Positions 1 through 53,669 of a stretch of DNA of 53,669 nt are shown in pieces. Made by a program: the position numbers and the translations under genes. The DNA comes from Enterocloster asparagiformis. GTDB taxonomy: Bacteria; Bacillota; Clostridia; Lachnospirales; Lachnospiraceae. The DNA is taken from contig JAGZSY010000037.1 of NCBI GenBank assembly GCA_018380885.1, forward strand, positions 1-53,669, written 5' to 3'. The notes beneath the pieces are model-generated. The model made no database searches and was not told the origin of the DNA. It saw nothing but the letters and a program-made list of their open reading frames with translations. Positions within the stretch are counted from its first letter, which is position 1, and each line of letters starts with the position of its first letter.

Positions 1-1
1 G

Positions 2-130
2 TTCGACCTGGCTAAGAGAGCCAAGGCCCTGAACCTGGATGCGATCCATGACACCGTTCACGAGATGGCTAAGGACGAGGCCCGCCACGGCAAGGCCTTT
101 GAGGGTCTGTTAAAGAGATACTTCGGTTAA
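2..130 (+). CDS. Rubrerythrin-type protein, C-terminal fragment (cut by window edge)
   Basis: Only the last 42 codons are present, ending at the TAA at 128-130. The fragment has the ferritin-like diiron helix pattern ExxxDExxHG ([10 protein letters not shown]), whose Glu and His are typical iron ligands, and ends in GLLKRYFG. No rubredoxin domain follows. From family knowledge, that fits the reverse rubrerythrin or clostridial NADH peroxidase arrangement (rubredoxin first, diiron domain last), which detoxifies hydrogen peroxide in anaerobes. The N-terminal half lies outside the window, so the exact subtype is inferred. A second rubrerythrin follows 160 bp downstream. Confidence 0.75.
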
Positions 131-144
131 TCCACGCACCTTCA

Positions 145-184
145 GCCGGCACAGCATTGGAAAATCGTCACAAGCTGTGCCGGC
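145..184 (+). terminator. Hairpin terminator after the first rubrerythrin
   Basis: An 11-bp perfect inverted repeat (GCCGGCACAGC at 145-155, its complement at 174-184) starts 15 bases after the stop codon. The following T tract is poor (GTTTCAAAG), so termination strength is uncertain. Confidence 0.6.
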
Positions 185-211
185 GTTTCAAAGTATTTAA
201 TAAAAATTTCA

Positions 212-240
212 TTGAATTTTACCAAAATATCGAATACAAT
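212..240 (+). promoter_or_regulatory. Sigma-A promoter of the 180-aa rubrerythrin
   Basis: TTGAAT at 212-217 and TACAAT at 235-240 are separated by 17 bp in an AT-rich gap, about 50 bp before the start codon. The second rubrerythrin therefore probably has its own promoter. Confidence 0.6.
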
Positions 241-290
241 AGAGGATAGGTATTAATAAACTATACAAATGAGAAAGGCGAGGTACAATT

Positions 291-833
291 ATGGCATCAA
301 AATACGCAGGAACAAAGACAGAGCAGAATCTGATGGACGCGTTCTCCGGCGAATCCCAGGCCCGCAATAAGTACACCTACTACGCTTCCGCAGCCAAGAA
401 GGCCGGATACGAGCAGATGGCCGCTTTATATCTGGAGACAGCGGACCAGGAAAAAGAGCACGCAAAGATGTGGTTCAAGGAGCTGCACGGCGGAATCGGC
501 ACTGTGGATGAGAATCTGGCGGACGCAGCTGCAGGCGAGAACTACGAGTGGACCGATATGTATGCCCGTATGGCCCGCGATGCCCGCGAAGAGGGTTTCG
601 AGGAGCTGGCTGTCAAGTTCGAGCTGGTTGCCAAGGTCGAGGCCGCTCATGAGAAGCGCTACTTAAAGCTGTTAGACAGCCTGAAGAACGACAAGACCTT
701 CAAGGGCGACGCTCCCATGGGCTGGAAGTGCAGAAACTGCGGTTATGTTCACGAGGGCCCGGAAGCTCCGGAAGTATGTCCCTGCTGCGCACATCCGAAA
801 GCATACTTCGAGCGCAAGGTTGAAAACTACTAA
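291..833 (+). CDS. rbr: Rubrerythrin
   Basis: A 180-residue protein with the usual rubrerythrin order. Residues 1-140 form a ferritin-like four-helix diiron domain with conserved Glu and His ligands (ESQARNKY near 21, [11 protein letters not shown] near 51, EAAHEKRY near 115). Residues about 143-175 form a rubredoxin-like FeS4 domain (CRNCGY and CPCC). The family reduces hydrogen peroxide to water in the cytoplasm of anaerobes, taking electrons through rubredoxin or NADH oxidoreductases. The ATG is preceded by a GAGG ribosome site. The terminal Cys pair reads CPCC rather than the common CPVC. Full length, with its own promoter and terminator, so probably monocistronic. Confidence 0.95.
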
Positions 834-855
834 AATTTGATCGGATTTAAGTTTT

Positions 856-884
856 TCCGGACCGCCGCTGCGGCCCGGATTTTT
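856..884 (+). terminator. Rho-independent terminator of rubrerythrin
   Basis: TCCGG-A-CCGC stem with its complement GCGG-C-CCGGA around a CGCT loop, followed directly by TTTTT, 23 bases after the stop codon. Confidence 0.8.
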
Positions 885-1077
885 GCGCGGTTTTGGAGGT
901 GTTTTCGGGTATATCTGGCCGGAAGCCTGCTAAAAGGCAGTGTAAAAAGTAAAACAGATATGATACCCTTAACGGCGCAAGTCCCGCGCGCATCGCAGGC
1001 GCGCTCCATATTTACACCCGCTCCATATAGTAGTAAAATAAAACAAGAAACTAAAAATGTTACGATCAGGAGCAGTC

Positions 1078-1446
1078 ATGAATACAGATATACCGGTAAA
1101 CAGCATTGCTTCGAGTGAAAAATCCGTGGTTCTAACACAGCTTGTGAGCAATGTCAAACTATGGGTTCAACAAATCCGCGAAGCGTATGGCGACAAAATC
1201 TCGGTGGAAAACCTGGCTGACGAAGCGGACTTTCTGCGATACATTATGGAGACGGACCGCTATATGGCAGAGCTGGTTGTTGAGCCGGCCGGTTTTCACC
1301 CCCACCGCTTTGTGTGGTTTGCAGCGCTGGATAAAGAAAAAGACCCGTCGCAGCAATACGCATACAGCTACTGCGACGACGGTGATAGTTCTTTGAGCGA
1401 TATTTTCAGAAATCTCAATAAAGGCGTGGAATTGATCACAAAATGA
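1078..1446 (+). CDS. Hypothetical protein, 122 aa
   Basis: I do not recognise a family. ATG 1078 was chosen over the in-frame ATG at 1057 because AGGAG lies 5 bases before it, while 1057 has no ribosome site. The protein is soluble and acidic, with no signal peptide or membrane segment. It has a helical N-terminal half, then a beta-like stretch (YMAELVVEP, HRFVWFAAL), an Asp-rich turn (YCDDGDSS) and a C-terminal helix. The next gene starts about 50 bases downstream on the same strand, so the two are probably co-transcribed. Function unknown. Confidence 0.65.
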   Translation: MNTDIPVNSIASSEKSVVLTQLVSNVKLWVQQIREAYGDKISVENLADEADFLRYIMETDRYMAELVVEPAGFHPHRFVWFAALDKEKDPSQQYAYSYCDDGDSSLSDIFRNLNKGVELITK

Positions 1447-1497
1447 CCGGCTGTGGTATGGCCCGGAAATATATGGCGGAGGAGGCGACGACGGGTA

Positions 1498-1860
1498 ATG
1501 ATACTGCAAAAGATATGGGAGCTTTTGGTTCCCATGAAGCGCCTTGAACAGGCTATTTATAAGCTTAATTACGGCGGAAGCATGGAGGACATCGACACCA
1601 TTGTGAATGCCTATTTCCGTTTAGCCAAAAAGATGTACCGGAAAAATCTGCACTTTTTCAGGAAGCCAAAGTCGGTGGAATTGACGGACTATTCCATGCT
1701 GATTAAGATCGACGGCGAAACCTATGATTTCGGCTATATACACCACAATGACCTGAGGGGCACAAATTGGAAAATGGATATCGAGGTGCTTTATAACTCC
1801 CTGGAGATGCGGGACATCGTTCAGGAGCGGCTGACAGCGCGGGTGGAGCGCGAGTGGTAA
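1498..1860 (+). CDS. Hypothetical protein, 120 aa
   Basis: No recognised domain. The frame is open from a GTG at 1453, but the first 15 codons there are an Arg-rich run created by the GGAGGAGG ribosome site. ATG 1498 lies 12 bases after that site and is preferred; ATG at codon 12 (MKRLEQ) is an alternative. The product is basic and helical at the N terminus, then has alternating hydrophobic segments (YSMLIKIDGETYDFGYIHH) resembling a small alpha/beta domain. It follows the 122-aa unknown gene and faces the convergent YdeI-like gene. Function unknown. Confidence 0.6.
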   Translation: MILQKIWELLVPMKRLEQAIYKLNYGGSMEDIDTIVNAYFRLAKKMYRKNLHFFRKPKSVELTDYSMLIKIDGETYDFGYIHHNDLRGTNWKMDIEVLYNSLEMRDIVQERLTARVEREW

Positions 1861-1888
1861 CTGGAGGCGTACTTTATACACGTTTTCC

Positions 1889-2452
1889 TCACATGGGTTT
1901 CAGGTTCTTCTCCAGGCGTTCCACCATCCAGGCCAAACGCTTGGCGCGTCCGGACTCGGTTTTAGCGTCCAGATATGCGCGGGTGTACGTCCTTTGCACA
2001 GAAGGTGACATTTTTTGAAAATTTGTCCATGCCTGTTCATACGCTTTGAGAACACCGGCCATGTCCTGAAGCTGTTCTTGTGTGATGGCCGGAGGTTTTC
2101 CCGGCTGGACCCACTGCCCGTTTTGCTTGGCCTCCAATATCTTTGCCCTGCCGAAATCCGTCATCATCCCGCGTTTCTCCAGGTCCTCCGCCAGGCATCT
2201 GTTCTTTGCCGACCACTTGCTGCCGCTTCTCCGCGCAGAAAAATATTTCATGTAAGACTTATCGTCCACCCGCTTCATCACCCCGTCTATCCACCCAAAG
2301 TAAAGCGCCTCCTCCAGGGCTTCGGCGGCCTTGAGCGTCTTTAACTCGTCTGTTTTTCCGAACAGCAGCCATACTCCGCCGCCGGATTGGCAGTTGTTTT
2401 GCAGCCAGGCGCGGAATTCTTCACGTGTCTTAAAACGCAGCGCTTCATTCAT
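1889..2452 (-). CDS. YdeI/OmpD-associated family protein
   Basis: A 187-residue protein matching the YdeI/OmdA family: an N-terminal segment with FKTREEFRAWL, the conserved ALYFGWIDGVMKRVDD core near residues 50-65, FSARRSGSKWSAKNR, then a helical C-terminal region ending in SGRAKRLAWMVERLEKN. Members are small cytoplasmic proteins, some annotated as bacteriocin-protection proteins, with no settled biochemical role. The gene is monocistronic, convergent with the unknown pair at 1078-1860, and preceded by an AAGGGGG ribosome site. The family assignment is firm, the function is not. Confidence 0.85.
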   Translation of the reverse strand: MNEALRFKTREEFRAWLQNNCQSGGGVWLLFGKTDELKTLKAAEALEEALYFGWIDGVMKRVDDKSYMKYFSARRSGSKWSAKNRCLAEDLEKRGMMTDFGRAKILEAKQNGQWVQPGKPPAITQEQLQDMAGVLKAYEQAWTNFQKMSPSVQRTYTRAYLDAKTESGRAKRLAWMVERLEKNLKPM

Positions 2453-2597
2453 CTTCTTTCCCCCTTCCGTTGGAAACCAAACTTAAGCTGATTAAAATAT
2501 AGCATATACCCCCTTAAAAGAAAAGCAGTCCCGCCCCCGGCCACTCCCACCTTGGGCAAAACTGCTCTCCTTGCGCCGCGTACATCCGCGGTTATTT

Positions 2598-3461
2598 CTA
2601 TTTCTCGTAGTACTTAATCAGCGCCTGGGTTCCCAAGTCTCCCAGCCCCTCGGTCTCCAGGTCCTTGTACATATCCAGCACATAGTCCAGGACGCCCAGC
2701 TTGGCGCCGGCGGCATCCGCTTCCTCGGAAGCCAGCTTCATATCCTTGATAAAGTGCTTGATGAAAAAGCCGGGGTTATAGTCGTCCTGCAGGATTCTGG
2801 AGGCCACGTTGCTCAGCTGGGTGCTGCCGGCCGCGCCGGTGCTGATGGAGTCCAGCATCACCTTGGTGTCCAGGCCCACGGCCTTGGCGTAGGCGATGGC
2901 TTCGCAGGCGCCGCTGAGGGCCCCGGCGATGGCGATCTGGTTGCACATCTTGGTGTGCTGGCCGTTGCCCGCCTTGCCCTCGTAGCGGATGTTCTTTCCC
3001 ATGGCCTCAAATACGGGGAGGCACGCGTCAAAGGCATCCTGGTCGCCGCCCACCAGAATGGTCAGGGTTCCCGCCTTGGCGCCTGTGTCGCCGCCGGTGA
3101 CCGGGGCATCCAACGCCCGCAGCCCCTTCTTGCGCGCGTTCTCGTAGATGCGCACCGCCAGCTTGGGGCTGGTGGTGGTCATATCGATCACATAGGTGCC
3201 TGCATCCGCGCTGTCGATGATTCCGCCCTCGCCGAAGTAAACCTCCTCCACGTCCTTGGGATACCCCACAATGGAGATTACCACGTCACGGCCGGCCGCG
3301 CACTGGGCCACGGTGTCGCACCACAGTGCTCCCTCCGCCACCACGTCGTCCGCCTTGGATTTGGTGCGGTTGTAAACCGCCACCTCATACCCTGCCTTCA
3401 TCAGGTTTCTGACCATCGATTTTCCCATTATGCCGATGCCGATAAATCCAATCTTCTTCAT
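2598..3461 (-). CDS. Beta-hydroxyacid dehydrogenase (3-hydroxyisobutyrate dehydrogenase / tartronate semialdehyde reductase family)
   Basis: 287 residues. The N-terminal Rossmann fold opens GFIGIGIMGKSM (residues 4-15). The family substrate motif DAPVTGGDTGAKAGTL lies near 118-133, and the catalytic lysine motif GNGQHTKMCNQ near 165-175. The family interconverts beta-hydroxyacids and semialdehydes with NAD(P)H; members include GarR, 3-hydroxyisobutyrate dehydrogenase, L-threonate dehydrogenase and sulfolactaldehyde reductase. The exact substrate cannot be read from sequence. ATG 3461 is preferred over the upstream frame start at 3500 because GGGGAAGG precedes it and the Rossmann fold begins at once. 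It is the last gene after the split transketolase and RpiB, so it probably reduces or oxidises a carbon fragment from that pathway. Confidence 0.85.
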   Translation of the reverse strand: MKKIGFIGIGIMGKSMVRNLMKAGYEVAVYNRTKSKADDVVAEGALWCDTVAQCAAGRDVVISIVGYPKDVEEVYFGEGGIIDSADAGTYVIDMTTTSPKLAVRIYENARKKGLRALDAPVTGGDTGAKAGTLTILVGGDQDAFDACLPVFEAMGKNIRYEGKAGNGQHTKMCNQIAIAGALSGACEAIAYAKAVGLDTKVMLDSISTGAAGSTQLSNVASRILQDDYNPGFFIKHFIKDMKLASEEADAAGAKLGVLDYVLDMYKDLETEGLGDLGTQALIKYYEK

Positions 3462-3496
3462 ATAACCTTCCCCTTTCTCAATTCGCTTCCGCCCAA

Positions 3497-3937
3497 TCAA
3501 CGGTTCTCAATCTCCATCATCATATCCACCCGGCGCTGGTGGCGTCCGCCCTCGAACTCAGCGTCCAGCCACGCTTCCGTGATCATCTTCGCCAGCTCGC
3601 TGCCCACGACTCTGGAGCCAAAGGAGAGCACGTTGGAGTTGTTGTGCTGCCTGGAAAGCTTGGCTGTGTAGGGCTCGCTGCAAACGCAGGCGCGGATTCC
3701 CTTCACCTTGTTGCAGGCCAGGGAGATTCCCACTCCTGTCCCGCAGATGGCGATGCCCAGGTCCGCCTCTCCGTCCGCCACGGCGCGGCCCACCTTCTCG
3801 CCGTAAACCGGGTAATCGCAGCTCTCGGGTGAGTTGGTTCCCAGGTCGATCACCTCGTAACCCTTGCTCTCCACAAATTCCCTGATGATATTTTTCAGTT
3901 CAATTCCTGTGTGATCATTGCCCATTGCAATCTTCAT
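3497..3937 (-). CDS. rpiB: RpiB-type sugar-phosphate isomerase
   Basis: 146 residues, the usual RpiB length. Asp8-His9 (GNDHTG), the catalytic-cysteine loop AICGTGVGIS with Cys65, and the phosphate-binding segment CSEPYTAKLSRQHNNSNVLSFGSR are all present. RpiB interconverts ribose 5-phosphate and ribulose 5-phosphate, and relatives isomerise allose, galactose or tetrose phosphates. The gene lies between the split transketolase (upstream, separated by a terminator) and the hydroxyacid dehydrogenase 35 bp downstream. It probably feeds the transketolase; which pentose or tetrose it acts on is open. It has its own candidate promoter at 4032-4060. Confidence 0.9.
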   Translation of the reverse strand: MKIAMGNDHTGIELKNIIREFVESKGYEVIDLGTNSPESCDYPVYGEKVGRAVADGEADLGIAICGTGVGISLACNKVKGIRACVCSEPYTAKLSRQHNNSNVLSFGSRVVGSELAKMITEAWLDAEFEGGRHQRRVDMMMEIENR

Positions 3938-4031
3938 GACACAATCTCCCTTTATCCTTATTTGATTATGGTTTGCCGTCCCTCCGCCGTTATCGTGTTT
4001 CCAGCCGGCGGCGCGCGGTATGTTCGTGTTT

Positions 4032-4060
4032 ATTATAAATCATGGGGCGGCCTGAGACAA
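4032..4060 (-). promoter_or_regulatory. Candidate promoter of rpiB and the dehydrogenase gene
   Basis: On the minus strand TTGTCT (4060-4055) and a perfect TATAAT (4037-4032) are 17 bp apart, 95 bp before the rpiB start. A terminator lies upstream, so this promoter could uncouple rpiB from the transketolase genes. Confidence 0.55.
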
Positions 4061-4103
4061 GCCCTACTTTTAGCTCAGGCCCCGGCATTGGTCCGGGCCT
4101 GAG
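4049..4103. repeat. Three copies of octamer GGCCTGAG in alternating orientation
   Basis: GGCCTGAG at 4049-4056, its complement CTCAGGCC at 4074-4081, and GGCCTGAG again at 4096-4103. The middle copy can pair with either neighbour, giving two mutually exclusive stems, and the first copy overlaps the -35 box of the rpiB promoter. Together with 4104-4204, where I see no gene, this fills most of the 323-bp gap between rpiB and transketolase. Confidence 0.5.
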
Positions 4104-4204
4104 CGCGGGCGGAGCGCTTTTATCCCAAGCCCTGCCGGCTTTGCGCCGGAAATAACGGGCCGCAGGTTCCGCGCCCGTCCATTATGTGCAATGCAAAAAA
4201 GCCG

Positions 4205-4253
4205 TAAAAAACCGCAGACCTGTCGCCTGTTCTGCGGCATTTCTGCGGTTTTT
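4205..4253 (-). terminator. Terminator after the transketolase genes
   Basis: Read on the minus strand, AAAACCGCAGA and TCTGCGGTTTTTT form a stem ending in a T run, a few bases after the stop codon at 4261. A further TCTGCGG copy (4231-4237) could compete for the same arm. Confidence 0.7.
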
Positions 4254-4260
4254 AAACGTT

Positions 4261-5193
4261 TTATTCGGTTATCTCCCTGATCTGGCGGTAAACCTGGCCC
4301 TCGCTCAGGCCGTACTCTTCCAGCAGGTCCGCGGGCTTTCCGGACTGTCCGAAGCGGTCCTGAACGCCGATCTTGCGGAACTTCACCGGGCAGCCGGCTT
4401 CCAGAAGCACGCTTCCCACAGCGTCCCCCAGACCGCCGATCACGCTGTGCTCTTCCACGGTCACGACCTTGCCGCACTGAGCCGCGTATTTTAAAACGCA
4501 GTCGCGATCCACCGGCTTGATGGTGTGCATGTTGATCACCGCGGCGGAAATACCCTCGTCAGCAAGCTTCTTCGCGCACTCCAGAGCCGTGTTCACCATG
4601 ATGCCGCAGGCGAACACCGCCACGTCGGTTCCCTCGCGCAGCACGTTTGCCTTCCCGATCTCAAAGGGCATCTCCTCCTCGAAAACAGGGGAGGGCAGGC
4701 GCGCCAGGCGCAGGTATGCCGGCCCCTGCATCTCGGCCAGGGCCATCACGGCGCGGCGGGTTTCGCTGGCGTCGCAGGGCACTATCACAGTCATCCCCGG
4801 GATCACCCGCATAAGCGCCAGGTCCTCGATGGCCTGGTGGCTTCCGCCGTCCTCTCCCAGGGTGACGCCGGAGTGGGTCATACAGAATTTGACGTTAAAA
4901 TTCGGGTAAGCGCAGCCGTTTCTCACCTGGTCGTAGGCACGGCCCGCGCCGAAAATGGCAAAGGTGCTGGCAAAGGGAACGTATCCCATGGTCGACAGAC
5001 CGGCCGCCATATCCACCATGTTGGCCTCCGCGATACCCGCGTTGAAGAAACGCTCCGGGAATTTGTCCGCAAATGTGGCCGTCATCGTGGCGTGGGCCAG
5101 ATCGGCGTCCAGCACCACTACCTTCTGATTCTTCTCTCCCAGTTCCGCCAGCGCCTCCCCGTAGGCGACGCGGATTGCTTTCAACTCGCTCAT
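4261..5193 (-). CDS. Split transketolase, C-terminal (pyrimidine and C-terminal domain) subunit
   Basis: 310 residues covering the second half of transketolase. The pyrimidine-binding domain has the cofactor-activating Glu region (FFNAGIAEANMVDMAAGLS) and the loop HSGVTLGEDGGSHQAIEDL; the C-terminal domain follows from about residue 185 (VFACGIMVNTALECAKKL, TVEEHSVIGGLG, QDRFGQSGKP). With the neighbouring N-terminal subunit it should form a thiamine-diphosphate transketolase moving two-carbon ketol units between sugar phosphates. Its ATG overlaps the stop of the N-terminal subunit (ATGA), so the two are translationally coupled. Split transketolases are common in Clostridia, and some serve special pathways. 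A second, partial copy lies at 53414-53668. Confidence 0.93.
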   Translation of the reverse strand: MSELKAIRVAYGEALAELGEKNQKVVVLDADLAHATMTATFADKFPERFFNAGIAEANMVDMAAGLSTMGYVPFASTFAIFGAGRAYDQVRNGCAYPNFNVKFCMTHSGVTLGEDGGSHQAIEDLALMRVIPGMTVIVPCDASETRRAVMALAEMQGPAYLRLARLPSPVFEEEMPFEIGKANVLREGTDVAVFACGIMVNTALECAKKLADEGISAAVINMHTIKPVDRDCVLKYAAQCGKVVTVEEHSVIGGLGDAVGSVLLEAGCPVKFRKIGVQDRFGQSGKPADLLEEYGLSEGQVYRQIREITE

Positions 5194-6011
5194 GACTCTT
5201 CCTCCAATTCCTTTAATGCCTGACGGCGCTCCTCCTCACTGGGAGCCTTGCCGTGCCATCCCACCTGGTTCTCCATAAAGGATACGCCCTTGCCCTTCAC
5301 AGTGTGGGCGATGATGCATTTGGGCCTGCCCGCCTCAACAGCAGCATCCAACGCTCCGGACACATCGCTCAGGTCGTTCCCATCAATTTCCAGAACCTGG
5401 AAACCGAAGGCGCTAAACTTGGCCTTCAGGTCACCCAAGCCCATGACCTGGTCATTGGTGCCGTCGATTTGCAGCCCGTTGTTGTCCACAATCACGGTCA
5501 GATTATCCAGCCCGTAGTGCGCAGCCGCCATGGCGGCCTCCCATACCTGTCCCTCCTGAAGCTCGCCGTCGCCCAGCAGCGTGTAGACCTTCACATCGCT
5601 GTGATCCAGCTTTTTCGCGCCCAGGGCCATGCCCACCGCGATAGAAATCCCCTGTCCCAGGGAGCCGGTGGAGGCATCCACGCCCGGGCACTTCTTGGCG
5701 TCCGGATGGCCCTGGAGAATGCTGTGAATCTGCCTGAAGTTCTTAAACTCAGCCTTGTCAAAAAATCCCCGCTCTCCCAATACCGCATAGTAGCAGGGCG
5801 CCGCGTGTCCCTTGGACAGCACGAAGCGGTCCCGGTCCGCTTTTTTCGGGTCCTGCGGGTCAATGTTCATCTTGTCAAAAAAGAGTGTTGTGATAATTTC
5901 CACGGCGGACAGAGAGCCGCCCGGGTGGCCGGATGCCGCGTCGGCGGTCATATTGATAATATCACGGCGCACAGTACGGCAGACTTTTTCCAGACTTGCA
6001 ATTTCCATCAT
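5190..6011 (-). CDS. Split transketolase, N-terminal (thiamine diphosphate-binding) subunit
   Basis: 273 residues equal to the N-terminal third of transketolase. Conserved parts are SGHPGGSLS near residue 27, SKGHAAPCYYAVLGERG, DASTGSLGQGISIAVGMALG, and the thiamine diphosphate motif GDGELQEGQVWEAAMAAAHYGLDNLTVIVDNN (GDG to NN). It cannot work without the C-terminal subunit, whose gene overlaps by 4 bases. The promoter lies at 6082-6110, with a candidate FadR-type operator just downstream, so expression is probably controlled by the divergent regulator at 6228. The downstream RpiB and dehydrogenase suggest a dedicated sugar catabolic branch rather than only housekeeping pentose metabolism. 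Confidence 0.93.
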   Translation of the reverse strand: MMEIASLEKVCRTVRRDIINMTADAASGHPGGSLSAVEIITTLFFDKMNIDPQDPKKADRDRFVLSKGHAAPCYYAVLGERGFFDKAEFKNFRQIHSILQGHPDAKKCPGVDASTGSLGQGISIAVGMALGAKKLDHSDVKVYTLLGDGELQEGQVWEAAMAAAHYGLDNLTVIVDNNGLQIDGTNDQVMGLGDLKAKFSAFGFQVLEIDGNDLSDVSGALDAAVEAGRPKCIIAHTVKGKGVSFMENQVGWHGKAPSEEERRQALKELEEES

Positions 6012-6054
6012 GATTCCTCCATTATGGTCAGCTATGTTTTTGTGTTTTCATTGC

Positions 6055-6075
6055 CATCATACAATAATACAATAT
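6055..6075. promoter_or_regulatory. Candidate operator shared with the TRAP operon
   Basis: The sequence reads CATCATACAAT, one base (A), ATACAATAT, with the heptamer ATACAAT repeated directly. It matches 7119-7139 at 20 of 21 positions. It sits 7 bp downstream of the -10 box of the transketolase promoter, a position suited to repression. A degenerate partial match (CATCATACCAAT on the minus strand, about 6186-6197) lies in the leader of the FadR-type gene. Confidence 0.7.
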
Positions 6076-6081
6076 GATCAC

Positions 6082-6110
6082 AGGATAGCAAAGCATTGTG
6101 CAAATGTCAA
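6082..6110 (-). promoter_or_regulatory. Promoter of the split transketolase genes
   Basis: Minus-strand TTGACA (6110-6105), 17-bp spacer, TATCCT (6087-6082), about 70 bp before the start codon at 6011. Confidence 0.75.
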
Positions 6111-6146
6111 TGATGAATCCTGTTAAAAAGAAAATTTTATTGCAGG

Positions 6147-6175
6147 TTGACAAAAATCTGCTTTCGTATTAGGAT
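6147..6175 (+). promoter_or_regulatory. Promoter of the FadR-type regulator
   Basis: TTGACA at 6147-6152 and TAGGAT at 6170-6175 with a 17-bp spacer, 53 bp before the ATG. It diverges from the transketolase promoter. Confidence 0.7.
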
Positions 6176-6227
6176 AAAAAACAAGATTGGTATGATGTAT
6201 TGCAGAAATGTATAAAGGGGGATTCCC

Positions 6228-6923
6228 ATGGAATCAGTAAAACGGATGCCCATCGTCCAGCAGGTTGTGGACAAGTTGAAGGAATATCTGTTTTCCGGTG
6301 AAGTCGCTGTGGGTGATAAGCTGCCGGTGGAGAAAGAACTCTGCGAGCAATTGGGTGTCGGGCGCGGCACCGTGCGGGAAGCGTTCCGCATGCTGGAGGC
6401 CACCGGATATGTGGAACTGCGGCCGGGCAAGGGCGCCTTTGCCGCCAGAACGTCCGAGATAGAGCTGGGCGACATCATGCAGTGGTTCGCCGAACACGAG
6501 GTTGAGACCAAGGACTTTCTTGAGGTTCGCATGGCCATCGAGCCCCTGTCCGTGCGGCTGGCCATCGAGCGCTGCTCAGACGACGACGTGGCGCAGCTGG
6601 AGCACATACAAAAGAAATTCATCGCCGCGGTCAACGCCCACGACGTGCCTGCCATCAGCATCAACGACGAGAAATTCCACTCCGCTATCGTGGAGTTCAG
6701 CCGCAACCAGCTGCTGATCAGCATCAGCAAGCAGGTGGAAAAGCATGTGAAGAACTTCCGCAGCAAAACCTTCTACATCCCGCAGAACGCGGCCAATGCC
6801 ATCGAACCGCACCAGAATATTCTCGACGCTTTCAAGAGCCGGGACGCAGCGGCGGGCGAGCGCAGCATGAAGGAACACTTAAATCTCGTGGTCTCCGATC
6901 TGGAAAAATCTACAACCCGATAA
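6228..6923 (+). CDS. GntR-family regulator, FadR subfamily (FCD domain)
   Basis: 231 residues. The N-terminal winged helix-turn-helix carries the GntR signature (GDKLPVEKELCEQLGVGRGTVREAFRMLEATGYVELRPGKGAF, residues about 28-70). A C-terminal all-helical FCD domain follows (about 85-222), with metal-ligand-like Asp/His positions (INDEKFHSAIVEF, EPHQNILDAFKSRD). FadR-type regulators bind sugar acids, organic acids or acyl-CoA and usually leave the operator on ligand binding. It sits between two operons whose promoters share a 21-bp element, so it is probably their common repressor; a weaker partial site suggests autoregulation. The effector is unknown. Confidence 0.9.
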   Translation: MESVKRMPIVQQVVDKLKEYLFSGEVAVGDKLPVEKELCEQLGVGRGTVREAFRMLEATGYVELRPGKGAFAARTSEIELGDIMQWFAEHEVETKDFLEVRMAIEPLSVRLAIERCSDDDVAQLEHIQKKFIAAVNAHDVPAISINDEKFHSAIVEFSRNQLLISISKQVEKHVKNFRSKTFYIPQNAANAIEPHQNILDAFKSRDAAAGERSMKEHLNLVVSDLEKSTTR

Positions 6924-6928
6924 CAAAA

Positions 6929-6972
6929 CCCCCCACGGCAATTATTCAAAAAGCTGTGCGGGGTCTTTTTTT
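6929..6972 (+). terminator. Terminator of the FadR-type gene
   Basis: CCCCCCACGGC pairs with GCTGTGCGGGG (one mismatch, one wobble) and is followed by CTTTTTTTTT. Confidence 0.75.
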
Positions 6973-7075
6973 TGCCACGTTTTCTAACGCGCGCCTCCCA
7001 TGTTATACAAATAATCCCACAGCCATTTGTGCATTTTTCACAAAATCTTAACATTTTTTTTATACCTTTCGTGTA

Positions 7076-7103
7076 TGGACATTCAAACTCAAGATGTTAT
7101 AAT
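7076..7103 (+). promoter_or_regulatory. Promoter of the TRAP transporter operon
   Basis: TGGACA at 7076-7081, 16-bp spacer, TATAAT at 7098-7103, 68 bp before the dctP start. Confidence 0.65.
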
Positions 7104-7118
7104 TGTGTTAACGCAAGA

Positions 7119-7139
7119 CATCATACAATCATACAATAT
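7119..7139. promoter_or_regulatory. Candidate FadR-type operator before dctP
   Basis: CATCATACAAT, one base (C), ATACAATAT, nearly identical to 6055-6075. It lies 16 bp after the -10 box, again where a bound repressor would block early transcription. Confidence 0.7.
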
Positions 7140-7170
7140 TCAAATTGCAATGTCAGCAGGAGGGTTTAAA

Positions 7171-8280
7171 ATGAAAAAAATGTTATCATTGGCACTGTCC
7201 GCTTCCATGGTACTGTCTCTGGCAGCCTGCGGCGGATCTGGAAAAACGGAATCTACAGCCGCTCCGTCTGCCGCAGCCACCGAGGCCGCAAGCGAAGCCG
7301 CTTCTTCCGAGGCAGGCTCTGAGGCCGGTTCCGAGGTAGCCGCTTCGGGTCTGGATGCCCTGGATCCCGTAACACTCACCATCTACTCCCCGGGCAACGA
7401 AAACTCCGTTCCCACCAAGACCATTCTGGAATACAAGAAGCTGGTCGAGGAGGCTTCCGGCGGCAAGATCACCCTGGATGCCCACCACTCCGGCGAACTG
7501 GGAAATGACGCCGAGGCGCTTCAGTCCGCCCGTATGGGAACCATCGACATCATCTTTGCCGGAACCTCCGGATTCACAGAGTTCTACGACAAAGCGAAAA
7601 TCCTGGACCTGCCGTTCTTATTTGACAGCGCGGAACAGGCTTACGACGTTGTAAACGGCGAGATCGGCGAAAAAATCTTCGCAGACCTGCCCTCCACCGG
7701 GCTGATCTATCTGTCCGAGGGCGACAACGGCATGCGTCACATCTCCACCACCAACCGCCCCGTACATACGGCTGCGGACGTGGAAGGCTTAAAGCTGCGC
7801 GTTCCCACCAGCCAGATGTACCTGGACTGCTGGGAAGCCCTGGGCGCTAACCCCGTGGCTCTGGCTCTGAACGAGCTGGCCATCGCTCTGTCCAACGGCA
7901 CCGCCGAGGGCCAGGACAACGCCACCTACCATCTGGTAGCCAACGCAACCTACGACGATATCAAATACTTCAGCTTTATCAACTATATGTGGATGGGCTG
8001 CACCATGGCTGCTAACGCCGAATCCTGGGACAAGCTTCCGGCTGAGTATCAGGATATCTTAAAGGAGCAGGCCAAGGTTGCCGCGAAATACTCCTTCGAC
8101 ACCATCGCCGAGGACAACAAGGCCGCTACCGAGACCCTGAAGGCCGCAGGAGTGGAGTTCGACGAGAACCCGGATATCCAGAGCTTCATCGATAAGCTGG
8201 GCGGAAATGACTATTACTTACGCTACAAAGACGAGCCTTGGTACAACCAGGAAATCCTGGATGAAATCTTAGCGAAATAA
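7171..8280 (+). CDS. dctP: TRAP transporter solute-binding lipoprotein (DctP family)
   Basis: 369 residues. A lipoprotein signal ends in LAAC with Cys20, followed by an Ala/Ser/Glu-rich linker to about residue 60 and the DctP fold. Family features include the DAHHSGELGNDAEALQSARMGTIDI region, LRVPTSQMYLDCWEALGANPVALALNELAIALSNGTAEGQDN with the Arg that usually binds the substrate carboxylate, and the C-terminal helices. ATG 7171 has AGGAGG 7 bases upstream; the frame is open further up but lacks a start context. It should capture an organic acid or sugar acid at the outer membrane face for the DctQM permease. The substrate is not determinable; the neighbouring DhuI-like isomerase points to a sugar acid. 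Confidence 0.93.
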   Translation: MKKMLSLALSASMVLSLAACGGSGKTESTAAPSAAATEAASEAASSEAGSEAGSEVAASGLDALDPVTLTIYSPGNENSVPTKTILEYKKLVEEASGGKITLDAHHSGELGNDAEALQSARMGTIDIIFAGTSGFTEFYDKAKILDLPFLFDSAEQAYDVVNGEIGEKIFADLPSTGLIYLSEGDNGMRHISTTNRPVHTAADVEGLKLRVPTSQMYLDCWEALGANPVALALNELAIALSNGTAEGQDNATYHLVANATYDDIKYFSFINYMWMGCTMAANAESWDKLPAEYQDILKEQAKVAAKYSFDTIAEDNKAATETLKAAGVEFDENPDIQSFIDKLGGNDYYLRYKDEPWYNQEILDEILAK

Positions 8281-8297
8281 GAGACTCATCAAGCAGG

Positions 8298-8326
8298 GGG
8301 CTGCATTCCCGCCGGGATTGCAGCCC
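8298..8326 (+). terminator. Intra-operon hairpin after dctP
   Basis: GGGCTGCA and TGCAGCCC frame an inner TCCC-GCC-GGGA stem, followed only by TTCT. Such hairpins after solute-binding genes usually stabilise or partly terminate the message, so more binding protein than permease is made. Confidence 0.6.
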
Positions 8327-8350
8327 TTCTAACTATAAGGGAGTGATACC

Positions 8351-8845
8351 GTGAAAGTTTATAAGCAAATCACCGACATCTTTGTAAAAATCGTTTCCGC
8401 CGTCCTGATGCTTTTGGTGGCGGGAATCGTGGGAATCATGCTCTACGAGCTGTTCCTGCGCAATTTCCTCAACAAATCCTTCCGTTCCTCCACCGAGCTC
8501 TGCGGCTTCCTGTTCATGTGGATGGCCTTCCTGGGGGTTGTGGTGCTGTACGACAAGGACCGCCTGATCACCCTGGATATGCTCTATGTTCGCGCCAATC
8601 CCAAGGTGCAGACCGTGTTCTGGTTCATCAACAAGCTGTTCAGCTTCGGTCTGGGCATCATCATGATCGTGGCCTACAAGGGTATGTACAAGATCAACAG
8701 CACCAGCTACTTCTCCACCATGCAGTTTCTGTCCAAGGCCTGGCATTTTCTTCCCATGGCCATCGCGGGCGGATTCATTGTCGTAAAGACCCTGTATCAG
8801 GTTCTCGACCGGATACAGACGCTGCGCGGCAATGAAGTACATTAA
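8351..8845 (+). CDS. dctQ: TRAP transporter small membrane subunit (DctQ family)
   Basis: 164 residues starting at GTG 8351, preceded by GGGAG. Four hydrophobic helices are visible (about residues 12-32, 48-68, 88-108, 130-150). The family signature ELCGFLFMWMAFLGVVVLYDKDRLITLDML lies in the middle; Trp and Arg in this region are typical. DctQ joins the large DctM subunit in a sodium-driven permease receiving substrate from the DctP lipoprotein. It is 70 bp after dctP and 15 bp before dctM, clearly in the same operon. Confidence 0.9.
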   Translation: MKVYKQITDIFVKIVSAVLMLLVAGIVGIMLYELFLRNFLNKSFRSSTELCGFLFMWMAFLGVVVLYDKDRLITLDMLYVRANPKVQTVFWFINKLFSFGLGIIMIVAYKGMYKINSTSYFSTMQFLSKAWHFLPMAIAGGFIVVKTLYQVLDRIQTLRGNEVH

Positions 8846-8860
8846 AGGAGGAACCCACCT

Positions 8861-10129
8861 ATGGCAATATTTTTTATCACCTTCGTTATATTGCTGCTGA
8901 TCGGCGTTCCGATCAGTATCTCCATCGGCGCCAGCGCGGTTCTGGGCTGCCTGGTGCTGGACTACCCCATGATGGTAATCGGCCAGAAAATGGTAACGGG
9001 CATCGACTCCTACCTGCTCATCGCCATCCCGCTGTTCATCCTGGCCGGTAACCTGATGAACGCCGGCAAGATTACGGACAAAATCTTCAGCTTCGCCAAG
9101 GAGCTGGTGGGCTGGATTCCCGGCGGCTTAGGACACGCCAACATCGTGGCCAGCATTATTTTCGCGGGAATGTCCGGCAGCGCCGCGGCCGACGCCGGCG
9201 GTCTGGGCACCATCGAGATGGAGGCCATGACCAAAAACGGCTACCACGACGATTTTTCCGGCGCGGTCACCGCGGCATCCTCGGTTATCGGCCCCATTTT
9301 CCCGCCCAGCATCCCCCTTATCATCTACGGCGCCACGGCCAGCGTCAGCGTGGCCAAGCTGTTCATGGGAGGCGTGCTGCCCGGACTGCTCATGGGCGTT
9401 GCCCTGATGGTGCTGGTGTTCATATTCGCCATCAAGTATAAATTTGAACGCCATCCCTTCCGCGTAGCAGCCCTGGTCCGCCAGTTTTTCGGTTCCATCC
9501 TGTCCCTGATCACGCCGCTCATCATTCTGGCCGGCTTCACCACCGGATGGTTCACCCCCACCGAGGCCTCCAGCATCGCGGTGGCCTACTCCCTGATCAT
9601 CGCGCTGATCGTTTACCGCACCATGGACTGGAAAACCTTTAAGCACTGCCTGCTGGAGTCCGCCATCACCTCGGCCAACACGCTGTTCATCATCGGCACC
9701 TCCACCCTGTTTACATACGTGCTGGTGAAGGAGGGCGCTTCCACCGCAATCGCCAACTTTATTCTGGGAATCAGCCAGAATCCGGCTGTGATCCTGCTGA
9801 TCATCAACGTGGTGCTGCTGATCCTGGGCATGTTCATGGAACCCGGCGCGATTCTGACCCTGATGCTGCCGGTGCTGCTGCCCATCGTCAAGAGCCTGAA
9901 CATCGATCTGGTGCACTTCGGCGTGGTAATGGTCTTAAACCTGATGATCGGCCAGGTAACGCCGCCCTTCGGCGTATGCCTGTTCGTGATCTCCGACGTG
10001 GCGAAAATCAAGCTGGACAAGCTCTACAAGTCCATCCTGCCCTTCCTGGTCCCGCTGGTTGTGGTGCTGTTAATGTGCACCTACATCCCGGAAATCGTCA
10101 CCTTCCTGCCATCTATGCTGGTAAAATAA
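8861..10129 (+). CDS. dctM: TRAP transporter large permease subunit (DctM family)
   Basis: 422 residues, highly hydrophobic with about 12 membrane segments, the usual DctM length. Recognisable stretches are IPLFILAGNLMNAGKITDKIF, ANIVASIIFAGMSGSAAADAGGLGTIEMEAM, SVIGPIFPPSIPLIIYG, GWFTPTEASSIAVAYSL and the C-terminal GQVTPPFGVCLFV. The AGGAGG site lies 10 bases before ATG. DctM is the ion-coupled transport channel. With DctP and DctQ it forms a complete TRAP importer. Confidence 0.95.
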   Translation: MAIFFITFVILLLIGVPISISIGASAVLGCLVLDYPMMVIGQKMVTGIDSYLLIAIPLFILAGNLMNAGKITDKIFSFAKELVGWIPGGLGHANIVASIIFAGMSGSAAADAGGLGTIEMEAMTKNGYHDDFSGAVTAASSVIGPIFPPSIPLIIYGATASVSVAKLFMGGVLPGLLMGVALMVLVFIFAIKYKFERHPFRVAALVRQFFGSILSLITPLIILAGFTTGWFTPTEASSIAVAYSLIIALIVYRTMDWKTFKHCLLESAITSANTLFIIGTSTLFTYVLVKEGASTAIANFILGISQNPAVILLIINVVLLILGMFMEPGAILTLMLPVLLPIVKSLNIDLVHFGVVMVLNLMIGQVTPPFGVCLFVISDVAKIKLDKLYKSILPFLVPLVVVLLMCTYIPEIVTFLPSMLVK

Positions 10130-10166
10130 ACTGTTGTCAATCTATTATTTAAAGGAGAGTAATCAC

Positions 10167-10805
10167 ATGAAAATTGCATTAATCAACGAAAACAGCCAGG
10201 CCGCCAAAAACGAGATGATCTGCGACAACTTAAAAAAGATCGTGGAGCCCATGGGCCACACAGTTTACAACTACGGCATGTACACCGCTGAGGATGAGAC
10301 CCAGCTGACCTACGTGATGAACGGCCTGCTGGCCGCAATCCTGCTCAACTCCAAGGCCGCGGATTACGTGGTGACCGGCTGCGGCACCGGCGAGGGCGCA
10401 ATGCTGGCCTGCAACTCCTTCCCGGGCGTGCTGTGCGGCCACATCGTGGATTCCGAGGACGCCTTCATGTTCGCGCAGATCAACGACGGCAACGCCATCG
10501 CTCTGCCCTTTGCCAAGGGCTTCGGCTGGGGCGCCGAGCTGCGGTTACAGTATATCTTTGAGAAGCTCTTCGGCTGCGAGAGCGGCGGCGGATATCCCAA
10601 GGAGCGCGTAGTTCCGGAGCAGCGCAACAAAAAGATTCTGGACAGCGTCAAGGAGATCACCCACAAGGACATCATGACGATCTTAAAGACCATCGACCAG
10701 GATTTCCTGAAAACCACCATCAGCGGCGAGAAATTCCAGGAATACTTCTTCGCCAACTGCCAGGTGCCGGAGATCGCGGACTACTTAAAGAGCGTTCTGG
10801 CATAA
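10167..10805 (+). CDS. RpiB/LacA/LacB-family isomerase, DhuI-like
   Basis: 212 residues, longer than classical RpiB because of an extra C-terminal helical part. It keeps the family cysteine loop (VVTGCGTGEGAMLAC) and carries IALPFAKGFGWGAELRLQYIFEKLF. From memory, the opening MKIALINENSQAAKN and this segment closely resemble DhuI, the streptococcal 4-deoxy-L-threo-5-hexosulose-uronate isomerase acting on unsaturated uronates from glycosaminoglycans. ATG 10167 follows AAAGGAGAG. It ends the TRAP operon, so it probably isomerises the imported compound. DhuI activity is a hypothesis; other sugar-acid isomerisations are possible. Confidence 0.75.
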   Translation: MKIALINENSQAAKNEMICDNLKKIVEPMGHTVYNYGMYTAEDETQLTYVMNGLLAAILLNSKAADYVVTGCGTGEGAMLACNSFPGVLCGHIVDSEDAFMFAQINDGNAIALPFAKGFGWGAELRLQYIFEKLFGCESGGGYPKERVVPEQRNKKILDSVKEITHKDIMTILKTIDQDFLKTTISGEKFQEYFFANCQVPEIADYLKSVLA

Positions 10806-10817
10806 AAAAACGCAAAA

Positions 10818-10846
10818 GGGGCATCCCACGCCGGGATGCCCTTTTT
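10818..10846 (+). terminator. Terminator of the TRAP operon
   Basis: GGGCATCCC and GGGATGCCC form a 9-bp perfect stem followed by TTTTT. Confidence 0.9.
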
Positions 10847-10923
10847 CAGTTATTAAAGTATAAAATGCCGATTCCCATGCTGCGGCAAAAGCGAATCCCA
10901 TCCACACGAATTCAGATCAGGGA

Positions 10924-11004
10924 CGCTGTCCTCGACCTCCTGTGACAGCCGTCCGACTTTGTCGGCGTTCCGGGGCCGTAACACGCAGCGTATGTTACGG
11001 CCCC
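10924..11004. other. Intergenic cluster of three hairpins
   Basis: In the 437-bp gap between the TRAP operon and pgl I see no gene. It holds GACGCTGTC with GACAGCCGTC (10924-10956, imperfect), CCGAC-TTT-GTCGG (10952-10964, overlapping slightly) and a perfect 12-bp stem GGGGCCGTAACA / TGTTACGGCCCC (10972-10983, 10993-11004). The last could be a terminator, but the T tract after it is weak (GCTTCATTTT). A structured RNA of unknown strand is possible; nothing identifies a known family. Confidence 0.35.
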
Positions 11005-11158
11005 GCTTCATTTTACCTAAAAAATTTTTCACAGCGTTATTTCAATTCCGTCAATAAAATTCCTTGAAAATGCAAATCCTAATTCCATCCCCGCACATCT
11101 TATTGCAGATATCCGCCTCCCGCCTTCTCCCGATATTTATTTAACTTTTAAAAATTGC

Positions 11159-11187
11159 TTGACATTCCAAACTGTAACTATTATAAT
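11159..11187 (+). promoter_or_regulatory. Consensus promoter of pgl-gnd-zwf
   Basis: Perfect TTGACA (11159-11164), 17-bp spacer, perfect TATAAT (11182-11187). A full-consensus promoter normally needs tight repression, which fits the operators over it. Confidence 0.85.
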
Positions 11188-11219
11188 TACATTTATTAAA
11201 TGTAACTACATTAATTACA
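11174..11219. promoter_or_regulatory. Two tandem 19-bp operators TGTAA-N9-TTACA
   Basis: TGTAACTATTATAATTACA at 11174-11192 covers the -10 box. TGTAACTACATTAATTACA at 11201-11219 covers the early transcript. Both are inverted repeats with identical TGTAACTA starts and ATTACA ends, 27 bp apart centre to centre. The regulator is not identifiable in the window. Confidence 0.7.
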
Positions 11220-11242
11220 GTTTGTCCGGAAAGGAATTTTAT

Positions 11243-12223
11243 ATGAATAAACTGATTGGATATATCGGCACATACGAATCCCCGGCCAGCCCGGGTATCG
11301 GCTGTTTTTCACTTGATTTGGACACGGGCGGCCTGTCCGAGCCGCAGCTCTGCTACAGAGTCCCCGACTCCAAGTACCTCTCCCTTTTTAACGGCGTTCT
11401 GGCCGCGCCCGTCCGCAGGGACGGGAGGGCCGGAATCTGCCTTATGGATACGGCAAAGCCCGGCGATCCATTCCTGGGCCAATGCTTTCAGGAACAATCT
11501 CCGGCCTGCTTCGTGGTTCAGGATGCCCGGTATATATATACGGCCAACTACCACGAGGGCACAGTGCTGGTTTACGATAAAACGGCGGACGGTCCGCGTT
11601 TGATCCGGAAGATCGAGATCGCGCCCAAGGCCGGCTGCCACCAGATTCTATTCAACGGCAATTACATGCTGGTGCCCTGTCTCCTGCTGGACCGGGTGAA
11701 TATCTACGACCGCAGCAGGGACTTCGCCCCGGCCGGGGCCATCGGGTTTGAACCCGGCACTGGCCCACGCCACGGCGTGTTCGACGGCAGCGGCGGACGG
11801 CTGTTTCTAGTCAGCGAGCTCAGCAACGAGCTGTTCATCTACCAATGGACGTCCCCAGCCGACATCCGGCTGCGCGGCAGGCGCTCCATACTGCCGGAGG
11901 GCTTTTCCTCCGCCGAGCCGCCCGCTTCCGCCGCCATACGCCTGTCCCGGGACGAGCGGTTCCTGTACGTGTCCACCCGCTTTGCGGATGTGATCACCGT
12001 GTTCGAAGTAAACGGCTTCGAGGCGGTTCCCATCCAGCAGGTAAGCAGCGGCGGCATCCATCCCCGGGACTTCGTTCTCACGCCGGACGGCAGGTACTTG
12101 CTGGCGGCTAACCGCACGGAGGGCGGCCTGGCCTGTTTCCGCCTGGACCCGGAAAGCGGGAAAATCGGAGCGTTATGTTCCAGCGCTCCGGCGCCCGAGG
12201 CGGTGTCCGTCGTTCTGGGTTAA
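11243..12223 (+). CDS. pgl: 6-phosphogluconolactonase (seven-bladed propeller type)
   Basis: 326 residues of the YbhE/Lactonase_7 beta-propeller family. It opens with IGYIGTYESPASPGIGCFSLDLDTGGLS and has the typical blade sequences GCHQILFNGNYMLVPCLLLDRVNIYD, GTGPRHGVFDGSGGRLFLVSELSNEL, DERFLYVSTRFADVITVF and GIHPRDFVLTPDGRYLLAANRTEGGLACF. It hydrolyses 6-phosphogluconolactone to 6-phosphogluconate in the oxidative pentose phosphate pathway. ATG 11243 follows AAAGGA; upstream codons in the same frame lie in the operator region and are not translated. Head of the pgl-gnd-zwf operon. Confidence 0.88.
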   Translation: MNKLIGYIGTYESPASPGIGCFSLDLDTGGLSEPQLCYRVPDSKYLSLFNGVLAAPVRRDGRAGICLMDTAKPGDPFLGQCFQEQSPACFVVQDARYIYTANYHEGTVLVYDKTADGPRLIRKIEIAPKAGCHQILFNGNYMLVPCLLLDRVNIYDRSRDFAPAGAIGFEPGTGPRHGVFDGSGGRLFLVSELSNELFIYQWTSPADIRLRGRRSILPEGFSSAEPPASAAIRLSRDERFLYVSTRFADVITVFEVNGFEAVPIQQVSSGGIHPRDFVLTPDGRYLLAANRTEGGLACFRLDPESGKIGALCSSAPAPEAVSVVLG

Positions 12224-12328
12224 ACCGGGCGCAGCTTGAAAAAACGCAAAAAACGAAACACCGGCAGCCATTCTGCCTGTCAGGAGCGCCGCTCCCCGCA
12301 GGCTCTGCATCTGAAAGGAGTATTTCAT

Positions 12329-13756
12329 ATGAACACATCATCCAAATCCGATATTGGAATCATCGGCCTCTCCGTCATGGGGCGCAGCCTGGCGCTCAAC
12401 ATGGCGGACCACGGCTTTAAAGTCAGCGGCTACAACCGCAGCGTCTCCGTGACCGAGCAAGTCATGAAGGAACACCCCCACGAGAACCTTTTTCCCTGCT
12501 ACACCCTTGAAGAGCTGGTCGCTTCCCTCTCCCGCCCCCGCAAGGTCATGCTGATGATCCAGGCGGGCGCTCCGGTGGACGCGGTGATCGGTCAGCTGAT
12601 TCCACTGCTTGAGAAAGGGGACATCGTCCTGGACGGCGGCAACTCTTTCTACGAGGACACCCGCAGGCGTTCCCAGACCCTGTCCGCGGCCGGCATCCAC
12701 TATCTGGGCGTGGGCATCTCCGGCGGCGAGGAAGGCGCGCGGTTCGGCCCCTCCATCATGCCAGGCGGCGAGGAGAGCGCCTACCAGGCCGTCCGCCCCA
12801 TCCTGGAAGCCATCGCGGCCAAGGCCCAGGGCGACCCCTGCTGCGCCTACATCGGCCCGGACGGCGCGGGACACTACGTCAAGATGGTGCACAACGGCAT
12901 CGAGTACGCGGATATGCAGCTGATCGCCGAGGCGTACCTGCTGTTAAAATATGTGGGAAATTTTACCAACCTGGAGCTGGCGGAGACTTTTAACGGCTGG
13001 AATCAGGGCGAGCTAAAAAGCTACCTGATCGGCATCACCGCCGGTATCTTCCGGGAAGCCGACGACTTAGGCGGCGGCCGGCTCATCGACCGCATCCTGG
13101 ACAGCGCCAGGCAGAAGGGCACTGGCCGCTGGGCCAGCATCGAGTCCTTAAAGCAGGGCGTGGACATTTCCATGATCACCTCTGCCTGCGGCGCCCGCAT
13201 CCTCTCCAACCATCTGGATGAGCGGAAATTGGCCTCCGGCCGGATACCCGGCCCGGCGATCAACCGCGCAGAGGACCGCCAGGCCTTCGCCGAGACCGTG
13301 CGGCAGGCCCTGTACGCCGGAAAGATCATGGCCTACGCCCAGGGCTTCTCCCTGATGCAGGACGCCTCGGAGCGCTACGGCTGGAATCTGGACCTGGGCA
13401 GAATCGCCTCCATCTTCCGGGCGGGCTGCATCATCCAGGCCGTGTTCTTAGGCGACATCACCGCCGCCTACGCTGGGGATTCCGGGGCCGGAAACCTGAT
13501 GTTTAACCCCTTCTTCCAGGCCAAAATCGGCGAATACCAGGGCAGCCTGCGCCAGGCCGTATCCACCGGCGTGCAAAGCGGCCTTCCCGTGCCCGCGCTG
13601 GCCGCGGCAGTCTCCTACCTGGACGCCTTCCGCTCCCCCGCCTCCGGCGCCAACTTGATTCAGGCCCAGCGCGACTGCTTCGGAGCCCACACCTACGAGC
13701 GTGTAGACCGGCCGGGCAGCTTCCACCACGAATGGAGGGTTGTAGATGGAAATTAA
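12329..13756 (+). CDS. gnd: 6-phosphogluconate dehydrogenase, decarboxylating
   Basis: 475 residues, the normal length of the long form. It has the Rossmann fingerprint GIIGLSVMGRSLALNMADHG (residues 8-27) followed by NRS at the cofactor ribose, DGGNSFYEDTRRR, the substrate loop GVGISGGEEGARFGPSIMPGG, and the catalytic region GHYVKMVHNGIEYADMQLIAEAY with the Lys and Glu of the active site. It oxidises 6-phosphogluconate to ribulose 5-phosphate and CO2. ATG 12329 has AAAGGAG at proper spacing. The 3' end overlaps zwf by 11 bases. Confidence 0.96.
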   Translation: MNTSSKSDIGIIGLSVMGRSLALNMADHGFKVSGYNRSVSVTEQVMKEHPHENLFPCYTLEELVASLSRPRKVMLMIQAGAPVDAVIGQLIPLLEKGDIVLDGGNSFYEDTRRRSQTLSAAGIHYLGVGISGGEEGARFGPSIMPGGEESAYQAVRPILEAIAAKAQGDPCCAYIGPDGAGHYVKMVHNGIEYADMQLIAEAYLLLKYVGNFTNLELAETFNGWNQGELKSYLIGITAGIFREADDLGGGRLIDRILDSARQKGTGRWASIESLKQGVDISMITSACGARILSNHLDERKLASGRIPGPAINRAEDRQAFAETVRQALYAGKIMAYAQGFSLMQDASERYGWNLDLGRIASIFRAGCIIQAVFLGDITAAYAGDSGAGNLMFNPFFQAKIGEYQGSLRQAVSTGVQSGLPVPALAAAVSYLDAFRSPASGANLIQAQRDCFGAHTYERVDRPGSFHHEWRVVDGN

Positions 13757-15149
13757 TCCAAATATTACCATATTCGGCGGCACCGGAGACTTGACCTTCC
13801 GCAAGCTGCTGCCAGCCCTGTACACCATGCACGTGGCTGGTAAACTCCCGGAGAGCGGCAGAATCCTGATCATCGGCCGCAGGGACTACGACAGCGGCGC
13901 TTACCGCAGGGCGGCGAGGGAATGGGTGGAGAAATTCACCCGCCTCCCGTTTAAGGACGGGGACTTTCAGGTATTTGCCAAAAAAATCGACTACTACCGC
14001 ATGGATTTCTCCGACCACGAAGCCTACCGCGGGCTGAACGATTATTACGCCCAAAGAGGAATCGGCTCCCACATCTTTTACTTTGCCGTGGCTCCCCGCT
14101 TTTTCAGCGTGATTACCAGAGGCCTCAAGCTGGTGGACGGCGCCAGGAGCGGCAAGGTAATCATCGAGAAGCCCTTCGGGGAGGACTTGGAGGCCGCAAA
14201 GGCGCTGAACAGGGAGCTGGAGGACTACTTCGGGCCGGAGCAGATTTACCGCATCGACCACTATCTGGGCAAGGAGATGGTGCGCAACATCCAGGCCATC
14301 CGCTTCACCAATCCCATTTTCACCGGGGTTTGGGACTCAGAGCACATTGAAGCCGTGCAGATTTCCGCGCTGGAGGACATGGGCGTGGAGACCCGGGGCG
14401 GCTACTACGACGCCAGCGGCGCGCTAAAGGACATGGTGCAGAACCACCTGTTCCAGATTCTGTCCATCATGGCAATGGAACAGCCGGAGTCCTTCTCCCC
14501 CAAGGGGCTCCACGACGCCCAGCTGGCCGTATTCCAGAGCTTAAAGGCGGCCTGCCCCGAGACGATCGGGGACGCGCTGGTGCTGGGACAGTACGAAGGC
14601 TACCGTGAAGAGCCTTTGGTGGCGCCGGACTCCGCCACGGAAACCTTTGCAGGGCTGCGCCTGTTCATCGACAACGAGCGCTGGCGCGGGACGCCATTTT
14701 ATATCCGCACAGGCAAAAAGACCGGCACCCGCCAGATCGAGCTGTCCGTCATTTTCCGCTGGCCTTACCCCGAGGTGGAGCCCAACGTGCTGATCATCAA
14801 AATCCAACCCACCGAGGGCGTATACCTCCAGTTCAACATCAAACGCCCCGGCGACACGGACGACATCATCCCGGCCAAGATGGACTTCTGCCAAAACTGC
14901 AACCTGGTCCACCAGTTGAACACCCCCGAGGCCTACGAGCGGCTTCTGACCGCCTGCATCCAAGGCGAGCGCTCCTGGTTCACCCAGTGGGACCAGATCG
15001 AGGCCGGATGGAATTTCATTGGACGGCTGAAGGAGCTGTACCGTCAGGCCGGTCTCCCCGTGTACGCCTACAAGCCCGGACAGCGCGGCCCGGCCCAGTC
15101 GGACGAGCTGCTGGCGCGGTATGGCCACAGCTGGTTTGAGGAGGGGTAA
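13746..15149 (+). CDS. zwf: Glucose-6-phosphate 1-dehydrogenase
   Basis: 467 residues, slightly short for the family. The cofactor motif reads FGGTGDLTFRKLLPALY (usual form GASGDLAKRKLLPAL); the substrate-binding motif IYRIDHYLGKEMVRN (near residues 167-181) and VIIEKPFGEDLEAAKALN are intact. It converts glucose 6-phosphate to 6-phosphogluconolactone, yielding NADPH. Its start overlaps the gnd end, so translation is coupled. A complete oxidative branch in one operon is less common in Clostridia than in other bacteria. Confidence 0.95.
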   Translation: MEINPNITIFGGTGDLTFRKLLPALYTMHVAGKLPESGRILIIGRRDYDSGAYRRAAREWVEKFTRLPFKDGDFQVFAKKIDYYRMDFSDHEAYRGLNDYYAQRGIGSHIFYFAVAPRFFSVITRGLKLVDGARSGKVIIEKPFGEDLEAAKALNRELEDYFGPEQIYRIDHYLGKEMVRNIQAIRFTNPIFTGVWDSEHIEAVQISALEDMGVETRGGYYDASGALKDMVQNHLFQILSIMAMEQPESFSPKGLHDAQLAVFQSLKAACPETIGDALVLGQYEGYREEPLVAPDSATETFAGLRLFIDNERWRGTPFYIRTGKKTGTRQIELSVIFRWPYPEVEPNVLIIKIQPTEGVYLQFNIKRPGDTDDIIPAKMDFCQNCNLVHQLNTPEAYERLLTACIQGERSWFTQWDQIEAGWNFIGRLKELYRQAGLPVYAYKPGQRGPAQSDELLARYGHSWFEEG

Positions 15150-15185
15150 CGGAAAATACCCGCGCCACCCCCAATGGTTACAGAA

Positions 15186-15223
15186 GGGCCGCCCTGATCC
15201 CCCATCAGGACGGCCCCTTTTTT
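15186..15223 (+). terminator. Terminator of zwf, overlapping the 3' end of the convergent gene
   Basis: GGGCCGCCCTGAT and ATCAGGACGGCCC form a 13-bp stem with one mismatch, followed by CTTTTTT. The last codons of the Sel1-type gene lie inside it. Confidence 0.85.
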
Positions 15224-15660
15224 CCAGGTCCGTTTAATACCTTTTCCATCCGCCCGGTCCAGTAGGCCCCCCGCTCCCGGTCCAGCGGCACCGGCCCTCT
15301 GCCGGTGCGGCACCAGTGGGCCAGAAGCCCGATGCGATCCGCAAAGTCCTCCCGGCTGAAATTGCGGTAATATGTCTGGAATATGCCGTCGCAGTCCGCT
15401 CCCGCCTCCAGAACGCCCTGCTCCTCGGCCTTGTTGAACCAGTAGAGCGCCGCAAGATCATTTTTCTCCAGGCCGCGGCCCTGGCTGTACAAAGCGCCCA
15501 GCTGGTACGCTGCGGCCCCGGAATCCGTCCGGTCCAGAATTTCCCGGTAGATTTGGGCCGCAAGGGCGTAATCGGACCGCTCCAGCGCTGTCCGCGCCGT
15601 GGAGAGCCTTGTCTCAACCTGGGCCGGGGAGAGGCAGTCCTCTTTTTCTATTGTGCTCAT
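15205..15660 (-). CDS. Sel1-repeat protein, last gene of the signalling/RiPP-like operon
   Basis: 151 residues. A helical N-terminal region (LSPAQVETRLSTARTALE) leads into TPR/Sel1-like helices; the clearest unit is AAYQLGALYSQGRGLEKNDLAALYWFNKAEEQG near residues 54-86, with the Sel1 pattern of small residues and Gly. No signal peptide or catalytic motif. Sel1 proteins act as protein-binding scaffolds. Two similar repeats are in the C-terminal part of the M48-like protein at 18845, linking both ends of the operon. It starts 79 bp after the small membrane protein gene. Specific role unknown. Confidence 0.7.
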   Translation of the reverse strand: MSTIEKEDCLSPAQVETRLSTARTALERSDYALAAQIYREILDRTDSGAAAYQLGALYSQGRGLEKNDLAALYWFNKAEEQGVLEAGADCDGIFQTYYRNFSREDFADRIGLLAHWCRTGRGPVPLDRERGAYWTGRMEKVLNGPGKKGPS

Positions 15661-15739
15661 ACGCGTTTCCTCCCTGTTGTTGATGAGCCCAGTTTATCAT
15701 ATTCCCTTTTTAGAAAATAAAACCTTTTTCCTCATCTTC

Positions 15740-15976
15740 TCAGTTGCGGTCAAACAGTATTCCCAGAAACACGCAGACAATTCCGATCCCTATAAACAGC
15801 CACGCGCTTTCCTGGTCAAGAAATGTATGGTACAGGAATCCCCATTTGCCGTCTGGGTCGTTCAATACATTTAAAATGATATGGTGGACCGTCTCAAAAA
15901 CTCCCATCAAAAGAAAAACTGCGCCTAACCTGCCGACCGCACCCCAAAAACCGGACTTGCCGTCGCTTTCTTTCAT
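15740..15976 (-). CDS. Small two-helix membrane protein, 78 aa
   Basis: Two hydrophobic helices (about residues 13-36 and 57-75, the second FIGIGIVCVFLGILF) separated by a polar loop with charged residues (NDPDGKWG). A GGAGG site 8 bases before ATG and position 39 bp after the PrsW-FHA gene support it as real. No family recognised. Possible roles are a membrane partner of the intramembrane protease or an immunity or export helper for the Cys peptide; both are inference from context. Confidence 0.65.
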   Translation of the reverse strand: MKESDGKSGFWGAVGRLGAVFLLMGVFETVHHIILNVLNDPDGKWGFLYHTFLDQESAWLFIGIGIVCVFLGILFDRN

Positions 15977-16015
15977 CCTTATGTTCCTCCAATCGATATA
16001 GCATCACCATTTTCG

Positions 16016-17359
16016 CTAATTTCCCATAATCTTAAAGGATTCCTGCTGCGATCCCAGGCAGAACACGTCCCCGGGCTTCAGCAGATAACCCTTTTTCGGC
16101 GGCAGCTGCGCGCCGTTTAAGTAGGTCCCATAGGCGGAGCCCAGATCGGCAAGATACATATGTCCGTTCTGCACCAGAATCTCGCAGTGCTTTTCGTTGA
16201 TCCCCGCGGTGCCCATGGGAAAGCAGAGATTGCAACCGGAGTCCGTCCCAAAAAACACCTGCGCGTTTTTCACTCCAAACACGCGGTTGGCGAAGATTCC
16301 GGTGACCCCCGCCAGCTTCATGTTGGGCAGCAGATTATCCCTGGGATTGGAGGCCGCGGCCGAGGCCAGCTGCGCAAAGCATTTTCTGAGCACATAGCGG
16401 GCGCTGAACCATAATATAGCGATTGTCAGGACCAGCTTTAGGATGAAAAAGGCGTTGTAGGCTTCCGTCCTGGTATTCCAGATAAAATGCGCGATAAAGG
16501 AGGCTGCGAAGGTGATATAAAAATCCCGGTTGCGCAGGCTGCCCTTTACCAGCTTATTGCCGTTCATGTGCAGCGCAACCGCCGCTGCATAGGGCGCGCA
16601 GAATAGCGTGTGGCCGCAAACCGCAAAGGCTCCCCTGAGCGCCTCGTTGGTCACAATGGCCTCAAAGGCCTCATCCCAGATATAAAAGCCGCCCACCTGC
16701 ACCCAGTCCACCGTATTGTAAGCGTACTGGGCCGACTCAAAACCGCCGAAGCCGGCCCCCACTGCGGCGCCGATCACCAGGCCCGTGATGCCGTACACCT
16801 TCCGGTTTTTATTTGAACCGAACAATTTGATCAGGATTAAAACCGCGATCAGTTTTCCCGGCTCCTCGCTGAACGGAGCCAATACCGCTCCACCCTGGGG
16901 CGCCACGATATCCACGATCAGCGTGGCCAGAATGGACAGCATGCCTCCCACCATAAAATATCCCAGCAGCTGGTAGATCGAGATATTTCTGGGAACGTTC
17001 AGCTCCCAGAAAAATATCATCAGCGCGAAGGGCACGACCAGGGGCGGGATCACCACAAACAGCAGATTCAGCGCGGCGATATGGGAAATCCCAAACAGCT
17101 GGACGCAGACATACACCACCGCAAAAATGAGCGCTGAAATGACGAGCCCGCCCAGCAGAATCCTGCCGAACAGCCATGGCTTCCTCCATTTCTGCAGCAT
17201 ATTGGACTCCGTGGCAGAATCCATGGAGGTGCCCGCGATCATAGCGTATTCCATGTCCTGCCTGCTGTTTTTTTTCAAGCTGTCGGAAAATATGTCCGAC
17301 CAGGTTATCTTGTGGGGCTCGCGCAAAATTTTATCGTATATACTCGTGTATGCCATCAT
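16016..17359 (-). CDS. PrsW-like intramembrane metalloprotease fused to a C-terminal FHA domain
   Basis: 447 residues. After a 60-residue cytoplasmic segment come about eight membrane helices (residues 65-320) with the PrsW-family motifs: SEEPGK (Glu165, Glu166, Lys169), GAGFGGFESAQYA (201-213), a conserved His250 (AVCGHTLF) and His291 (IAHFIWNT). Residues about 350-447 form an FHA domain with GTDSG, NEKHCEI and the terminal LADLGSAYGTYLNG. PrsW cleaves membrane-bound regulators such as anti-sigma factors; FHA domains bind phosphothreonine. The fusion suggests a protease recruited or switched by the two kinases of this operon. It follows the 40-aa peptide gene by 49 bp and could process or export it. 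The catalytic residues look intact. Confidence 0.85.
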   Translation of the reverse strand: MMAYTSIYDKILREPHKITWSDIFSDSLKKNSRQDMEYAMIAGTSMDSATESNMLQKWRKPWLFGRILLGGLVISALIFAVVYVCVQLFGISHIAALNLLFVVIPPLVVPFALMIFFWELNVPRNISIYQLLGYFMVGGMLSILATLIVDIVAPQGGAVLAPFSEEPGKLIAVLILIKLFGSNKNRKVYGITGLVIGAAVGAGFGGFESAQYAYNTVDWVQVGGFYIWDEAFEAIVTNEALRGAFAVCGHTLFCAPYAAAVALHMNGNKLVKGSLRNRDFYITFAASFIAHFIWNTRTEAYNAFFILKLVLTIAILWFSARYVLRKCFAQLASAAASNPRDNLLPNMKLAGVTGIFANRVFGVKNAQVFFGTDSGCNLCFPMGTAGINEKHCEILVQNGHMYLADLGSAYGTYLNGAQLPPKKGYLLKPGDVFCLGSQQESFKIMGN

Positions 17360-17408
17360 GCCATCCTCCCTGAAACGGCTTTTCGCTTCTGGTATTTTGT
17401 GTTACAGA

Positions 17409-17531
17409 TCAGTTCACCCGGAAATTGACTACCAGCGGACCGCAGCTGTGGAACATGCCGCAGGCGCAGGTCTTGCTGTAAGAATCCGCCTTCTGGGCTT
17501 TCAGTTTTTTAGGCGCCTTATATTTTTTCAT
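17409..17531 (-). CDS. Candidate RiPP precursor peptide, 40 aa
   Basis: A small gene with near-perfect AGGAGGT 7 bases before its ATG, overlapping the last 14 bases of the radical SAM gene. The first 20 residues are Lys-rich and leader-like (MKKYKAPKKLKAQK). The second half has three cysteines at 22, 24 and 30 in CACGMFHSCGP and ends LVVNFRVN. The layout (short peptide next to a PqqD/SPASM radical SAM enzyme, basic leader, Cys-containing C-terminal core) is that of sactipeptide or ranthipeptide-type precursors, whose Cys sulfur is joined to a backbone or side-chain carbon. It does not match the SCIFF six-Cys pattern. No Gly-Gly cleavage site. Whether it is modified and secreted is inference. 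Confidence 0.75.
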   Translation of the reverse strand: MKKYKAPKKLKAQKADSYSKTCACGMFHSCGPLVVNFRVN

Positions 17532-18861
17532 CCCGCTCACCTCCTTTCACATGATTCAGATAAACCTCGTGGCTAGCGCGGGAAATCATGCAGGTGTCGG
17601 AGCACGGTTTCAGACAGCCGTTTTCGCGCAGGGCGTTTCCCATGCAGATTCCGCACCAGTTTTTATCCGCGCAGCCATCGCAGTTCCCGCTGATCTGATG
17701 GAATCTCATACCTCTGATTTCCCGCAGCGCCTCCGAGGTATCCCATACGGTTTTGATGCCGTCCCGCCCCACAGTTCCCAGCACAACGGGGTTTGCGTTG
17801 CAGGCGTAAATTTCCCCGTAGGGGTTCACCGACAGCGCGTCCATCCCGCTTGCGCACACATAGTCCCCCCGCTCCCCTGCCATGGGGTCCGTGCCGTGAA
17901 GGCCGTACCGGTATTCCAGCTCCAGGATATGCCTGTATTTCTCGGGATCCATCAGACGGTAGGCTCCTGCCGGCTTTCCCGAGTGGGTGGGCATCACCGT
18001 CAGGCTCGACATCACCCGGATATTCAGGCGCTTTCCCAGCTTCAGCAGCTCCTCATAGCCCTCGTAATTCTGCTTCATCACCACGGTTTTGATAAACGTG
18101 TCGAACCCGGCGCATTTGCACATCATCATGGCCCTGAGGCTTCTCTCAAAGGACCCGGGCACCCCGGTAATCCCGTCATGGCTCTCTGCGTTTCCGCCGT
18201 AAAAGCTGAAGGAAACGCTGTTGGGCTTCAGCTCAATGAGCCGGTCCATCATCCCGTCGTCCAGGTGCAGACCGTTGGTGTAAATGTCCACCATGAGTCC
18301 GATCTGCTTCGCATAACCCGCGATCTCGAAAAAGTCCCTGTGCAGGGTGGGCTCTCCGCCTGTCAGCAGGACGCCCATGCAGCCCATACCGCGAATCTCG
18401 TCCAGCAGCTTCCTGTAGTCCGCAAAAGAAAGCTCCCTGGCCTCGCTCTCCGGGTCGTCAATATAGCAGTGGACACAGCGCTCGTTGCACCGGTAGGTCA
18501 GCTCCAGGCAGACCGTGAGCAGACGGCGCTCATCGTAGCACACCTGCCGGATCAGGTCCCGGACGTTCTCCTGGTCCTCCCGGGGCTTGTCCCCGTCCCC
18601 CGCCACAATGCGGGCCTGTTCCAGCTCCGCCAAAAACTGCTTCATGTCGGAGCGCAGCGTTTCCATGGAATCCGTCTCGTAGATGCCGGACAGGTAGTCC
18701 GCCGCCTGTTCCGGCGTGCAGCCGTCCCCCGCTTTCACGGCCTCCAGCACGTCAAAGCAAATCTCGTTGTACAAATAATCCATCCTGTCCCGGACATCGC
18801 GGACATAGGTGTATTCGCCGTAACGGCCGTAGTAGATGTCGGGATTAATTCTGTATTTCAT
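17518..18861 (-). CDS. Radical SAM/SPASM peptide maturase with PqqD-like N-terminus
   Basis: 447 residues. Residues 1-90 resemble a PqqD-type peptide recognition domain (NPDIYYGRYGEYTYVRDV, then helices). The radical SAM core binds its 4Fe-4S cluster through Cys125, Cys129 and Cys132 (CNERCVHC) and has GGEP at 168-171. The SPASM region has nine further cysteines (336, 354, 394, 397, 403, 406, 416, 420, 424), enough for two auxiliary clusters, as in sactisynthases and ranthipeptide enzymes. It should install a radical-derived crosslink in a peptide, most likely the 40-aa product encoded next to it. Its start overlaps the upstream M48-like gene by 17 bases. Confidence 0.92.
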   Translation of the reverse strand: MKYRINPDIYYGRYGEYTYVRDVRDRMDYLYNEICFDVLEAVKAGDGCTPEQAADYLSGIYETDSMETLRSDMKQFLAELEQARIVAGDGDKPREDQENVRDLIRQVCYDERRLLTVCLELTYRCNERCVHCYIDDPESEARELSFADYRKLLDEIRGMGCMGVLLTGGEPTLHRDFFEIAGYAKQIGLMVDIYTNGLHLDDGMMDRLIELKPNSVSFSFYGGNAESHDGITGVPGSFERSLRAMMMCKCAGFDTFIKTVVMKQNYEGYEELLKLGKRLNIRVMSSLTVMPTHSGKPAGAYRLMDPEKYRHILELEYRYGLHGTDPMAGERGDYVCASGMDALSVNPYGEIYACNANPVVLGTVGRDGIKTVWDTSEALREIRGMRFHQISGNCDGCADKNWCGICMGNALRENGCLKPCSDTCMISRASHEVYLNHVKGGERDEKI

Positions 18862-20026
18862 TGTGCTCCCTCCTGCGCCCTATGATTTCGGACTGCCGGA
18901 TCAGACGGCGCCCAAGGTTCTCATCTTTCGGTAAAATGGTCCCCGCCCCTTTGAGCAGCAGTCCGCCCAGGGTGGACAAGGCCCCCTCGCAGCCTTTCCC
19001 GGCGGCCTTCTTTAACAGGTCGATGCCCGCCGGATCGTTTTTTTCAATCCCGTGCGCCCCGTTGATATAGCAGCGGGCCAAATAATCCTGGGCCGGGCCA
19101 TACTCGCAGCTCGCGGCGGCGCACAGCAGGATCATGGCACGCTCCTGGTTCTTGTGAAACAGCCCCGCGGATTCCTGGTAGAGACGTTTTCCCCTGTCGG
19201 CCGGGTTCAGAGCGCTTTTCCCGCCCCACGCGGCCGTCTCCCCCATCCCGCCATAGTACAGGGAGCGGCTGATCTGCCTGCACTGCGGGGAGCAGAGCCA
19301 TTCCCTGAGCTTCTCCATCCGCAGCCTGCCAAAGGGAACCGGTATGTCCTCCGCCAGAAGCTGGAACACCAGACGCTCCGCCTTTGACATGGTTTCCACC
19401 GTCCTGGGACGGCTCCCGTTTTTCCAGTCGTGCACCACCGACGATGCGCCCATGGATTTGCTCAGGTAGCCGAACGCCGCCTGGGCCTCCCCCGCGGCCA
19501 CGGCGGCGCCCCTGTCTGCCGTAAATTCCGCGTATTTGTGCCACTGGACCAGCAGGGCCTTGATCATCATCGCCGCCGCGTTCCCCACAAAGGGGACGCT
19601 TAAAAACAGCTCGTCCGCCAGGTTCCCCATGTTCAGGTATTTCACATGGCCGTTCTGAATATGGGAAATGGCGCTTCCGAACATGGCCGTCAGCTCCGGA
19701 TCAGACAGCGCTTCCAGGCAGATGCTGCTCACAACCACCGCGCACGTTCCGTCCGTTCCGTAAATCTTCGGGGCGAACTGGTGGGAAAGCTCCAGATACA
19801 GCGGAACGTCCTCCGTAAATTCCAGCCGCTTTGCCGCCAGCCGGTACAGGTAGTGAATCCTCGGTTCGGAAGCCCTGGTGATTTTAAAATTTCTGCCTTG
19901 GAGACGGGCAAAATCCGTGGCGTTGGAGTAGACCGTTTCAAACAGCTTTAAGACCGCCTGAAATTCTTTCCTTTTGACCAGCTCATGCAGCGCGGCTTTT
20001 TCTTTGGGATAACAATAATCAATCAT
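18845..20026 (-). CDS. Degenerate M48-like protein with C-terminal Sel1 repeats (paralogue A)
   Basis: 393 residues. The middle resembles the M48 peptidase core: ALSDPELTAMFGSAISHIQNGH (residues 106-127) aligns with the usual ELxxVLGHELGHIxxGH, but the zinc site HExxH is SAISH (118-122), so the first His and catalytic Glu are gone. The later AEFTADRGAA (166-175) keeps the Glu and ADR of the M48 third-ligand region. Two Sel1-type repeats follow (about 300-375). No signal peptide or membrane helix. It is probably a non-catalytic binding protein that could recognise the peptide or another protein. It overlaps paralogue B by 8 bases and the radical SAM gene by 17. Confidence 0.7.
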   Translation of the reverse strand: MIDYCYPKEKAALHELVKRKEFQAVLKLFETVYSNATDFARLQGRNFKITRASEPRIHYLYRLAAKRLEFTEDVPLYLELSHQFAPKIYGTDGTCAVVVSSICLEALSDPELTAMFGSAISHIQNGHVKYLNMGNLADELFLSVPFVGNAAAMMIKALLVQWHKYAEFTADRGAAVAAGEAQAAFGYLSKSMGASSVVHDWKNGSRPRTVETMSKAERLVFQLLAEDIPVPFGRLRMEKLREWLCSPQCRQISRSLYYGGMGETAAWGGKSALNPADRGKRLYQESAGLFHKNQERAMILLCAAASCEYGPAQDYLARCYINGAHGIEKNDPAGIDLLKKAAGKGCEGALSTLGGLLLKGAGTILPKDENLGRRLIRQSEIIGRRREHNEIQN

Positions 20027-20843
20027 CTGTTTTCCTCAGTTCCGTCCGGCCTGTCCTCTGCGCGAACTGTTCCAGTTCCTGATAGCGCAGCGGTAGCCAG
20101 CTCTGATCGGTGGTGGCTGAATTGTAAAAATTCACCAGGTTGTCCAGACCGTCGGCGTGGACGAAGCCCTCCATCTGCTCCCGGTACAAATCCCCCGGGG
20201 AGCCGAACCGGAAGCCGTCCAGCACATTTCCGGGAAGCCGCATCAAAAAAATACTTCTGATCGCCAGCGGGTAATCCCCGGTCAGGGCCAAAAACGCCCG
20301 GTCGCAGGTATACATCCTACAGCGCTTCCAATCGTTCAGCAGGCTTTCCAGGGCCGCCACCGCCGCTCTGGGCAGGCTCATCTGCTGTAACAGCGCGTTG
20401 AGCGACCAGATGAGCAGAAGCCCCCGATGGTGTCCCGCGCAGATCGCGGCCGCCTGTGCTCCCAGGCTGCCGGTGAGCATGGCATCTCCCTCCCCTCTCA
20501 GGGCCTTCAAGTAAAATGAAGAAACCAAAAGAAATGGCTTTCCGATCCCGCATATCTCAATGGTGCGGTTGTAGTCGTGAATGAGATAGATTGGCGGAAT
20601 CTCCGCGCAGCCCAACATCCTGCAGGCCCGCTCCAGGCAGCCGGTCACCTTCGGGGAACTCTCCCGGGTCAGCCGGATGCAGGATTCCTGGTACACATAG
20701 GTGTAGACGTCGTCAATCTTTTGATCCCGGAGCCAGCAGAACACCTTCTCCGTCACGGGATGGTTCATGATCTCCGAAATCAGCTTTTTATCCTTTTCAT
20801 GCTGATACAGCTCCGGCCGTATCGGGCGCTCTGCCGGCATCAT
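20019..20843 (-). CDS. Degenerate M48-like protein (paralogue B)
   Basis: 274 residues, of similar plan to its neighbours. An N-terminal helical part is followed by IPPIYLIHDYNRTIEICGIGKPFLLVSSFYLKAL, as in the M48 core strand. Next comes GSLGAQAAAICAGHHRG, where HExxH is replaced by AQAAA while the trailing GH remains, and then MYTCDRAFLALTGDYPLAI, matching the EFxADRxxLLAxGD helix with the zinc Glu changed to Met. All zinc ligands of the HExxH motif are lost, so peptidase activity is very unlikely. GGGAGGG precedes the ATG. Role unknown; see the findings on the three tandem pseudo-peptidases. Confidence 0.65.
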   Translation of the reverse strand: MMPAERPIRPELYQHEKDKKLISEIMNHPVTEKVFCWLRDQKIDDVYTYVYQESCIRLTRESSPKVTGCLERACRMLGCAEIPPIYLIHDYNRTIEICGIGKPFLLVSSFYLKALRGEGDAMLTGSLGAQAAAICAGHHRGLLLIWSLNALLQQMSLPRAAVAALESLLNDWKRCRMYTCDRAFLALTGDYPLAIRSIFLMRLPGNVLDGFRFGSPGDLYREQMEGFVHADGLDNLVNFYNSATTDQSWLPLRYQELEQFAQRTGRTELRKTDD

Positions 20844-20866
20844 ATGTTTTCCCTCCCATCCCGGAC

Positions 20867-21685
20867 TCAGCGGTATTTTTCAATCAGCCCGGGGTATTCC
20901 CGGGTATACCAGCCCAGAAGATCCTCCAACATCTCTTCCCCCGGCGCTTCGATATAGTTGGCTTTGATCCATTTGGCCGCCAAATCCGTCACCAGCGCGT
21001 TTTTGCGTCCGCCGTCCCCCGCCTCCTTCAGATACCGCCGGGCAAACGCGGCAGCCTGTTCATCTGTGGAAAACAGCTTCCGGCTCTCGCAGGGCGGCAG
21101 TCCCAGCTCGAAGAGGTGGCATCTGGCCGCGGCCGCAAAGGACTGGCAGGCCAGCAGCCCGCCCCGGTCCGACGTGGCGTCCGCAAAATGCAGATACCGC
21201 TTAAATTCCAGCTGGGGAAGCAGCAGTAGTTTGCTGGCCCCCATGTAAGACGCGGCCGTGGTCATTTTCACATGGCCTGCCAGGATCATGGTCACAGCGT
21301 TGCCGAGTATGTAGTAGAGCATGTCCTCGTCGTAGGATTGCAGCACATAATCCGCCATCACAATGTAGGTCTTGTCCGCGCTGCACGGACGCACCGTGTG
21401 GTCCATGGCGTGGTACAGGTAAATATCCGGCAGCGCCTCCTCCTTGTAGTCGAGTATGGCGCACACATGCTTCAGAATCCGGAACAGCCCGGGGGCCGCC
21501 TGCGGCTTTAGCTGGACGTACGTGCCCTCTGTTATGGTCTTGTAAAGCTTCAGATTGAGATCCCCGAAGGTTTTCACAAACTTTTTTCCCGCGGGCGAAT
21601 TGATCAGGGAATCCCTGGCGGCCAATTCCTGCGCGTGGATAAACTCCGATACCTGCAGCCCGCGAAACACGATTCTTTGCTTCAT
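20867..21685 (-). CDS. Degenerate M48-like protein (paralogue C)
   Basis: 272 residues from ATG 21685; the frame is open to a TTG at 21697 overlapping the stop of the PP2C gene, so translation is probably coupled. The M48-like landmarks are LPDIYLYHAMDHTVRPCSADKTYIVMADYVLQSY, then DMLYYILGNAVTMILAGHVKM, where the HExxH site reads NAVTM, and HFADATSDRGGLLACQ, which keeps SDRGGLLAC. It is the first of three such genes after the PP2C and the most regular in its second half. No signal peptide. As in A and B, the GH and DRG elements persist while zinc ligands are gone, suggesting the fold is kept for binding. Confidence 0.65.
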   Translation of the reverse strand: MKQRIVFRGLQVSEFIHAQELAARDSLINSPAGKKFVKTFGDLNLKLYKTITEGTYVQLKPQAAPGLFRILKHVCAILDYKEEALPDIYLYHAMDHTVRPCSADKTYIVMADYVLQSYDEDMLYYILGNAVTMILAGHVKMTTAASYMGASKLLLLPQLEFKRYLHFADATSDRGGLLACQSFAAAARCHLFELGLPPCESRKLFSTDEQAAAFARRYLKEAGDGGRKNALVTDLAAKWIKANYIEAPGEEMLEDLLGWYTREYPGLIEKYR

Positions 21686-21690
21686 CACAC

Positions 21691-23376
21691 TCACCAATAC
21701 TGATTCCAGCCCAGCGGCTTTGTCTTGATCCCGCAGTCCGGGCAGAACCGGTAAGAATTCTTGCGGGTGATTTCATACTTTCTCCCACATCTGGGACAAT
21801 AGCACATCTGCGGTTCCTCCATGGTGTCCCCAAAAAACTTGGCCACCGTATCCAGCGTCTTTTTGGTGGACACATAAAACACGTCGATTACGCTGCCCTG
21901 GTCCTTCCCGCTCTGCCGCTCTTCATGCCCCGGCCTGCGCTCCGGCTTTTGTTCCTTTTTCCGCTCCGCCTGCCGCTGCGCCTTGCGCTCCGCTTTCGGG
22001 CTCAACGGCGGGTTTAACGGCGGTTCCAGCGGCGCATTGGGGCCTGTCTGATCTCCGTAGGGTCTGCGGCCCGCCTGATCCGGCGATTTTCTGCGTCCTG
22101 TGGATTCTCCCGGGGTTCTGTAGCCTGCGGATTCACCCGGATTCCTGTGACCTGCGGATTCTCCCGAGGTTCTGCGGCCTGCAGATTCCGACGGGGTTCC
22201 GTAGCCTGACCGTTCCGATGGGGTTCTGCGGCCTATGGATTCCGATGGTTTTCCGTAGCCTGACGGCTCCGACAGGTTTCTGCGGCCCATAGACTCCGAC
22301 GGGTTCCTGTGTCCCCCCGGCTCCCCCGGAGTTCCGCGCCCTGCGGATTCCGACGGCTTTCTGCGGCCCGACGGCTCTCCGGAGTACAGTTTCTTTTGGA
22401 TTTCGCGGCGGTATTCGTCCTCCTCTTCCTTCCAATCCTCCACTGAGAACGCCGGGTGGGGCGCGGCTTTGAGCCTGCGGGTATTAACGGCCGCCAACAC
22501 CGTGATGTCGTCCGTAACCTTGCTTCGGTACTCCGGCTGGTCCAGCACTTGCTTCATATGTTCAAAGGCCGCCTGCGCGGCATTTCCGCTCTCCGTTTCC
22601 TCCTGTCCGATCATGCAGTAGAGCGCATTTTCAAGAAACGGGTAAAACACACGGTTATTGCGCTTCTGATTGGCTACATACTGGTCCAGAACTCCGTCCG
22701 TGGACATGAGGAAGCCCACCACCGGCTCCGATACCCGGCCGAACTGCCACAGCTGGTCCGGCGAACCCGCCTGCAGCGGATTGACGGAGTTGGCCTCCTC
22801 GCCTTTGTGGCGCGTGGTGACCAGCTGATACGTCCCATTCTCCAGCTGCGCGACGATGCCGTCGTCACCTACATGGCCGTAATACAGCATACTGCCGTCG
22901 TAAATCGCGGCCGTCAGGGTGGAATAGAAGTTGGGCACCGGCTGTATCAGATGATCCGCCAGGTCCTCCACCGCGGCCTTGCTCTCCGAAAACGCTTTTC
23001 TGAGAATACCGCCGACGATTTTCGCCTCAATCCCGGTAAAACTCTTTGTCTGAAGCTCCGCCTTCAATTCCGTTTCCAGCACATCCAGGACAGTGGTCAC
23101 AACCGTGTAAGAGCCCCAATGGGACAGCGCACAGCTTCCCACGCCGTCCGAAATCGCGCAGATCAGCAAATCGGCCTCCGGAATAAAGCGGAAATCGCTG
23201 TAATCCTGACACGGCTGATTGCGTTCAATATGGGAGCTTCCCTGCAAGGACATTCCATATACGCTGATATCCTTAATCGCCCCGTAGTGCTTTTCAGGTA
23301 ACGGCGGCACTCCGAACCCATCCTTTGAATCCGCCGTGTTTTCTTCCTGTAACCCTTCGCTATGATCAAACTTCAT
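21691..23376 (-). CDS. PP2C-family phosphatase with tandem-repeat linker and C-terminal zinc ribbon
   Basis: 561 residues from ATG 23376 (AGGAG 5 bases upstream). Residues about 30-290 form a PP2C domain: CQDYSDF, the metal-site loop ISDGVGSCALSHWG, GHVGDDGIVAQLENGTYQLV, MSTDGVLDQY and VTDDITVLAAV supply the Asp residues for Mn/Mg binding. A linker of ten 9-residue Gly/Arg/Ser/Pro/Glu repeats follows, then a Lys/Arg-rich stretch. The last 30 residues form a zinc ribbon (CPRCGRKYEIT ... FCPDCG). It should remove phosphate from Ser/Thr targets of the adjacent kinases. It lies 14 bp after the kinase gene. The first part closely resembles the PP2C at 25464, an evident paralogue. Confidence 0.88.
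   Translation of the reverse strand: MKFDHSEGLQEENTADSKDGFGVPPLPEKHYGAIKDISVYGMSLQGSSHIERNQPCQDYSDFRFIPEADLLICAISDGVGSCALSHWGSYTVVTTVLDVLETELKAELQTKSFTGIEAKIVGGILRKAFSESKAAVEDLADHLIQPVPNFYSTLTAAIYDGSMLYYGHVGDDGIVAQLENGTYQLVTTRHKGEEANSVNPLQAGSPDQLWQFGRVSEPVVGFLMSTDGVLDQYVANQKRNNRVFYPFLENALYCMIGQEETESGNAAQAAFEHMKQVLDQPEYRSKVTDDITVLAAVNTRRLKAAPHPAFSVEDWKEEEDEYRREIQKKLYSGEPSGRRKPSESAGRGTPGEPGGHRNPSESMGRRNLSEPSGYGKPSESIGRRTPSERSGYGTPSESAGRRTSGESAGHRNPGESAGYRTPGESTGRRKSPDQAGRRPYGDQTGPNAPLEPPLNPPLSPKAERKAQRQAERKKEQKPERRPGHEERQSGKDQGSVIDVFYVSTKKTLDTVAKFFGDTMEEPQMCYCPRCGRKYEITRKNSYRFCPDCGIKTKPLGWNQYW
22094..22363. repeat. 27-bp tandem repeat, ten copies, inside the PP2C gene
   Basis: Ten in-frame units of 27 bp, each coding for about ES-(A/M/I/S)-G-(R/H/Y)-R-x-P-(S/G). 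The units differ at scattered bases, so the array is not very recent, but the constant length allows slippage without frameshift. It encodes a flexible, charged linker between phosphatase and zinc ribbon. Confidence 0.85.
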
Positions 23377-23390
23377 AAACACTCCTTACC

Positions 23391-24653
23391 TTAAAAGAAC
23401 AGGCGCATCCACCACGGACGTTTGCGGTTGGCGCCGGACGCCGCAGTCTGCGCCACAGCCGCCTGTTGATTGGAACTGCCTGATTTGACTGAACTGCCGG
23501 TATTTCCTGAACCGCCTGATTTTCCTGAGCTTCCCGGGGCCGCCGTGCCTTTGGCCTTTGACTGTTCCGCGCTCAGCTGCGCCAGGAACCGCTCGTAGCG
23601 CTGTTTCGCCCTGCAAAACTCGCACCCTCTGGCTTTGAGGTAAAAATGCTCCGGGTTGGTCTGGCACTGAACCAGGTCTCCGCCCTGCCTGGCAGCTCTC
23701 TGGTAGAACATGTACAGAAGCTGCCGCCACATATCCGCGGACACCCTCTGGGGGCCGGACGACGCCGCGTTCACCGCGTTGTACCCGAACACCTGCCGGA
23801 AGGCCGTCTGTATCTTCGCCGGGAGCATCGTGATCTGGGGAGCCCCCGGCGGAATCGTGATCCCGTTAATGGCCTTTACCCAGGGGCAGTTTCCATTGAC
23901 AATATTCATCTCCAGCTTGTTTTCCGGCAGGGATTGCTTGACGCTGTCCACCACCTTTACATTAAACGGGTGGGCGTTGCCCATTAACAGCTGGAAAATG
24001 TGCACCGCCAGGGCGAATTCATCGGTATGCTTCGTAAATTTGGCCTTGCGCAGATCCCTCCCCTGCAGCTCCGGTGCCAGGAACTCCGATATTCCCACCG
24101 TACATTCAAAGCGTTCCCCCGTTTCAGGGTCCGTGATGTCAAAGCTGTCCACGTCCAGGATCGTGATGCTCCCGTCGCTGTGAATCATGATATTGTTGGA
24201 ATTCATATCGCCCACTATGTATCCGTGCTGATGCACATAGTTCACAGCCCACGCCAGGTGATAGGCCACCGCGATGGAATTGGTCCAGTTATAATTTGGA
24301 AATACCTCATGGCAGTCGTGGGTGTGGGATTCATTGTTCCTGCACAATACGTAAATGGGGTAGGTGTCTTTTACAAAGGGCATCACGTACCCCATAAAGG
24401 CGCCGTTTTCATACACCACGTCCAGGGGCCAGGCAATCAGCAGGTGCACCCCGTCCGCATACGGGTTTAAGGGATGGCGCACCATGCATTTTAATTTTTT
24501 CTCCGTCCAGGCATCCGGATGATGGTAAACCTTTACAACCACGGCGGGATTGTCGGTGACAAACACGGTCCCCTCCCCGCCCTTTGCTTTTTCAGACTTA
24601 AGCTGGTATTTTGTTCCTTTGAGTCCAATCAGTGTTGATCCTGCACCGGCCAT
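23391..24653 (-). CDS. TerY-P-type protein kinase with C-terminal Cys motif
   Basis: 420 residues. Kinase elements: glycine loop KGGEGTVF (24-31), Lys41 in VVVKVY, catalytic loop YIVGDMNSNN (Asp149, Asn154; the usual HRD is VGD), metal loop DVDSF (Asp167; DVD in place of DFG) and LAPEL near 192-196. A helical segment follows, then a Cys cluster (CQTNPEHFYLKARGCEFC) typical of kinases in TerY-P triads, and a Ser/Gly-rich tail with a basic end. It presumably phosphorylates Ser/Thr in partners such as the VWA or FHA proteins. GGAGGAACACA precedes ATG. It is paralogous to the kinase at 27171 but lacks its membrane anchor. Confidence 0.85.
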   Translation of the reverse strand: MAGAGSTLIGLKGTKYQLKSEKAKGGEGTVFVTDNPAVVVKVYHHPDAWTEKKLKCMVRHPLNPYADGVHLLIAWPLDVVYENGAFMGYVMPFVKDTYPIYVLCRNNESHTHDCHEVFPNYNWTNSIAVAYHLAWAVNYVHQHGYIVGDMNSNNIMIHSDGSITILDVDSFDITDPETGERFECTVGISEFLAPELQGRDLRKAKFTKHTDEFALAVHIFQLLMGNAHPFNVKVVDSVKQSLPENKLEMNIVNGNCPWVKAINGITIPPGAPQITMLPAKIQTAFRQVFGYNAVNAASSGPQRVSADMWRQLLYMFYQRAARQGGDLVQCQTNPEHFYLKARGCEFCRAKQRYERFLAQLSAEQSKAKGTAAPGSSGKSGGSGNTGSSVKSGSSNQQAAVAQTAASGANRKRPWWMRLFF

Positions 24654-24682
24654 TGTGTTCCTCCATCATCCGCACATTTTCA

Positions 24683-25378
24683 TCAGATTAATTCGATCGT
24701 CATAGGCGTGGGCTCCAGCGTTACGTTTCCAAGGCTGGGGTCGGAGTTGCTGATCACGCTCATGCTGCTGGACAGCCAGACGAAAGCCTCTTTAAACTGG
24801 CTTGCGCTGGCCTTGAGCACAGCGCCGGCTCCCCCTTTGGTGTAGGATTTCAGATGGTTGTAGTTCGCCCCGGAGCCGATTCCCATGGGGAAGAAATTGA
24901 CCTTTTTATCGTTTATGGCCTGCTGCAGCCTGTTTTTCGCCTCGCTCTCCATGTTCTTGTCCGTAGGCTCCCCGTCCGTCAACAGGAACATCCACGGGCG
25001 GTAATAGGAGCAGCCCAGCTGCCTGTACAGCTGTTTTCTGTCCTCGATGGCGTCCAGGCCCGCTATAATGGCCTCGTTCATGCTGGTCAGCCCGCCGGCG
25101 GACAGCGACGGGGCGCTGTAGTTGGAGGCCGGGCAGAACGGAACCACCGTTTCCACCGTGCTGCTAAACGAAATGACGCATACATCGGCCACGCCTCTGG
25201 CATGCTCGTCCTGATCCAGGGCATTTCCAAATTCTAACAGTCCCTGGTTCAGTTCATTGATGGAAGCTCCCGACATGGAGCCTGAGGTATCCACCAAAAG
25301 CACACATGCGATGTGACGCTCGCCCACGTTGTCCACATAATTTCCCATTTCCTCAAATCCTGATAACATTTCGCTCAT
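24683..25378 (-). CDS. VWA-domain protein, TerY-like
   Basis: 231 residues consisting almost entirely of one von Willebrand A domain. The metal-ion adhesion site has Asp30-Thr-Ser-Gly-Ser34 (LLVDTSGSM), a conserved Thr region (SAGGLTSMNEAI) and FLLTDGEPTD. VWA domains bind partner proteins through a bound divalent metal. In TerY-P triads (VWA + PP2C + kinase, a set described by comparative genomics in tellurite and stress loci) the VWA protein is thought to be the hub. Here it lies between the two kinase/phosphatase pairs. No TerB, TerC or TerD genes are near, so tellurite resistance is not implied. Confidence 0.88.
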   Translation of the reverse strand: MSEMLSGFEEMGNYVDNVGERHIACVLLVDTSGSMSGASINELNQGLLEFGNALDQDEHARGVADVCVISFSSTVETVVPFCPASNYSAPSLSAGGLTSMNEAIIAGLDAIEDRKQLYRQLGCSYYRPWMFLLTDGEPTDKNMESEAKNRLQQAINDKKVNFFPMGIGSGANYNHLKSYTKGGAGAVLKASASQFKEAFVWLSSSMSVISNSDPSLGNVTLEPTPMTIELI

Positions 25379-25463
25379 CTCTGTACTCTCCTTTGTATTC
25401 TTTATTAAACAGGGCCTCCTCTGCCGTCCGTAACGGCAGGCTCCTCCCCCGTCTGTCGTATGG

Positions 25464-27149
25464 TTAGTTCTTCTCTGTTTCTGGCGAGTCCGCCTTCATC
25501 CCCTCAGAAACGCTGGCCCGCCCTTCCGGGCTGTTCCCCGGTTCGGCTTCCCGCCCGGCGGCGACCTGGGCCGCGGGTGATTCCGCCTCATTCGCCTTTA
25601 TTCCGTCTGCCTTCGGTTCATTCGCCTGCGCCGCGGCCGGTACTGCCGCATTGGTCTGCGCCCCGGCTGCTGCTTTATTTGCTTCCGCTCCGGCTGGTTC
25701 TGCCGCATTCGCATTTGCCCCGGCTGCCTTCGCCTTATTTGCCTCAGTCCCGGCTGGTTCTACCGCGTTTGCCTCGGCCCCGGCAGCCTCCGTCTTATTT
25801 GCCTCTGCCCCGGCCGGTTCTACCGCATTGGCCTGCGCCCCGGCTGCCTCCTCCGCGTTCGCTTCCGCCCCGGCTTCCTCCGCCTCTTTCGCCTCTCCCC
25901 CGGCCTCCTCGGCCCCATTCGCTTCCGTCCCAGCTGCCCCCGGCGCTGTGCTCCTGCCGGTAAAAGACGCAACCGCTCCGACAATAACCGCGCCGGCCAG
26001 AAGTCCGGCCAGAAGCCACAAAATATTCGAACGCCTGCCCTTGGGTGTCCCAACCCCTTTTTCAAGCTCGGGGTTCTCAACCGTTTTTTCAGGCATTGGT
26101 TCTCCATACCGATGTTCCGCCTCAGCCGTTTTTTCAGGAATAGGCGGAACGTCCCCGACGTCCGCGACGTTTCCTTCCAGGCGCGCCCTGACCGCTTTTC
26201 CGTGCTCCTCGTAAACGGACTTCCAGATATTTACATTAAATCTGGGTTCCCTGGAATCCCGCATAAGCTGCGGAGAAACCACCGCCACCACCGTCAGGTC
26301 GTCCGTCACCTGCTTGCGGTACTCCGGGCTGTTCAGAAAATTCTTGTAGTATTCCAGCGCGTTCTCTGCGGCCCTGGCGTCGTTGGAATCGGACAGCTTG
26401 TCCATGGCCGGCTTCATAAACGGATAATAAATCCCCTGATTGTAATTGACTTTGTAATAGTCCTCGAACACTGGCACAAAGGCGTCCAAAACGCCGTCCG
26501 TGGCCATGACAAACCCGGCCGCCGGATTTTTGCTCCCCGTAATCTGCCATTTTGCGGGGCCGCTCTGGAGGGGATAAACGCTGCTGGCCTCCTCCCCCTT
26601 CAGCCGTTTCGTCACCATTTTTACCATGCCGCCCTGTTCCTGCACCACCACGCCGTCGTCCCCACAGTGGCAGCAGTAAACGTGAATCCCGTCGTAAAGG
26701 GCCACCGTCAGCGTGGACTGGAAGTTAAATACGGCCTGCTGCACCTCGTCCGCCTTCTGCTCCACCTGATCCTGGGCGGTGTGAAAGGCGTTGATCAGTA
26801 TTTCCTGAATCTCTCCCAGGTTCGTCAGTTCATACCGGGCGCGCCCGCTTTTTTCCGCCACGGCCTTTTCAATAAAGTCCAATGCGGCCGTCACCGCAAA
26901 ATAAGCGCCCCAGTGGGACAGCGCGCAGCTTCCCACTCCGTCCGCAATACCCGCGATCAGAATCTGCGCCTTCTCCAGCCAGCGGATATCGCTGTAATCC
27001 TGGCAGGGAATATCGCCCCTGGTCATATGGGATGCCCCCTGTAAGGAAACGGCAAATGCGTGAACCGCCTCATTTTGTATGACCGTTCCTTCCTGCTTCG
27101 GCGGATATTCTGATCGAACATCCAATGGTTTATTGTCTTGTGGCTTCAT
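25464..27149 (-). CDS. PP2C-family phosphatase with membrane helix and Ala-rich repeat tail
   Basis: 561 residues from ATG 27149 (GGGAGG upstream). The PP2C domain covers about residues 25-290 with CQDYSDIRW, IADGVGSCALSHWG, CGDDGVVVQEQGG, MATDGVLDAF and VTDDLTVVAVV, parallel to the PP2C at 21691. A single membrane helix follows (WLLAGLLAGAVIVGAVASF, about 375-395). The rest is a run of about eleven 10-residue Ala/Glu/Asn repeats and an acidic tail, presumably outside the membrane. The phosphatase would thus be held at the membrane with a long extended outer tail. It lies between the membrane-anchored kinase and the VWA gene and probably opposes that kinase. Confidence 0.88.
   Translation of the reverse strand: MKPQDNKPLDVRSEYPPKQEGTVIQNEAVHAFAVSLQGASHMTRGDIPCQDYSDIRWLEKAQILIAGIADGVGSCALSHWGAYFAVTAALDFIEKAVAEKSGRARYELTNLGEIQEILINAFHTAQDQVEQKADEVQQAVFNFQSTLTVALYDGIHVYCCHCGDDGVVVQEQGGMVKMVTKRLKGEEASSVYPLQSGPAKWQITGSKNPAAGFVMATDGVLDAFVPVFEDYYKVNYNQGIYYPFMKPAMDKLSDSNDARAAENALEYYKNFLNSPEYRKQVTDDLTVVAVVSPQLMRDSREPRFNVNIWKSVYEEHGKAVRARLEGNVADVGDVPPIPEKTAEAEHRYGEPMPEKTVENPELEKGVGTPKGRRSNILWLLAGLLAGAVIVGAVASFTGRSTAPGAAGTEANGAEEAGGEAKEAEEAGAEANAEEAAGAQANAVEPAGAEANKTEAAGAEANAVEPAGTEANKAKAAGANANAAEPAGAEANKAAAGAQTNAAVPAAAQANEPKADGIKANEAESPAAQVAAGREAEPGNSPEGRASVSEGMKADSPETEKN
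25570..25932. repeat. 30-bp tandem repeat inside the membrane PP2C gene
   Basis: About eleven to twelve 30-bp units coding for variants of ANAVEPAGAE, with one 9-residue unit. Edges are approximate. Codon use is skewed to GCC/GCG/GAG. The array makes the extended tail after the membrane helix. Confidence 0.8.
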
Positions 27150-27170
27150 CGCAACCTCCCTCAATCAAGT

Positions 27171-28988
27171 TTAATTGGAAACCCATACCTCATTCTCGCA
27201 CAACAGCTCCTGATTCTCATCGTAGATGTAACAGCAGACCGTGCCGCCGGGCCGGTTTAGACCTGCGCTGACCCAACCGGTGCCGTTGTTCGAATAAGAC
27301 GAATTGAAGGGTTTTAATTCCCCTTCCTCGCCCTTATAACATACCTGATAATATAAATCCGTCTTAGACCCGGGCGTGCCCCCGGACACCCTGATGTGCC
27401 AATATACCCTGGAGCCGGGCGCAAAGGTCGACAGGTTCGTGGTCTTATCGTCTTTATCCGTATTCACAGCTAAAATTTCCACATTCCACCGGTACAGGGA
27501 ATCATAGATGCGCTGGCAGTCGGAATACACGTTTCGCAATTCCTTCAAATACTGATAGGTCTGCTTGTCCCCACAATCCAGATGGCTCTTAATATAGCCG
27601 TATTTTGCCTCCTTCAGAAGTTCCTCGCTGTCTTTATAATCCTCCAGATCCTTAAACGCCACGATCGCCTCAATATAGTCCCCGCGGTTCATGGATCTCA
27701 CGGCCGACTCATATTGGTTCTTTTTGGACGTCATATCGGCAAACCAGATTCCAAAAATAAGCGCCAGGATTCCGGCGAACAGAAGGAACCAATGGAAACC
27801 ATGGGACTTTTTAGGCAGCGCCGGCTTTGGGGCCGGAGCAGCCGGGGCCGGCTTATGGGCCGGAGCAACCGACGCAGCCGCTTCCTTCTTGGCCGCGGTA
27901 TGGTTGTCGTTCCGGGCGTTTCTCTGATTCTGCGCCATCCAGGCCTCGTACCGTTCTTTCGCCAGACACAGCTCGCAGGGCTGATCCGCTCTCCGGTAGT
28001 GCTCGGGATTTTTACTGCAGGGCAGAATCAGGGTTCCCACGCCGCTGTACAGCGCCCGCAAATGCTCATACCACATCTGCGCGCTGGTCCGCCTGGAGCT
28101 TTTGCTGATGCTGTCAAGGGCGGTGTATCCGAATGTACGTTTAAAATCCTCCTGCAGCAGCGGCGGAAGCAGACTGAGCCTGGGAGCGCCCACCGGCAGC
28201 GCCACGTCGTTGATCTCCCGCACAAAGGGGCACACCCCGTTTACAATGTTCTGGTCGATCTGGTTCACGTCCGAGGACTGCTTATAGGTCGTCATGGACC
28301 TGGCGAGAAACGGGTGATAGTGAAACAGAATGATAAAAATGTGAATGGCCAGCGAAAAATCGTCGGTCTGCTTCGTAAACCTGCTGGATTCGTCCTTCAG
28401 GCTCTTCCTGTGCTGAAGCTCCGGCGCCAGATAATCCGGAATCCCGACCCCGCATTTAAAGTGCTCTCCCGTGTCCGTATCCGTGATGTCAAAGCTGTCC
28501 ACATCCAGAATACTGGCCAGCCCATTTGGGTGGACTATGATATTTCCAGGATTCATATCCCCGATCACGCAATCGCAGTCGTGGATAATGGCCACGAGAT
28601 GGGCCAGGTTCATGGCCACGCACAGGGATTTCGTCCAGTTGTAGCTGTTGAAAAAATCGCGGGTGGATTTATCATGATACAAGGTAAATATGGGTTTCCC
28701 CTCCTCGATCAGCGGCATCGCGTAGCCCACAAAGCTTCCGTTCTGATACAAAATGTCCTTGGGCCATGCGATCAGGTACGTCCCGCTTTCCGCCTTGGTT
28801 GCGATTTTCCTGCGCACCATGCAGCGAAGCTTCCGCTCCTGCACCGCGGTGGGATTGTGATAGATTTTGGCGGCAATCCAGGGCTGATCCGTCAGATAGA
28901 CCGTGCCCTCCCCGCCGGCCCCCTTTCGCTCTTTGATCCGGTATGCCTGTCCCTGTATACCGTATACAATTTCTCCTGTCTGTACCAT
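27171..28988 (-). CDS. Membrane-anchored TerY-P-type protein kinase, first gene of the operon
   Basis: 605 residues from ATG 28988, which has AGAGGGGGA upstream; an in-frame GTG at 29045 lies too near the likely transcription start. The kinase domain has GAGGEGTVY (23-31), Lys41 in AAKIY, VIGDMNPGN (Asp144, Asn149), DVDSF (Asp162) and LAPEL. A Cys motif follows (CSKNPEHYRRADQPCELC), then an Ala/Pro linker, one membrane helix (WFLLFAGILALIFGIWF), a short helical repeat region (SMNRGDYIEAIVAFKDLEDYKDS) and a C-terminal beta-rich domain that should be outside. The layout is that of a receptor-like kinase, with an outer sensor and inner kinase. It is presumably the signal-input end of the system. 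Confidence 0.87.
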   Translation of the reverse strand: MVQTGEIVYGIQGQAYRIKERKGAGGEGTVYLTDQPWIAAKIYHNPTAVQERKLRCMVRRKIATKAESGTYLIAWPKDILYQNGSFVGYAMPLIEEGKPIFTLYHDKSTRDFFNSYNWTKSLCVAMNLAHLVAIIHDCDCVIGDMNPGNIIVHPNGLASILDVDSFDITDTDTGEHFKCGVGIPDYLAPELQHRKSLKDESSRFTKQTDDFSLAIHIFIILFHYHPFLARSMTTYKQSSDVNQIDQNIVNGVCPFVREINDVALPVGAPRLSLLPPLLQEDFKRTFGYTALDSISKSSRRTSAQMWYEHLRALYSGVGTLILPCSKNPEHYRRADQPCELCLAKERYEAWMAQNQRNARNDNHTAAKKEAAASVAPAHKPAPAAPAPKPALPKKSHGFHWFLLFAGILALIFGIWFADMTSKKNQYESAVRSMNRGDYIEAIVAFKDLEDYKDSEELLKEAKYGYIKSHLDCGDKQTYQYLKELRNVYSDCQRIYDSLYRWNVEILAVNTDKDDKTTNLSTFAPGSRVYWHIRVSGGTPGSKTDLYYQVCYKGEEGELKPFNSSYSNNGTGWVSAGLNRPGGTVCCYIYDENQELLCENEVWVSN

Positions 28989-29056
28989 ATAATCCCCCTC
29001 TTTCCCAGCCGTTTTCCCGCTTTCAGCGTCTTCAAGTGTAGTCACATTTATCTATG

Positions 29057-29085
29057 ATTATATCGTTTTATCGTTTTATTATCAA
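29057..29085 (-). promoter_or_regulatory. Promoter of the 13-gene operon
   Basis: Minus-strand TTGATA (29085-29080), 17-bp spacer, perfect TATAAT (29062-29057); predicted start near 29050, giving a 60-base leader before ATG 28988. Two CGTTTTA motifs lie within the spacer. Confidence 0.75.
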
Positions 29086-29247
29086 CGTTTTTTCGTTTTA
29101 TTGGGAAAATTCTACTTTTGTCGTCCAAATAATTTATCTGTTTCTTATTCTCATGTGGGCATTATATAAAATCGCTTTTTCAATTTATGAAAGATTTGTC
29201 CGCCCCCCTCCTTGGAACGTTTTTCCGTCTAATATAAAACGTTTTTT
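29064..29247. promoter_or_regulatory. Repeated CGTTTT motifs in the divergent control region
   Basis: CGTTTT occurs on the plus strand at 29064, 29072, 29086, 29094, 29218 and 29240, mostly as CGTTTTA or AACGTTTTT. Four copies cover the operon promoter and two lie nearer the XRE gene. They are the natural candidate sites for the XRE regulator. Nothing else is visible in this 328-bp gap. Confidence 0.5.
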
Positions 29248-29316
29248 AGTATCTATGCGATTGTTTCATAATCAGATATGATAAATCTGCACATACTGAT
29301 AACAGCGAGGTTTTAC

Positions 29317-29640
29317 ATGAACGAATTGAATCCCCTGGACCGGATACGGGAACTGTGCGCAGAGCGCAAATGGTCTTATTACCAGCTCTCCAAAGCCTCC
29401 GGCATCCCCTACTCCACCTTAAATACAATGATGAACAAAGAGAATATGCCGTCCCTTCCCACGCTCCAGAAGCTGTGCCAGGGGTTCGGCATATCCGTTG
29501 CGGAATTTTTTGAGCCCGGCAGGAGCCAGCAGGGGCTGACCCCCAGCCAGGCCCTGTGCCTGTCCCTCTTCACCTCCCTCTCCCAGGAGGAGCAACAGCT
29601 GGCCCTGGCTTACTTAAAGGGGTTAAGCCGCACATTATAA
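29317..29640 (+). CDS. XRE-family helix-turn-helix regulator
   Basis: 107 residues from ATG 29317 (GAGG upstream; the frame is open to 29278 without a good site). The N-terminal lambda-repressor-type domain is clear: RIRELCAERKWSYYQLSKASGIPYSTLNTMMNKENMPSLPTLQKLCQGFGISVAEFF (residues about 8-64). A short C-terminal helix region (LSQEEQQLALAYLKGL) may dimerise. It is transcribed away from the 13-gene operon and shares its control region, so it probably controls that operon and itself through the CGTTTT repeats. There is no ligand or peptidase domain, so the signal is not evident. Confidence 0.88.
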   Translation: MNELNPLDRIRELCAERKWSYYQLSKASGIPYSTLNTMMNKENMPSLPTLQKLCQGFGISVAEFFEPGRSQQGLTPSQALCLSLFTSLSQEEQQLALAYLKGLSRTL

Positions 29641-29674
29641 TGTATTTCGTCCCGCGCCGCCGGGCGTAAGCATC

Positions 29675-29698
29675 AAAAAAGGAGCTTTACAGCCCCTT
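29675..29698 (-). terminator. Minus-strand terminator of a tiny transcription unit
   Basis: Minus-strand AAGGGGCT-GTAA-AGCTCCTT is an 8-bp stem with one wobble pair, followed by TTTT. The stop codon of the 23-codon frame at 29687-29758 lies in the loop region. Confidence 0.6.
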
Positions 29699-29758
29699 CT
29701 CAGCGTATCGGTAAAATGGTTCCTGGAGCACTGCTTCAAGAGCCATTTTTGTTTTCAT
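29687..29758 (-). CDS. Possible 23-aa peptide in an otherwise empty gap
   Basis: A short frame beginning MKTKMALEAVLQEPF, with a weak AGGGTG site upstream. It is bracketed by a minus-strand promoter (29866-29895) and a terminator (29675-29698). It could be a real small peptide, part of a small RNA, or a gene remnant. No homologue is recognised. In the rest of 29641-30042 I see only the promoters and hairpins listed. Confidence 0.3.
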   Translation of the reverse strand: MKTKMALEAVLQEPFYRYAEKGL

Positions 29759-29865
29759 ACGGGAATCACCCTACATATTCTAATCACTCGATCTGGAATC
29801 TCTACATTTACGCCCCACTTCGGCCGTCCCCGTCTAAAATCATGCACAAAATCAACCCGGAAATT

Positions 29866-29895
29866 TGTATAAAATAGACGAAAAAGCATTTTCAA
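29866..29895 (-). promoter_or_regulatory. Candidate minus-strand promoter for the tiny unit
   Basis: TTGAAA (29895-29890), 18-bp spacer, TATACA (29871-29866) on the minus strand. It would give a transcript of about 180 bases ending at the terminator near 29675. Confidence 0.45.
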
Positions 29896-29916
29896 GAAGA
29901 ATCTATTGATAATTTA

Positions 29917-29984
29917 TTGACATTCCCTCAAAAAAGAACTATCCTAAAAGTGAACTTATTCATTTTTAGAATTTATTCACTTTT
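29917..29984 (+). promoter_or_regulatory. Plus-strand promoter with operator-like palindrome and no same-strand gene
   Basis: TTGACA (29917-29922), 17-bp spacer, TATCCT (29940-29945). Immediately after it AAAAGTGAA (29946-29954) and TTCACTTTT (29976-29984) form a perfect 9-bp inverted repeat. The next plus-strand gene is 800 bp away beyond the opposing tetR gene. Confidence 0.5.
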
Positions 29985-30027
29985 AATTCCGACAGCCGGA
30001 ATGCTGTCTCACCCGAACTTCACCGCA

Positions 30028-30058
30028 TAAAAAAACACCGGCCTAAGATTCCAGCCGG
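30028..30058 (-). terminator. Terminator overlapping the tetR stop codon
   Basis: Minus-strand CCGGC and GCCGG stem with a T7 run; the stop codon at 30043-30045 is in the loop. Confidence 0.7.
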
Positions 30059-30654
30059 CGGTCCTCCTCGATCCAGTGATCGATCAGTGTGAGAATATCA
30101 TTTTTTACCGTTTCATCGTGGAAGAAATATCCGATCTTCTTCCTTGTCACCTCAGAATGGGAATACTGGATCGCGTCCAGCACGCTGGCGTGGGACAGGA
30201 GAACCGTCTGGTCCGTGTGCGGACAGAACCGTTCCAGTACCTCCGCGATCTGCCGCAGATACAGCTGTGATACTTCCCGCACCATCTCATAGTTTTTTCC
30301 AACCGTCACCAGATCTTCCTGAGCGGCATCCGCCAGGCGCAGCGTCCTCTCATCCCGGTCAAAGGCGTTGGAGTTGTCAACCAGATAGTCGGCCAGCTCC
30401 CGCGGGGTGCCAAGGGCCCGGACCTCCTCGATGGAATTTCGGATATAGGCGACGGCGTGTTCGTTCCACAGCTCGGCCAGGACGTCCCGTTTGGCTTTAT
30501 AGTGATTGTAAAAGGAGCCGATGGAATAACCGGATTCCGTCACAATGTCCTGGACGCCGGTATTTTTATATCCCCTCTCCAAAAACAGCCTGAGGGCGGC
30601 CGCCTTGATCTCCTGATGGGTCATTTCCGATTTTTCTTTCTGACGAAGGCTCAT
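30043..30654 (-). CDS. TetR-family transcriptional regulator
   Basis: 203 residues from ATG 30654 (MSLRQKEKS); the frame is open upstream to 30753 but lacks a start context. The N-terminal HTH is typical: IKAAALRLFLERGYKNTGVQDIVTESGYSIGSFYNHYKAKRDVL (residues about 16-60). The C-terminal helices form the ligand domain, with no strong similarity I can name. It is divergent from the flavoenzyme/SDR pair at 30785 (130-bp gap) and so probably represses it, responding to a hydrophobic substrate such as a bile acid; that ligand is inference. The ribosome site is weak (GCGGGA). Confidence 0.88.
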   Translation of the reverse strand: MSLRQKEKSEMTHQEIKAAALRLFLERGYKNTGVQDIVTESGYSIGSFYNHYKAKRDVLAELWNEHAVAYIRNSIEEVRALGTPRELADYLVDNSNAFDRDERTLRLADAAQEDLVTVGKNYEMVREVSQLYLRQIAEVLERFCPHTDQTVLLSHASVLDAIQYSHSEVTRKKIGYFFHDETVKNDILTLIDHWIEEDRRLES

Positions 30655-30784
30655 ATGATATCCCGCTTTCCGTAGTATACCTCTCCCCACAAGCGCGCGG
30701 GGAGGACTATCCACATTATAACAGCGTTGCCCTCTTTTGTGAAGAGGAGGCATTCAGCATAAAAAATCATAGGAGGTAAAAGTT

Positions 30785-32764
30785 ATGAGCAAATATCCAC
30801 ACATTTTTACACCCGGCAGAATCGGACAGGTGGAGGTGCGCAACCGCACGGTCATGCCTTCAATGGGGACCAACATGTCGGACCACGGCTTTGTAAATGA
30901 CGCCATTGTCAACCATTACGCCGAGCGCGCAAAGGGCAAGGTGGGCCTGATCATGGTCGAGGTGACCTGCGTCGATACTCCCCTTGGACTCAACACCCGG
31001 AATATGCTTGTGGCCGACGACGACAAATACATACCCGGGCTTGCCAGGCTGGCCGACGCCATCCACGCGCAGGGAGCCAAGTGCTTTCTTCAGCTGAGCC
31101 ATACCGGCCGCGGCGCCCGCCGCGTCAACATCAACGCCCAGCCCGTCGGTCCCTCCGCCGTGGCCATGCCCTTCTCCTTCATGATGGGCTTCGGCAACGA
31201 GGAGCCCAGAGCGCTGACCATCGAGGAAATCCATACCATTGAGGACAAATATGCGGCGGCAGCGGTCCGGGCGCAGAAGGCGGGCTTCGACGGCGTGGAG
31301 CTGCACGCCTGCGGTTACTATATGGGACAGCAGTTTCTCTCCTCCAAGGCCAATATCCGGACCGACGAGTACGGCGGCAGCCCGGAGAACCGGAGCCGTT
31401 TCTACTCCAACATTATTGGAAAAATCAGGGAGAACTGCGGGGACGCCTTCGGCCTGGTGGTCAAGCAGGCTGTGATGGAAGCCGGGGATCAGGGCGGAAT
31501 CACGCTGGAGGAGGGCATGTTTTTCGCCAACAAGTTTTTGACCGCAGGCGCGGACGGGATTGAAGTGATGGGCGGCGCCTGGAAGCCTGAGCCGGACCTG
31601 GACGACATCCCCAGCACGGCGGACCAACCGGGCCGGATGCTGGGTCTCTGCGCCCTTGTCAAAAAGACCGTGCTGTCCATGCCGGGTGAAAAGAAAAATC
31701 CCGTGTTTATCGGAGGCGGCCGCACCTATCTGCCGGAGCTGGCGGAACAGTCCCTGGCGGACGGAACATGCGACTTCATTTTCATGGGACACGGCCTGTT
31801 GGCGGAGCCCCATCTGGTGGAATATCTGGAGAAGGACTGCTACGACCAGGCCCGCCCCTGCATCGGCTGCAACCTGTGCGCCGACGACCAGCTCTCCTAC
31901 GGACGTCATATCCGCTGTTCCTGCAACGCGGTGCTGGGAACCGAATCCAACGACTACACGATCCAACCGGCCGCGGCAGCCAAAAATGTTCTGGTGGTGG
32001 GCGGCGGAATCGCCGGCATGGAAGCCGCCCGGGTTGCCGCCCTGCGCGGTCACAAGGTAACCCTGGCGGAGATGAACGATCATCTGGGCGGCCAGCTGGA
32101 CTACGCGGTGGCTCCCCCCTACAAGGACAATTTAAAGCAGCTGTACCCTTATTATGAAAAACAACTGGCTCTGAACGGGGTGGAGGTTCTCCTGAATACG
32201 GAGGCGGATGAGGACTGGATTCTCTCCCGGCGGCCCGACGCCGTGATCTGGGCCTGCGGCGTCCGCCCGGCAAAGCTTCCCATCCCAGGCTTTGAGAGAG
32301 CCATCGTGTCCACCGCCAAGGAAGTTCTTCTGGGAAAGGCCACCGGAGATCACGTGGTGATCATCGGCGGCGGCGTGGTGGGCTGCGAGACTGCGGAGCT
32401 TCTTCTCCAGCAGGGCAAAAAGGTCACAGTGGTGGAGATGCTGGATACTCTGGCCGGCAAGATGGCCTCCACCACCCGCTCCATTCTCATGGGCCATTTA
32501 AAGGGCCATCACCTGGAAACGTATATGGAGTGCGCGTGCCGGGAAATCACGGATCACGGGGTGATCGTTGAAACAAAAAAGGGGAAAACCGTCGAAATCA
32601 TCTGTGACGACGTTCTGATCAGCGTCGGCGACAAGCCCAACAACGAGCTTTGCGAGCGCTTAAAAACAGAGGTGCCGGAATTTTATAATATCGGCGACAG
32701 CGACCGGCCGGACAGCTTTGCGGCGTCCTCCTCCTCCGGTTATTACACGGCCCTCTCACTTTGA
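30785..32764 (+). CDS. Old-yellow-enzyme-type FMN/FAD/4Fe-4S oxidoreductase, BaiCD/BaiH-like
   Basis: 659 residues. Residues 1-345 form an OYE TIM barrel with FMN: PSMGTNMSDHG, QLSHTGRG (103-110), HACGYYMGQQFLS (174-186) and DEYGGSPENRSRF (194-206). A 4Fe-4S cluster is held by Cys359, Cys362, Cys365 and Cys378 (CIGCNLC ... RCSCN). The rest is an FAD/NAD(P)H unit with VLVVGGGIAGMEAA (402-415) and VVIIGGGVVGCETAELLL. This is the 2,4-dienoyl-CoA reductase plan used by bile acid enzymes BaiCD and BaiH, which reduce or oxidise C=C bonds next to a carbonyl. It precedes an HSDH-like SDR by 35 bp. Substrate not proven; enoates are alternatives. Confidence 0.9.
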   Translation: MSKYPHIFTPGRIGQVEVRNRTVMPSMGTNMSDHGFVNDAIVNHYAERAKGKVGLIMVEVTCVDTPLGLNTRNMLVADDDKYIPGLARLADAIHAQGAKCFLQLSHTGRGARRVNINAQPVGPSAVAMPFSFMMGFGNEEPRALTIEEIHTIEDKYAAAAVRAQKAGFDGVELHACGYYMGQQFLSSKANIRTDEYGGSPENRSRFYSNIIGKIRENCGDAFGLVVKQAVMEAGDQGGITLEEGMFFANKFLTAGADGIEVMGGAWKPEPDLDDIPSTADQPGRMLGLCALVKKTVLSMPGEKKNPVFIGGGRTYLPELAEQSLADGTCDFIFMGHGLLAEPHLVEYLEKDCYDQARPCIGCNLCADDQLSYGRHIRCSCNAVLGTESNDYTIQPAAAAKNVLVVGGGIAGMEAARVAALRGHKVTLAEMNDHLGGQLDYAVAPPYKDNLKQLYPYYEKQLALNGVEVLLNTEADEDWILSRRPDAVIWACGVRPAKLPIPGFERAIVSTAKEVLLGKATGDHVVIIGGGVVGCETAELLLQQGKKVTVVEMLDTLAGKMASTTRSILMGHLKGHHLETYMECACREITDHGVIVETKKGKTVEIICDDVLISVGDKPNNELCERLKTEVPEFYNIGDSDRPDSFAASSSSGYYTALSL

Positions 32765-32799
32765 TAATGGAAAGCAGGAAACGAAAGGAACCATAAGAA

Positions 32800-33597
32800 A
32801 TGGACAGAATTAAAGATAAGGTTGCGATTGTAACCGCATGTACAAGGGGCATCGGCCGCGCCATCGCGGACCGCTTCGCCGCCGAGGGCGCCGTGGTCTA
32901 CATGGCGGTGCGCCGCGTGGATGCCGGCCAGGAGATTGCCGACGCCCACAACGCCCTGGGCCGCAGGGTTCACGTGGTGTATTTTGACGGGGATATCCTG
33001 GAGACCATTGAACCCATGATCGAGTCCGTGTACCGGGCGGAAGGCCGCATCGACATTCTGGTCAACAACCTGGGCGGCGGCGTAAAGCCCGGCAACCGGG
33101 ATATCGTGGGCAGCGATATGGAGGCGATTCACAAGGCCTTTGAATTTAACACCATCGTCACCGCCATGTGCGCCCAGTACGCCATCCCCCACATGATCGA
33201 AAGCGGAGGCGGAAGCATCGTCAACATCTCCTCCGAGACCTCAGTGGTGCCGCAGCTGACCCGCAGCTGGTACGGCATCGCCAAGACCGCGGTAAACGCC
33301 CTGACCGAGCACATCGCCATCCAGTACGCACGCCAGAACATCCGCTGCAACGCGGTGCTCCCTCCCTTCACCAAGACGGATGCGGTGAAGGTGCTGCCCC
33401 CGGAATTCGTGGGCCAATACGCCAGAGCCGTCCCCATGGGGCGTGTGGCCGAGCCGGAGGACATGGCCAACGCCGTGCTGTTTCTGGCCAGCGACGAGGC
33501 TTCCTTCATAACCGGCCAGTGTCTGCTGGTCAACGGAGGTTATACGCTTCCGGGCGCGGATTATGCGGACTGCATGAGCCCGAAAACGACGGCATAA
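32800..33597 (+). CDS. Short-chain dehydrogenase resembling clostridial 7-alpha-hydroxysteroid dehydrogenase
   Basis: 265 residues, classical SDR. The cofactor motif is VTACTRGIGRA (11-21), with Arg at 38-39 after strand 2 suggesting NADP. The structural NNLGG is at 89-93, and the catalytic Ser145, Tyr158 and Lys162 are in place (NISSETSVV, SWYGIAK). From memory, IPHMIESGGGSIVNIS, ALTEHIAIQYARQNIRCNAVLP and the C-terminal GADYADCM strongly recall the NADP-dependent 7-alpha-HSDH of Clostridium sardiniense (C. absonum). It would oxidise or reduce a steroid hydroxyl together with the flavoenzyme encoded before it. The position on the steroid is uncertain. Confidence 0.85.
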   Translation: MDRIKDKVAIVTACTRGIGRAIADRFAAEGAVVYMAVRRVDAGQEIADAHNALGRRVHVVYFDGDILETIEPMIESVYRAEGRIDILVNNLGGGVKPGNRDIVGSDMEAIHKAFEFNTIVTAMCAQYAIPHMIESGGGSIVNISSETSVVPQLTRSWYGIAKTAVNALTEHIAIQYARQNIRCNAVLPPFTKTDAVKVLPPEFVGQYARAVPMGRVAEPEDMANAVLFLASDEASFITGQCLLVNGGYTLPGADYADCMSPKTTA

Positions 33598-33612
33598 CGC
33601 AGCACGCAGCAC

Positions 33613-33647
33613 GAGAGGCGGGCAGTGATGTACACTGCCCGCCTCTC
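33613..33647. terminator. Perfect 15-bp hairpin between convergent genes
   Basis: GAGAGGCGGGCAGTG and its exact complement around the loop ATGTA. No T run follows on either strand, so it may act as a bidirectional transcript end or RNA 3' protector. Confidence 0.65.
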
Positions 33648-33667
33648 AGGGTTCGGTTCCATTTACG

Positions 33668-34477
33668 TTATAAGCCGCGCTTCCTCCCGGAATTGCCGCC
33701 GCCTGACCCGCTACTGATCGGGCTGTCCATTTGATACAACTCTTCCCGGCTCGCGCCGATATGCTCCTCCAGCCTGTATTGCAACTCCTCCAGCTGATCC
33801 AGATACAGATTCATCTTCTGCTCCACCGCGTCCCGGCTGTCCTCCCAAATGGGATTTTCTGCGGCAAAAGATTTCAGGTTCCGGATCACCTTTTCCTCCA
33901 CATACGCCCTCTGCTCCCCGTCCCATCCCGCGAACCAATAGTTGATGCTGTAATAGTAAAACCCTTTCTCGCATTTATGGCTGTCCAGCTGAAACTGGCA
34001 GAGAAATTCCAGCTCGTCCCGCAGCAGATCCCGGGACGACTGCGGCTCCAGCTCCAGATAATACTGCAAATTTTTCAGGCTCTCAATATAGTCGGACAAA
34101 TAGCTGGCCCGCATATTCCCATTGATCGCGTACTCCTCCTGATCCACCCCGTATTCGGTGAGAATATCGGCCAAATCGCCGCTCAGCTCATAGGGGGGCG
34201 TCTCCGTCGCGGCCGTTTTCATCCTGTCCAGCGTATCCGCCACCTCGGTTCTGGCGGCCTTAAGGGAAGCCTCGTCGTAATCCTTGAGATATTGCCCCAC
34301 CGCCTCCAGCGCCTTGTCGTAGTCGGCGCTGTCCTGATCCTGCTCCAGGGTAAACACCGCGTAATCGTCCACTATTTTCTTATAATTTTCCTGAGTTTTC
34401 TCCCCGCTCCCGCAGCCTGCAAGCAGCGCCGCGGACAGCAGAACCGGCATGAGTATGCCCGCAATCCGTCTCTTCAT
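33668..34477 (-). CDS. Lipoprotein, 269 aa, helical
   Basis: A lipoprotein signal (VLLSAALLAGCGSG, Cys22) is followed by a wholly helical, acidic protein with repeated patterns of Tyr, Asp and Leu (KIVDDYAVFTLEQDQDSADYDKALEAVGQYLKDYD) and a short Gly/Ser-Gly-rich C-terminus ending NSGRKRGL. No family recognised. It lies 33 bp after the kinase-NACHT gene and may be its extracytoplasmic partner or sensor, since the kinase-NACHT protein has a membrane helix and an outer part. This role is inference from position. Confidence 0.7.
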   Translation of the reverse strand: MKRRIAGILMPVLLSAALLAGCGSGEKTQENYKKIVDDYAVFTLEQDQDSADYDKALEAVGQYLKDYDEASLKAARTEVADTLDRMKTAATETPPYELSGDLADILTEYGVDQEEYAINGNMRASYLSDYIESLKNLQYYLELEPQSSRDLLRDELEFLCQFQLDSHKCEKGFYYYSINYWFAGWDGEQRAYVEEKVIRNLKSFAAENPIWEDSRDAVEQKMNLYLDQLEELQYRLEEHIGASREELYQMDSPISSGSGGGNSGRKRGL

Positions 34478-34510
34478 AATCCTCTCATCCCCTGCATTTC
34501 CGTATGATCG

Positions 34511-37417
34511 TCACCAGCCCACGGCCGTCATTGGGAAATTCTGCTGCCGCAGCTCCCCCTTCGCGTCCTTCCGCTGGCTCTCGGCAGCCGCCAGCTGCCG
34601 GTCCAGTTCCTCCTCCGTGCTGCTCGAAGGATATTTCAGCACGTACTGCTTGAACGTGCTCATCTGCGCCACCGCGTCCATCACCGTCTTTGCCGATTCC
34701 GGCTCCATCCTGCCGGTCACCTGAAGCAGCTCCAGATAACAGGTCTCGGCGTAGGCGTCCAGATAGGCCTCGTACGCCTTCACCAGCGGCTCCCGCCTGG
34801 AACGGTCCCGGTAGGGGCTGTCCTCGTCGCAGAGACAGCGCTCCAGGTATCCCAGGGCCTCCTCCATAATACCGCTCATCTCCTGGCTCTTCAAATACAG
34901 GCTTCCCAAAGTGTCCAGGGGAATCTCCGTCCCCTGGCGCTCCAGCTCCTCCAGCCAGTTTCCGCCGTCCGTGGCCACCGTCCCCTGGCGTGCCTGCTGC
35001 TCCAGCGCCCGCCCGATCCTATCCCTCAGATAGCCGGTCTCCCGGGCGTCCCCGTTCAGGACACCGTCCCCGTAAGCCTCCCGCAGCACGGCTTTTTGAA
35101 GGGATATCTGAGTGTCCAGCAGCTGCAGGTTGATCATCAGGCGCTGGGAGGCGTTGCGGATGCTGTATTTTTCTTCCTCCGACAGCTCCCCGGGCCCCCA
35201 GGCGCGGTAAGCCGCCGCCGCCCCGCCGGACAGCAGGGAAGCGGCCAGAAGCCCTGCGGCCAGCCGCAGCCGCCAGACCCTTTTCCTGTATTGATCCAGC
35301 TTTTGCCGGTTCTCCCCGGCCATTTTCACCAGGCAATCCATAAAGTTGTCGTGAATCAGCCGGTAGTAACCGCTTCCACTTTTTTCCAGCAAATTCAAGC
35401 GCTCCATCAGCTGTTCCGACACCGCGTAATCAAACCACTCGCTCCCGTTGGAAATCCCTTTCAGCATCAGCCTGGACTTCCCGGCGTACTCGGGAAACGA
35501 CATGGAAAAGGACTTTTGCAGAAGGCTGTGGTAGCTGGCCTCCGCGGTTCGGTGGAGCTCCTCGAAGGTCAGAATGGTCCGCTTGCGCCGCTTCATCTCC
35601 CAGGCGATCCGGGGCAGCAGATGGCGCAGCACATAGCTGTGGCGCAGCTGCTCCTCCTGATCCCCGGAATCCGCGCGCAGCTGGCGGATGTGCAGGCTCT
35701 CCAGGTAGCGGCCCACCATCTCCTCCATGTCCGCGGGCGCATCGCCGCCTTCCTGCCCCGGCCGCGCTGTCTTCCGATACAGCGTAAGCATCATGGGGTT
35801 GCGCAGCAGTTCCAGCAGTTCCCGGTTGGACGGGCGGCACAGGCCGTCCCCCTCCAGCTCCCGGCACACCTGCTCCTCCGAGAGCGGAAGCAGCCGCACC
35901 GCGCCAAATCCCCGAAGCCCGTATTCCATAACCGCCTCGGAACGGTCCGTGACCAGGATTCCAACACCTGGCTTCCGCCCCAGCTCCTCGATCTCCTGCA
36001 GCAGCGCCTGCCGTTTGCGCCCCGCTTCGTTCAGACCGTCCAACAGCAGCACATACGCGCCGCCCATTTCCCTGCCCTCGTCCAAAAGGCGGTCCAATTC
36101 GTGGATGGCCTCGCCCATGTCCCCGGCCTGGTCGGAATAGCGAAGGCCCCGCAGCAGGCATTTGCGGATATAATAGGGTTCCTCCCCCGCCTCCTGGTAA
36201 TCCGCCAGGGAAATGTAGACCGCGGCCGGACCGCCCGGGCTGTAGGCGCGCGTGCTCCTCCCCAAAAGCTCCAGCAGAAACCGGGTCTTTCCCATACCGC
36301 CGGAGCCGGTGAGCAGCATCAGCCCGCCCTCCGCCAGCGCCTGAAAGCAGGTCCCGCCGTCCATGGTTCCCGAGTCCCCGGACAGGCTCCGCTCCAGATA
36401 AGGCCCGTCCGGCTGTCTCAGGCGCTTCCAGCTCCTGCGGCTGCTCTCCCAGACCGCGCTGTGGGATATGCCCTTTCCGTCGATTCTGCGGATCAGCTCC
36501 TCAAACTCCCGGCGCAGCTCCCCCGCGGACTGGTACCGCTTCCGGGCCAGCACGTGGAGCCCCCTCACCGCGATCCGCACCGCCTGCCAGACCGCGGACA
36601 GCGGCTGTCCGGAAAAAATTTCCAAATCCCGGGGCAGGCTTTTTCCCGGCCCCCGGCCTGTAATCTCCGGCTCCGCCAGACGCCTTCCCGCCAGGATGCG
36701 GAAAAACACAGCGCACACCGAATACAGGTCCGAGGCCGGGCCGATCTGCGAAATCTGCCTCAGCCGTACCTCCGGCGCCGTGTACCCCTCCTTCTCGCTG
36801 AAAACGAAGCGCTCCGCTCCCTCCGCCCCCATCTGCCACACGCTGTTGTAATCGATGAGCAGCGCCCTGTTCTTAAGCAGCAGAATATTGTCCGGGCTGA
36901 TGTCCAGATGGAGGACGCCGTGCCGGTGAAAGCATTCCAGACCGTCCAATATCCACAGCATCCACTCCGCCGCTTCCTTAAGACTGCCGGGGCCTCCCCC
37001 CGCCAGCAGCTCCTCCAGCGTGGCGCCCCCATGGACCGACAGCACCGAGTAAAACGTGCCGTAGGCCTCGTATGAATTTAAATTGCCGGAAATTTCTTCC
37101 GGCAAAAGGGCCAAAAGCTCCAGATTCACCTGATTTCCCTTGAGGAAGCCGCTGCGGCAGCTTTCCATCCGCTCTTCTCCCCCGGGCAGGCAGCAGATCC
37201 CGCCTGTCTCGTCGCGGTAGATCAGGCCCCTGGGATGGTAGGGAAACAGCTCCTTCACCAGAACCCGGTGGAGGCAGCCCCGGTTCAGGGCGTCCTCGTA
37301 AACCGCCCTGTAAACCACCGCGCTTCCCCCGCAGCCCTCCACCGACTCCAGGCGGTAGTCCACCCCTCCCAGCCGCAGGACCTCGCCTGCCGCCCTCAGT
37401 TTCCGCCCGCTCTCCAT
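34511..37417 (-). CDS. Protein kinase - NACHT-like NTPase fusion with one membrane helix
   Basis: 968 residues. The N-terminal kinase domain (about 15-310) has the loop EGCGGSAVVYRA (27-38), Lys55 in VLVKE, HLDISPDN (His170, Asp172, Asn177), DYN at 189-191 in place of DFG, and TAPEV. The NTPase has Walker A LLTGSGGMGKTRFL (Lys377-Thr378), Walker B VLLLDGLNEAG (456-466, as in NACHT proteins) and a sensor-like ILVTDRSE. A helical region leads to a membrane helix near residue 720 (LAAGLLAASLLSGGAAAAY) and a helical C-terminal 230 residues, presumably outside. This is a signal-transducing STAND-type ATPase with an attached kinase. Kinase-NTPase fusions occur in conflict and stress systems, but this one is of unknown role. 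Confidence 0.85.
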   Translation of the reverse strand: MESGRKLRAAGEVLRLGGVDYRLESVEGCGGSAVVYRAVYEDALNRGCLHRVLVKELFPYHPRGLIYRDETGGICCLPGGEERMESCRSGFLKGNQVNLELLALLPEEISGNLNSYEAYGTFYSVLSVHGGATLEELLAGGGPGSLKEAAEWMLWILDGLECFHRHGVLHLDISPDNILLLKNRALLIDYNSVWQMGAEGAERFVFSEKEGYTAPEVRLRQISQIGPASDLYSVCAVFFRILAGRRLAEPEITGRGPGKSLPRDLEIFSGQPLSAVWQAVRIAVRGLHVLARKRYQSAGELRREFEELIRRIDGKGISHSAVWESSRRSWKRLRQPDGPYLERSLSGDSGTMDGGTCFQALAEGGLMLLTGSGGMGKTRFLLELLGRSTRAYSPGGPAAVYISLADYQEAGEEPYYIRKCLLRGLRYSDQAGDMGEAIHELDRLLDEGREMGGAYVLLLDGLNEAGRKRQALLQEIEELGRKPGVGILVTDRSEAVMEYGLRGFGAVRLLPLSEEQVCRELEGDGLCRPSNRELLELLRNPMMLTLYRKTARPGQEGGDAPADMEEMVGRYLESLHIRQLRADSGDQEEQLRHSYVLRHLLPRIAWEMKRRKRTILTFEELHRTAEASYHSLLQKSFSMSFPEYAGKSRLMLKGISNGSEWFDYAVSEQLMERLNLLEKSGSGYYRLIHDNFMDCLVKMAGENRQKLDQYRKRVWRLRLAAGLLAASLLSGGAAAAYRAWGPGELSEEEKYSIRNASQRLMINLQLLDTQISLQKAVLREAYGDGVLNGDARETGYLRDRIGRALEQQARQGTVATDGGNWLEELERQGTEIPLDTLGSLYLKSQEMSGIMEEALGYLERCLCDEDSPYRDRSRREPLVKAYEAYLDAYAETCYLELLQVTGRMEPESAKTVMDAVAQMSTFKQYVLKYPSSSTEEELDRQLAAAESQRKDAKGELRQQNFPMTAVGW

Positions 37418-37499
37418 CTCATTTCCTCCATTGCGGCCCGGTGGTCACCCAGGCCGTTTATCTGATACGGGATTGTGTACCATCCTCATCATATCGCGC

Positions 37500-38687
37500 T
37501 CACGTCTCAGATTCTTTAACCTTTTTCCGCCGCCCCTGGCCCATGAAAAGGGCGTCCAGCACCTCCGCCATCCGCTCCCCCGATTCCTGGGCCTTCATGG
37601 AGTAAAGGACCAGCAGGTCGAAGGCGTTGCCGGGATCCAGCAAATTCATGCCGTAGGTGTCCAAAAACAGGTTCATTTTTTCAAACCGGATTTCCAGGCG
37701 GGTGTCCGCGTCCTCCTCGTCCAGATCGTCCGGGTAATAGTCCTCCCCATCCTCCGCTTCCTCGTCAAAAGCCTCTGTGATCAGATAGAGCAGGATCATG
37801 GCCTTTCTCGAGACGTCCTCCTTCCGGTTGCGCATATTGAAAAGGCTGCTCTCGTTGGGCCAGAACTTCTTTACCAGGCGCTGGAGGGGGGACAGCCCCG
37901 CGAGGTTTCTTCCCTCCGGCACGTTCATGCCCAAATACTCCACAATCACGTCCCGCATGGTATATTCCTGCTCCTGGTCCTCCTTATCCAGCTTTTCCTG
38001 CACCAGGCGGTCCCGCTCCCCCACAGGCTTTTGCAGCATGTTCAAAAGACTGGTAAACTTCTCGTAGGCCGTCTCGTGGAGCTGCCCCAAATCCTCCCCG
38101 TGTTCCTGGAAAAACGCCATCAGCTCCTGCTCTGTCCGCACCTGGCTGAAAACGTCGCGCAGCTGGCGGGTGTAAAAACGCGGGCTCCCCTGCACGGCCT
38201 TTCTCTCTCCCCTGCCCCGCAGCCGTCCGCCGCAGATAGTTTGCGCCTTCTCTTTAAACTCCAACGCCTTCTCATAGGAAGCGCCTGTTCTCAGGGCAAA
38301 CGCATAGGCCAGTTCATCCGGGTTGCGGTAATGGATTCCCGCCTCCGCGGCAGCGCCCAAAAGCCTGGATGCCCCCGCCTCGTCCAGCCCCAGGGCGAAG
38401 CTGATCTGGAACAGGGCCTCCCTGTTCTGGGGCATATTCTGGCCCTTGAGCCAGTTGCGCACCTTTTTCGCCAGGCTTTCGCGGCTGTCGCCTGTGATAT
38501 CGGCCAGCCCGCTCACCAGGCGGGCGGATAAATCCTCGTGGGGATAGACCTGCCTCAGCACGTCCCCAAAGCTGCGCAGCAGCGCCCCTTCCTTTAAAAA
38601 TTCCACCATCTGCCGGGGGGACCGCTCATCCCCCATCAAAAATCCCATATTGTTGCCGGATATATTCGTCATCGCCCCTCGGTCCAT
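37500..38687 (-). CDS. HTH-containing protein, 395 aa, partner of the kinase-NACHT protein
   Basis: After a short leader (GGGAGG 8 bases before ATG 38687), residues about 52-112 resemble an XRE-type HTH fold: SRESLAKKVRNWLKGQNMPQNREALFQISFALGLDEAGASRLLG. The remainder is helical, with a region of charged residues, a very acidic stretch (EDGEDYYPDDLDEEDADTR, about 318-336) and a basic end (GRRKKVKESET). No enzyme motif or membrane helix. It is the first gene of a three-gene operon (82 bp before the kinase-NACHT gene), so it may be a DNA-binding or adaptor substrate of that kinase. I could not pick a convincing promoter in 38688-38803. Confidence 0.65.
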   Translation of the reverse strand: MDRGAMTNISGNNMGFLMGDERSPRQMVEFLKEGALLRSFGDVLRQVYPHEDLSARLVSGLADITGDSRESLAKKVRNWLKGQNMPQNREALFQISFALGLDEAGASRLLGAAAEAGIHYRNPDELAYAFALRTGASYEKALEFKEKAQTICGGRLRGRGERKAVQGSPRFYTRQLRDVFSQVRTEQELMAFFQEHGEDLGQLHETAYEKFTSLLNMLQKPVGERDRLVQEKLDKEDQEQEYTMRDVIVEYLGMNVPEGRNLAGLSPLQRLVKKFWPNESSLFNMRNRKEDVSRKAMILLYLITEAFDEEAEDGEDYYPDDLDEEDADTRLEIRFEKMNLFLDTYGMNLLDPGNAFDLLVLYSMKAQESGERMAEVLDALFMGQGRRKKVKESET

Positions 38688-38803
38688 TGCGGCTGCCTCC
38701 CTTTATATCAAACGTTCTCACACTGTCCTGTCGGTTGAATATGGTTTGATTTTAACATAATTAGGGGAAATTTGATATATAAAACTGGAAGGCGGCAAGC
38801 GCA

Positions 38804-38842
38804 AAAAAAGAACAGGGCATATATATACATACGCCCTGCTCA
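38804..38842 (-). terminator. Terminator of the NhaC operon
   Basis: Minus-strand GAGCAGGGC and GCCCTGTTC stem followed by TTTTTTT, 15 bases after the NhaC stop codon. Confidence 0.8.
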
Positions 38843-38856
38843 AAGATCACTGTTGT

Positions 38857-40284
38857 TTATTGTTTCATCTTCCTGGAGTACTTCTCCCCGCCTTCCAGAT
38901 TAACGCTGGCGGGAACCACCCGGAATTTCAGCACCACGCTCACCAGCACCGCGATGGGCATCAGATAAACCAGGCAGGCGTAGGGAGCGAAGCCGAGCGT
39001 GCCGACGCCGAACATTCCCACCACATAGATACCGGAGGCGTTCCACGGAATAAAGGTACAGCCCGGCGTGGAGGTCGCATTAATCGCTTTAGACAGGTTC
39101 GTGGGATGCAGACCGTATTCCTTGTACGCCGGCGCCATCAAAGATCCGGTCATCAGCAGGGAGAACGTGTTGGTACCCATGGTATTTCCGATTAAAGCGA
39201 TGATCTCGCTGACAAGGGTGAGCTGGAAAATGTTTTTGGTTTTTTTGGAAATCGGGTGAATGATCGCCTCCATGATACCTACGGTATTGAACGCCCCGAT
39301 CATGCCAAATGCAAATATCATCATGAACGCCGTGGAAGCCATGCTGGTCACGCCGCCGCGGTTCAGCAGCGTATCGAGGAACGCTTCCCCAGTGTCTGCC
39401 TTAAATCCATTCCAGAAAACGGTCATACAGTTGTTGGCATCCATTCCCTGATAAAACACCGCTACGGCGCAGGCGACCAGCGCGCTGACAATCATGGACA
39501 GCATAGCGGGTTTCTTCAGGAAAATCAGGACCAGAAGCAGTATTACGGGGATAAACGCAACAAATCCCACGCGGAACTCATTGCCGAGGGCTGCCATCAC
39601 GCTGTCCACAAAGCTGCTGTCAAATGTTTCCGAGGCAAATCTCATTCCCATCACATAGTAAATAATCGTGGTAATTGCAATTACGGGAAGGGCGATGATC
39701 ACCAGCTCCTTACAGTGGGTGATCAGATCCGTTCCCACGCTGGCGGACGCCACATTGGTGGAATCCGACATCGGCGACAGCATGTCCCCCAGATAAGCGC
39801 CGCTGACAATGGCTCCCACGGTCACCGCGCTGGAAACCCCGATGCTCTCGCCAATCGCAAACATAGCGATTCCGGCAGTTCCCAAGGTCCCCCAGGAAGT
39901 GCCGCAGGCAAGGGAGACAAGGCCGCACAGAAGAAACGAAGCCACGAGAAAGATTTTGGGGCTGATCATCTTCATCCCGTAATAGATAATGGCCGGAACC
40001 GTGCCGGCTGCGATCCAGGTGGCGATCAGCGCGCCCACCGCCATAATCGTGAGAACGGCGCCCATTCCTTTTTTGATGGATTCCATCGCCCCGTTGTCAA
40101 CCTCTTTGAACGTGTAGCCCAAATGCATGCAGGCCGGGTACACCAAAAGCCATGCCACCAGAAACATGGGCTGAATCGGCGCGTTGATCAGTTTGTTCGC
40201 CCCCAGAACAATCAGCAGCACACCGCCCAGAACGAGAAGGGCATATCCAGTTGACGGAGTTTTGTGTTCAGAATTAACAGACAT
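38857..40284 (-). CDS. NhaC-family Na+/H+ antiporter-type transporter
   Basis: 475 residues with about 12 membrane helices. NhaC-family stretches include LACGTSWGTLGTAGIAMFAIGESIG, GAIVSGAYLGDMLSPMSDSTNVASASVGTDLITH (the Asp/Ser/Thr-rich core loop) and the C-terminal FIPWNASGIYVVGMFGVGTLGFAPYACLVYLMPI. The family includes Na+/H+ antiporters, malate/lactate exchangers and amino acid carriers. As the last gene of an operon with a PLP enzyme and RidA, it is more likely a substrate or product carrier than a pH regulator; this is inference. It follows the PLP gene by 46 bp. Confidence 0.88.
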   Translation of the reverse strand: MSVNSEHKTPSTGYALLVLGGVLLIVLGANKLINAPIQPMFLVAWLLVYPACMHLGYTFKEVDNGAMESIKKGMGAVLTIMAVGALIATWIAAGTVPAIIYYGMKMISPKIFLVASFLLCGLVSLACGTSWGTLGTAGIAMFAIGESIGVSSAVTVGAIVSGAYLGDMLSPMSDSTNVASASVGTDLITHCKELVIIALPVIAITTIIYYVMGMRFASETFDSSFVDSVMAALGNEFRVGFVAFIPVILLLVLIFLKKPAMLSMIVSALVACAVAVFYQGMDANNCMTVFWNGFKADTGEAFLDTLLNRGGVTSMASTAFMMIFAFGMIGAFNTVGIMEAIIHPISKKTKNIFQLTLVSEIIALIGNTMGTNTFSLLMTGSLMAPAYKEYGLHPTNLSKAINATSTPGCTFIPWNASGIYVVGMFGVGTLGFAPYACLVYLMPIAVLVSVVLKFRVVPASVNLEGGEKYSRKMKQ

Positions 40285-40330
40285 TTTTTATCCCCCTATT
40301 TTCATTTTATGTAAATTAATTGTTGAAGCA

Positions 40331-41581
40331 TCAGCATTCAATTCCGTAATCGCGCTTCATCGCGGCCCTGAACTCTTCCAACGTGGGATGAATACAGGGT
40401 ATCTCCGGCTGCCACCTTGCCGCCACCTCAGGCGCCTTGATACCGGTGGAGGTCATCAGCACCACAACTTTGTCATCCGGCTTGATCGTCCCTTCCTTAA
40501 CCAGCTTTTCCAGGACAACGAGGGAAGCGACGGAGGCTGTCTCCGCGAAAACGCCTTCCGTTTTAGCCAGAAGCCGCTGCATCTGCAGAGCCTCGCCATC
40601 GTGGCTGCTTCTGGCAGTGCCGTGGGAATCCTTTACGGCGTGGACCGTGTGGTAGGCGGCATACCCGGTGGCAATGGACGTCTGGATCGAGGGCTCGCTG
40701 GGCTGTGGGATCGGGTCGTCGGACCCGGCGGCCAGCGTATTCTCCACCGCGCCGAAAACTTCCGCGGCGGCGAACCTGGGAACCGCATCAATATAACCCA
40801 TCTCCTTCAGATCGCACATCCCCTTGTAAATCCCATAGAGGGTGTCGCCGTAAGAGATCGGAACAACAAACCAGTCCGGCACCTGATTGCCCATCTGCTC
40901 AAACACCTCAAAGGCAATACTTTTATAGGCATCGATTCCAAAACAGCTACTGCCGATCGGCGGGGTCATCAGGCCGCTGGCGGGAACAAAATCCATCTCC
41001 CGCACCAGCTTTTCCATAATCACGCCCCGGTCCTCCATGGTGGGCGTCACAAAGACGCTGGCTCCATAGGCCAGCATCAATGTTTTCATGCTGGCAGATA
41101 CGTTGGGCGTTGTAAAGATAACGCACGGAAGCCCCGCCACAGCGGCGTAAGCGGCCGCAGCGGCGCCCTGATTCCCGGTGGACGAGATGGTGATTCCGGG
41201 AGCGCCTTCGCTCAATGCCCGCGAGACGATCAGGGAGCACAGACGGTCTTTGTGGGACATGGTCGGATTCTTAGATTCATCCTTCATGTAAAGGTGATTG
41301 AGGCCCAGTTTTTTCCCCATCCGCGCCAGCGGCTGCAGCGGAGTATTTCCCTCGCCGATGCTGACAGCCGGATCGCTATCCTCCATGGCATAAAATTCAC
41401 GGAACCGGTAAATTCCCGGCTGTCCCGATTTTATGGGAGGCAATTTGGCCTCAGTCAGATCAAAAACCGTTTCATAATTGACATTAACGCCTTCCTGCCG
41501 GCATGCGGGGCAGGCCTCATAGAACTTTCCCTCCAGAGGGCGGCCGCAGCGGGGGCAAATCGTTTTTTTGTACCAACTCAT
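40331..41581 (-). CDS. Threonine-synthase-like PLP-dependent enzyme with zinc ribbon
   Basis: 416 residues. An N-terminal zinc ribbon (Cys9, Cys12, Cys24, Cys27) precedes a fold-type II PLP domain. The motif IGEGNTPLQPL is followed by MSHKDR with the Schiff-base Lys111, the phosphate loop SSTGNQGAAAAAY and the usual C-terminal VFAETASVASL. Threonine synthase makes threonine from phosphohomoserine, but relatives are lyases or cysteate synthase. No hom or thrB gene is near; instead there are RidA (enamine hydrolase) and transporters. I therefore favour a beta-eliminating amino acid lyase releasing an aminoacrylate or enamine that RidA clears. Exact substrate unknown. Confidence 0.82.
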   Translation of the reverse strand: MSWYKKTICPRCGRPLEGKFYEACPACRQEGVNVNYETVFDLTEAKLPPIKSGQPGIYRFREFYAMEDSDPAVSIGEGNTPLQPLARMGKKLGLNHLYMKDESKNPTMSHKDRLCSLIVSRALSEGAPGITISSTGNQGAAAAAYAAVAGLPCVIFTTPNVSASMKTLMLAYGASVFVTPTMEDRGVIMEKLVREMDFVPASGLMTPPIGSSCFGIDAYKSIAFEVFEQMGNQVPDWFVVPISYGDTLYGIYKGMCDLKEMGYIDAVPRFAAAEVFGAVENTLAAGSDDPIPQPSEPSIQTSIATGYAAYHTVHAVKDSHGTARSSHDGEALQMQRLLAKTEGVFAETASVASLVVLEKLVKEGTIKPDDKVVVLMTSTGIKAPEVAARWQPEIPCIHPTLEEFRAAMKRDYGIEC

Positions 41582-41638
41582 ATCAACTATTTCCTTTCTC
41601 TGAATACTGTGGTTAAAGAATTACAACTGCGTCTTGTT

Positions 41639-42832
41639 TCACATTGCGGCAGACGCCAGCAAGAATAAATAGTGGGCCGCCATACCGGCGCAGATCCCGC
41701 CGATTGTGTGGCTGACAATGGCCTTGCCAATCAGCTCCTTGCATTTCAGGCCGGTCATCATGGACACGTGGGTGCTTAAATAGCCGCTCCAGCACATACA
41801 CATGGCCGTGAACACCGCCACATCGCACGCATTTGCCTGCCCGGAGGCCAAAAGCCCCGGCACCACGCCGATGGCGGCGCCCGCCGCTCCCAGCGCCGTG
41901 ATCGGCACGCTGATGCACTCCGGAGACGAAAATCCAAACATGGGCTGCAAAATAAAATTCACCTTGTCCGCTATGGCGGGCAGCAGCGCGATCCCTTCAT
42001 ACGCGCCTCCGGTATAAAAGCCGCCCGCGGACCCGTTTGTGAGCATCATCACAACCGTGCAGATTACCAGGACTCCGGGGATTATATCGATTCCCATCCT
42101 GACGCCGCTTTGTCCCCCTGCCAGAATGGCGCCCATCAGCCGCGTTCCGATGGAACCGGATCTCACCGGCCGGTATTCATCGGACGCCGGGCCCTGGGAA
42201 GCCCCCGCCGCGCAATCCTCAATCACAGCCTCCGCGCCAAATATGCACCTGGTAAAACGAAGCATGATCCGCGTGCTCACAACGCTTCCGATGATGGCGC
42301 CCAGCAAGCCGATTGCCACGGCCAGCCCATACGAAACGCCCGTCACAGCCGACTGGCCCAGCATAAACGTGCATACGATCAGGCCCATTCCAAACGCGGT
42401 TCCCAGATTGGTCAGCGCCGGCAGCTGGTATTTTTTAAAGAAATGCCGGTAGTATGAATCGTCCGCCAGCGTCAAAACCGCGGGATTATCGGAGAGAAAC
42501 GTGGTCACAATCGCCAGGGAGGCGGCGCCGGGCAATCCCCAGACCGGCTGCATAAGCGGCTGCAAAAGCTTATTGATCAGTGTGACAAAACCGAATTCGC
42601 TGAACATGGCGGAAACAGCACCCATGATCACGCAGATGGCCATGATATATAAAACCGTGTTCAGCAGCAAATCATAGGCCGTATTCATAATTGTGTTGAG
42701 CGCGTTGGCTAACCCCATCACGCGCGCAAAGAAATAAAATATTGCAAAAAAGATGGTCGGAAACACAAATGTCTCCGGACTGATTGCCGTTTTGTAACGC
42801 GTATGTACTGTCTGCGTGCCATCCGTCATCAT
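41639..42832 (-). CDS. Gate-domain (nucleoside-recognition type) membrane protein
   Basis: 397 residues, about 10 helices. It has the Gate-domain pattern (LYIMAICVIMGAVSAMFSEFGF, GLPGAASLAIVTTFLSDNPAVLTLADD), a cytoplasmic loop with polar residues, then a second half (GGQSGVRMGIDIIPGVLVICTVVMML, FGFSSPECISVPITALGAAGAAIG). It resembles membrane proteins annotated CD0519/CD1768 family in Clostridia; related Gate proteins are transporters or sporulation membrane proteins. It overlaps the ridA stop by one base and lies before the PLP gene, so it is probably a carrier for the same substrate. Function not established. Confidence 0.75.
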   Translation of the reverse strand: MMTDGTQTVHTRYKTAISPETFVFPTIFFAIFYFFARVMGLANALNTIMNTAYDLLLNTVLYIMAICVIMGAVSAMFSEFGFVTLINKLLQPLMQPVWGLPGAASLAIVTTFLSDNPAVLTLADDSYYRHFFKKYQLPALTNLGTAFGMGLIVCTFMLGQSAVTGVSYGLAVAIGLLGAIIGSVVSTRIMLRFTRCIFGAEAVIEDCAAGASQGPASDEYRPVRSGSIGTRLMGAILAGGQSGVRMGIDIIPGVLVICTVVMMLTNGSAGGFYTGGAYEGIALLPAIADKVNFILQPMFGFSSPECISVPITALGAAGAAIGVVPGLLASGQANACDVAVFTAMCMCWSGYLSTHVSMMTGLKCKELIGKAIVSHTIGGICAGMAAHYLFLLASAAM

Positions 42833-43209
42833 TATGCTCTCTCCGCTACGACCTCCACTTCAACCAGAACATTCTTGGGCAGCGTCTTTACGGCAACGCA
42901 TGACCGGGCCGGACAAGCGGGAAAATACTTGGCATAGATTTCATTGAATACCGCAAAATCGCCCATATCAGCCAAAAAGCACGTCGATTTGACCACATGA
43001 TTCAGATCAGTGCCGGCAGCGCTTAAAATTGCCGCCACATTCTTTAATACCCGCTCCGCCTGATCTGCAATCGTGTCCCCCACAATACCGCCGGTCTGGG
43101 GATCCAGCGGAATCTGTCCGGAAGTGAATACCAAACCGCCGGCTGCAACCGCCTGAGAATATGGACCGATAGCCGCCGGCGCATCGGCGGTGGAAATAAT
43201 TTGACTCAT
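42832..43209 (-). CDS. ridA: RidA-family enamine/imine deaminase
   Basis: 125 residues of the YjgF/RidA family: GPYSQAVAAGGLVFTSGQIPLDPQTGGIVG, the RidA Arg in PARSCVAVKTLPKNVLVEVEVVAE, and typical length. It hydrolyses enamine/imine intermediates, such as 2-aminoacrylate, released by PLP enzymes, forming a keto acid and ammonia and protecting PLP enzymes from damage. Start 43209 (MSQII) fits the family and has GAAGG upstream; the frame is open to ATG 43257. It heads an operon with Gate protein, PLP enzyme and NhaC transporter, where it would act on the PLP enzyme product. Confidence 0.93.
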   Translation of the reverse strand: MSQIISTADAPAAIGPYSQAVAAGGLVFTSGQIPLDPQTGGIVGDTIADQAERVLKNVAAILSAAGTDLNHVVKSTCFLADMGDFAVFNEIYAKYFPACPARSCVAVKTLPKNVLVEVEVVAERA

Positions 43210-43282
43210 AATAATACCTTCTTCCCTCATGTTATTTGAAAAACGACGTCTGGCCATGACATTTGTTTCCCCTATGATTCAA

Positions 43283-43311
43283 ATTATAAGACGATACAAT
43301 ATTTATGTCAA
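43283..43311 (-). promoter_or_regulatory. Consensus promoter of the ridA operon
   Basis: Minus-strand perfect TTGACA (43311-43306), 17-bp spacer, perfect TATAAT (43288-43283). The strength implies strict control by the divergent regulator. Confidence 0.85.
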
Positions 43312-43373
43312 TGAATTTTTTTTTATTTAATAGACAAAAATTACGCGTATTTTTCAGCACATTGGCAAAAACG

Positions 43374-43390
43374 AGTTGATTCAATCAACT
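43374..43390. promoter_or_regulatory. Perfect palindrome AGTTGATT-C-AATCAACT
   Basis: A 17-bp inverted repeat between the two divergent promoters, 63 bp upstream of the ridA -35 box. It is the likely site of the YheO-like regulator or an activator. I see no gene in the 330-bp gap. Confidence 0.6.
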
Positions 43391-43475
43391 TTTTGAACAC
43401 ATTCGGGGGAATAAAGCGTTTTTCTAGCTTAGCAGCTAAACAAAAATAACGTTTTATCTCCCCCTCCCATTGTCT

Positions 43476-43505
43476 TTGATATTGCTTTTTTTTGTATATT
43501 ATACT
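43476..43505 (+). promoter_or_regulatory. Promoter of the YheO-like regulator
   Basis: TTGATA (43476-43481), 18-bp spacer, TATACT (43500-43505), 34 bp before the GTG start. Confidence 0.6.
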
Positions 43506-43539
43506 ATAATGAATAAAAAATATTTTAGCGAGGTCGGAC

Positions 43540-44277
43540 GTGAATAACAAAAGGGACAATAATATCCAGTTAACTTATGTAGATCGGCTGATTCTGGATT
43601 CATACTGTGATATGCTGGATGGGCTTTCCCACTATTTAGGGGATGGGTATGAATTGGTTCTGCACAGCTTGGAGGACTACAATCATTCTGCAATTAAAGT
43701 AATCAACGGCTTTCACACCGGCCGCAAAGAAGGGGCGCCCATTACGGATTTAGCCCTTATTATGCTGGAAAAAATTCAAAACCAGAGCGACTCGTGCAAA
43801 GATATCACTTATTTTGTAAAAAACAAAAAAGGGGAGCCCCTGAAATCAGCCACCATTACCGTAAAAGGCGAGAACGACCGCATCATCGGCCTTTTATGTA
43901 TCAATTTCTACATGAACACGCCCATGGCCGAGTTCTTCAAGAATTTTACATTCGAGGAACTTCCCGCGCCGGAGAGCCGGCCCTCTGCAAGCCAGAAAGA
44001 AAATTTCTCCTCCAGCAGCACAGAGTTGGTAGAAAAACTTGTCGAACAGATTCAGGCCGAGGTAATGGCCGATTCCAAAATCACGTTTTCCAACAAAAAC
44101 AAGGAAATTATCCAGAGGCTCTACCAAAAGGGGGTCTATAACTTAAAAGATTCCGTCATCAAAACAGCGCAAATCTTAAATATCAGCAAAAACACCGTTT
44201 ATCTTCATTTGCGCAACATCGACCGCGCCAACGATCAAAACGCGCCGAAAGCAGAGGACCAGCCCCTGAAAGAATAG
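43540..44277 (+). CDS. YheO/DauR-like regulator (PAS-like plus HTH)
   Basis: 245 residues from GTG 43540. The N-terminal half matches the YheO PAS-like domain (DSYCDMLDGLSHYLGDGYELVLHSLEDYNHSAIKVINGFHTGRKEGAPITDLALIML, and ATITVKGENDRIIGLLCINFYMNTP). The C-terminal HTH is FSNKNKEIIQRLYQKGVYNLKDSVIKTAQILNISKNTVYLHLRNI. DauR, the best-known member, represses D-arginine catabolism. Such proteins often stand next to RidA and amino acid catabolic genes, as here. It probably controls the divergent ridA operon through the palindrome between them; whether it activates or represses is not clear. Confidence 0.88.
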   Translation: MNNKRDNNIQLTYVDRLILDSYCDMLDGLSHYLGDGYELVLHSLEDYNHSAIKVINGFHTGRKEGAPITDLALIMLEKIQNQSDSCKDITYFVKNKKGEPLKSATITVKGENDRIIGLLCINFYMNTPMAEFFKNFTFEELPAPESRPSASQKENFSSSSTELVEKLVEQIQAEVMADSKITFSNKNKEIIQRLYQKGVYNLKDSVIKTAQILNISKNTVYLHLRNIDRANDQNAPKAEDQPLKE

Positions 44278-44280
44278 TCG

Positions 44281-44309
44281 TTGAAATAATTTTCATCTTA
44301 TGCTATAAT
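44281..44309 (+). promoter_or_regulatory. Promoter before the MATE gene leader
   Basis: TTGAAA (44281-44286), 17-bp spacer, perfect TATAAT (44304-44309), right after the regulator stop codon. The transcript would carry a leader of about 185 bases before ATG 44502. Confidence 0.7.
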
Positions 44310-44410
44310 AACCAGCGTTCAACATGACAATTAAAATTTGTTCCAAAACCCATGACATACCATGGATGTGGATTTTTCTGGACTTACATGATTGGTATTC
44401 CAATTTTCGC

Positions 44411-44445
44411 CACACAGTTACCTTGCCGTAGCTGTGTGTTTTTTT
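44411..44445 (+). terminator. Intrinsic terminator inside the MATE leader (possible attenuator)
   Basis: CACACAGTTA and TAGCTGTGTG form a 10-bp stem with one wobble pair around CCTTGCCG, followed by TTTTTTT. It lies between the promoter at 44281 and the MATE start, so it would stop that transcript unless relieved. It may simply end the regulator transcript. Confidence 0.75.
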
Positions 44446-44501
44446 GCCCCCAAATGCCGCCCGCAGCCGGCAGTCTATTTCAAAACTCAGAGGTGTTAAC
44501 A

Positions 44502-45857
44502 ATGAATCAGTCTTATATGAAAGAAAAACCGGTATTTCCCCTTTTGATGTCAATGGCGCTGCCCATGATGCTCTCAATGCTCGTAAGCGCCCTTTACAAC
44601 ATCATCGACAGCTTTTTTGTGGCAAAGATCAGCGAAGCGTCCATGACAGCCCTTTCCCTGGTATTCCCGGTCCAGAATCTGATCAACGCGGTGTCAGTTG
44701 GCTTTGCCATCGGCATCAACTCCGCGGTGGCCTTTTATCTGGGCGCGGAAAAACAGGGCAGCGCCGATACCGCCGCCACGGCGGGCATACTGTTGAACGG
44801 ACTCCACGGCCTTCTGCTGATGATAGCCGGCCTCTTGCTCATGCCAAATTTTCTCCAGTTATTTACAAATGATCCGGCAGTGCTGGAGATGGGCCTGCAA
44901 TACTCCAACATCGTGCTGCTGTTCACGCTGCCCAATATCATCGCCATATCATTTGAAAAAATCTTCCAGGCGGTAGGGAAAATGACTGTCTCCATGGTCA
45001 GCATGATCTGCGGCTGCGTTACCAATATTATCCTGGACCCCCTGATGATTTTCGGCATCGGCTTCTTCCCGGAAATGGGCATCCGGGGCGCCGCCATCGC
45101 AACCGGCATCGGCCAGACCGTCTCCATGGTCATTTACCTGATATTTTATTTCCGCCGTCCCATTTCAGTGAAATTCCGGCTGCTGCCCGGCGGCGTCAAC
45201 CGCAGTCTGCTCTTCCGGCTCTATGCGGTGGGCGTGCCCGCCACTCTGAACATGGCGCTCCCCTCCCTGCTGGTGTCCGTTTTAAACTCCGTGCTGAGCG
45301 CCTACGGCAGCGCTTATGTGCTGGTGCTGGGAGCCTACTATAAGCTGCAAACCTTCCTGTATCTGTCCGCCAACGGGATTGTGCAGGGAATGCGCCCGCT
45401 GATCGGCTACAACTACGGCGCCGGTATTTACAAGCGGGTCCGCAGGCTTCACAGCACCGGGCTGGCCATGATCCTGGGCATCATGCTGCTGGGCACGGCG
45501 CTCTGCCTGGCGGCCCCGGCCCGGCTGATCGCTCTGTTTACCGCCAACCAGGACACGATCGCCCTGGGGGTAACCGCCATCAGGATCATCAGCGCCGGCT
45601 TTTTCGTCTCCGGCATCTCAGTTACGGTTTCCGGCACGCTGGAGGGCCTGGGCATGGGGAGTCCCTCCCTGGCCATATCGCTGTGCCGCTATGTGCTGTT
45701 CATCATACCCGGCGCCCTCTTACTCAGCCGTACGATGGGGGCTACCGGCGTGTGGTGCGCCTTTGGGATCAGCGAGTGCCTCACCGCCCTGGTATCCGCC
45801 GGGATTTACTGGTATGTCAGCCAAAAACGGTTGCGCGGAGAAATTTCCGGGCTATAA
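44502..45857 (+). CDS. MATE-family efflux transporter
   Basis: 451 residues with 12 predicted helices, the MATE length. Family features include PLLMSMALPMMLSMLVSALYNIIDSFFVAKISEASMTALSLVFPVQNLINAVSVGFAIGINSAVAFYLGA in the first bundle, NIILDPLMIFGIGFFPEMGIRGAAIATGIGQ, and ANGIVQGMRPLIGYNYGAG in the second. MATE pumps export drugs or cationic metabolites with Na+ or H+. ATG 44502 (AGAGGTG upstream) was chosen; the frame is open to 44352 but those codons cover the terminator hairpin. A two-component system follows 75 bp downstream. The substrate is unknown. Confidence 0.92.
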   Translation: MNQSYMKEKPVFPLLMSMALPMMLSMLVSALYNIIDSFFVAKISEASMTALSLVFPVQNLINAVSVGFAIGINSAVAFYLGAEKQGSADTAATAGILLNGLHGLLLMIAGLLLMPNFLQLFTNDPAVLEMGLQYSNIVLLFTLPNIIAISFEKIFQAVGKMTVSMVSMICGCVTNIILDPLMIFGIGFFPEMGIRGAAIATGIGQTVSMVIYLIFYFRRPISVKFRLLPGGVNRSLLFRLYAVGVPATLNMALPSLLVSVLNSVLSAYGSAYVLVLGAYYKLQTFLYLSANGIVQGMRPLIGYNYGAGIYKRVRRLHSTGLAMILGIMLLGTALCLAAPARLIALFTANQDTIALGVTAIRIISAGFFVSGISVTVSGTLEGLGMGSPSLAISLCRYVLFIIPGALLLSRTMGATGVWCAFGISECLTALVSAGIYWYVSQKRLRGEISGL

Positions 45858-45858
45858 T
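45831..45858 (+). promoter_or_regulatory. Possible promoter of the two-component genes
   Basis: TTGCGC (45831-45836), 16-bp spacer, TATAAT (45853-45858), overlapping the MATE stop codon. The -35 match is moderate. Confidence 0.35.
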
Positions 45859-45931
45859 GGTCTTATATTTTAAGTACGTTTAATGTGGCGGCCTGATAAT
45901 TGATCTATCACATAGTAGGGGAGGTACTGTT

Positions 45932-46606
45932 ATGCGCCTGCTGCTCGCAGAGGATGAACGGGAATTGTCCAACGCTCTGGTGGCTATTTTAAAACACAGC
46001 AATTATACGGTGGATGCGGTGTACGACGGGCAGGAAGCCCTGGAATACCTGGCCTCCCAGGATTACGACGGCGTAATTCTGGATATTATGATGCCGAAAA
46101 CAGACGGGATCACAGTGCTCAAAACCATCCGCCGGCAGGGAAACATGGTCCCGGTCATCATATTGACGGCGAAATCGGAGATCGACGACCGGGTTCTGGG
46201 GCTGGACAGCGGCGCCAACGACTATCTGACCAAGCCCTTTGCTGCCAGGGAGCTGCTGGCCCGCATCCGCGCCATGACCCGGCAGGCCGGAGCCGGCGAC
46301 TCCTGCTTGAGCTTCGGCAGCCTCACGCTGAACCGGGCCACCTATGAGCTCTCCTCCCCCTCCGGCTGCTTCCGGCTGGCCAACAAGGAATTTCAGATGA
46401 TGGAGCTCCTGCTGTCCAATCCCAGACATGTGGTGTCCACGGAGCGCTTTATGGAGAAAATCTGGGGCTATGACAGCGAGGCGGAGCTCAGCGTGGTCTG
46501 GGTCTACATCTCCTACCTGCGCAAAAAGCTGGCTGCATTAAACGCCGGCGTGCAGATTCGCGCCTCCCGCAATGTGGGATATTCCCTGGAGGAGCGCCAT
46601 GATTAG
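45932..46606 (+). CDS. Response regulator, OmpR/PhoB family
   Basis: 224 residues. The receiver domain has acidic Glu7-Asp8, the phosphoacceptor Asp51 (GVILDIMMP), Thr79 and Lys101 (LTKPF). The C-terminal winged helix spans about 127-222 (FRLANKEFQMMELLLSNPRHVVSTERFMEKIWGYDSEAELSVVWVYISYLRKKL). Its gene overlaps the histidine kinase gene by 8 bases. Three direct repeats at an 11-bp period upstream of the polyphosphate polymerase gene (47918) are the typical site for this family, so that operon is the probable target. GGGGAGG precedes the ATG. Confidence 0.95.
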   Translation: MRLLLAEDERELSNALVAILKHSNYTVDAVYDGQEALEYLASQDYDGVILDIMMPKTDGITVLKTIRRQGNMVPVIILTAKSEIDDRVLGLDSGANDYLTKPFAARELLARIRAMTRQAGAGDSCLSFGSLTLNRATYELSSPSGCFRLANKEFQMMELLLSNPRHVVSTERFMEKIWGYDSEAELSVVWVYISYLRKKLAALNAGVQIRASRNVGYSLEERHD

Positions 46607-47825
46607 GCGTCTGAGAAGAAGGTTTATCGCAGTGGCCATGCTTTCCATGTTTCTGGTCCTCTCCGTGATCATGGGCGTTGTCAACGGCATCAACTACCGG
46701 AATATCGCCAGGGAAGCGGACCGGGTGCTGGCAGTGCTGGCGGAAAACGGCGGCCGTTTTCCCAGGGAGAAGCGGCCCTCCGGCAAGAAAATGCCGCCGC
46801 CCAGGGACCTGTCCCCGGAAACTCCCTTCGAGTCGCGGTTTTTCACCGTCACCCTCGACAGCCAGGGCGCGGCCGCCTCGACAGATACGGGCAGCATCGC
46901 GGCCATCGGGGACGGCGAGGCCGCGCAGCTGGCGGAAAGCGTCTACCGCTCCGGCCGTGGAGACGGCTTTATCCGCAATTACCGTTTTCTGCGCCTGGAC
47001 ACGGACAGCGGCGCCATGATCATTTTCCTGGACTGCTACCGCTCCCTGGAGAACTTCCGCACCTTTCTGGTCTCCAGCGTGCTGGTGTCCGCAGCCGGCC
47101 TGCTCTCCGTGCTGTTTCTGGTGGTGGTATTTTCCAAAATGGTCTTTAAGCCGGTGGCGGAGAGCGACCGGAAGCAAAAGCAGTTCATCACCGACGCCGG
47201 CCATGAGATCAAAACGCCGTTAACCATCATCGACGCCAACACCGAGGTGCTGGAGATGGAGCACGGGGAGAGCCAGTGGACAAAGAGCATCCGCAGCCAG
47301 GTAAAGCGCCTGTCCGCCCTGACCGCGGACCTGATCGCTCTCTCCCGTCTGGACGAGGGCGCGGGCCAGCTGCAAAGGCTGGAGTTTTCCCTGTCCGACG
47401 CGGTGGACGAGACTGCCAGGAGCTTCCAGGCTCTGGCCCTCACCCAGGGAAAAATGCTGGAAGCGCAGATTCCTCCCAACCTGACCTACCGCGGCGACGA
47501 GGCTTCCATCCGGCAGCTGACGGGGATTTTGCTGGACAACGCCCTGAAGCATTCGGACGAGCGCGGCCTGATCCGCCTGAGCGTAAGACCCCGGGGACGG
47601 GGCGGCTGCGTCATCACCGTTTACAATACCGTCCAATCCGTGGAGTCCGGGGACCTAAATCTCCTGTTCCAGCGCTTCTACCGCGCCGACCGCTCCCGCA
47701 ACTCCCAGACCGGCGGATACGGCCTGGGTCTGGCCATCGCCCGGGCCATCGTCTCCGCCCACAAGGGAAAAATAAGCGCGGAGAGCCGGGACAAAAGGTC
47801 CTTAACCATCACCGTAACTCTATAG
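46599..47825 (+). CDS. Sensor histidine kinase
   Basis: 408 residues with two membrane helices (about 9-30 and 157-180) bracketing an outer domain of about 125 residues rich in Pro and charged residues near 50-75. The HisKA site is ITDAGHEIKTPLTII with His202. The ATPase domain has an N box (QLTGILLDNALKHSDERG) and a glycine box (GGYGLGLAIARAIV). There is no HAMP domain visible between helix 2 and HisKA. ATG 46599 overlaps the response regulator end; it should phosphorylate that regulator. The signal is unknown; the target operon suggests envelope or phosphate stress. Confidence 0.94.
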   Translation: MIRRLRRRFIAVAMLSMFLVLSVIMGVVNGINYRNIAREADRVLAVLAENGGRFPREKRPSGKKMPPPRDLSPETPFESRFFTVTLDSQGAAASTDTGSIAAIGDGEAAQLAESVYRSGRGDGFIRNYRFLRLDTDSGAMIIFLDCYRSLENFRTFLVSSVLVSAAGLLSVLFLVVVFSKMVFKPVAESDRKQKQFITDAGHEIKTPLTIIDANTEVLEMEHGESQWTKSIRSQVKRLSALTADLIALSRLDEGAGQLQRLEFSLSDAVDETARSFQALALTQGKMLEAQIPPNLTYRGDEASIRQLTGILLDNALKHSDERGLIRLSVRPRGRGGCVITVYNTVQSVESGDLNLLFQRFYRADRSRNSQTGGYGLGLAIARAIVSAHKGKISAESRDKRSLTITVTL

Positions 47826-47839
47826 CGTAACGCAAGAAA

Positions 47840-47879
47840 CGCAGCCATGCCTGAATCCCGGGCCTGGCTGCGTTTTTTT
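47840..47879 (+). terminator. Terminator of the two-component genes
   Basis: CGCAGCCATGCC and GGCCTGGCTGCG stem (one mismatch) followed by TTTTTTT. Confidence 0.88.
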
Positions 47880-47917
47880 GCATGGCCGGCGGACCGCGGA
47901 CGCGAGCCGTAAGACCA

Positions 47918-47967
47918 TGTGAACTTTATGTGAATTTAAGGTAAATTTTAATTTGGCCCCGTAAACT
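47918..47967 (+). promoter_or_regulatory. Three 11-bp-spaced response regulator boxes and -10 of the VTC operon
   Basis: TGTGAAC (47918-47924), TGTGAAT (47929-47935) and GGTAAAT (47940-47946) are direct repeats exactly one DNA turn apart. TAAACT (47962-47967) is a plausible -10 box, and there is no good -35 box, as in promoters activated by OmpR/PhoB-type regulators. The regulator encoded at 45932 is the obvious candidate. Confidence 0.7.
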
Positions 47968-47991
47968 GGTACCAGCAAAGGAGGCGAGCAA

Positions 47992-48705
47992 ATGGATTAT
48001 CAAACCATATTCCAACGCTATGAACTGAAATACCAGATGAATCTCGAACAAAAACAGCTGCTGCTGGACGTATTGGGGGACTCCCTCCGGCCGGACCCCT
48101 TCGGCAGAAGCACGATCTGCAATATCTACTTTGACACCGCGGACTGCCGTTTGATCCGCCGCTCCCTGGAAAAGCCGGTTTACAAGGAAAAATTGCGGCT
48201 GCGCAGCTACGGCGTGTCCACCCCGGACAACAACGTTTTTCTGGAGCTGAAAAAGAAATATCAGGACGTGGTCTACAAGCGCAGGGTCAGCATACCGGAG
48301 GCCCAGGTTATGGAATGGCTCTCAACGGGCGGGCCGCTTCCTGATTCCTCCCAGATCGGCAGGGAAATCGACTATTTCCGCAGCTTTTACCGGGAGCTGT
48401 TTCCCACCGTGGTCCTGTCCTACGAGCGGGAGGCCTACTATTTCGCCCGGGATCCCGGCCTGCGCGTCACCTTTGACGAGACGATTCTTTGGCGGGACGA
48501 GGATTTTTCCCTCTGCTCCAGCGTATACGGCACGCCGGTTTTAAGCCCGGGGCAGGTGCTCATGGAGGTCAAGACAGCCGGTTCCATCCCCGTGGACCTT
48601 GCCCGCCTGCTCTCGGAAAACGGGATTTTCAAAACCTCCTTTTCCAAGTACGGCGCCGCCTACCGGCAAATGATAAAAGAATTTGGAGGAATACAATATG
48701 CGTGA
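47992..48705 (+). CDS. VTC-domain polyphosphate polymerase
   Basis: 237 residues, entirely a VTC domain (triphosphate tunnel fold). Charged tunnel motifs are RYELKYQM (9-16), IYFDTADCRLIRRSL, YKEKLRLRSYG, FLELKKKYQDVVYKRR, YEREAYYF, LRVTFDETI, LMEVKT and a C-terminal FSKYG. In yeast the domain makes polyphosphate from ATP at membranes. Bacterial members always pair with a DUF4956 membrane protein, as here (8-base overlap). Presumed to make polyphosphate in the cytoplasm near the membrane. AAAGGAGG precedes ATG. Confidence 0.9.
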   Translation: MDYQTIFQRYELKYQMNLEQKQLLLDVLGDSLRPDPFGRSTICNIYFDTADCRLIRRSLEKPVYKEKLRLRSYGVSTPDNNVFLELKKKYQDVVYKRRVSIPEAQVMEWLSTGGPLPDSSQIGREIDYFRSFYRELFPTVVLSYEREAYYFARDPGLRVTFDETILWRDEDFSLCSSVYGTPVLSPGQVLMEVKTAGSIPVDLARLLSENGIFKTSFSKYGAAYRQMIKEFGGIQYA

Positions 48706-49393
48706 AACATTGTTCAAAGGCCTGTTCGACACCAGCTCGGCCGGGCTCATCGCGCCGGGAGATTTTCTGCTCTGTATCGGCGTTTCCCTGGTCCTGGGAA
48801 TTTTTCTGGCCCTGGTCTATACATACAAAGGAAATCACACCCAAAGCTTTGTGGTGACGCTGGCGCTGCTGCCCGCCGCGGTCTGCATGGTGATCATGAT
48901 GGTCAACGGCAATGTGGGGGCCGGAGTGGCGGTGGCCGGGGCCTTTGGCCTGGTGCGGTTCCGTTCCGTGCCGGGCACCGCCCGGGAGATCGGCGCTATA
49001 TTTGCGGCCATGAGCGCCGGGCTGGCCACGGGCATGGGGTATCTGGGCTACGCGGCGCTGTTCGTCCTTGTCATGAGCTGCGCAAACCTGCTCTGCGCCC
49101 GCTGCGGCCTGGGGGCAAAGCGGACGGCCTCCCGGGATAAAACCCTGCACGTGACGATCCCTGAAAATCTGGACTATACCAATATTTTCGACGATTTGTT
49201 TCAGGAATACACCGCAGCCTGGGAGCTGTCGAATGTGAAAACCACCAACATGGGCAGCCTGTTCAAGCTGACCTACCAGATCACGCTGTCCGCGCCGGAA
49301 AAAGAAAAGGAGCTGATCGACAAGCTCCGCTGCCGCAACGGCAACCTGGAAATCGTGCTCTCCCGCCGCGAAAACGCGGTCTGTGAATTGTAA
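48698..49393 (+). CDS. DUF4956 membrane protein
   Basis: 231 residues with three to four N-terminal helices (about residues 22-42, 50-70, 74-92 with VAVAGAFGLVRFRSVPGTAREIGAIF, 105-130) and a soluble C-terminal ferredoxin-like part (about 145-231). DUF4956 proteins are constant partners of VTC-domain proteins; they are thought to anchor the polymerase or move polyphosphate, but this is not proven. ATG 48698 follows GGAGGAATACAAT and overlaps the VTC gene end. Confidence 0.9.
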   Translation: MRETLFKGLFDTSSAGLIAPGDFLLCIGVSLVLGIFLALVYTYKGNHTQSFVVTLALLPAAVCMVIMMVNGNVGAGVAVAGAFGLVRFRSVPGTAREIGAIFAAMSAGLATGMGYLGYAALFVLVMSCANLLCARCGLGAKRTASRDKTLHVTIPENLDYTNIFDDLFQEYTAAWELSNVKTTNMGSLFKLTYQITLSAPEKEKELIDKLRCRNGNLEIVLSRRENAVCEL

Positions 49394-49406
49394 GGAGGAA
49401 TCGTTT

Positions 49407-51656
49407 ATGAAAAAATTACTGTGTCTCTCACTCTGCGCCGCTTTGGCCGTCTCCTCAGCCGGCTGCGCCTCCTCCCCGGCCGTTAACACGGCCTCCCCTT
49501 CCACCGCGGCAGCAAAGCAGGTCTCTTCCGAAAAAACAGACGAGACCTCCGGCTCCCCCGCGGGCAGCTCCGGACTAAATATAGAGGAAATGTTTACGGA
49601 CCGCGACACGCAAGCCGATTACGATGAGGCGGACGCCATAGCGCTGGCCCTGAACTCCACGAAAATCCAATGCGGCAGCGGCTCCGTGGATATCGACGGC
49701 GCCACCGCCACCATCCGCGGGGAGGGCACCTATATCCTCACCGGCCGGCTGGAAAACGGCCAGATCATTGTGGACGCGGACAAGAACGACAAGGTCCGGC
49801 TGGTGCTGGATGGGGCCTCCATCAACTGCGATACCGGCGCCGCTATCTACGTCCGGCAGGCGGACAAAGTCTTTATCACCCTGGCTGCGGGCAGCGAAAA
49901 CACGCTCTCCAACACCGGTGAATCCACCGCCGCTCAAGACAGCAGCATCGACGCGGTTTTATTCTCAAAGGAGGACTTGACGCTGAACGGCTCCGGTTCC
50001 CTGACCATCAACGCCGCATGGGGCCACGGAGCCGTGTCCAAGGACGATCTGGTGATCACCGGCGGCACCTACACGATCCAGTCCGCCGGACACGGTCTGT
50101 CCGGAAAGGACAGCGTGCGGATTCTGGACGGTATCTTTGTGATCAACTCCGGTAAGGACGGCGTACACGCGGAAAACAAGGACGACGACAGCCTTGGCTT
50201 CATCTACATCGCCGGCGGCACCTACTCCGTCACCGCCCAGGGCGACGGCTTTGACGCCGCCACCATCCTGCAGGCGGACGACGGCAGCTTCACCGTCACC
50301 GCAGGCGGCGGCAGTCAAAACGCTGAACAACGCGCGGAAAAGGGCGGACCCGGCGGCGGACGGCGACAAAGGCAGGACGGCGACACCCCGGACGGCACGG
50401 GCGGCGAACGCACGGGCCGGGGCGGCGGCGGCTCAGGACAGCCTCAGGGCGGCACCGCCCCCAGCCAGGGCCAAATCGGCGGTGGCTCAGGTCAGACGCA
50501 GAGCGCCGCCGCTCCAAGCCAGGACCAAATCGGCAGTAGCTCAGGTCAGACGCAGAGCGCCGACGCCCCCAGCCAGAGCCAAATCGGCGGTGGCTCAGGT
50601 CAGACGCAGAACGCCGACGCCCCCAGCCAGAGCCAAATCGGCGGCCGTTCAGGTCAGCGCCAGGGCGGCCGCCCGGACCGCGGGCAGAAAGGAAGCTTAC
50701 CGGATTCCAAAGATACCGCGGGCTCCGGCGACACCCCCGCCGCGGATGCCGTCCCCGAAGGCCTCCCGGACGGCGGTGAAAGCGCCGGTTCGGCCGCGGC
50801 CGGCGACGCGGGCTCCGACGCCCCCAGCACCAAAGGCTTCAAGGCCGGGACGCTGCTCCTGGTGCGGGGCGGCACCTTTTTGGTCAACTCGGCCGACGAT
50901 TCCCTGCATTCCAACGGCAGCTTAACCGTGCAGAACGGCTCCCTGACCCTGGCCTCCGGCGACGACGCCATGCACGCGGACGGCGCGCTCACCGTGAGCG
51001 GAGGAACCGTCGACATTACCACCAGCTACGAGGGCCTGGAGGGGCGTACCGTGGAGATCAGCGGCGGCGTCATCTCCCTGACAGCTTCCGACGACGGATT
51101 AAACGCTGCCGGCGGCAGCGGAGGATACGGCGTAAGCGGCGCGCCCTCGCCGGACAGCTTCACTGAATCGGAGGATTGCTTCATCCGCATCACCGGCGGA
51201 ATCATCCGCATCGACGCCTCCGGCGACGGCATAGACAGCAACGGCAGCCTCTACATCACCGGCGGTGAAATCTATGTGGACGGCCCCACCGGCGGCGGAA
51301 ACGGCGCTCTGGATTATGACAAAGAAGGAGTGATCGAGGGCGGATTTATCGTCGCCACAGACGCCGGCGGCATGTCCCAGAACTTTTCCCAGGCCCTAAA
51401 CCAGGGTTCCGTCATGGTCCAACTTTCCCAGGCCCAAAACGCCGGAACCACCATTACCCTGACCGATGCCGACGGCAGGGAGCTGATCTCCCACACGCCC
51501 CAAAAAGCCTACTCCAGCATCGTGATCAGCTGTCCCGGCATCGCCCAGGGACAGACCTACGAGCTCACGGCCGGCGCAGAAACCCTTTCCGTCACCATGG
51601 ACAGTCTGGTCTACGGCTCCGGCGGCATGGGCATGAGGGGCGGCAGGCCCCGGTAG
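49407..51656 (+). CDS. Cthe_2159-like carbohydrate-binding lipoprotein with repeat-rich insert
   Basis: 749 residues. A lipoprotein signal (LAVSSAGCASS, Cys about 20) precedes a right-handed beta-helix type domain: repeated short strands with Gly/Asp turns (ATIRGEGTYILTGRLENGQIIVDADKNDKVRLVLDG, GTYTIQSAGHGLSGKDSVRILDG, GTVDITTSYEGLEGRTVEISGGVISLTASDDGLNAAGG). The Cthe_2159 family binds acidic polysaccharides or cellulose in the presence of calcium. The two halves of the domain are split by about 220 low-complexity residues with 18-residue repeats. It is the last gene of the VTC operon, an association seen in other Firmicutes, suggesting a cell-envelope polyanion role. AAGGAGG lies before ATG 49407. 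Confidence 0.88.
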   Translation: MKKLLCLSLCAALAVSSAGCASSPAVNTASPSTAAAKQVSSEKTDETSGSPAGSSGLNIEEMFTDRDTQADYDEADAIALALNSTKIQCGSGSVDIDGATATIRGEGTYILTGRLENGQIIVDADKNDKVRLVLDGASINCDTGAAIYVRQADKVFITLAAGSENTLSNTGESTAAQDSSIDAVLFSKEDLTLNGSGSLTINAAWGHGAVSKDDLVITGGTYTIQSAGHGLSGKDSVRILDGIFVINSGKDGVHAENKDDDSLGFIYIAGGTYSVTAQGDGFDAATILQADDGSFTVTAGGGSQNAEQRAEKGGPGGGRRQRQDGDTPDGTGGERTGRGGGGSGQPQGGTAPSQGQIGGGSGQTQSAAAPSQDQIGSSSGQTQSADAPSQSQIGGGSGQTQNADAPSQSQIGGRSGQRQGGRPDRGQKGSLPDSKDTAGSGDTPAADAVPEGLPDGGESAGSAAAGDAGSDAPSTKGFKAGTLLLVRGGTFLVNSADDSLHSNGSLTVQNGSLTLASGDDAMHADGALTVSGGTVDITTSYEGLEGRTVEISGGVISLTASDDGLNAAGGSGGYGVSGAPSPDSFTESEDCFIRITGGIIRIDASGDGIDSNGSLYITGGEIYVDGPTGGGNGALDYDKEGVIEGGFIVATDAGGMSQNFSQALNQGSVMVQLSQAQNAGTTITLTDADGRELISHTPQKAYSSIVISCPGIAQGQTYELTAGAETLSVTMDSLVYGSGGMGMRGGRPR
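50418..50660. repeat. 54-bp tandem repeat in the carbohydrate-binding lipoprotein gene
   Basis: Units start at 50472, 50526, 50580 and 50634, exactly 54 bp apart, with a diverged copy before them. Each codes for 18 residues like QIGGGSGQTQSADAPSQS. High identity between units suggests recent expansion; the linker length may vary between strains. Confidence 0.85.
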
Positions 51657-51756
51657 CCCCATCCCATCCCGGGCCGCAAAAATCCCGCCACGCTTCCGCG
51701 CTTGCGGCGCGCGCCGGCCGGGACGGCGCAGCCTGACGTGAGCTGAAAACCGCAGC

Positions 51757-51795
51757 GCAAAAGGCCGTCTCCGCTCAATCGCGGCAGACGGCCTC
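51757..51795 (-). terminator. Terminator of the 105-aa gene
   Basis: Minus-strand AGGCCGTCT and AGACGGCCT with an inner CCGC/GCGG stem, followed by TTTT. Confidence 0.75.
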
Positions 51796-51810
51796 TGGTA
51801 TATCTCTCAA

Positions 51811-52128
51811 TTACTTGTCGATTGCATTCTTCAAAATACCGGCCAGGCCCTTCTCCTCGTAGAGAGTCGCGCCTGCGTCCCGGGCGGGCGTGCTGTCGAT
51901 CTGGTCGCACTTCATGGTGTTCTCCCGCTCCACCTTGCGCTTGTAATCCGCAAGGTACTTCTCGATCGCAGAGATTTTATCGTCCTTGGCGGCATAGGAC
52001 TCCGCCTCGAACCCCAGCGCGCTCAGAATAATGTTCAAGTCCTGATCGGACCAGTCGCCTAAAACGGTGTTGGAAAGCATGTCGATGCGTTCCCTGATCG
52101 TCGTGCACTGTAAAAATTTTTTAATCAT
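51811..52128 (-). CDS. Hypothetical protein, 105 aa
   Basis: From ATG 52128 (GGAGG 9 bases upstream; the ATG at 52137 abuts that site and is unlikely). A helical, charged protein: MIKKFLQCTTIRERIDMLSNTVLGDWSDQDLNIILSALG, then KISAIEKYLADYKRKVERENTMKC and a C-terminal EEKGLAGILKNAIDK. No family recognised and no membrane helix. It has its own strong promoter and a perfect palindromic operator (52213-52242), so it is tightly regulated and monocistronic. Function unknown. Confidence 0.7.
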   Translation of the reverse strand: MIKKFLQCTTIRERIDMLSNTVLGDWSDQDLNIILSALGFEAESYAAKDDKISAIEKYLADYKRKVERENTMKCDQIDSTPARDAGATLYEEKGLAGILKNAIDK

Positions 52129-52212
52129 CGATGTCATCCTCCATCTGAAGCCGCAGACCCGCGGCTTGGGCAATGGCCTCCGGTCTGTGCCGGCGGCTCA
52201 TTCCAAAAAAAT

Positions 52213-52268
52213 AATGTTAGCAGCTTTTATACTGCTAACATTATAATGAATCTCAGATGTTTTTTCAA
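52213..52268 (-). promoter_or_regulatory. Promoter of the 105-aa gene with palindromic operator
   Basis: Minus-strand TTGAAA (52268-52263), 17-bp spacer, TATAAT (52245-52240). Overlapping the -10 end is a perfect 11-bp inverted repeat AATGTTAGCAG / CTGCTAACATT (52213-52223, 52232-52242). Since T-rich sequence follows it on the minus strand, the same hairpin may also terminate the transaldolase transcript. Confidence 0.65.
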
Positions 52269-52273
52269 TCGCT

Positions 52274-52927
52274 TTATTCACCAAATACAGCCTTGTAATC
52301 CGCCTGAAACTTAGCAATTCCCTGGTCGGTCAGCGGATGCTTTGTCATCTGCTCCAACACCTTGTACGGTACGGTGGCGATATCCGCGCCCGCTTTTGCA
52401 CAGTCGATTACGTGGATCGGATTGCGGATGCTGGCGGCGATGATCTGGGTGTCGATATCGTGCATCTGGAAAATCTCGGTGATCTCACAGATCAGGTCGA
52501 TGCCGGGCATGGAGATGTCGTCCAGACGGCCCAGGAACGGGGAAACATAGGTAGCTCCCGCGCGGGCTGCCAGCAGGGCCTGAGCCGCGGAGAACACCAG
52601 GGTCACGTTGGTCTTAACGCCCTCGGCGGTCAGAACCTTGACGGCCTTTAAGCCCTCAACGGTCATGGGGATCTTGACAACCATGTTGGGATGGATCTTG
52701 GCGATCTCACGGCCCTCGGCGATCATACCCTCGGCGTCCACGGTGGTGGCCTTCACCTCGCCGCTGATGGGTCCGTCCACGATGTCGGTGATCTCCTTGA
52801 TCACCTCCGCGAAATCGCGGCCTTCCTTGGCGATCAGGGACGGGTTGGTGGTAACGCCGCAGATGATGCCCATGTCGTTTGCTTTCTTAATCTCCTCAAC
52901 ATTCGCTGTGTCAACGAAAAATCTCAT
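52274..52927 (-). CDS. Transaldolase, FSA/TalC-type small subfamily
   Basis: 217 residues, one compact TIM barrel. It has [26 protein letters not shown], the Schiff-base Lys85 (VVKIPMT), [15 protein letters not shown] and SPFLGRLDD. Phe131 takes the place of Tyr131 of fructose-6-phosphate aldolase; Phe there is associated with transaldolase activity, so transfer of dihydroxyacetone units is more likely than fructose 6-phosphate cleavage. It lies next to a cupin and a split transketolase, giving a non-oxidative pentose phosphate cluster. Confidence 0.92.
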
Positions 52928-52989
52928 TTTATTCCTCCTAATATGGGAGGCCGGCAGGGCCGTTACCCGGCCGCCGCCGGCCGTCTTTT

Positions 52990-53385
52990 TTATGCCAGGC
53001 TTCTCATTTCCTCAATCTGAGCCTCTGTCAGGTTCAGAATATCACTGTTGTCCATGGACGTGTTGGAATCCTCGATCAGGATCATCTTGGTGTCCTTGCG
53101 GGTGATGGTGTTGTGCCATAAGGTGGCCGGAATGTTGTAAACCTTGTCCTTCTCCATCTTTACAGCGCCGAACTCCAGTCCGCCGTTTACCTCGTTGGCG
53201 TACACCAGGGTGCAGGAGCCTTCCACCAGCACGAACAGCTCGTCGGTCTTGTTGTGGCGCTCCAGGCAGTCGATGCCGGTTACGTCGTTGGCCGGCTTCC
53301 AGTTCTTGATGCCCACGGTCCACTTCTCGTTCTCAAATACGCGCTGCATTCCCTCGCCGTTAAACTCATAGTTCAAAATGGTCAT
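52990..53385 (-). CDS. Small cupin-fold protein
   Basis: 131 residues from ATG 53385 (GGAGG 8 bases upstream; the frame starts with TTG at 53400 inside the ribosome site). A single cupin barrel with metal-like positions in [21 protein letters not shown] (His, Glu) and [22 protein letters not shown] (His). Such small cupins in sugar loci may be isomerases, epimerases or ligand sensors; no closer identity is clear. It sits between the split transketolase and transaldolase genes and so probably acts on a sugar or sugar phosphate. Confidence 0.75.
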
Positions 53386-53413
53386 TGTCTTATCCTCCAA
53401 AATGATTCCTGAT

Positions 53414-53668
53414 TTATTTGAGCAGCTCTTTTGCCGTTGCAGCCACGTTGGCGGCGGTCAGGCCGTAAGCCTCGAACAGCTGATCCGGTTTGCCGGACTT
53501 GCCGAACTTATCCTGAATGCCCACCATGCCGAACTTCGCGCCGTCATGGCCCGCCAGCACCTCGGCCACCGCGGAGCCCAGGCCGCCGATCACAGAGTGC
53601 TCCTCAACGGTTACGATGGCCTTGCAGCTCTCGTTCATCTTCAGCACAATGTCCTTGTCGATGGGCTT
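53414..53668 (-). CDS. Second split transketolase, C-terminal subunit, 3' fragment (cut by window edge)
   Basis: The last 84 codons of a transketolase C-terminal domain: KPIDKDIVL, TVEEHSVIGGLGSAVAEVL, IQDKFGKSGKPDQLFEAYGL. It matches the corresponding part of the gene at 4261 (IKPVDRDCVL, TVEEHSVIGGLG, QDRFGQSGKP) but differs in many positions, so it is a paralogue rather than a copy. The start lies outside the window, and the frame runs off its right edge. It precedes cupin and transaldolase in a second pentose phosphate cluster. Confidence 0.9.
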   Translation of the reverse strand, partial: KPIDKDIVLKMNESCKAIVTVEEHSVIGGLGSAVAEVLAGHDGAKFGMVGIQDKFGKSGKPDQLFEAYGLTAANVAATAKELLK

Positions 53669-53669
53669 G

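Follow-up and report, generated by a model that had tools for sequence, protein, structure and literature searches.

Operon layout and conservation

Thirteen open reading frames, all on the minus strand, run from 28988 down to 15205 in the window, by which we mean the whole 53,669-nucleotide stretch of Enterocloster asparagiformis DNA that was analysed (Table 1). An earlier, sequence-only reading had described them as one operon behind a single good promoter with a divergent XRE gene, and had named its parts as TerY-P, three M48-like proteins lacking HExxH, a radical SAM/SPASM enzyme, a 40-aa Cys peptide and PrsW-FHA; both the layout and the names hold. In our recount of open reading frames the recomputed intergenic gaps span -17 to +85 bp, and a ribosome-binding site is recognisable before nearly every gene, that of M48A being weak. 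The start codons and gene calls of the scripts are heuristic, and neighbouring genes that Pfam did not call were assigned by eye.

Table 1 Features of the operon and its upstream region, in order of transcription
Feature	Position	Strand	Basis or remarks
XRE-type regulator, divergent	29317..29640 (start 29317 or 29278)	+	type assigned by eye
Promoter-like site TTGATA-17-TATAAT	29057..29085	-	between divergent XRE gene and operon
K1, TerY-P-type kinase	27171..28988	-	Pfam Pkinase; zinc-ribbon motif C-x5-H..CxxC
PP2C phosphatase 1	25464..27149	-	Pfam PP2C_2, PP2C motifs
TerY-like VWA protein	24683..25378	-	Pfam VWA; MIDAS DxSxS
K2, TerY-P-type kinase	23391..24653	-	Pfam Pkinase; same zinc-ribbon motif as K1
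PP2C phosphatase 2	21691..23376	-	Pfam PP2C_2; repeat linker, C-terminal double CxxC
M48-like protein A	20867..21685	-	no HExxH; GH and SDRGGLLAC conserved
M48-like protein B	20019..20843	-	no HExxH
M48-like protein C + Sel1 repeats	18845..20026	-	SAISH in place of relatives' HELAH
Radical SAM/SPASM enzyme	17518..18861	-	Pfam; putative PqqD-like N-terminal region
40-aa precursor-like peptide	17409..17531	-	leader-like MKKYKAPKKL, core-like TCACGMFHSCGPLV
PrsW-type membrane protein fused to FHA	16016..17359	-	Pfam PrsW + FHA
78-aa membrane protein	15740..15976	-	ORF
Sel1-repeat protein	15205..15660	-	Sel1; 267 aa in [C.] asparagiforme

The promoter-like site matches 11 of 12 positions and ranks first among the 13 such sites found in a scan of the window, where shuffled sequence yields 9.3 (sd 3.0), so that the number of sites is uninformative by itself. 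Its -35 and -10 hexamers are both kept in [Clostridium] asparagiforme, and AAAACG/AACGTT words repeat around it. For the first gene, K1, a start at 28988 is more likely than the GTG at 29045, which lies too near the -10 box. No terminator-like site falls between operon genes, all three on the minus strand lying within genes. The XRE regulator has a 91% identical counterpart in [C.] asparagiforme, likewise neighbouring.

The genome of [C.] asparagiforme carries the same 13 slots in identical order and at the same chromosomal place, with a synonymous divergence of 0.60-1.12. Operon proteins other than the peptide differ by 6-33% from their counterparts, the TerY-like VWA protein being 94% identical, and the slot of the 78-aa membrane protein is filled by a 61-aa hydrophobic protein with no detectable sequence similarity. 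The complete composite was found in two sister species only. The operon is rare and its distribution is patchy. Its flanks are syntenic with [C.] asparagiforme on either side, which leaves a phage or other mobile origin unsupported. ARAGORN found no tRNA genes in the window, a profile scan found no M48A relatives among viral contigs, and the radical SAM enzyme matched 461 plasmid records, every one below 60% identity.

Phosphorylation proteins, peptide maturation and the M48-like trio

The TerY-P triad is defined by a VWA protein, a PP2C phosphatase and a kinase with a C-terminal zinc ribbon, according to PMC11090510, and these published defining parts are all found in the operon as VWA, PP2C_2 and kinase with zinc-ribbon motif. 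The C-x5-H..CxxC motif, a predicted zinc ribbon, is present in K1, in K2 and in all five kinases of three stand-alone triad loci; DGxG, TDG and DDxT motifs are present in both phosphatases. The operon departs from the triad in doubling the kinase and the phosphatase, and in the membrane-span-like segments of two of these proteins: K1 has one clear hydrophobic segment (396-422), a marginal one within the kinase domain and a C-terminal extension, and PP2C phosphatase 1 has one such segment and an Ala/Glu repeat tail. It also differs in its partner, a peptide-modifying module here, whereas PMC11090510 describes links of TerY-P to restriction-type systems and of TerY-P-like modules to defence. A search with the VWA protein matched 2327 of 72,556 plasmid records, each below 60% identity, the best 15 of the 2327 being annotated as VWA domain-containing or unlabelled, and its PADLOC TerY match is weak (E 0.0055). 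To our knowledge, no targets of TerY-P are known.

PrsW motifs are EExxK, FxxxE and HxxxD. The PrsW-FHA protein of the operon, which scores 46 bits against Pfam PrsW (cut-off 23.5), has the first two as EEPGK and FGGFE, and HFIWN (HxxxN) replaces the third. Another PrsW-FHA protein, 36% identical in its PrsW part, lies at 4.92 Mb of [C.] asparagiforme in a cluster that shares with the operon this protein and, as judged by eye, kinases, PP2C and VWA-FHA, but in which radical SAM, peptide and M48-like genes were not seen.

The radical SAM enzyme contains the radical SAM CxxxCxxC and SPASM cysteines. Its PqqD match reaches 20.6 bits, under the cut-off of 23.4, and part of the relatives listed for it are labelled PqqD. 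Among the best 25 of 69 NCBIfam enzyme models none attains its cut-off; the top sub-threshold models are heme b synthase AhbD, NirJ2 and mycofactocin MftC, with PqqE lower. The adjoining peptide gene has a strong Shine-Dalgarno sequence, and its product is identical in [C.] asparagiforme, where the gene has 10 synonymous codon differences, no non-synonymous one and a different stop codon; constraint on the peptide is strong.

Members of the peptide family begin with a lysine-rich YxxP-type stretch and contain two Cys-Gly pairs. Open reading frames with this double-CG pattern are found close to the radical SAM gene in 21 of 22 loci (L001-L022), in 23 of 30 (L001-L030), in 15 of 16 M48-type loci and in 24 of 79 loci overall. 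Across 1.23 Mb, with 9716 small ORFs on both strands, the pattern occurs 34 times elsewhere. These counts are descriptive, the pattern having been fixed after the peptides were seen. The M48-type locus without a match is L017; small Cys ORFs of other kinds in L023-L025, L027, L029 and L030 were scored as misses. The window peptide has no match in NCBIfam or Pfam, and a known-family name was therefore dropped; two sets of nine relatives gave weak sub-threshold matches only, as with L010 and L006, which matched the SSH-motif RaS-RiPP peptide.

This gene anatomy, a SPASM enzyme with an adjacent double-CG peptide, fits the modified-peptide system that had been suggested. It recalls RaS-RiPPs, sactipeptides and ranthipeptides, with PqqE and MftC as characterised kin, in the radical SAM and SPASM domains, the putative PqqD-like region and the adjoining Cys peptide. 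Unlike radical SAM/SPASM peptide maturation systems, the operon includes three M48-like partners and lacks an exporter, its peptide fits no NCBIfam or Pfam family, and the best 25 of 69 models for its enzyme stay under their cut-offs.

The three M48-like proteins are paralogues of each other and, judging from structure models and profile comparison, share one M48-like fold. Pfam gives no match for M48A or M48B and a sub-threshold M48 match for M48C (18.6 bits, cut-off 20.3), which M48A and M48B match in profile comparison (99.6% and 99.3%). AlphaFold models of A and B fit the M48-like fold by structural alignment. The assignment is based on VIA-align over the top 256 and 143 Foldseek chains, on profile comparison and on the Pfam matches of type C; Foldseek by itself gave nothing significant for M48A (best E 0.68, BepA second), and the type C profile matched mostly Sel1 proteins among the sequences of solved structures, with weak CAAX protease matches. 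In the fold of A and B and in the GH/DR landmarks the trio resembles the M48 metallopeptidases BepA, HtpX and Ste24/ZMPSTE24 and the related M56 protein BlaR1, from which it differs in that HExxH is missing from all three window proteins and from 38 of 40 M48-like ORFs of neighbouring loci, where 16 loci could hold 48 and the type C ORF of L001 is among those missed. The two intact ORFs are both of type C, of which the radical SAM loci have 12 copies; type C proteins with HExxH were found in L009, L018, L099 and L100, being intact in two M48 trios that lack a radical SAM gene. Proteolysis may therefore matter in some members.

Exchangeable partners of the peptide core

The integrated pathway proposed earlier stands in one respect and falls in another: the operon is tight and its 13 slots are kept in a second species, but the modules do not form an obligate unit. 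In every direction tested they were found to occur apart, the outcome that the sequence-only reading had itself named as refuting, and a single obligate pathway is therefore rejected. Radical SAM and M48-like genes occur without TerY-P in 15 other loci (5 to 21 kb fetched), of which, all lacking the kinases, 14 have the peptide and 11 an AAA+ ATPase. In three other genomes of the same family TerY-P has neither radical SAM nor M48 genes within 18 to 20 kb, and PrsW-FHA stands without the radical SAM/M48 or TerY-P part in the 4.92 Mb cluster, an ordinary FHA/kinase cluster. Two genomes have the M48 trio with no radical SAM gene within 20 kb, L101 and L102 being single M48 genes and not trios, and L100 having been read in part.

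Within the flanks fetched (up to 10 kb), 16 of the 30 loci L001-L030 have M48-like genes by their radical SAM gene, against none of the 49 loci L031-L079; L020 was scored as non-M48 despite one M48-cluster protein, which tblastn at 1e-10 had missed. The radical SAM tree groups the window and [C.] asparagiforme first with L018/L002 (98/92) and then with L003 (100/98), and these three loci carry the AAA+ gene. The M48 label changes 6 times on this tree, at least 5 of them forced (shuffled labels, 13.9), and the M48 link has thus been acquired or lost on several occasions.

Of the 15 M48-type loci apart from L001, 11 have the AAA+ cluster, and no AAA+ of the L018 type was found in the [C.] asparagiforme genome at E <= 1e-20. 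Conversely, no relative of the window VWA protein was found at E <= 1e-8 in five of six genomes of other M48-type loci, and the sixth, G006, has one away from its M48-type locus. In L009 a different VWA gene adjoins the radical SAM gene, and the AAA+ of the common cluster is absent. This exclusivity of partners is based on few, partly incomplete genomes, and partners may be unseen because several M48-type loci are on short contigs (5 kb for L014). Among the partners of the M48 core are a NACHT protein in L004, IetA-like AAA+ proteins and, in some loci, Hsp70. The peptide-modifying module looks like a portable part, not a piece of one fixed machine.

A composite reading and its alternatives

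We give about an even chance to a composite reading, in which three portable modules make up the operon, namely a peptide core, TerY-P control and an FHA reader. Through its PqqD-like region the radical SAM/SPASM enzyme would bind the 40-aa peptide at its Y-x-x-P-type start and modify the double Cys-Gly region. The modified peptide would not be exported and would act instead as an intracellular ligand of the M48-like trio, which may have mostly lost its protease activity and become a heteromeric binding scaffold; peptide binding by the trio is what we infer from co-occurrence. K1, K2, the two PP2C phosphatases and the VWA adaptor would set the phosphorylation of the peptide-trio complex or its target, and the FHA domain of the PrsW protein may read this state at the membrane. 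TerY-P and PrsW-FHA would be exchangeable signalling parts gained in this lineage; in most related loci the partner is an AAA+ ATPase and not TerY-P. The role may be one in stress or conflict. The more specific idea, that a modified peptide held by a mostly dead M48 trio is a plug-in wired to TerY-P, AAA+, Hsp70 or NACHT, is tentative and on balance doubtful; if true, it would put a modified peptide to a new use, as part of a stress- or conflict-sensing machine.

The most probable of the alternatives, though an unlikely one, is a secreted modified peptide, a bacteriocin or signal trimmed by PrsW or another protease, with TerY-P sensing or controlling its release. Genes for such peptides usually show this anatomy, a radical SAM enzyme with a PqqD-like region beside a short Cys peptide, and PrsW shows two of its three motifs. 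An ABC transporter-like gene lies within 1 kb of the radical SAM gene on the same strand in 3 of 14 non-M48 loci (L010, Pfam-confirmed, L011 and L016), and L019 has a gene of the same ABC protein cluster. On the other hand, the operon has no exporter gene, and the same motif scan found one in none of 16 M48-type loci, though it requires both ABC motifs in a protein and passed over at least the L019 gene; an exporter may also lie unlinked. The peptide is also unchanged where other operon proteins differ, unlike a fast-evolving bacteriocin. The secretion of the peptide, its maturation by PrsW and a toxin role are unsupported. Also unlikely, and ranking next, is a TerY-P-type anti-phage or conflict system with the modified peptide or PrsW-FHA as effector. 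The links of TerY-P and TerY-P-like modules reported in PMC11090510, the NACHT and IetA-like AAA+ partners and the rare, patchy distribution agree with it, but the flanks are syntenic chromosome and Pfam recognises no nuclease or other effector in the operon. PADLOC, run on ten operon proteins (all except the peptide, the small membrane protein and the Sel1 protein), found no recognisable anti-phage component set, its matches being to kinases and to viperin (pVip, for the radical SAM enzyme), which may be generic, and the weak one to TerY. Further PADLOC matches, to AAA+ and UvrD, may be generic too, and a defence assignment was dropped.

Less probable than either is a peptide-derived cofactor or redox factor like PQQ or mycofactocin, for which the M48 trio would be a processing protease with inactive subunits. 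The best sub-threshold enzyme models and the HExxH-bearing type C proteins of four loci point that way, but the motif is lost from every window copy and nearly all neighbouring ORFs, and no recurring dehydrogenase or oxidoreductase gene was seen among the neighbours looked at, unsystematically. Least probable is a juxtaposition of independent cassettes that share only a promoter: TerY-P triads, PrsW-FHA and M48 trios each occur without the other parts nearby, but the overlaps, the tight gaps and the like order of 13 slots despite strong divergence argue against it.

What looks new in the composite reading is its recurring core, the double-CG peptide family by a radical SAM gene together with an M48-like trio mostly without catalytic residues. 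The peptide-modifying module is apparently undescribed so far; no description was found among open-licence papers. If the composite reading is right, it would add an apparently unnamed peptide family that spans several families of Clostridia and Selenomonadales, a trio of proteins with a clear evolutionary path from protease to binder, and a small, testable set of candidate substrates for TerY-P. The cultured strain [C.] asparagiforme DSM 15981 has the entire operon, which is hence open to testing.

A conserved operon in two sister species

The 13-gene combination is a lineage-specific assembly; the novelty lies more in a recurring core of radical SAM gene, double-CG peptide (a small ORF with two Cys-Gly pairs near that gene) and trio of M48-like proteins, of which we found no description in the open-licence papers searched. 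The operon proposed in the sequence-only reading is real and conserved, with 13 of 13 slots present in the sister species [Clostridium] asparagiforme in the same order and at the same genomic site. Between the two species, ten operon proteins share 67–94% of their aligned residues and the peptide is unchanged (100%), the Sel1 protein has 267 aa against 151 aa in the window, and the small membrane protein was matched through position and hydrophobicity only. PP2C1 has 561 aa in the window and 445 aa in [C.] asparagiforme.

Intergenic gaps in the window run from -17 to +85 bp, and ribosome-binding sites are good with one weak exception. The promoter-like site ahead of the operon has 11 of 12 consensus matches and ranks top of 13 sites in the region, where shuffled sequence gives 9.3 such sites. 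AAAACG and AACGTT words are repeated in this region, which is conserved in [C.] asparagiforme beside a 91% identical XRE gene.

Features of the operon, its flank and a related locus
Feature	Position	Strand
Operon: K1, PP2C1, VWA, K2, PP2C2, M48A, M48B, M48C, radical SAM, peptide, PrsW-FHA, small membrane protein, Sel1	28988 to 15205	-
Peptide gene	17409-17531	-
Repeat-coding linker, PP2C1	25619-25938	-
Repeat-coding linker, PP2C2	22089-22324	-
Flank, segmentally duplicated in [C.] asparagiforme	6638-10808	
Consecutive copies in [C.] asparagiforme	~5912.0-5916.2 and 5916.3-5920.2 kb	
Macro-domain and VWA proteins directly upstream of radical SAM, peptide and M48 locus	L009:8108-9871	

The recurring core and its partners

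The peptide is constrained: all 40 residues are identical in the two species, with 10 synonymous codon differences and a differing stop codon. Its gene contains 24 consecutive DNA-identical codons, the longest run elsewhere being 16 (2079 codons, six other operon genes), which hints at nucleotide-level constraint or recent exchange. As a lone database query it retrieved one near-identical cluster, and it received no family name from NCBIfam or Pfam.

Scanning genomes with a radical SAM alignment of 24 rows yielded 79 loci. The peptides adjoining related radical SAM genes begin rich in lysine, in most cases with a Y-x-x-P motif, and have two Cys-Gly pairs 2–10 residues apart near the end, often followed by x-L-V. 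With a pattern fixed after the peptides had been inspected, 24 of the 79 loci, among them 21 of the 22 from L001 to L022, have double-CG ORFs close to the radical SAM gene (25 ORFs in all), against 34 occurrences in 1.23 Mb away from it. Five Selenomonadales loci (L010, L011, L013, L016 and L019) carry peptide and radical SAM genes, and M48 genes were not found there; the peptide is near-identical among L010, L013 and L016. An ABC transporter-like gene lies directly downstream in L010, L011 and L016, and L019 has a gene of the same cluster; these loci are possibly a secreted branch.

M48-like genes occur in the fetched flanks of 16 of L001–L030 and in none of the other 49 loci. Partners are exchangeable: TerY-P or PrsW-FHA parts were seen in only one of these 16 (L001), some of the others being short contigs, and 11 of the remaining 15 contain an AAA+ ATPase of a single cluster; in several loci it separates the M48 trio from the radical SAM gene, and small membrane proteins accompany it. 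Hsp70 (L003) and NACHT (L004) genes also occur nearby. In the radical SAM tree the window and [C.] asparagiforme group with L018/L002 and L003, all of AAA+ type, which makes TerY-P a probable later addition; six changes of the M48 label are needed on this tree. The AAA+ type is absent from the [C.] asparagiforme genome, and the window VWA has no relative in five of six genomes of other M48-type loci, although a different VWA gene adjoins the radical SAM gene of L009. Two tandem radical SAM genes stand beside a single M48 trio in L015, L017 and L022; L015 also carries a second double-CG peptide, which looks like one trio supplied by two maturase-peptide pairs.

A proposed mechanism

The data establish which genes are present and in what order, that the peptide is constrained, that protease residues were lost and that partners can be exchanged; the mechanism built on this is inferred. 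The radical SAM enzyme would modify the Cys-Gly region of the peptide, and the M48-like trio, which has lost protease residues, may bind the product. The modified peptide would be retained inside the cell, as none of the 16 M48-type loci showed an ABC gene on the same strand as the radical SAM gene in a motif scan reaching 1 kb from it, against 3 of 14 others. The FHA domain fused to PrsW may recognise phosphorylation set by TerY-P. The weakest step is a stress or conflict role, suggested by the company kept by TerY-P and the other partners.

Rarity and modules standing alone

Counting [C.] asparagiforme, radical SAM relatives occur in 1 of 397 family genomes (E <= 1e-80) and 1 of 17 genus genomes (E <= 1e-50), and M48A relatives (E <= 1e-15) in 4 of 391 class and 2 of 397 family genomes, one in each set having a single M48 gene only. 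Carriers are probably more numerous than named genomes show, because the protein database holds five full-length radical SAM clusters (67–97% identity).

Among 394 family genomes, all three with a K2 relative besides [C.] asparagiforme carry TerY-P triads that lack radical SAM and M48 genes within 18 to 20 kb; a zinc-ribbon motif is common to K1, K2 and all five kinases of these triads. At 4.92 Mb in [C.] asparagiforme, a cluster of FHA, kinase and PP2C genes contains a PrsW-FHA relative (36% identity). Two M48-like trios (L099, L100) have no radical SAM gene within 20 kb and keep HExxH in their type C copies; by eye, P-loop GTPase-like, VWA and zinc-ribbon genes neighbour the L099 trio.
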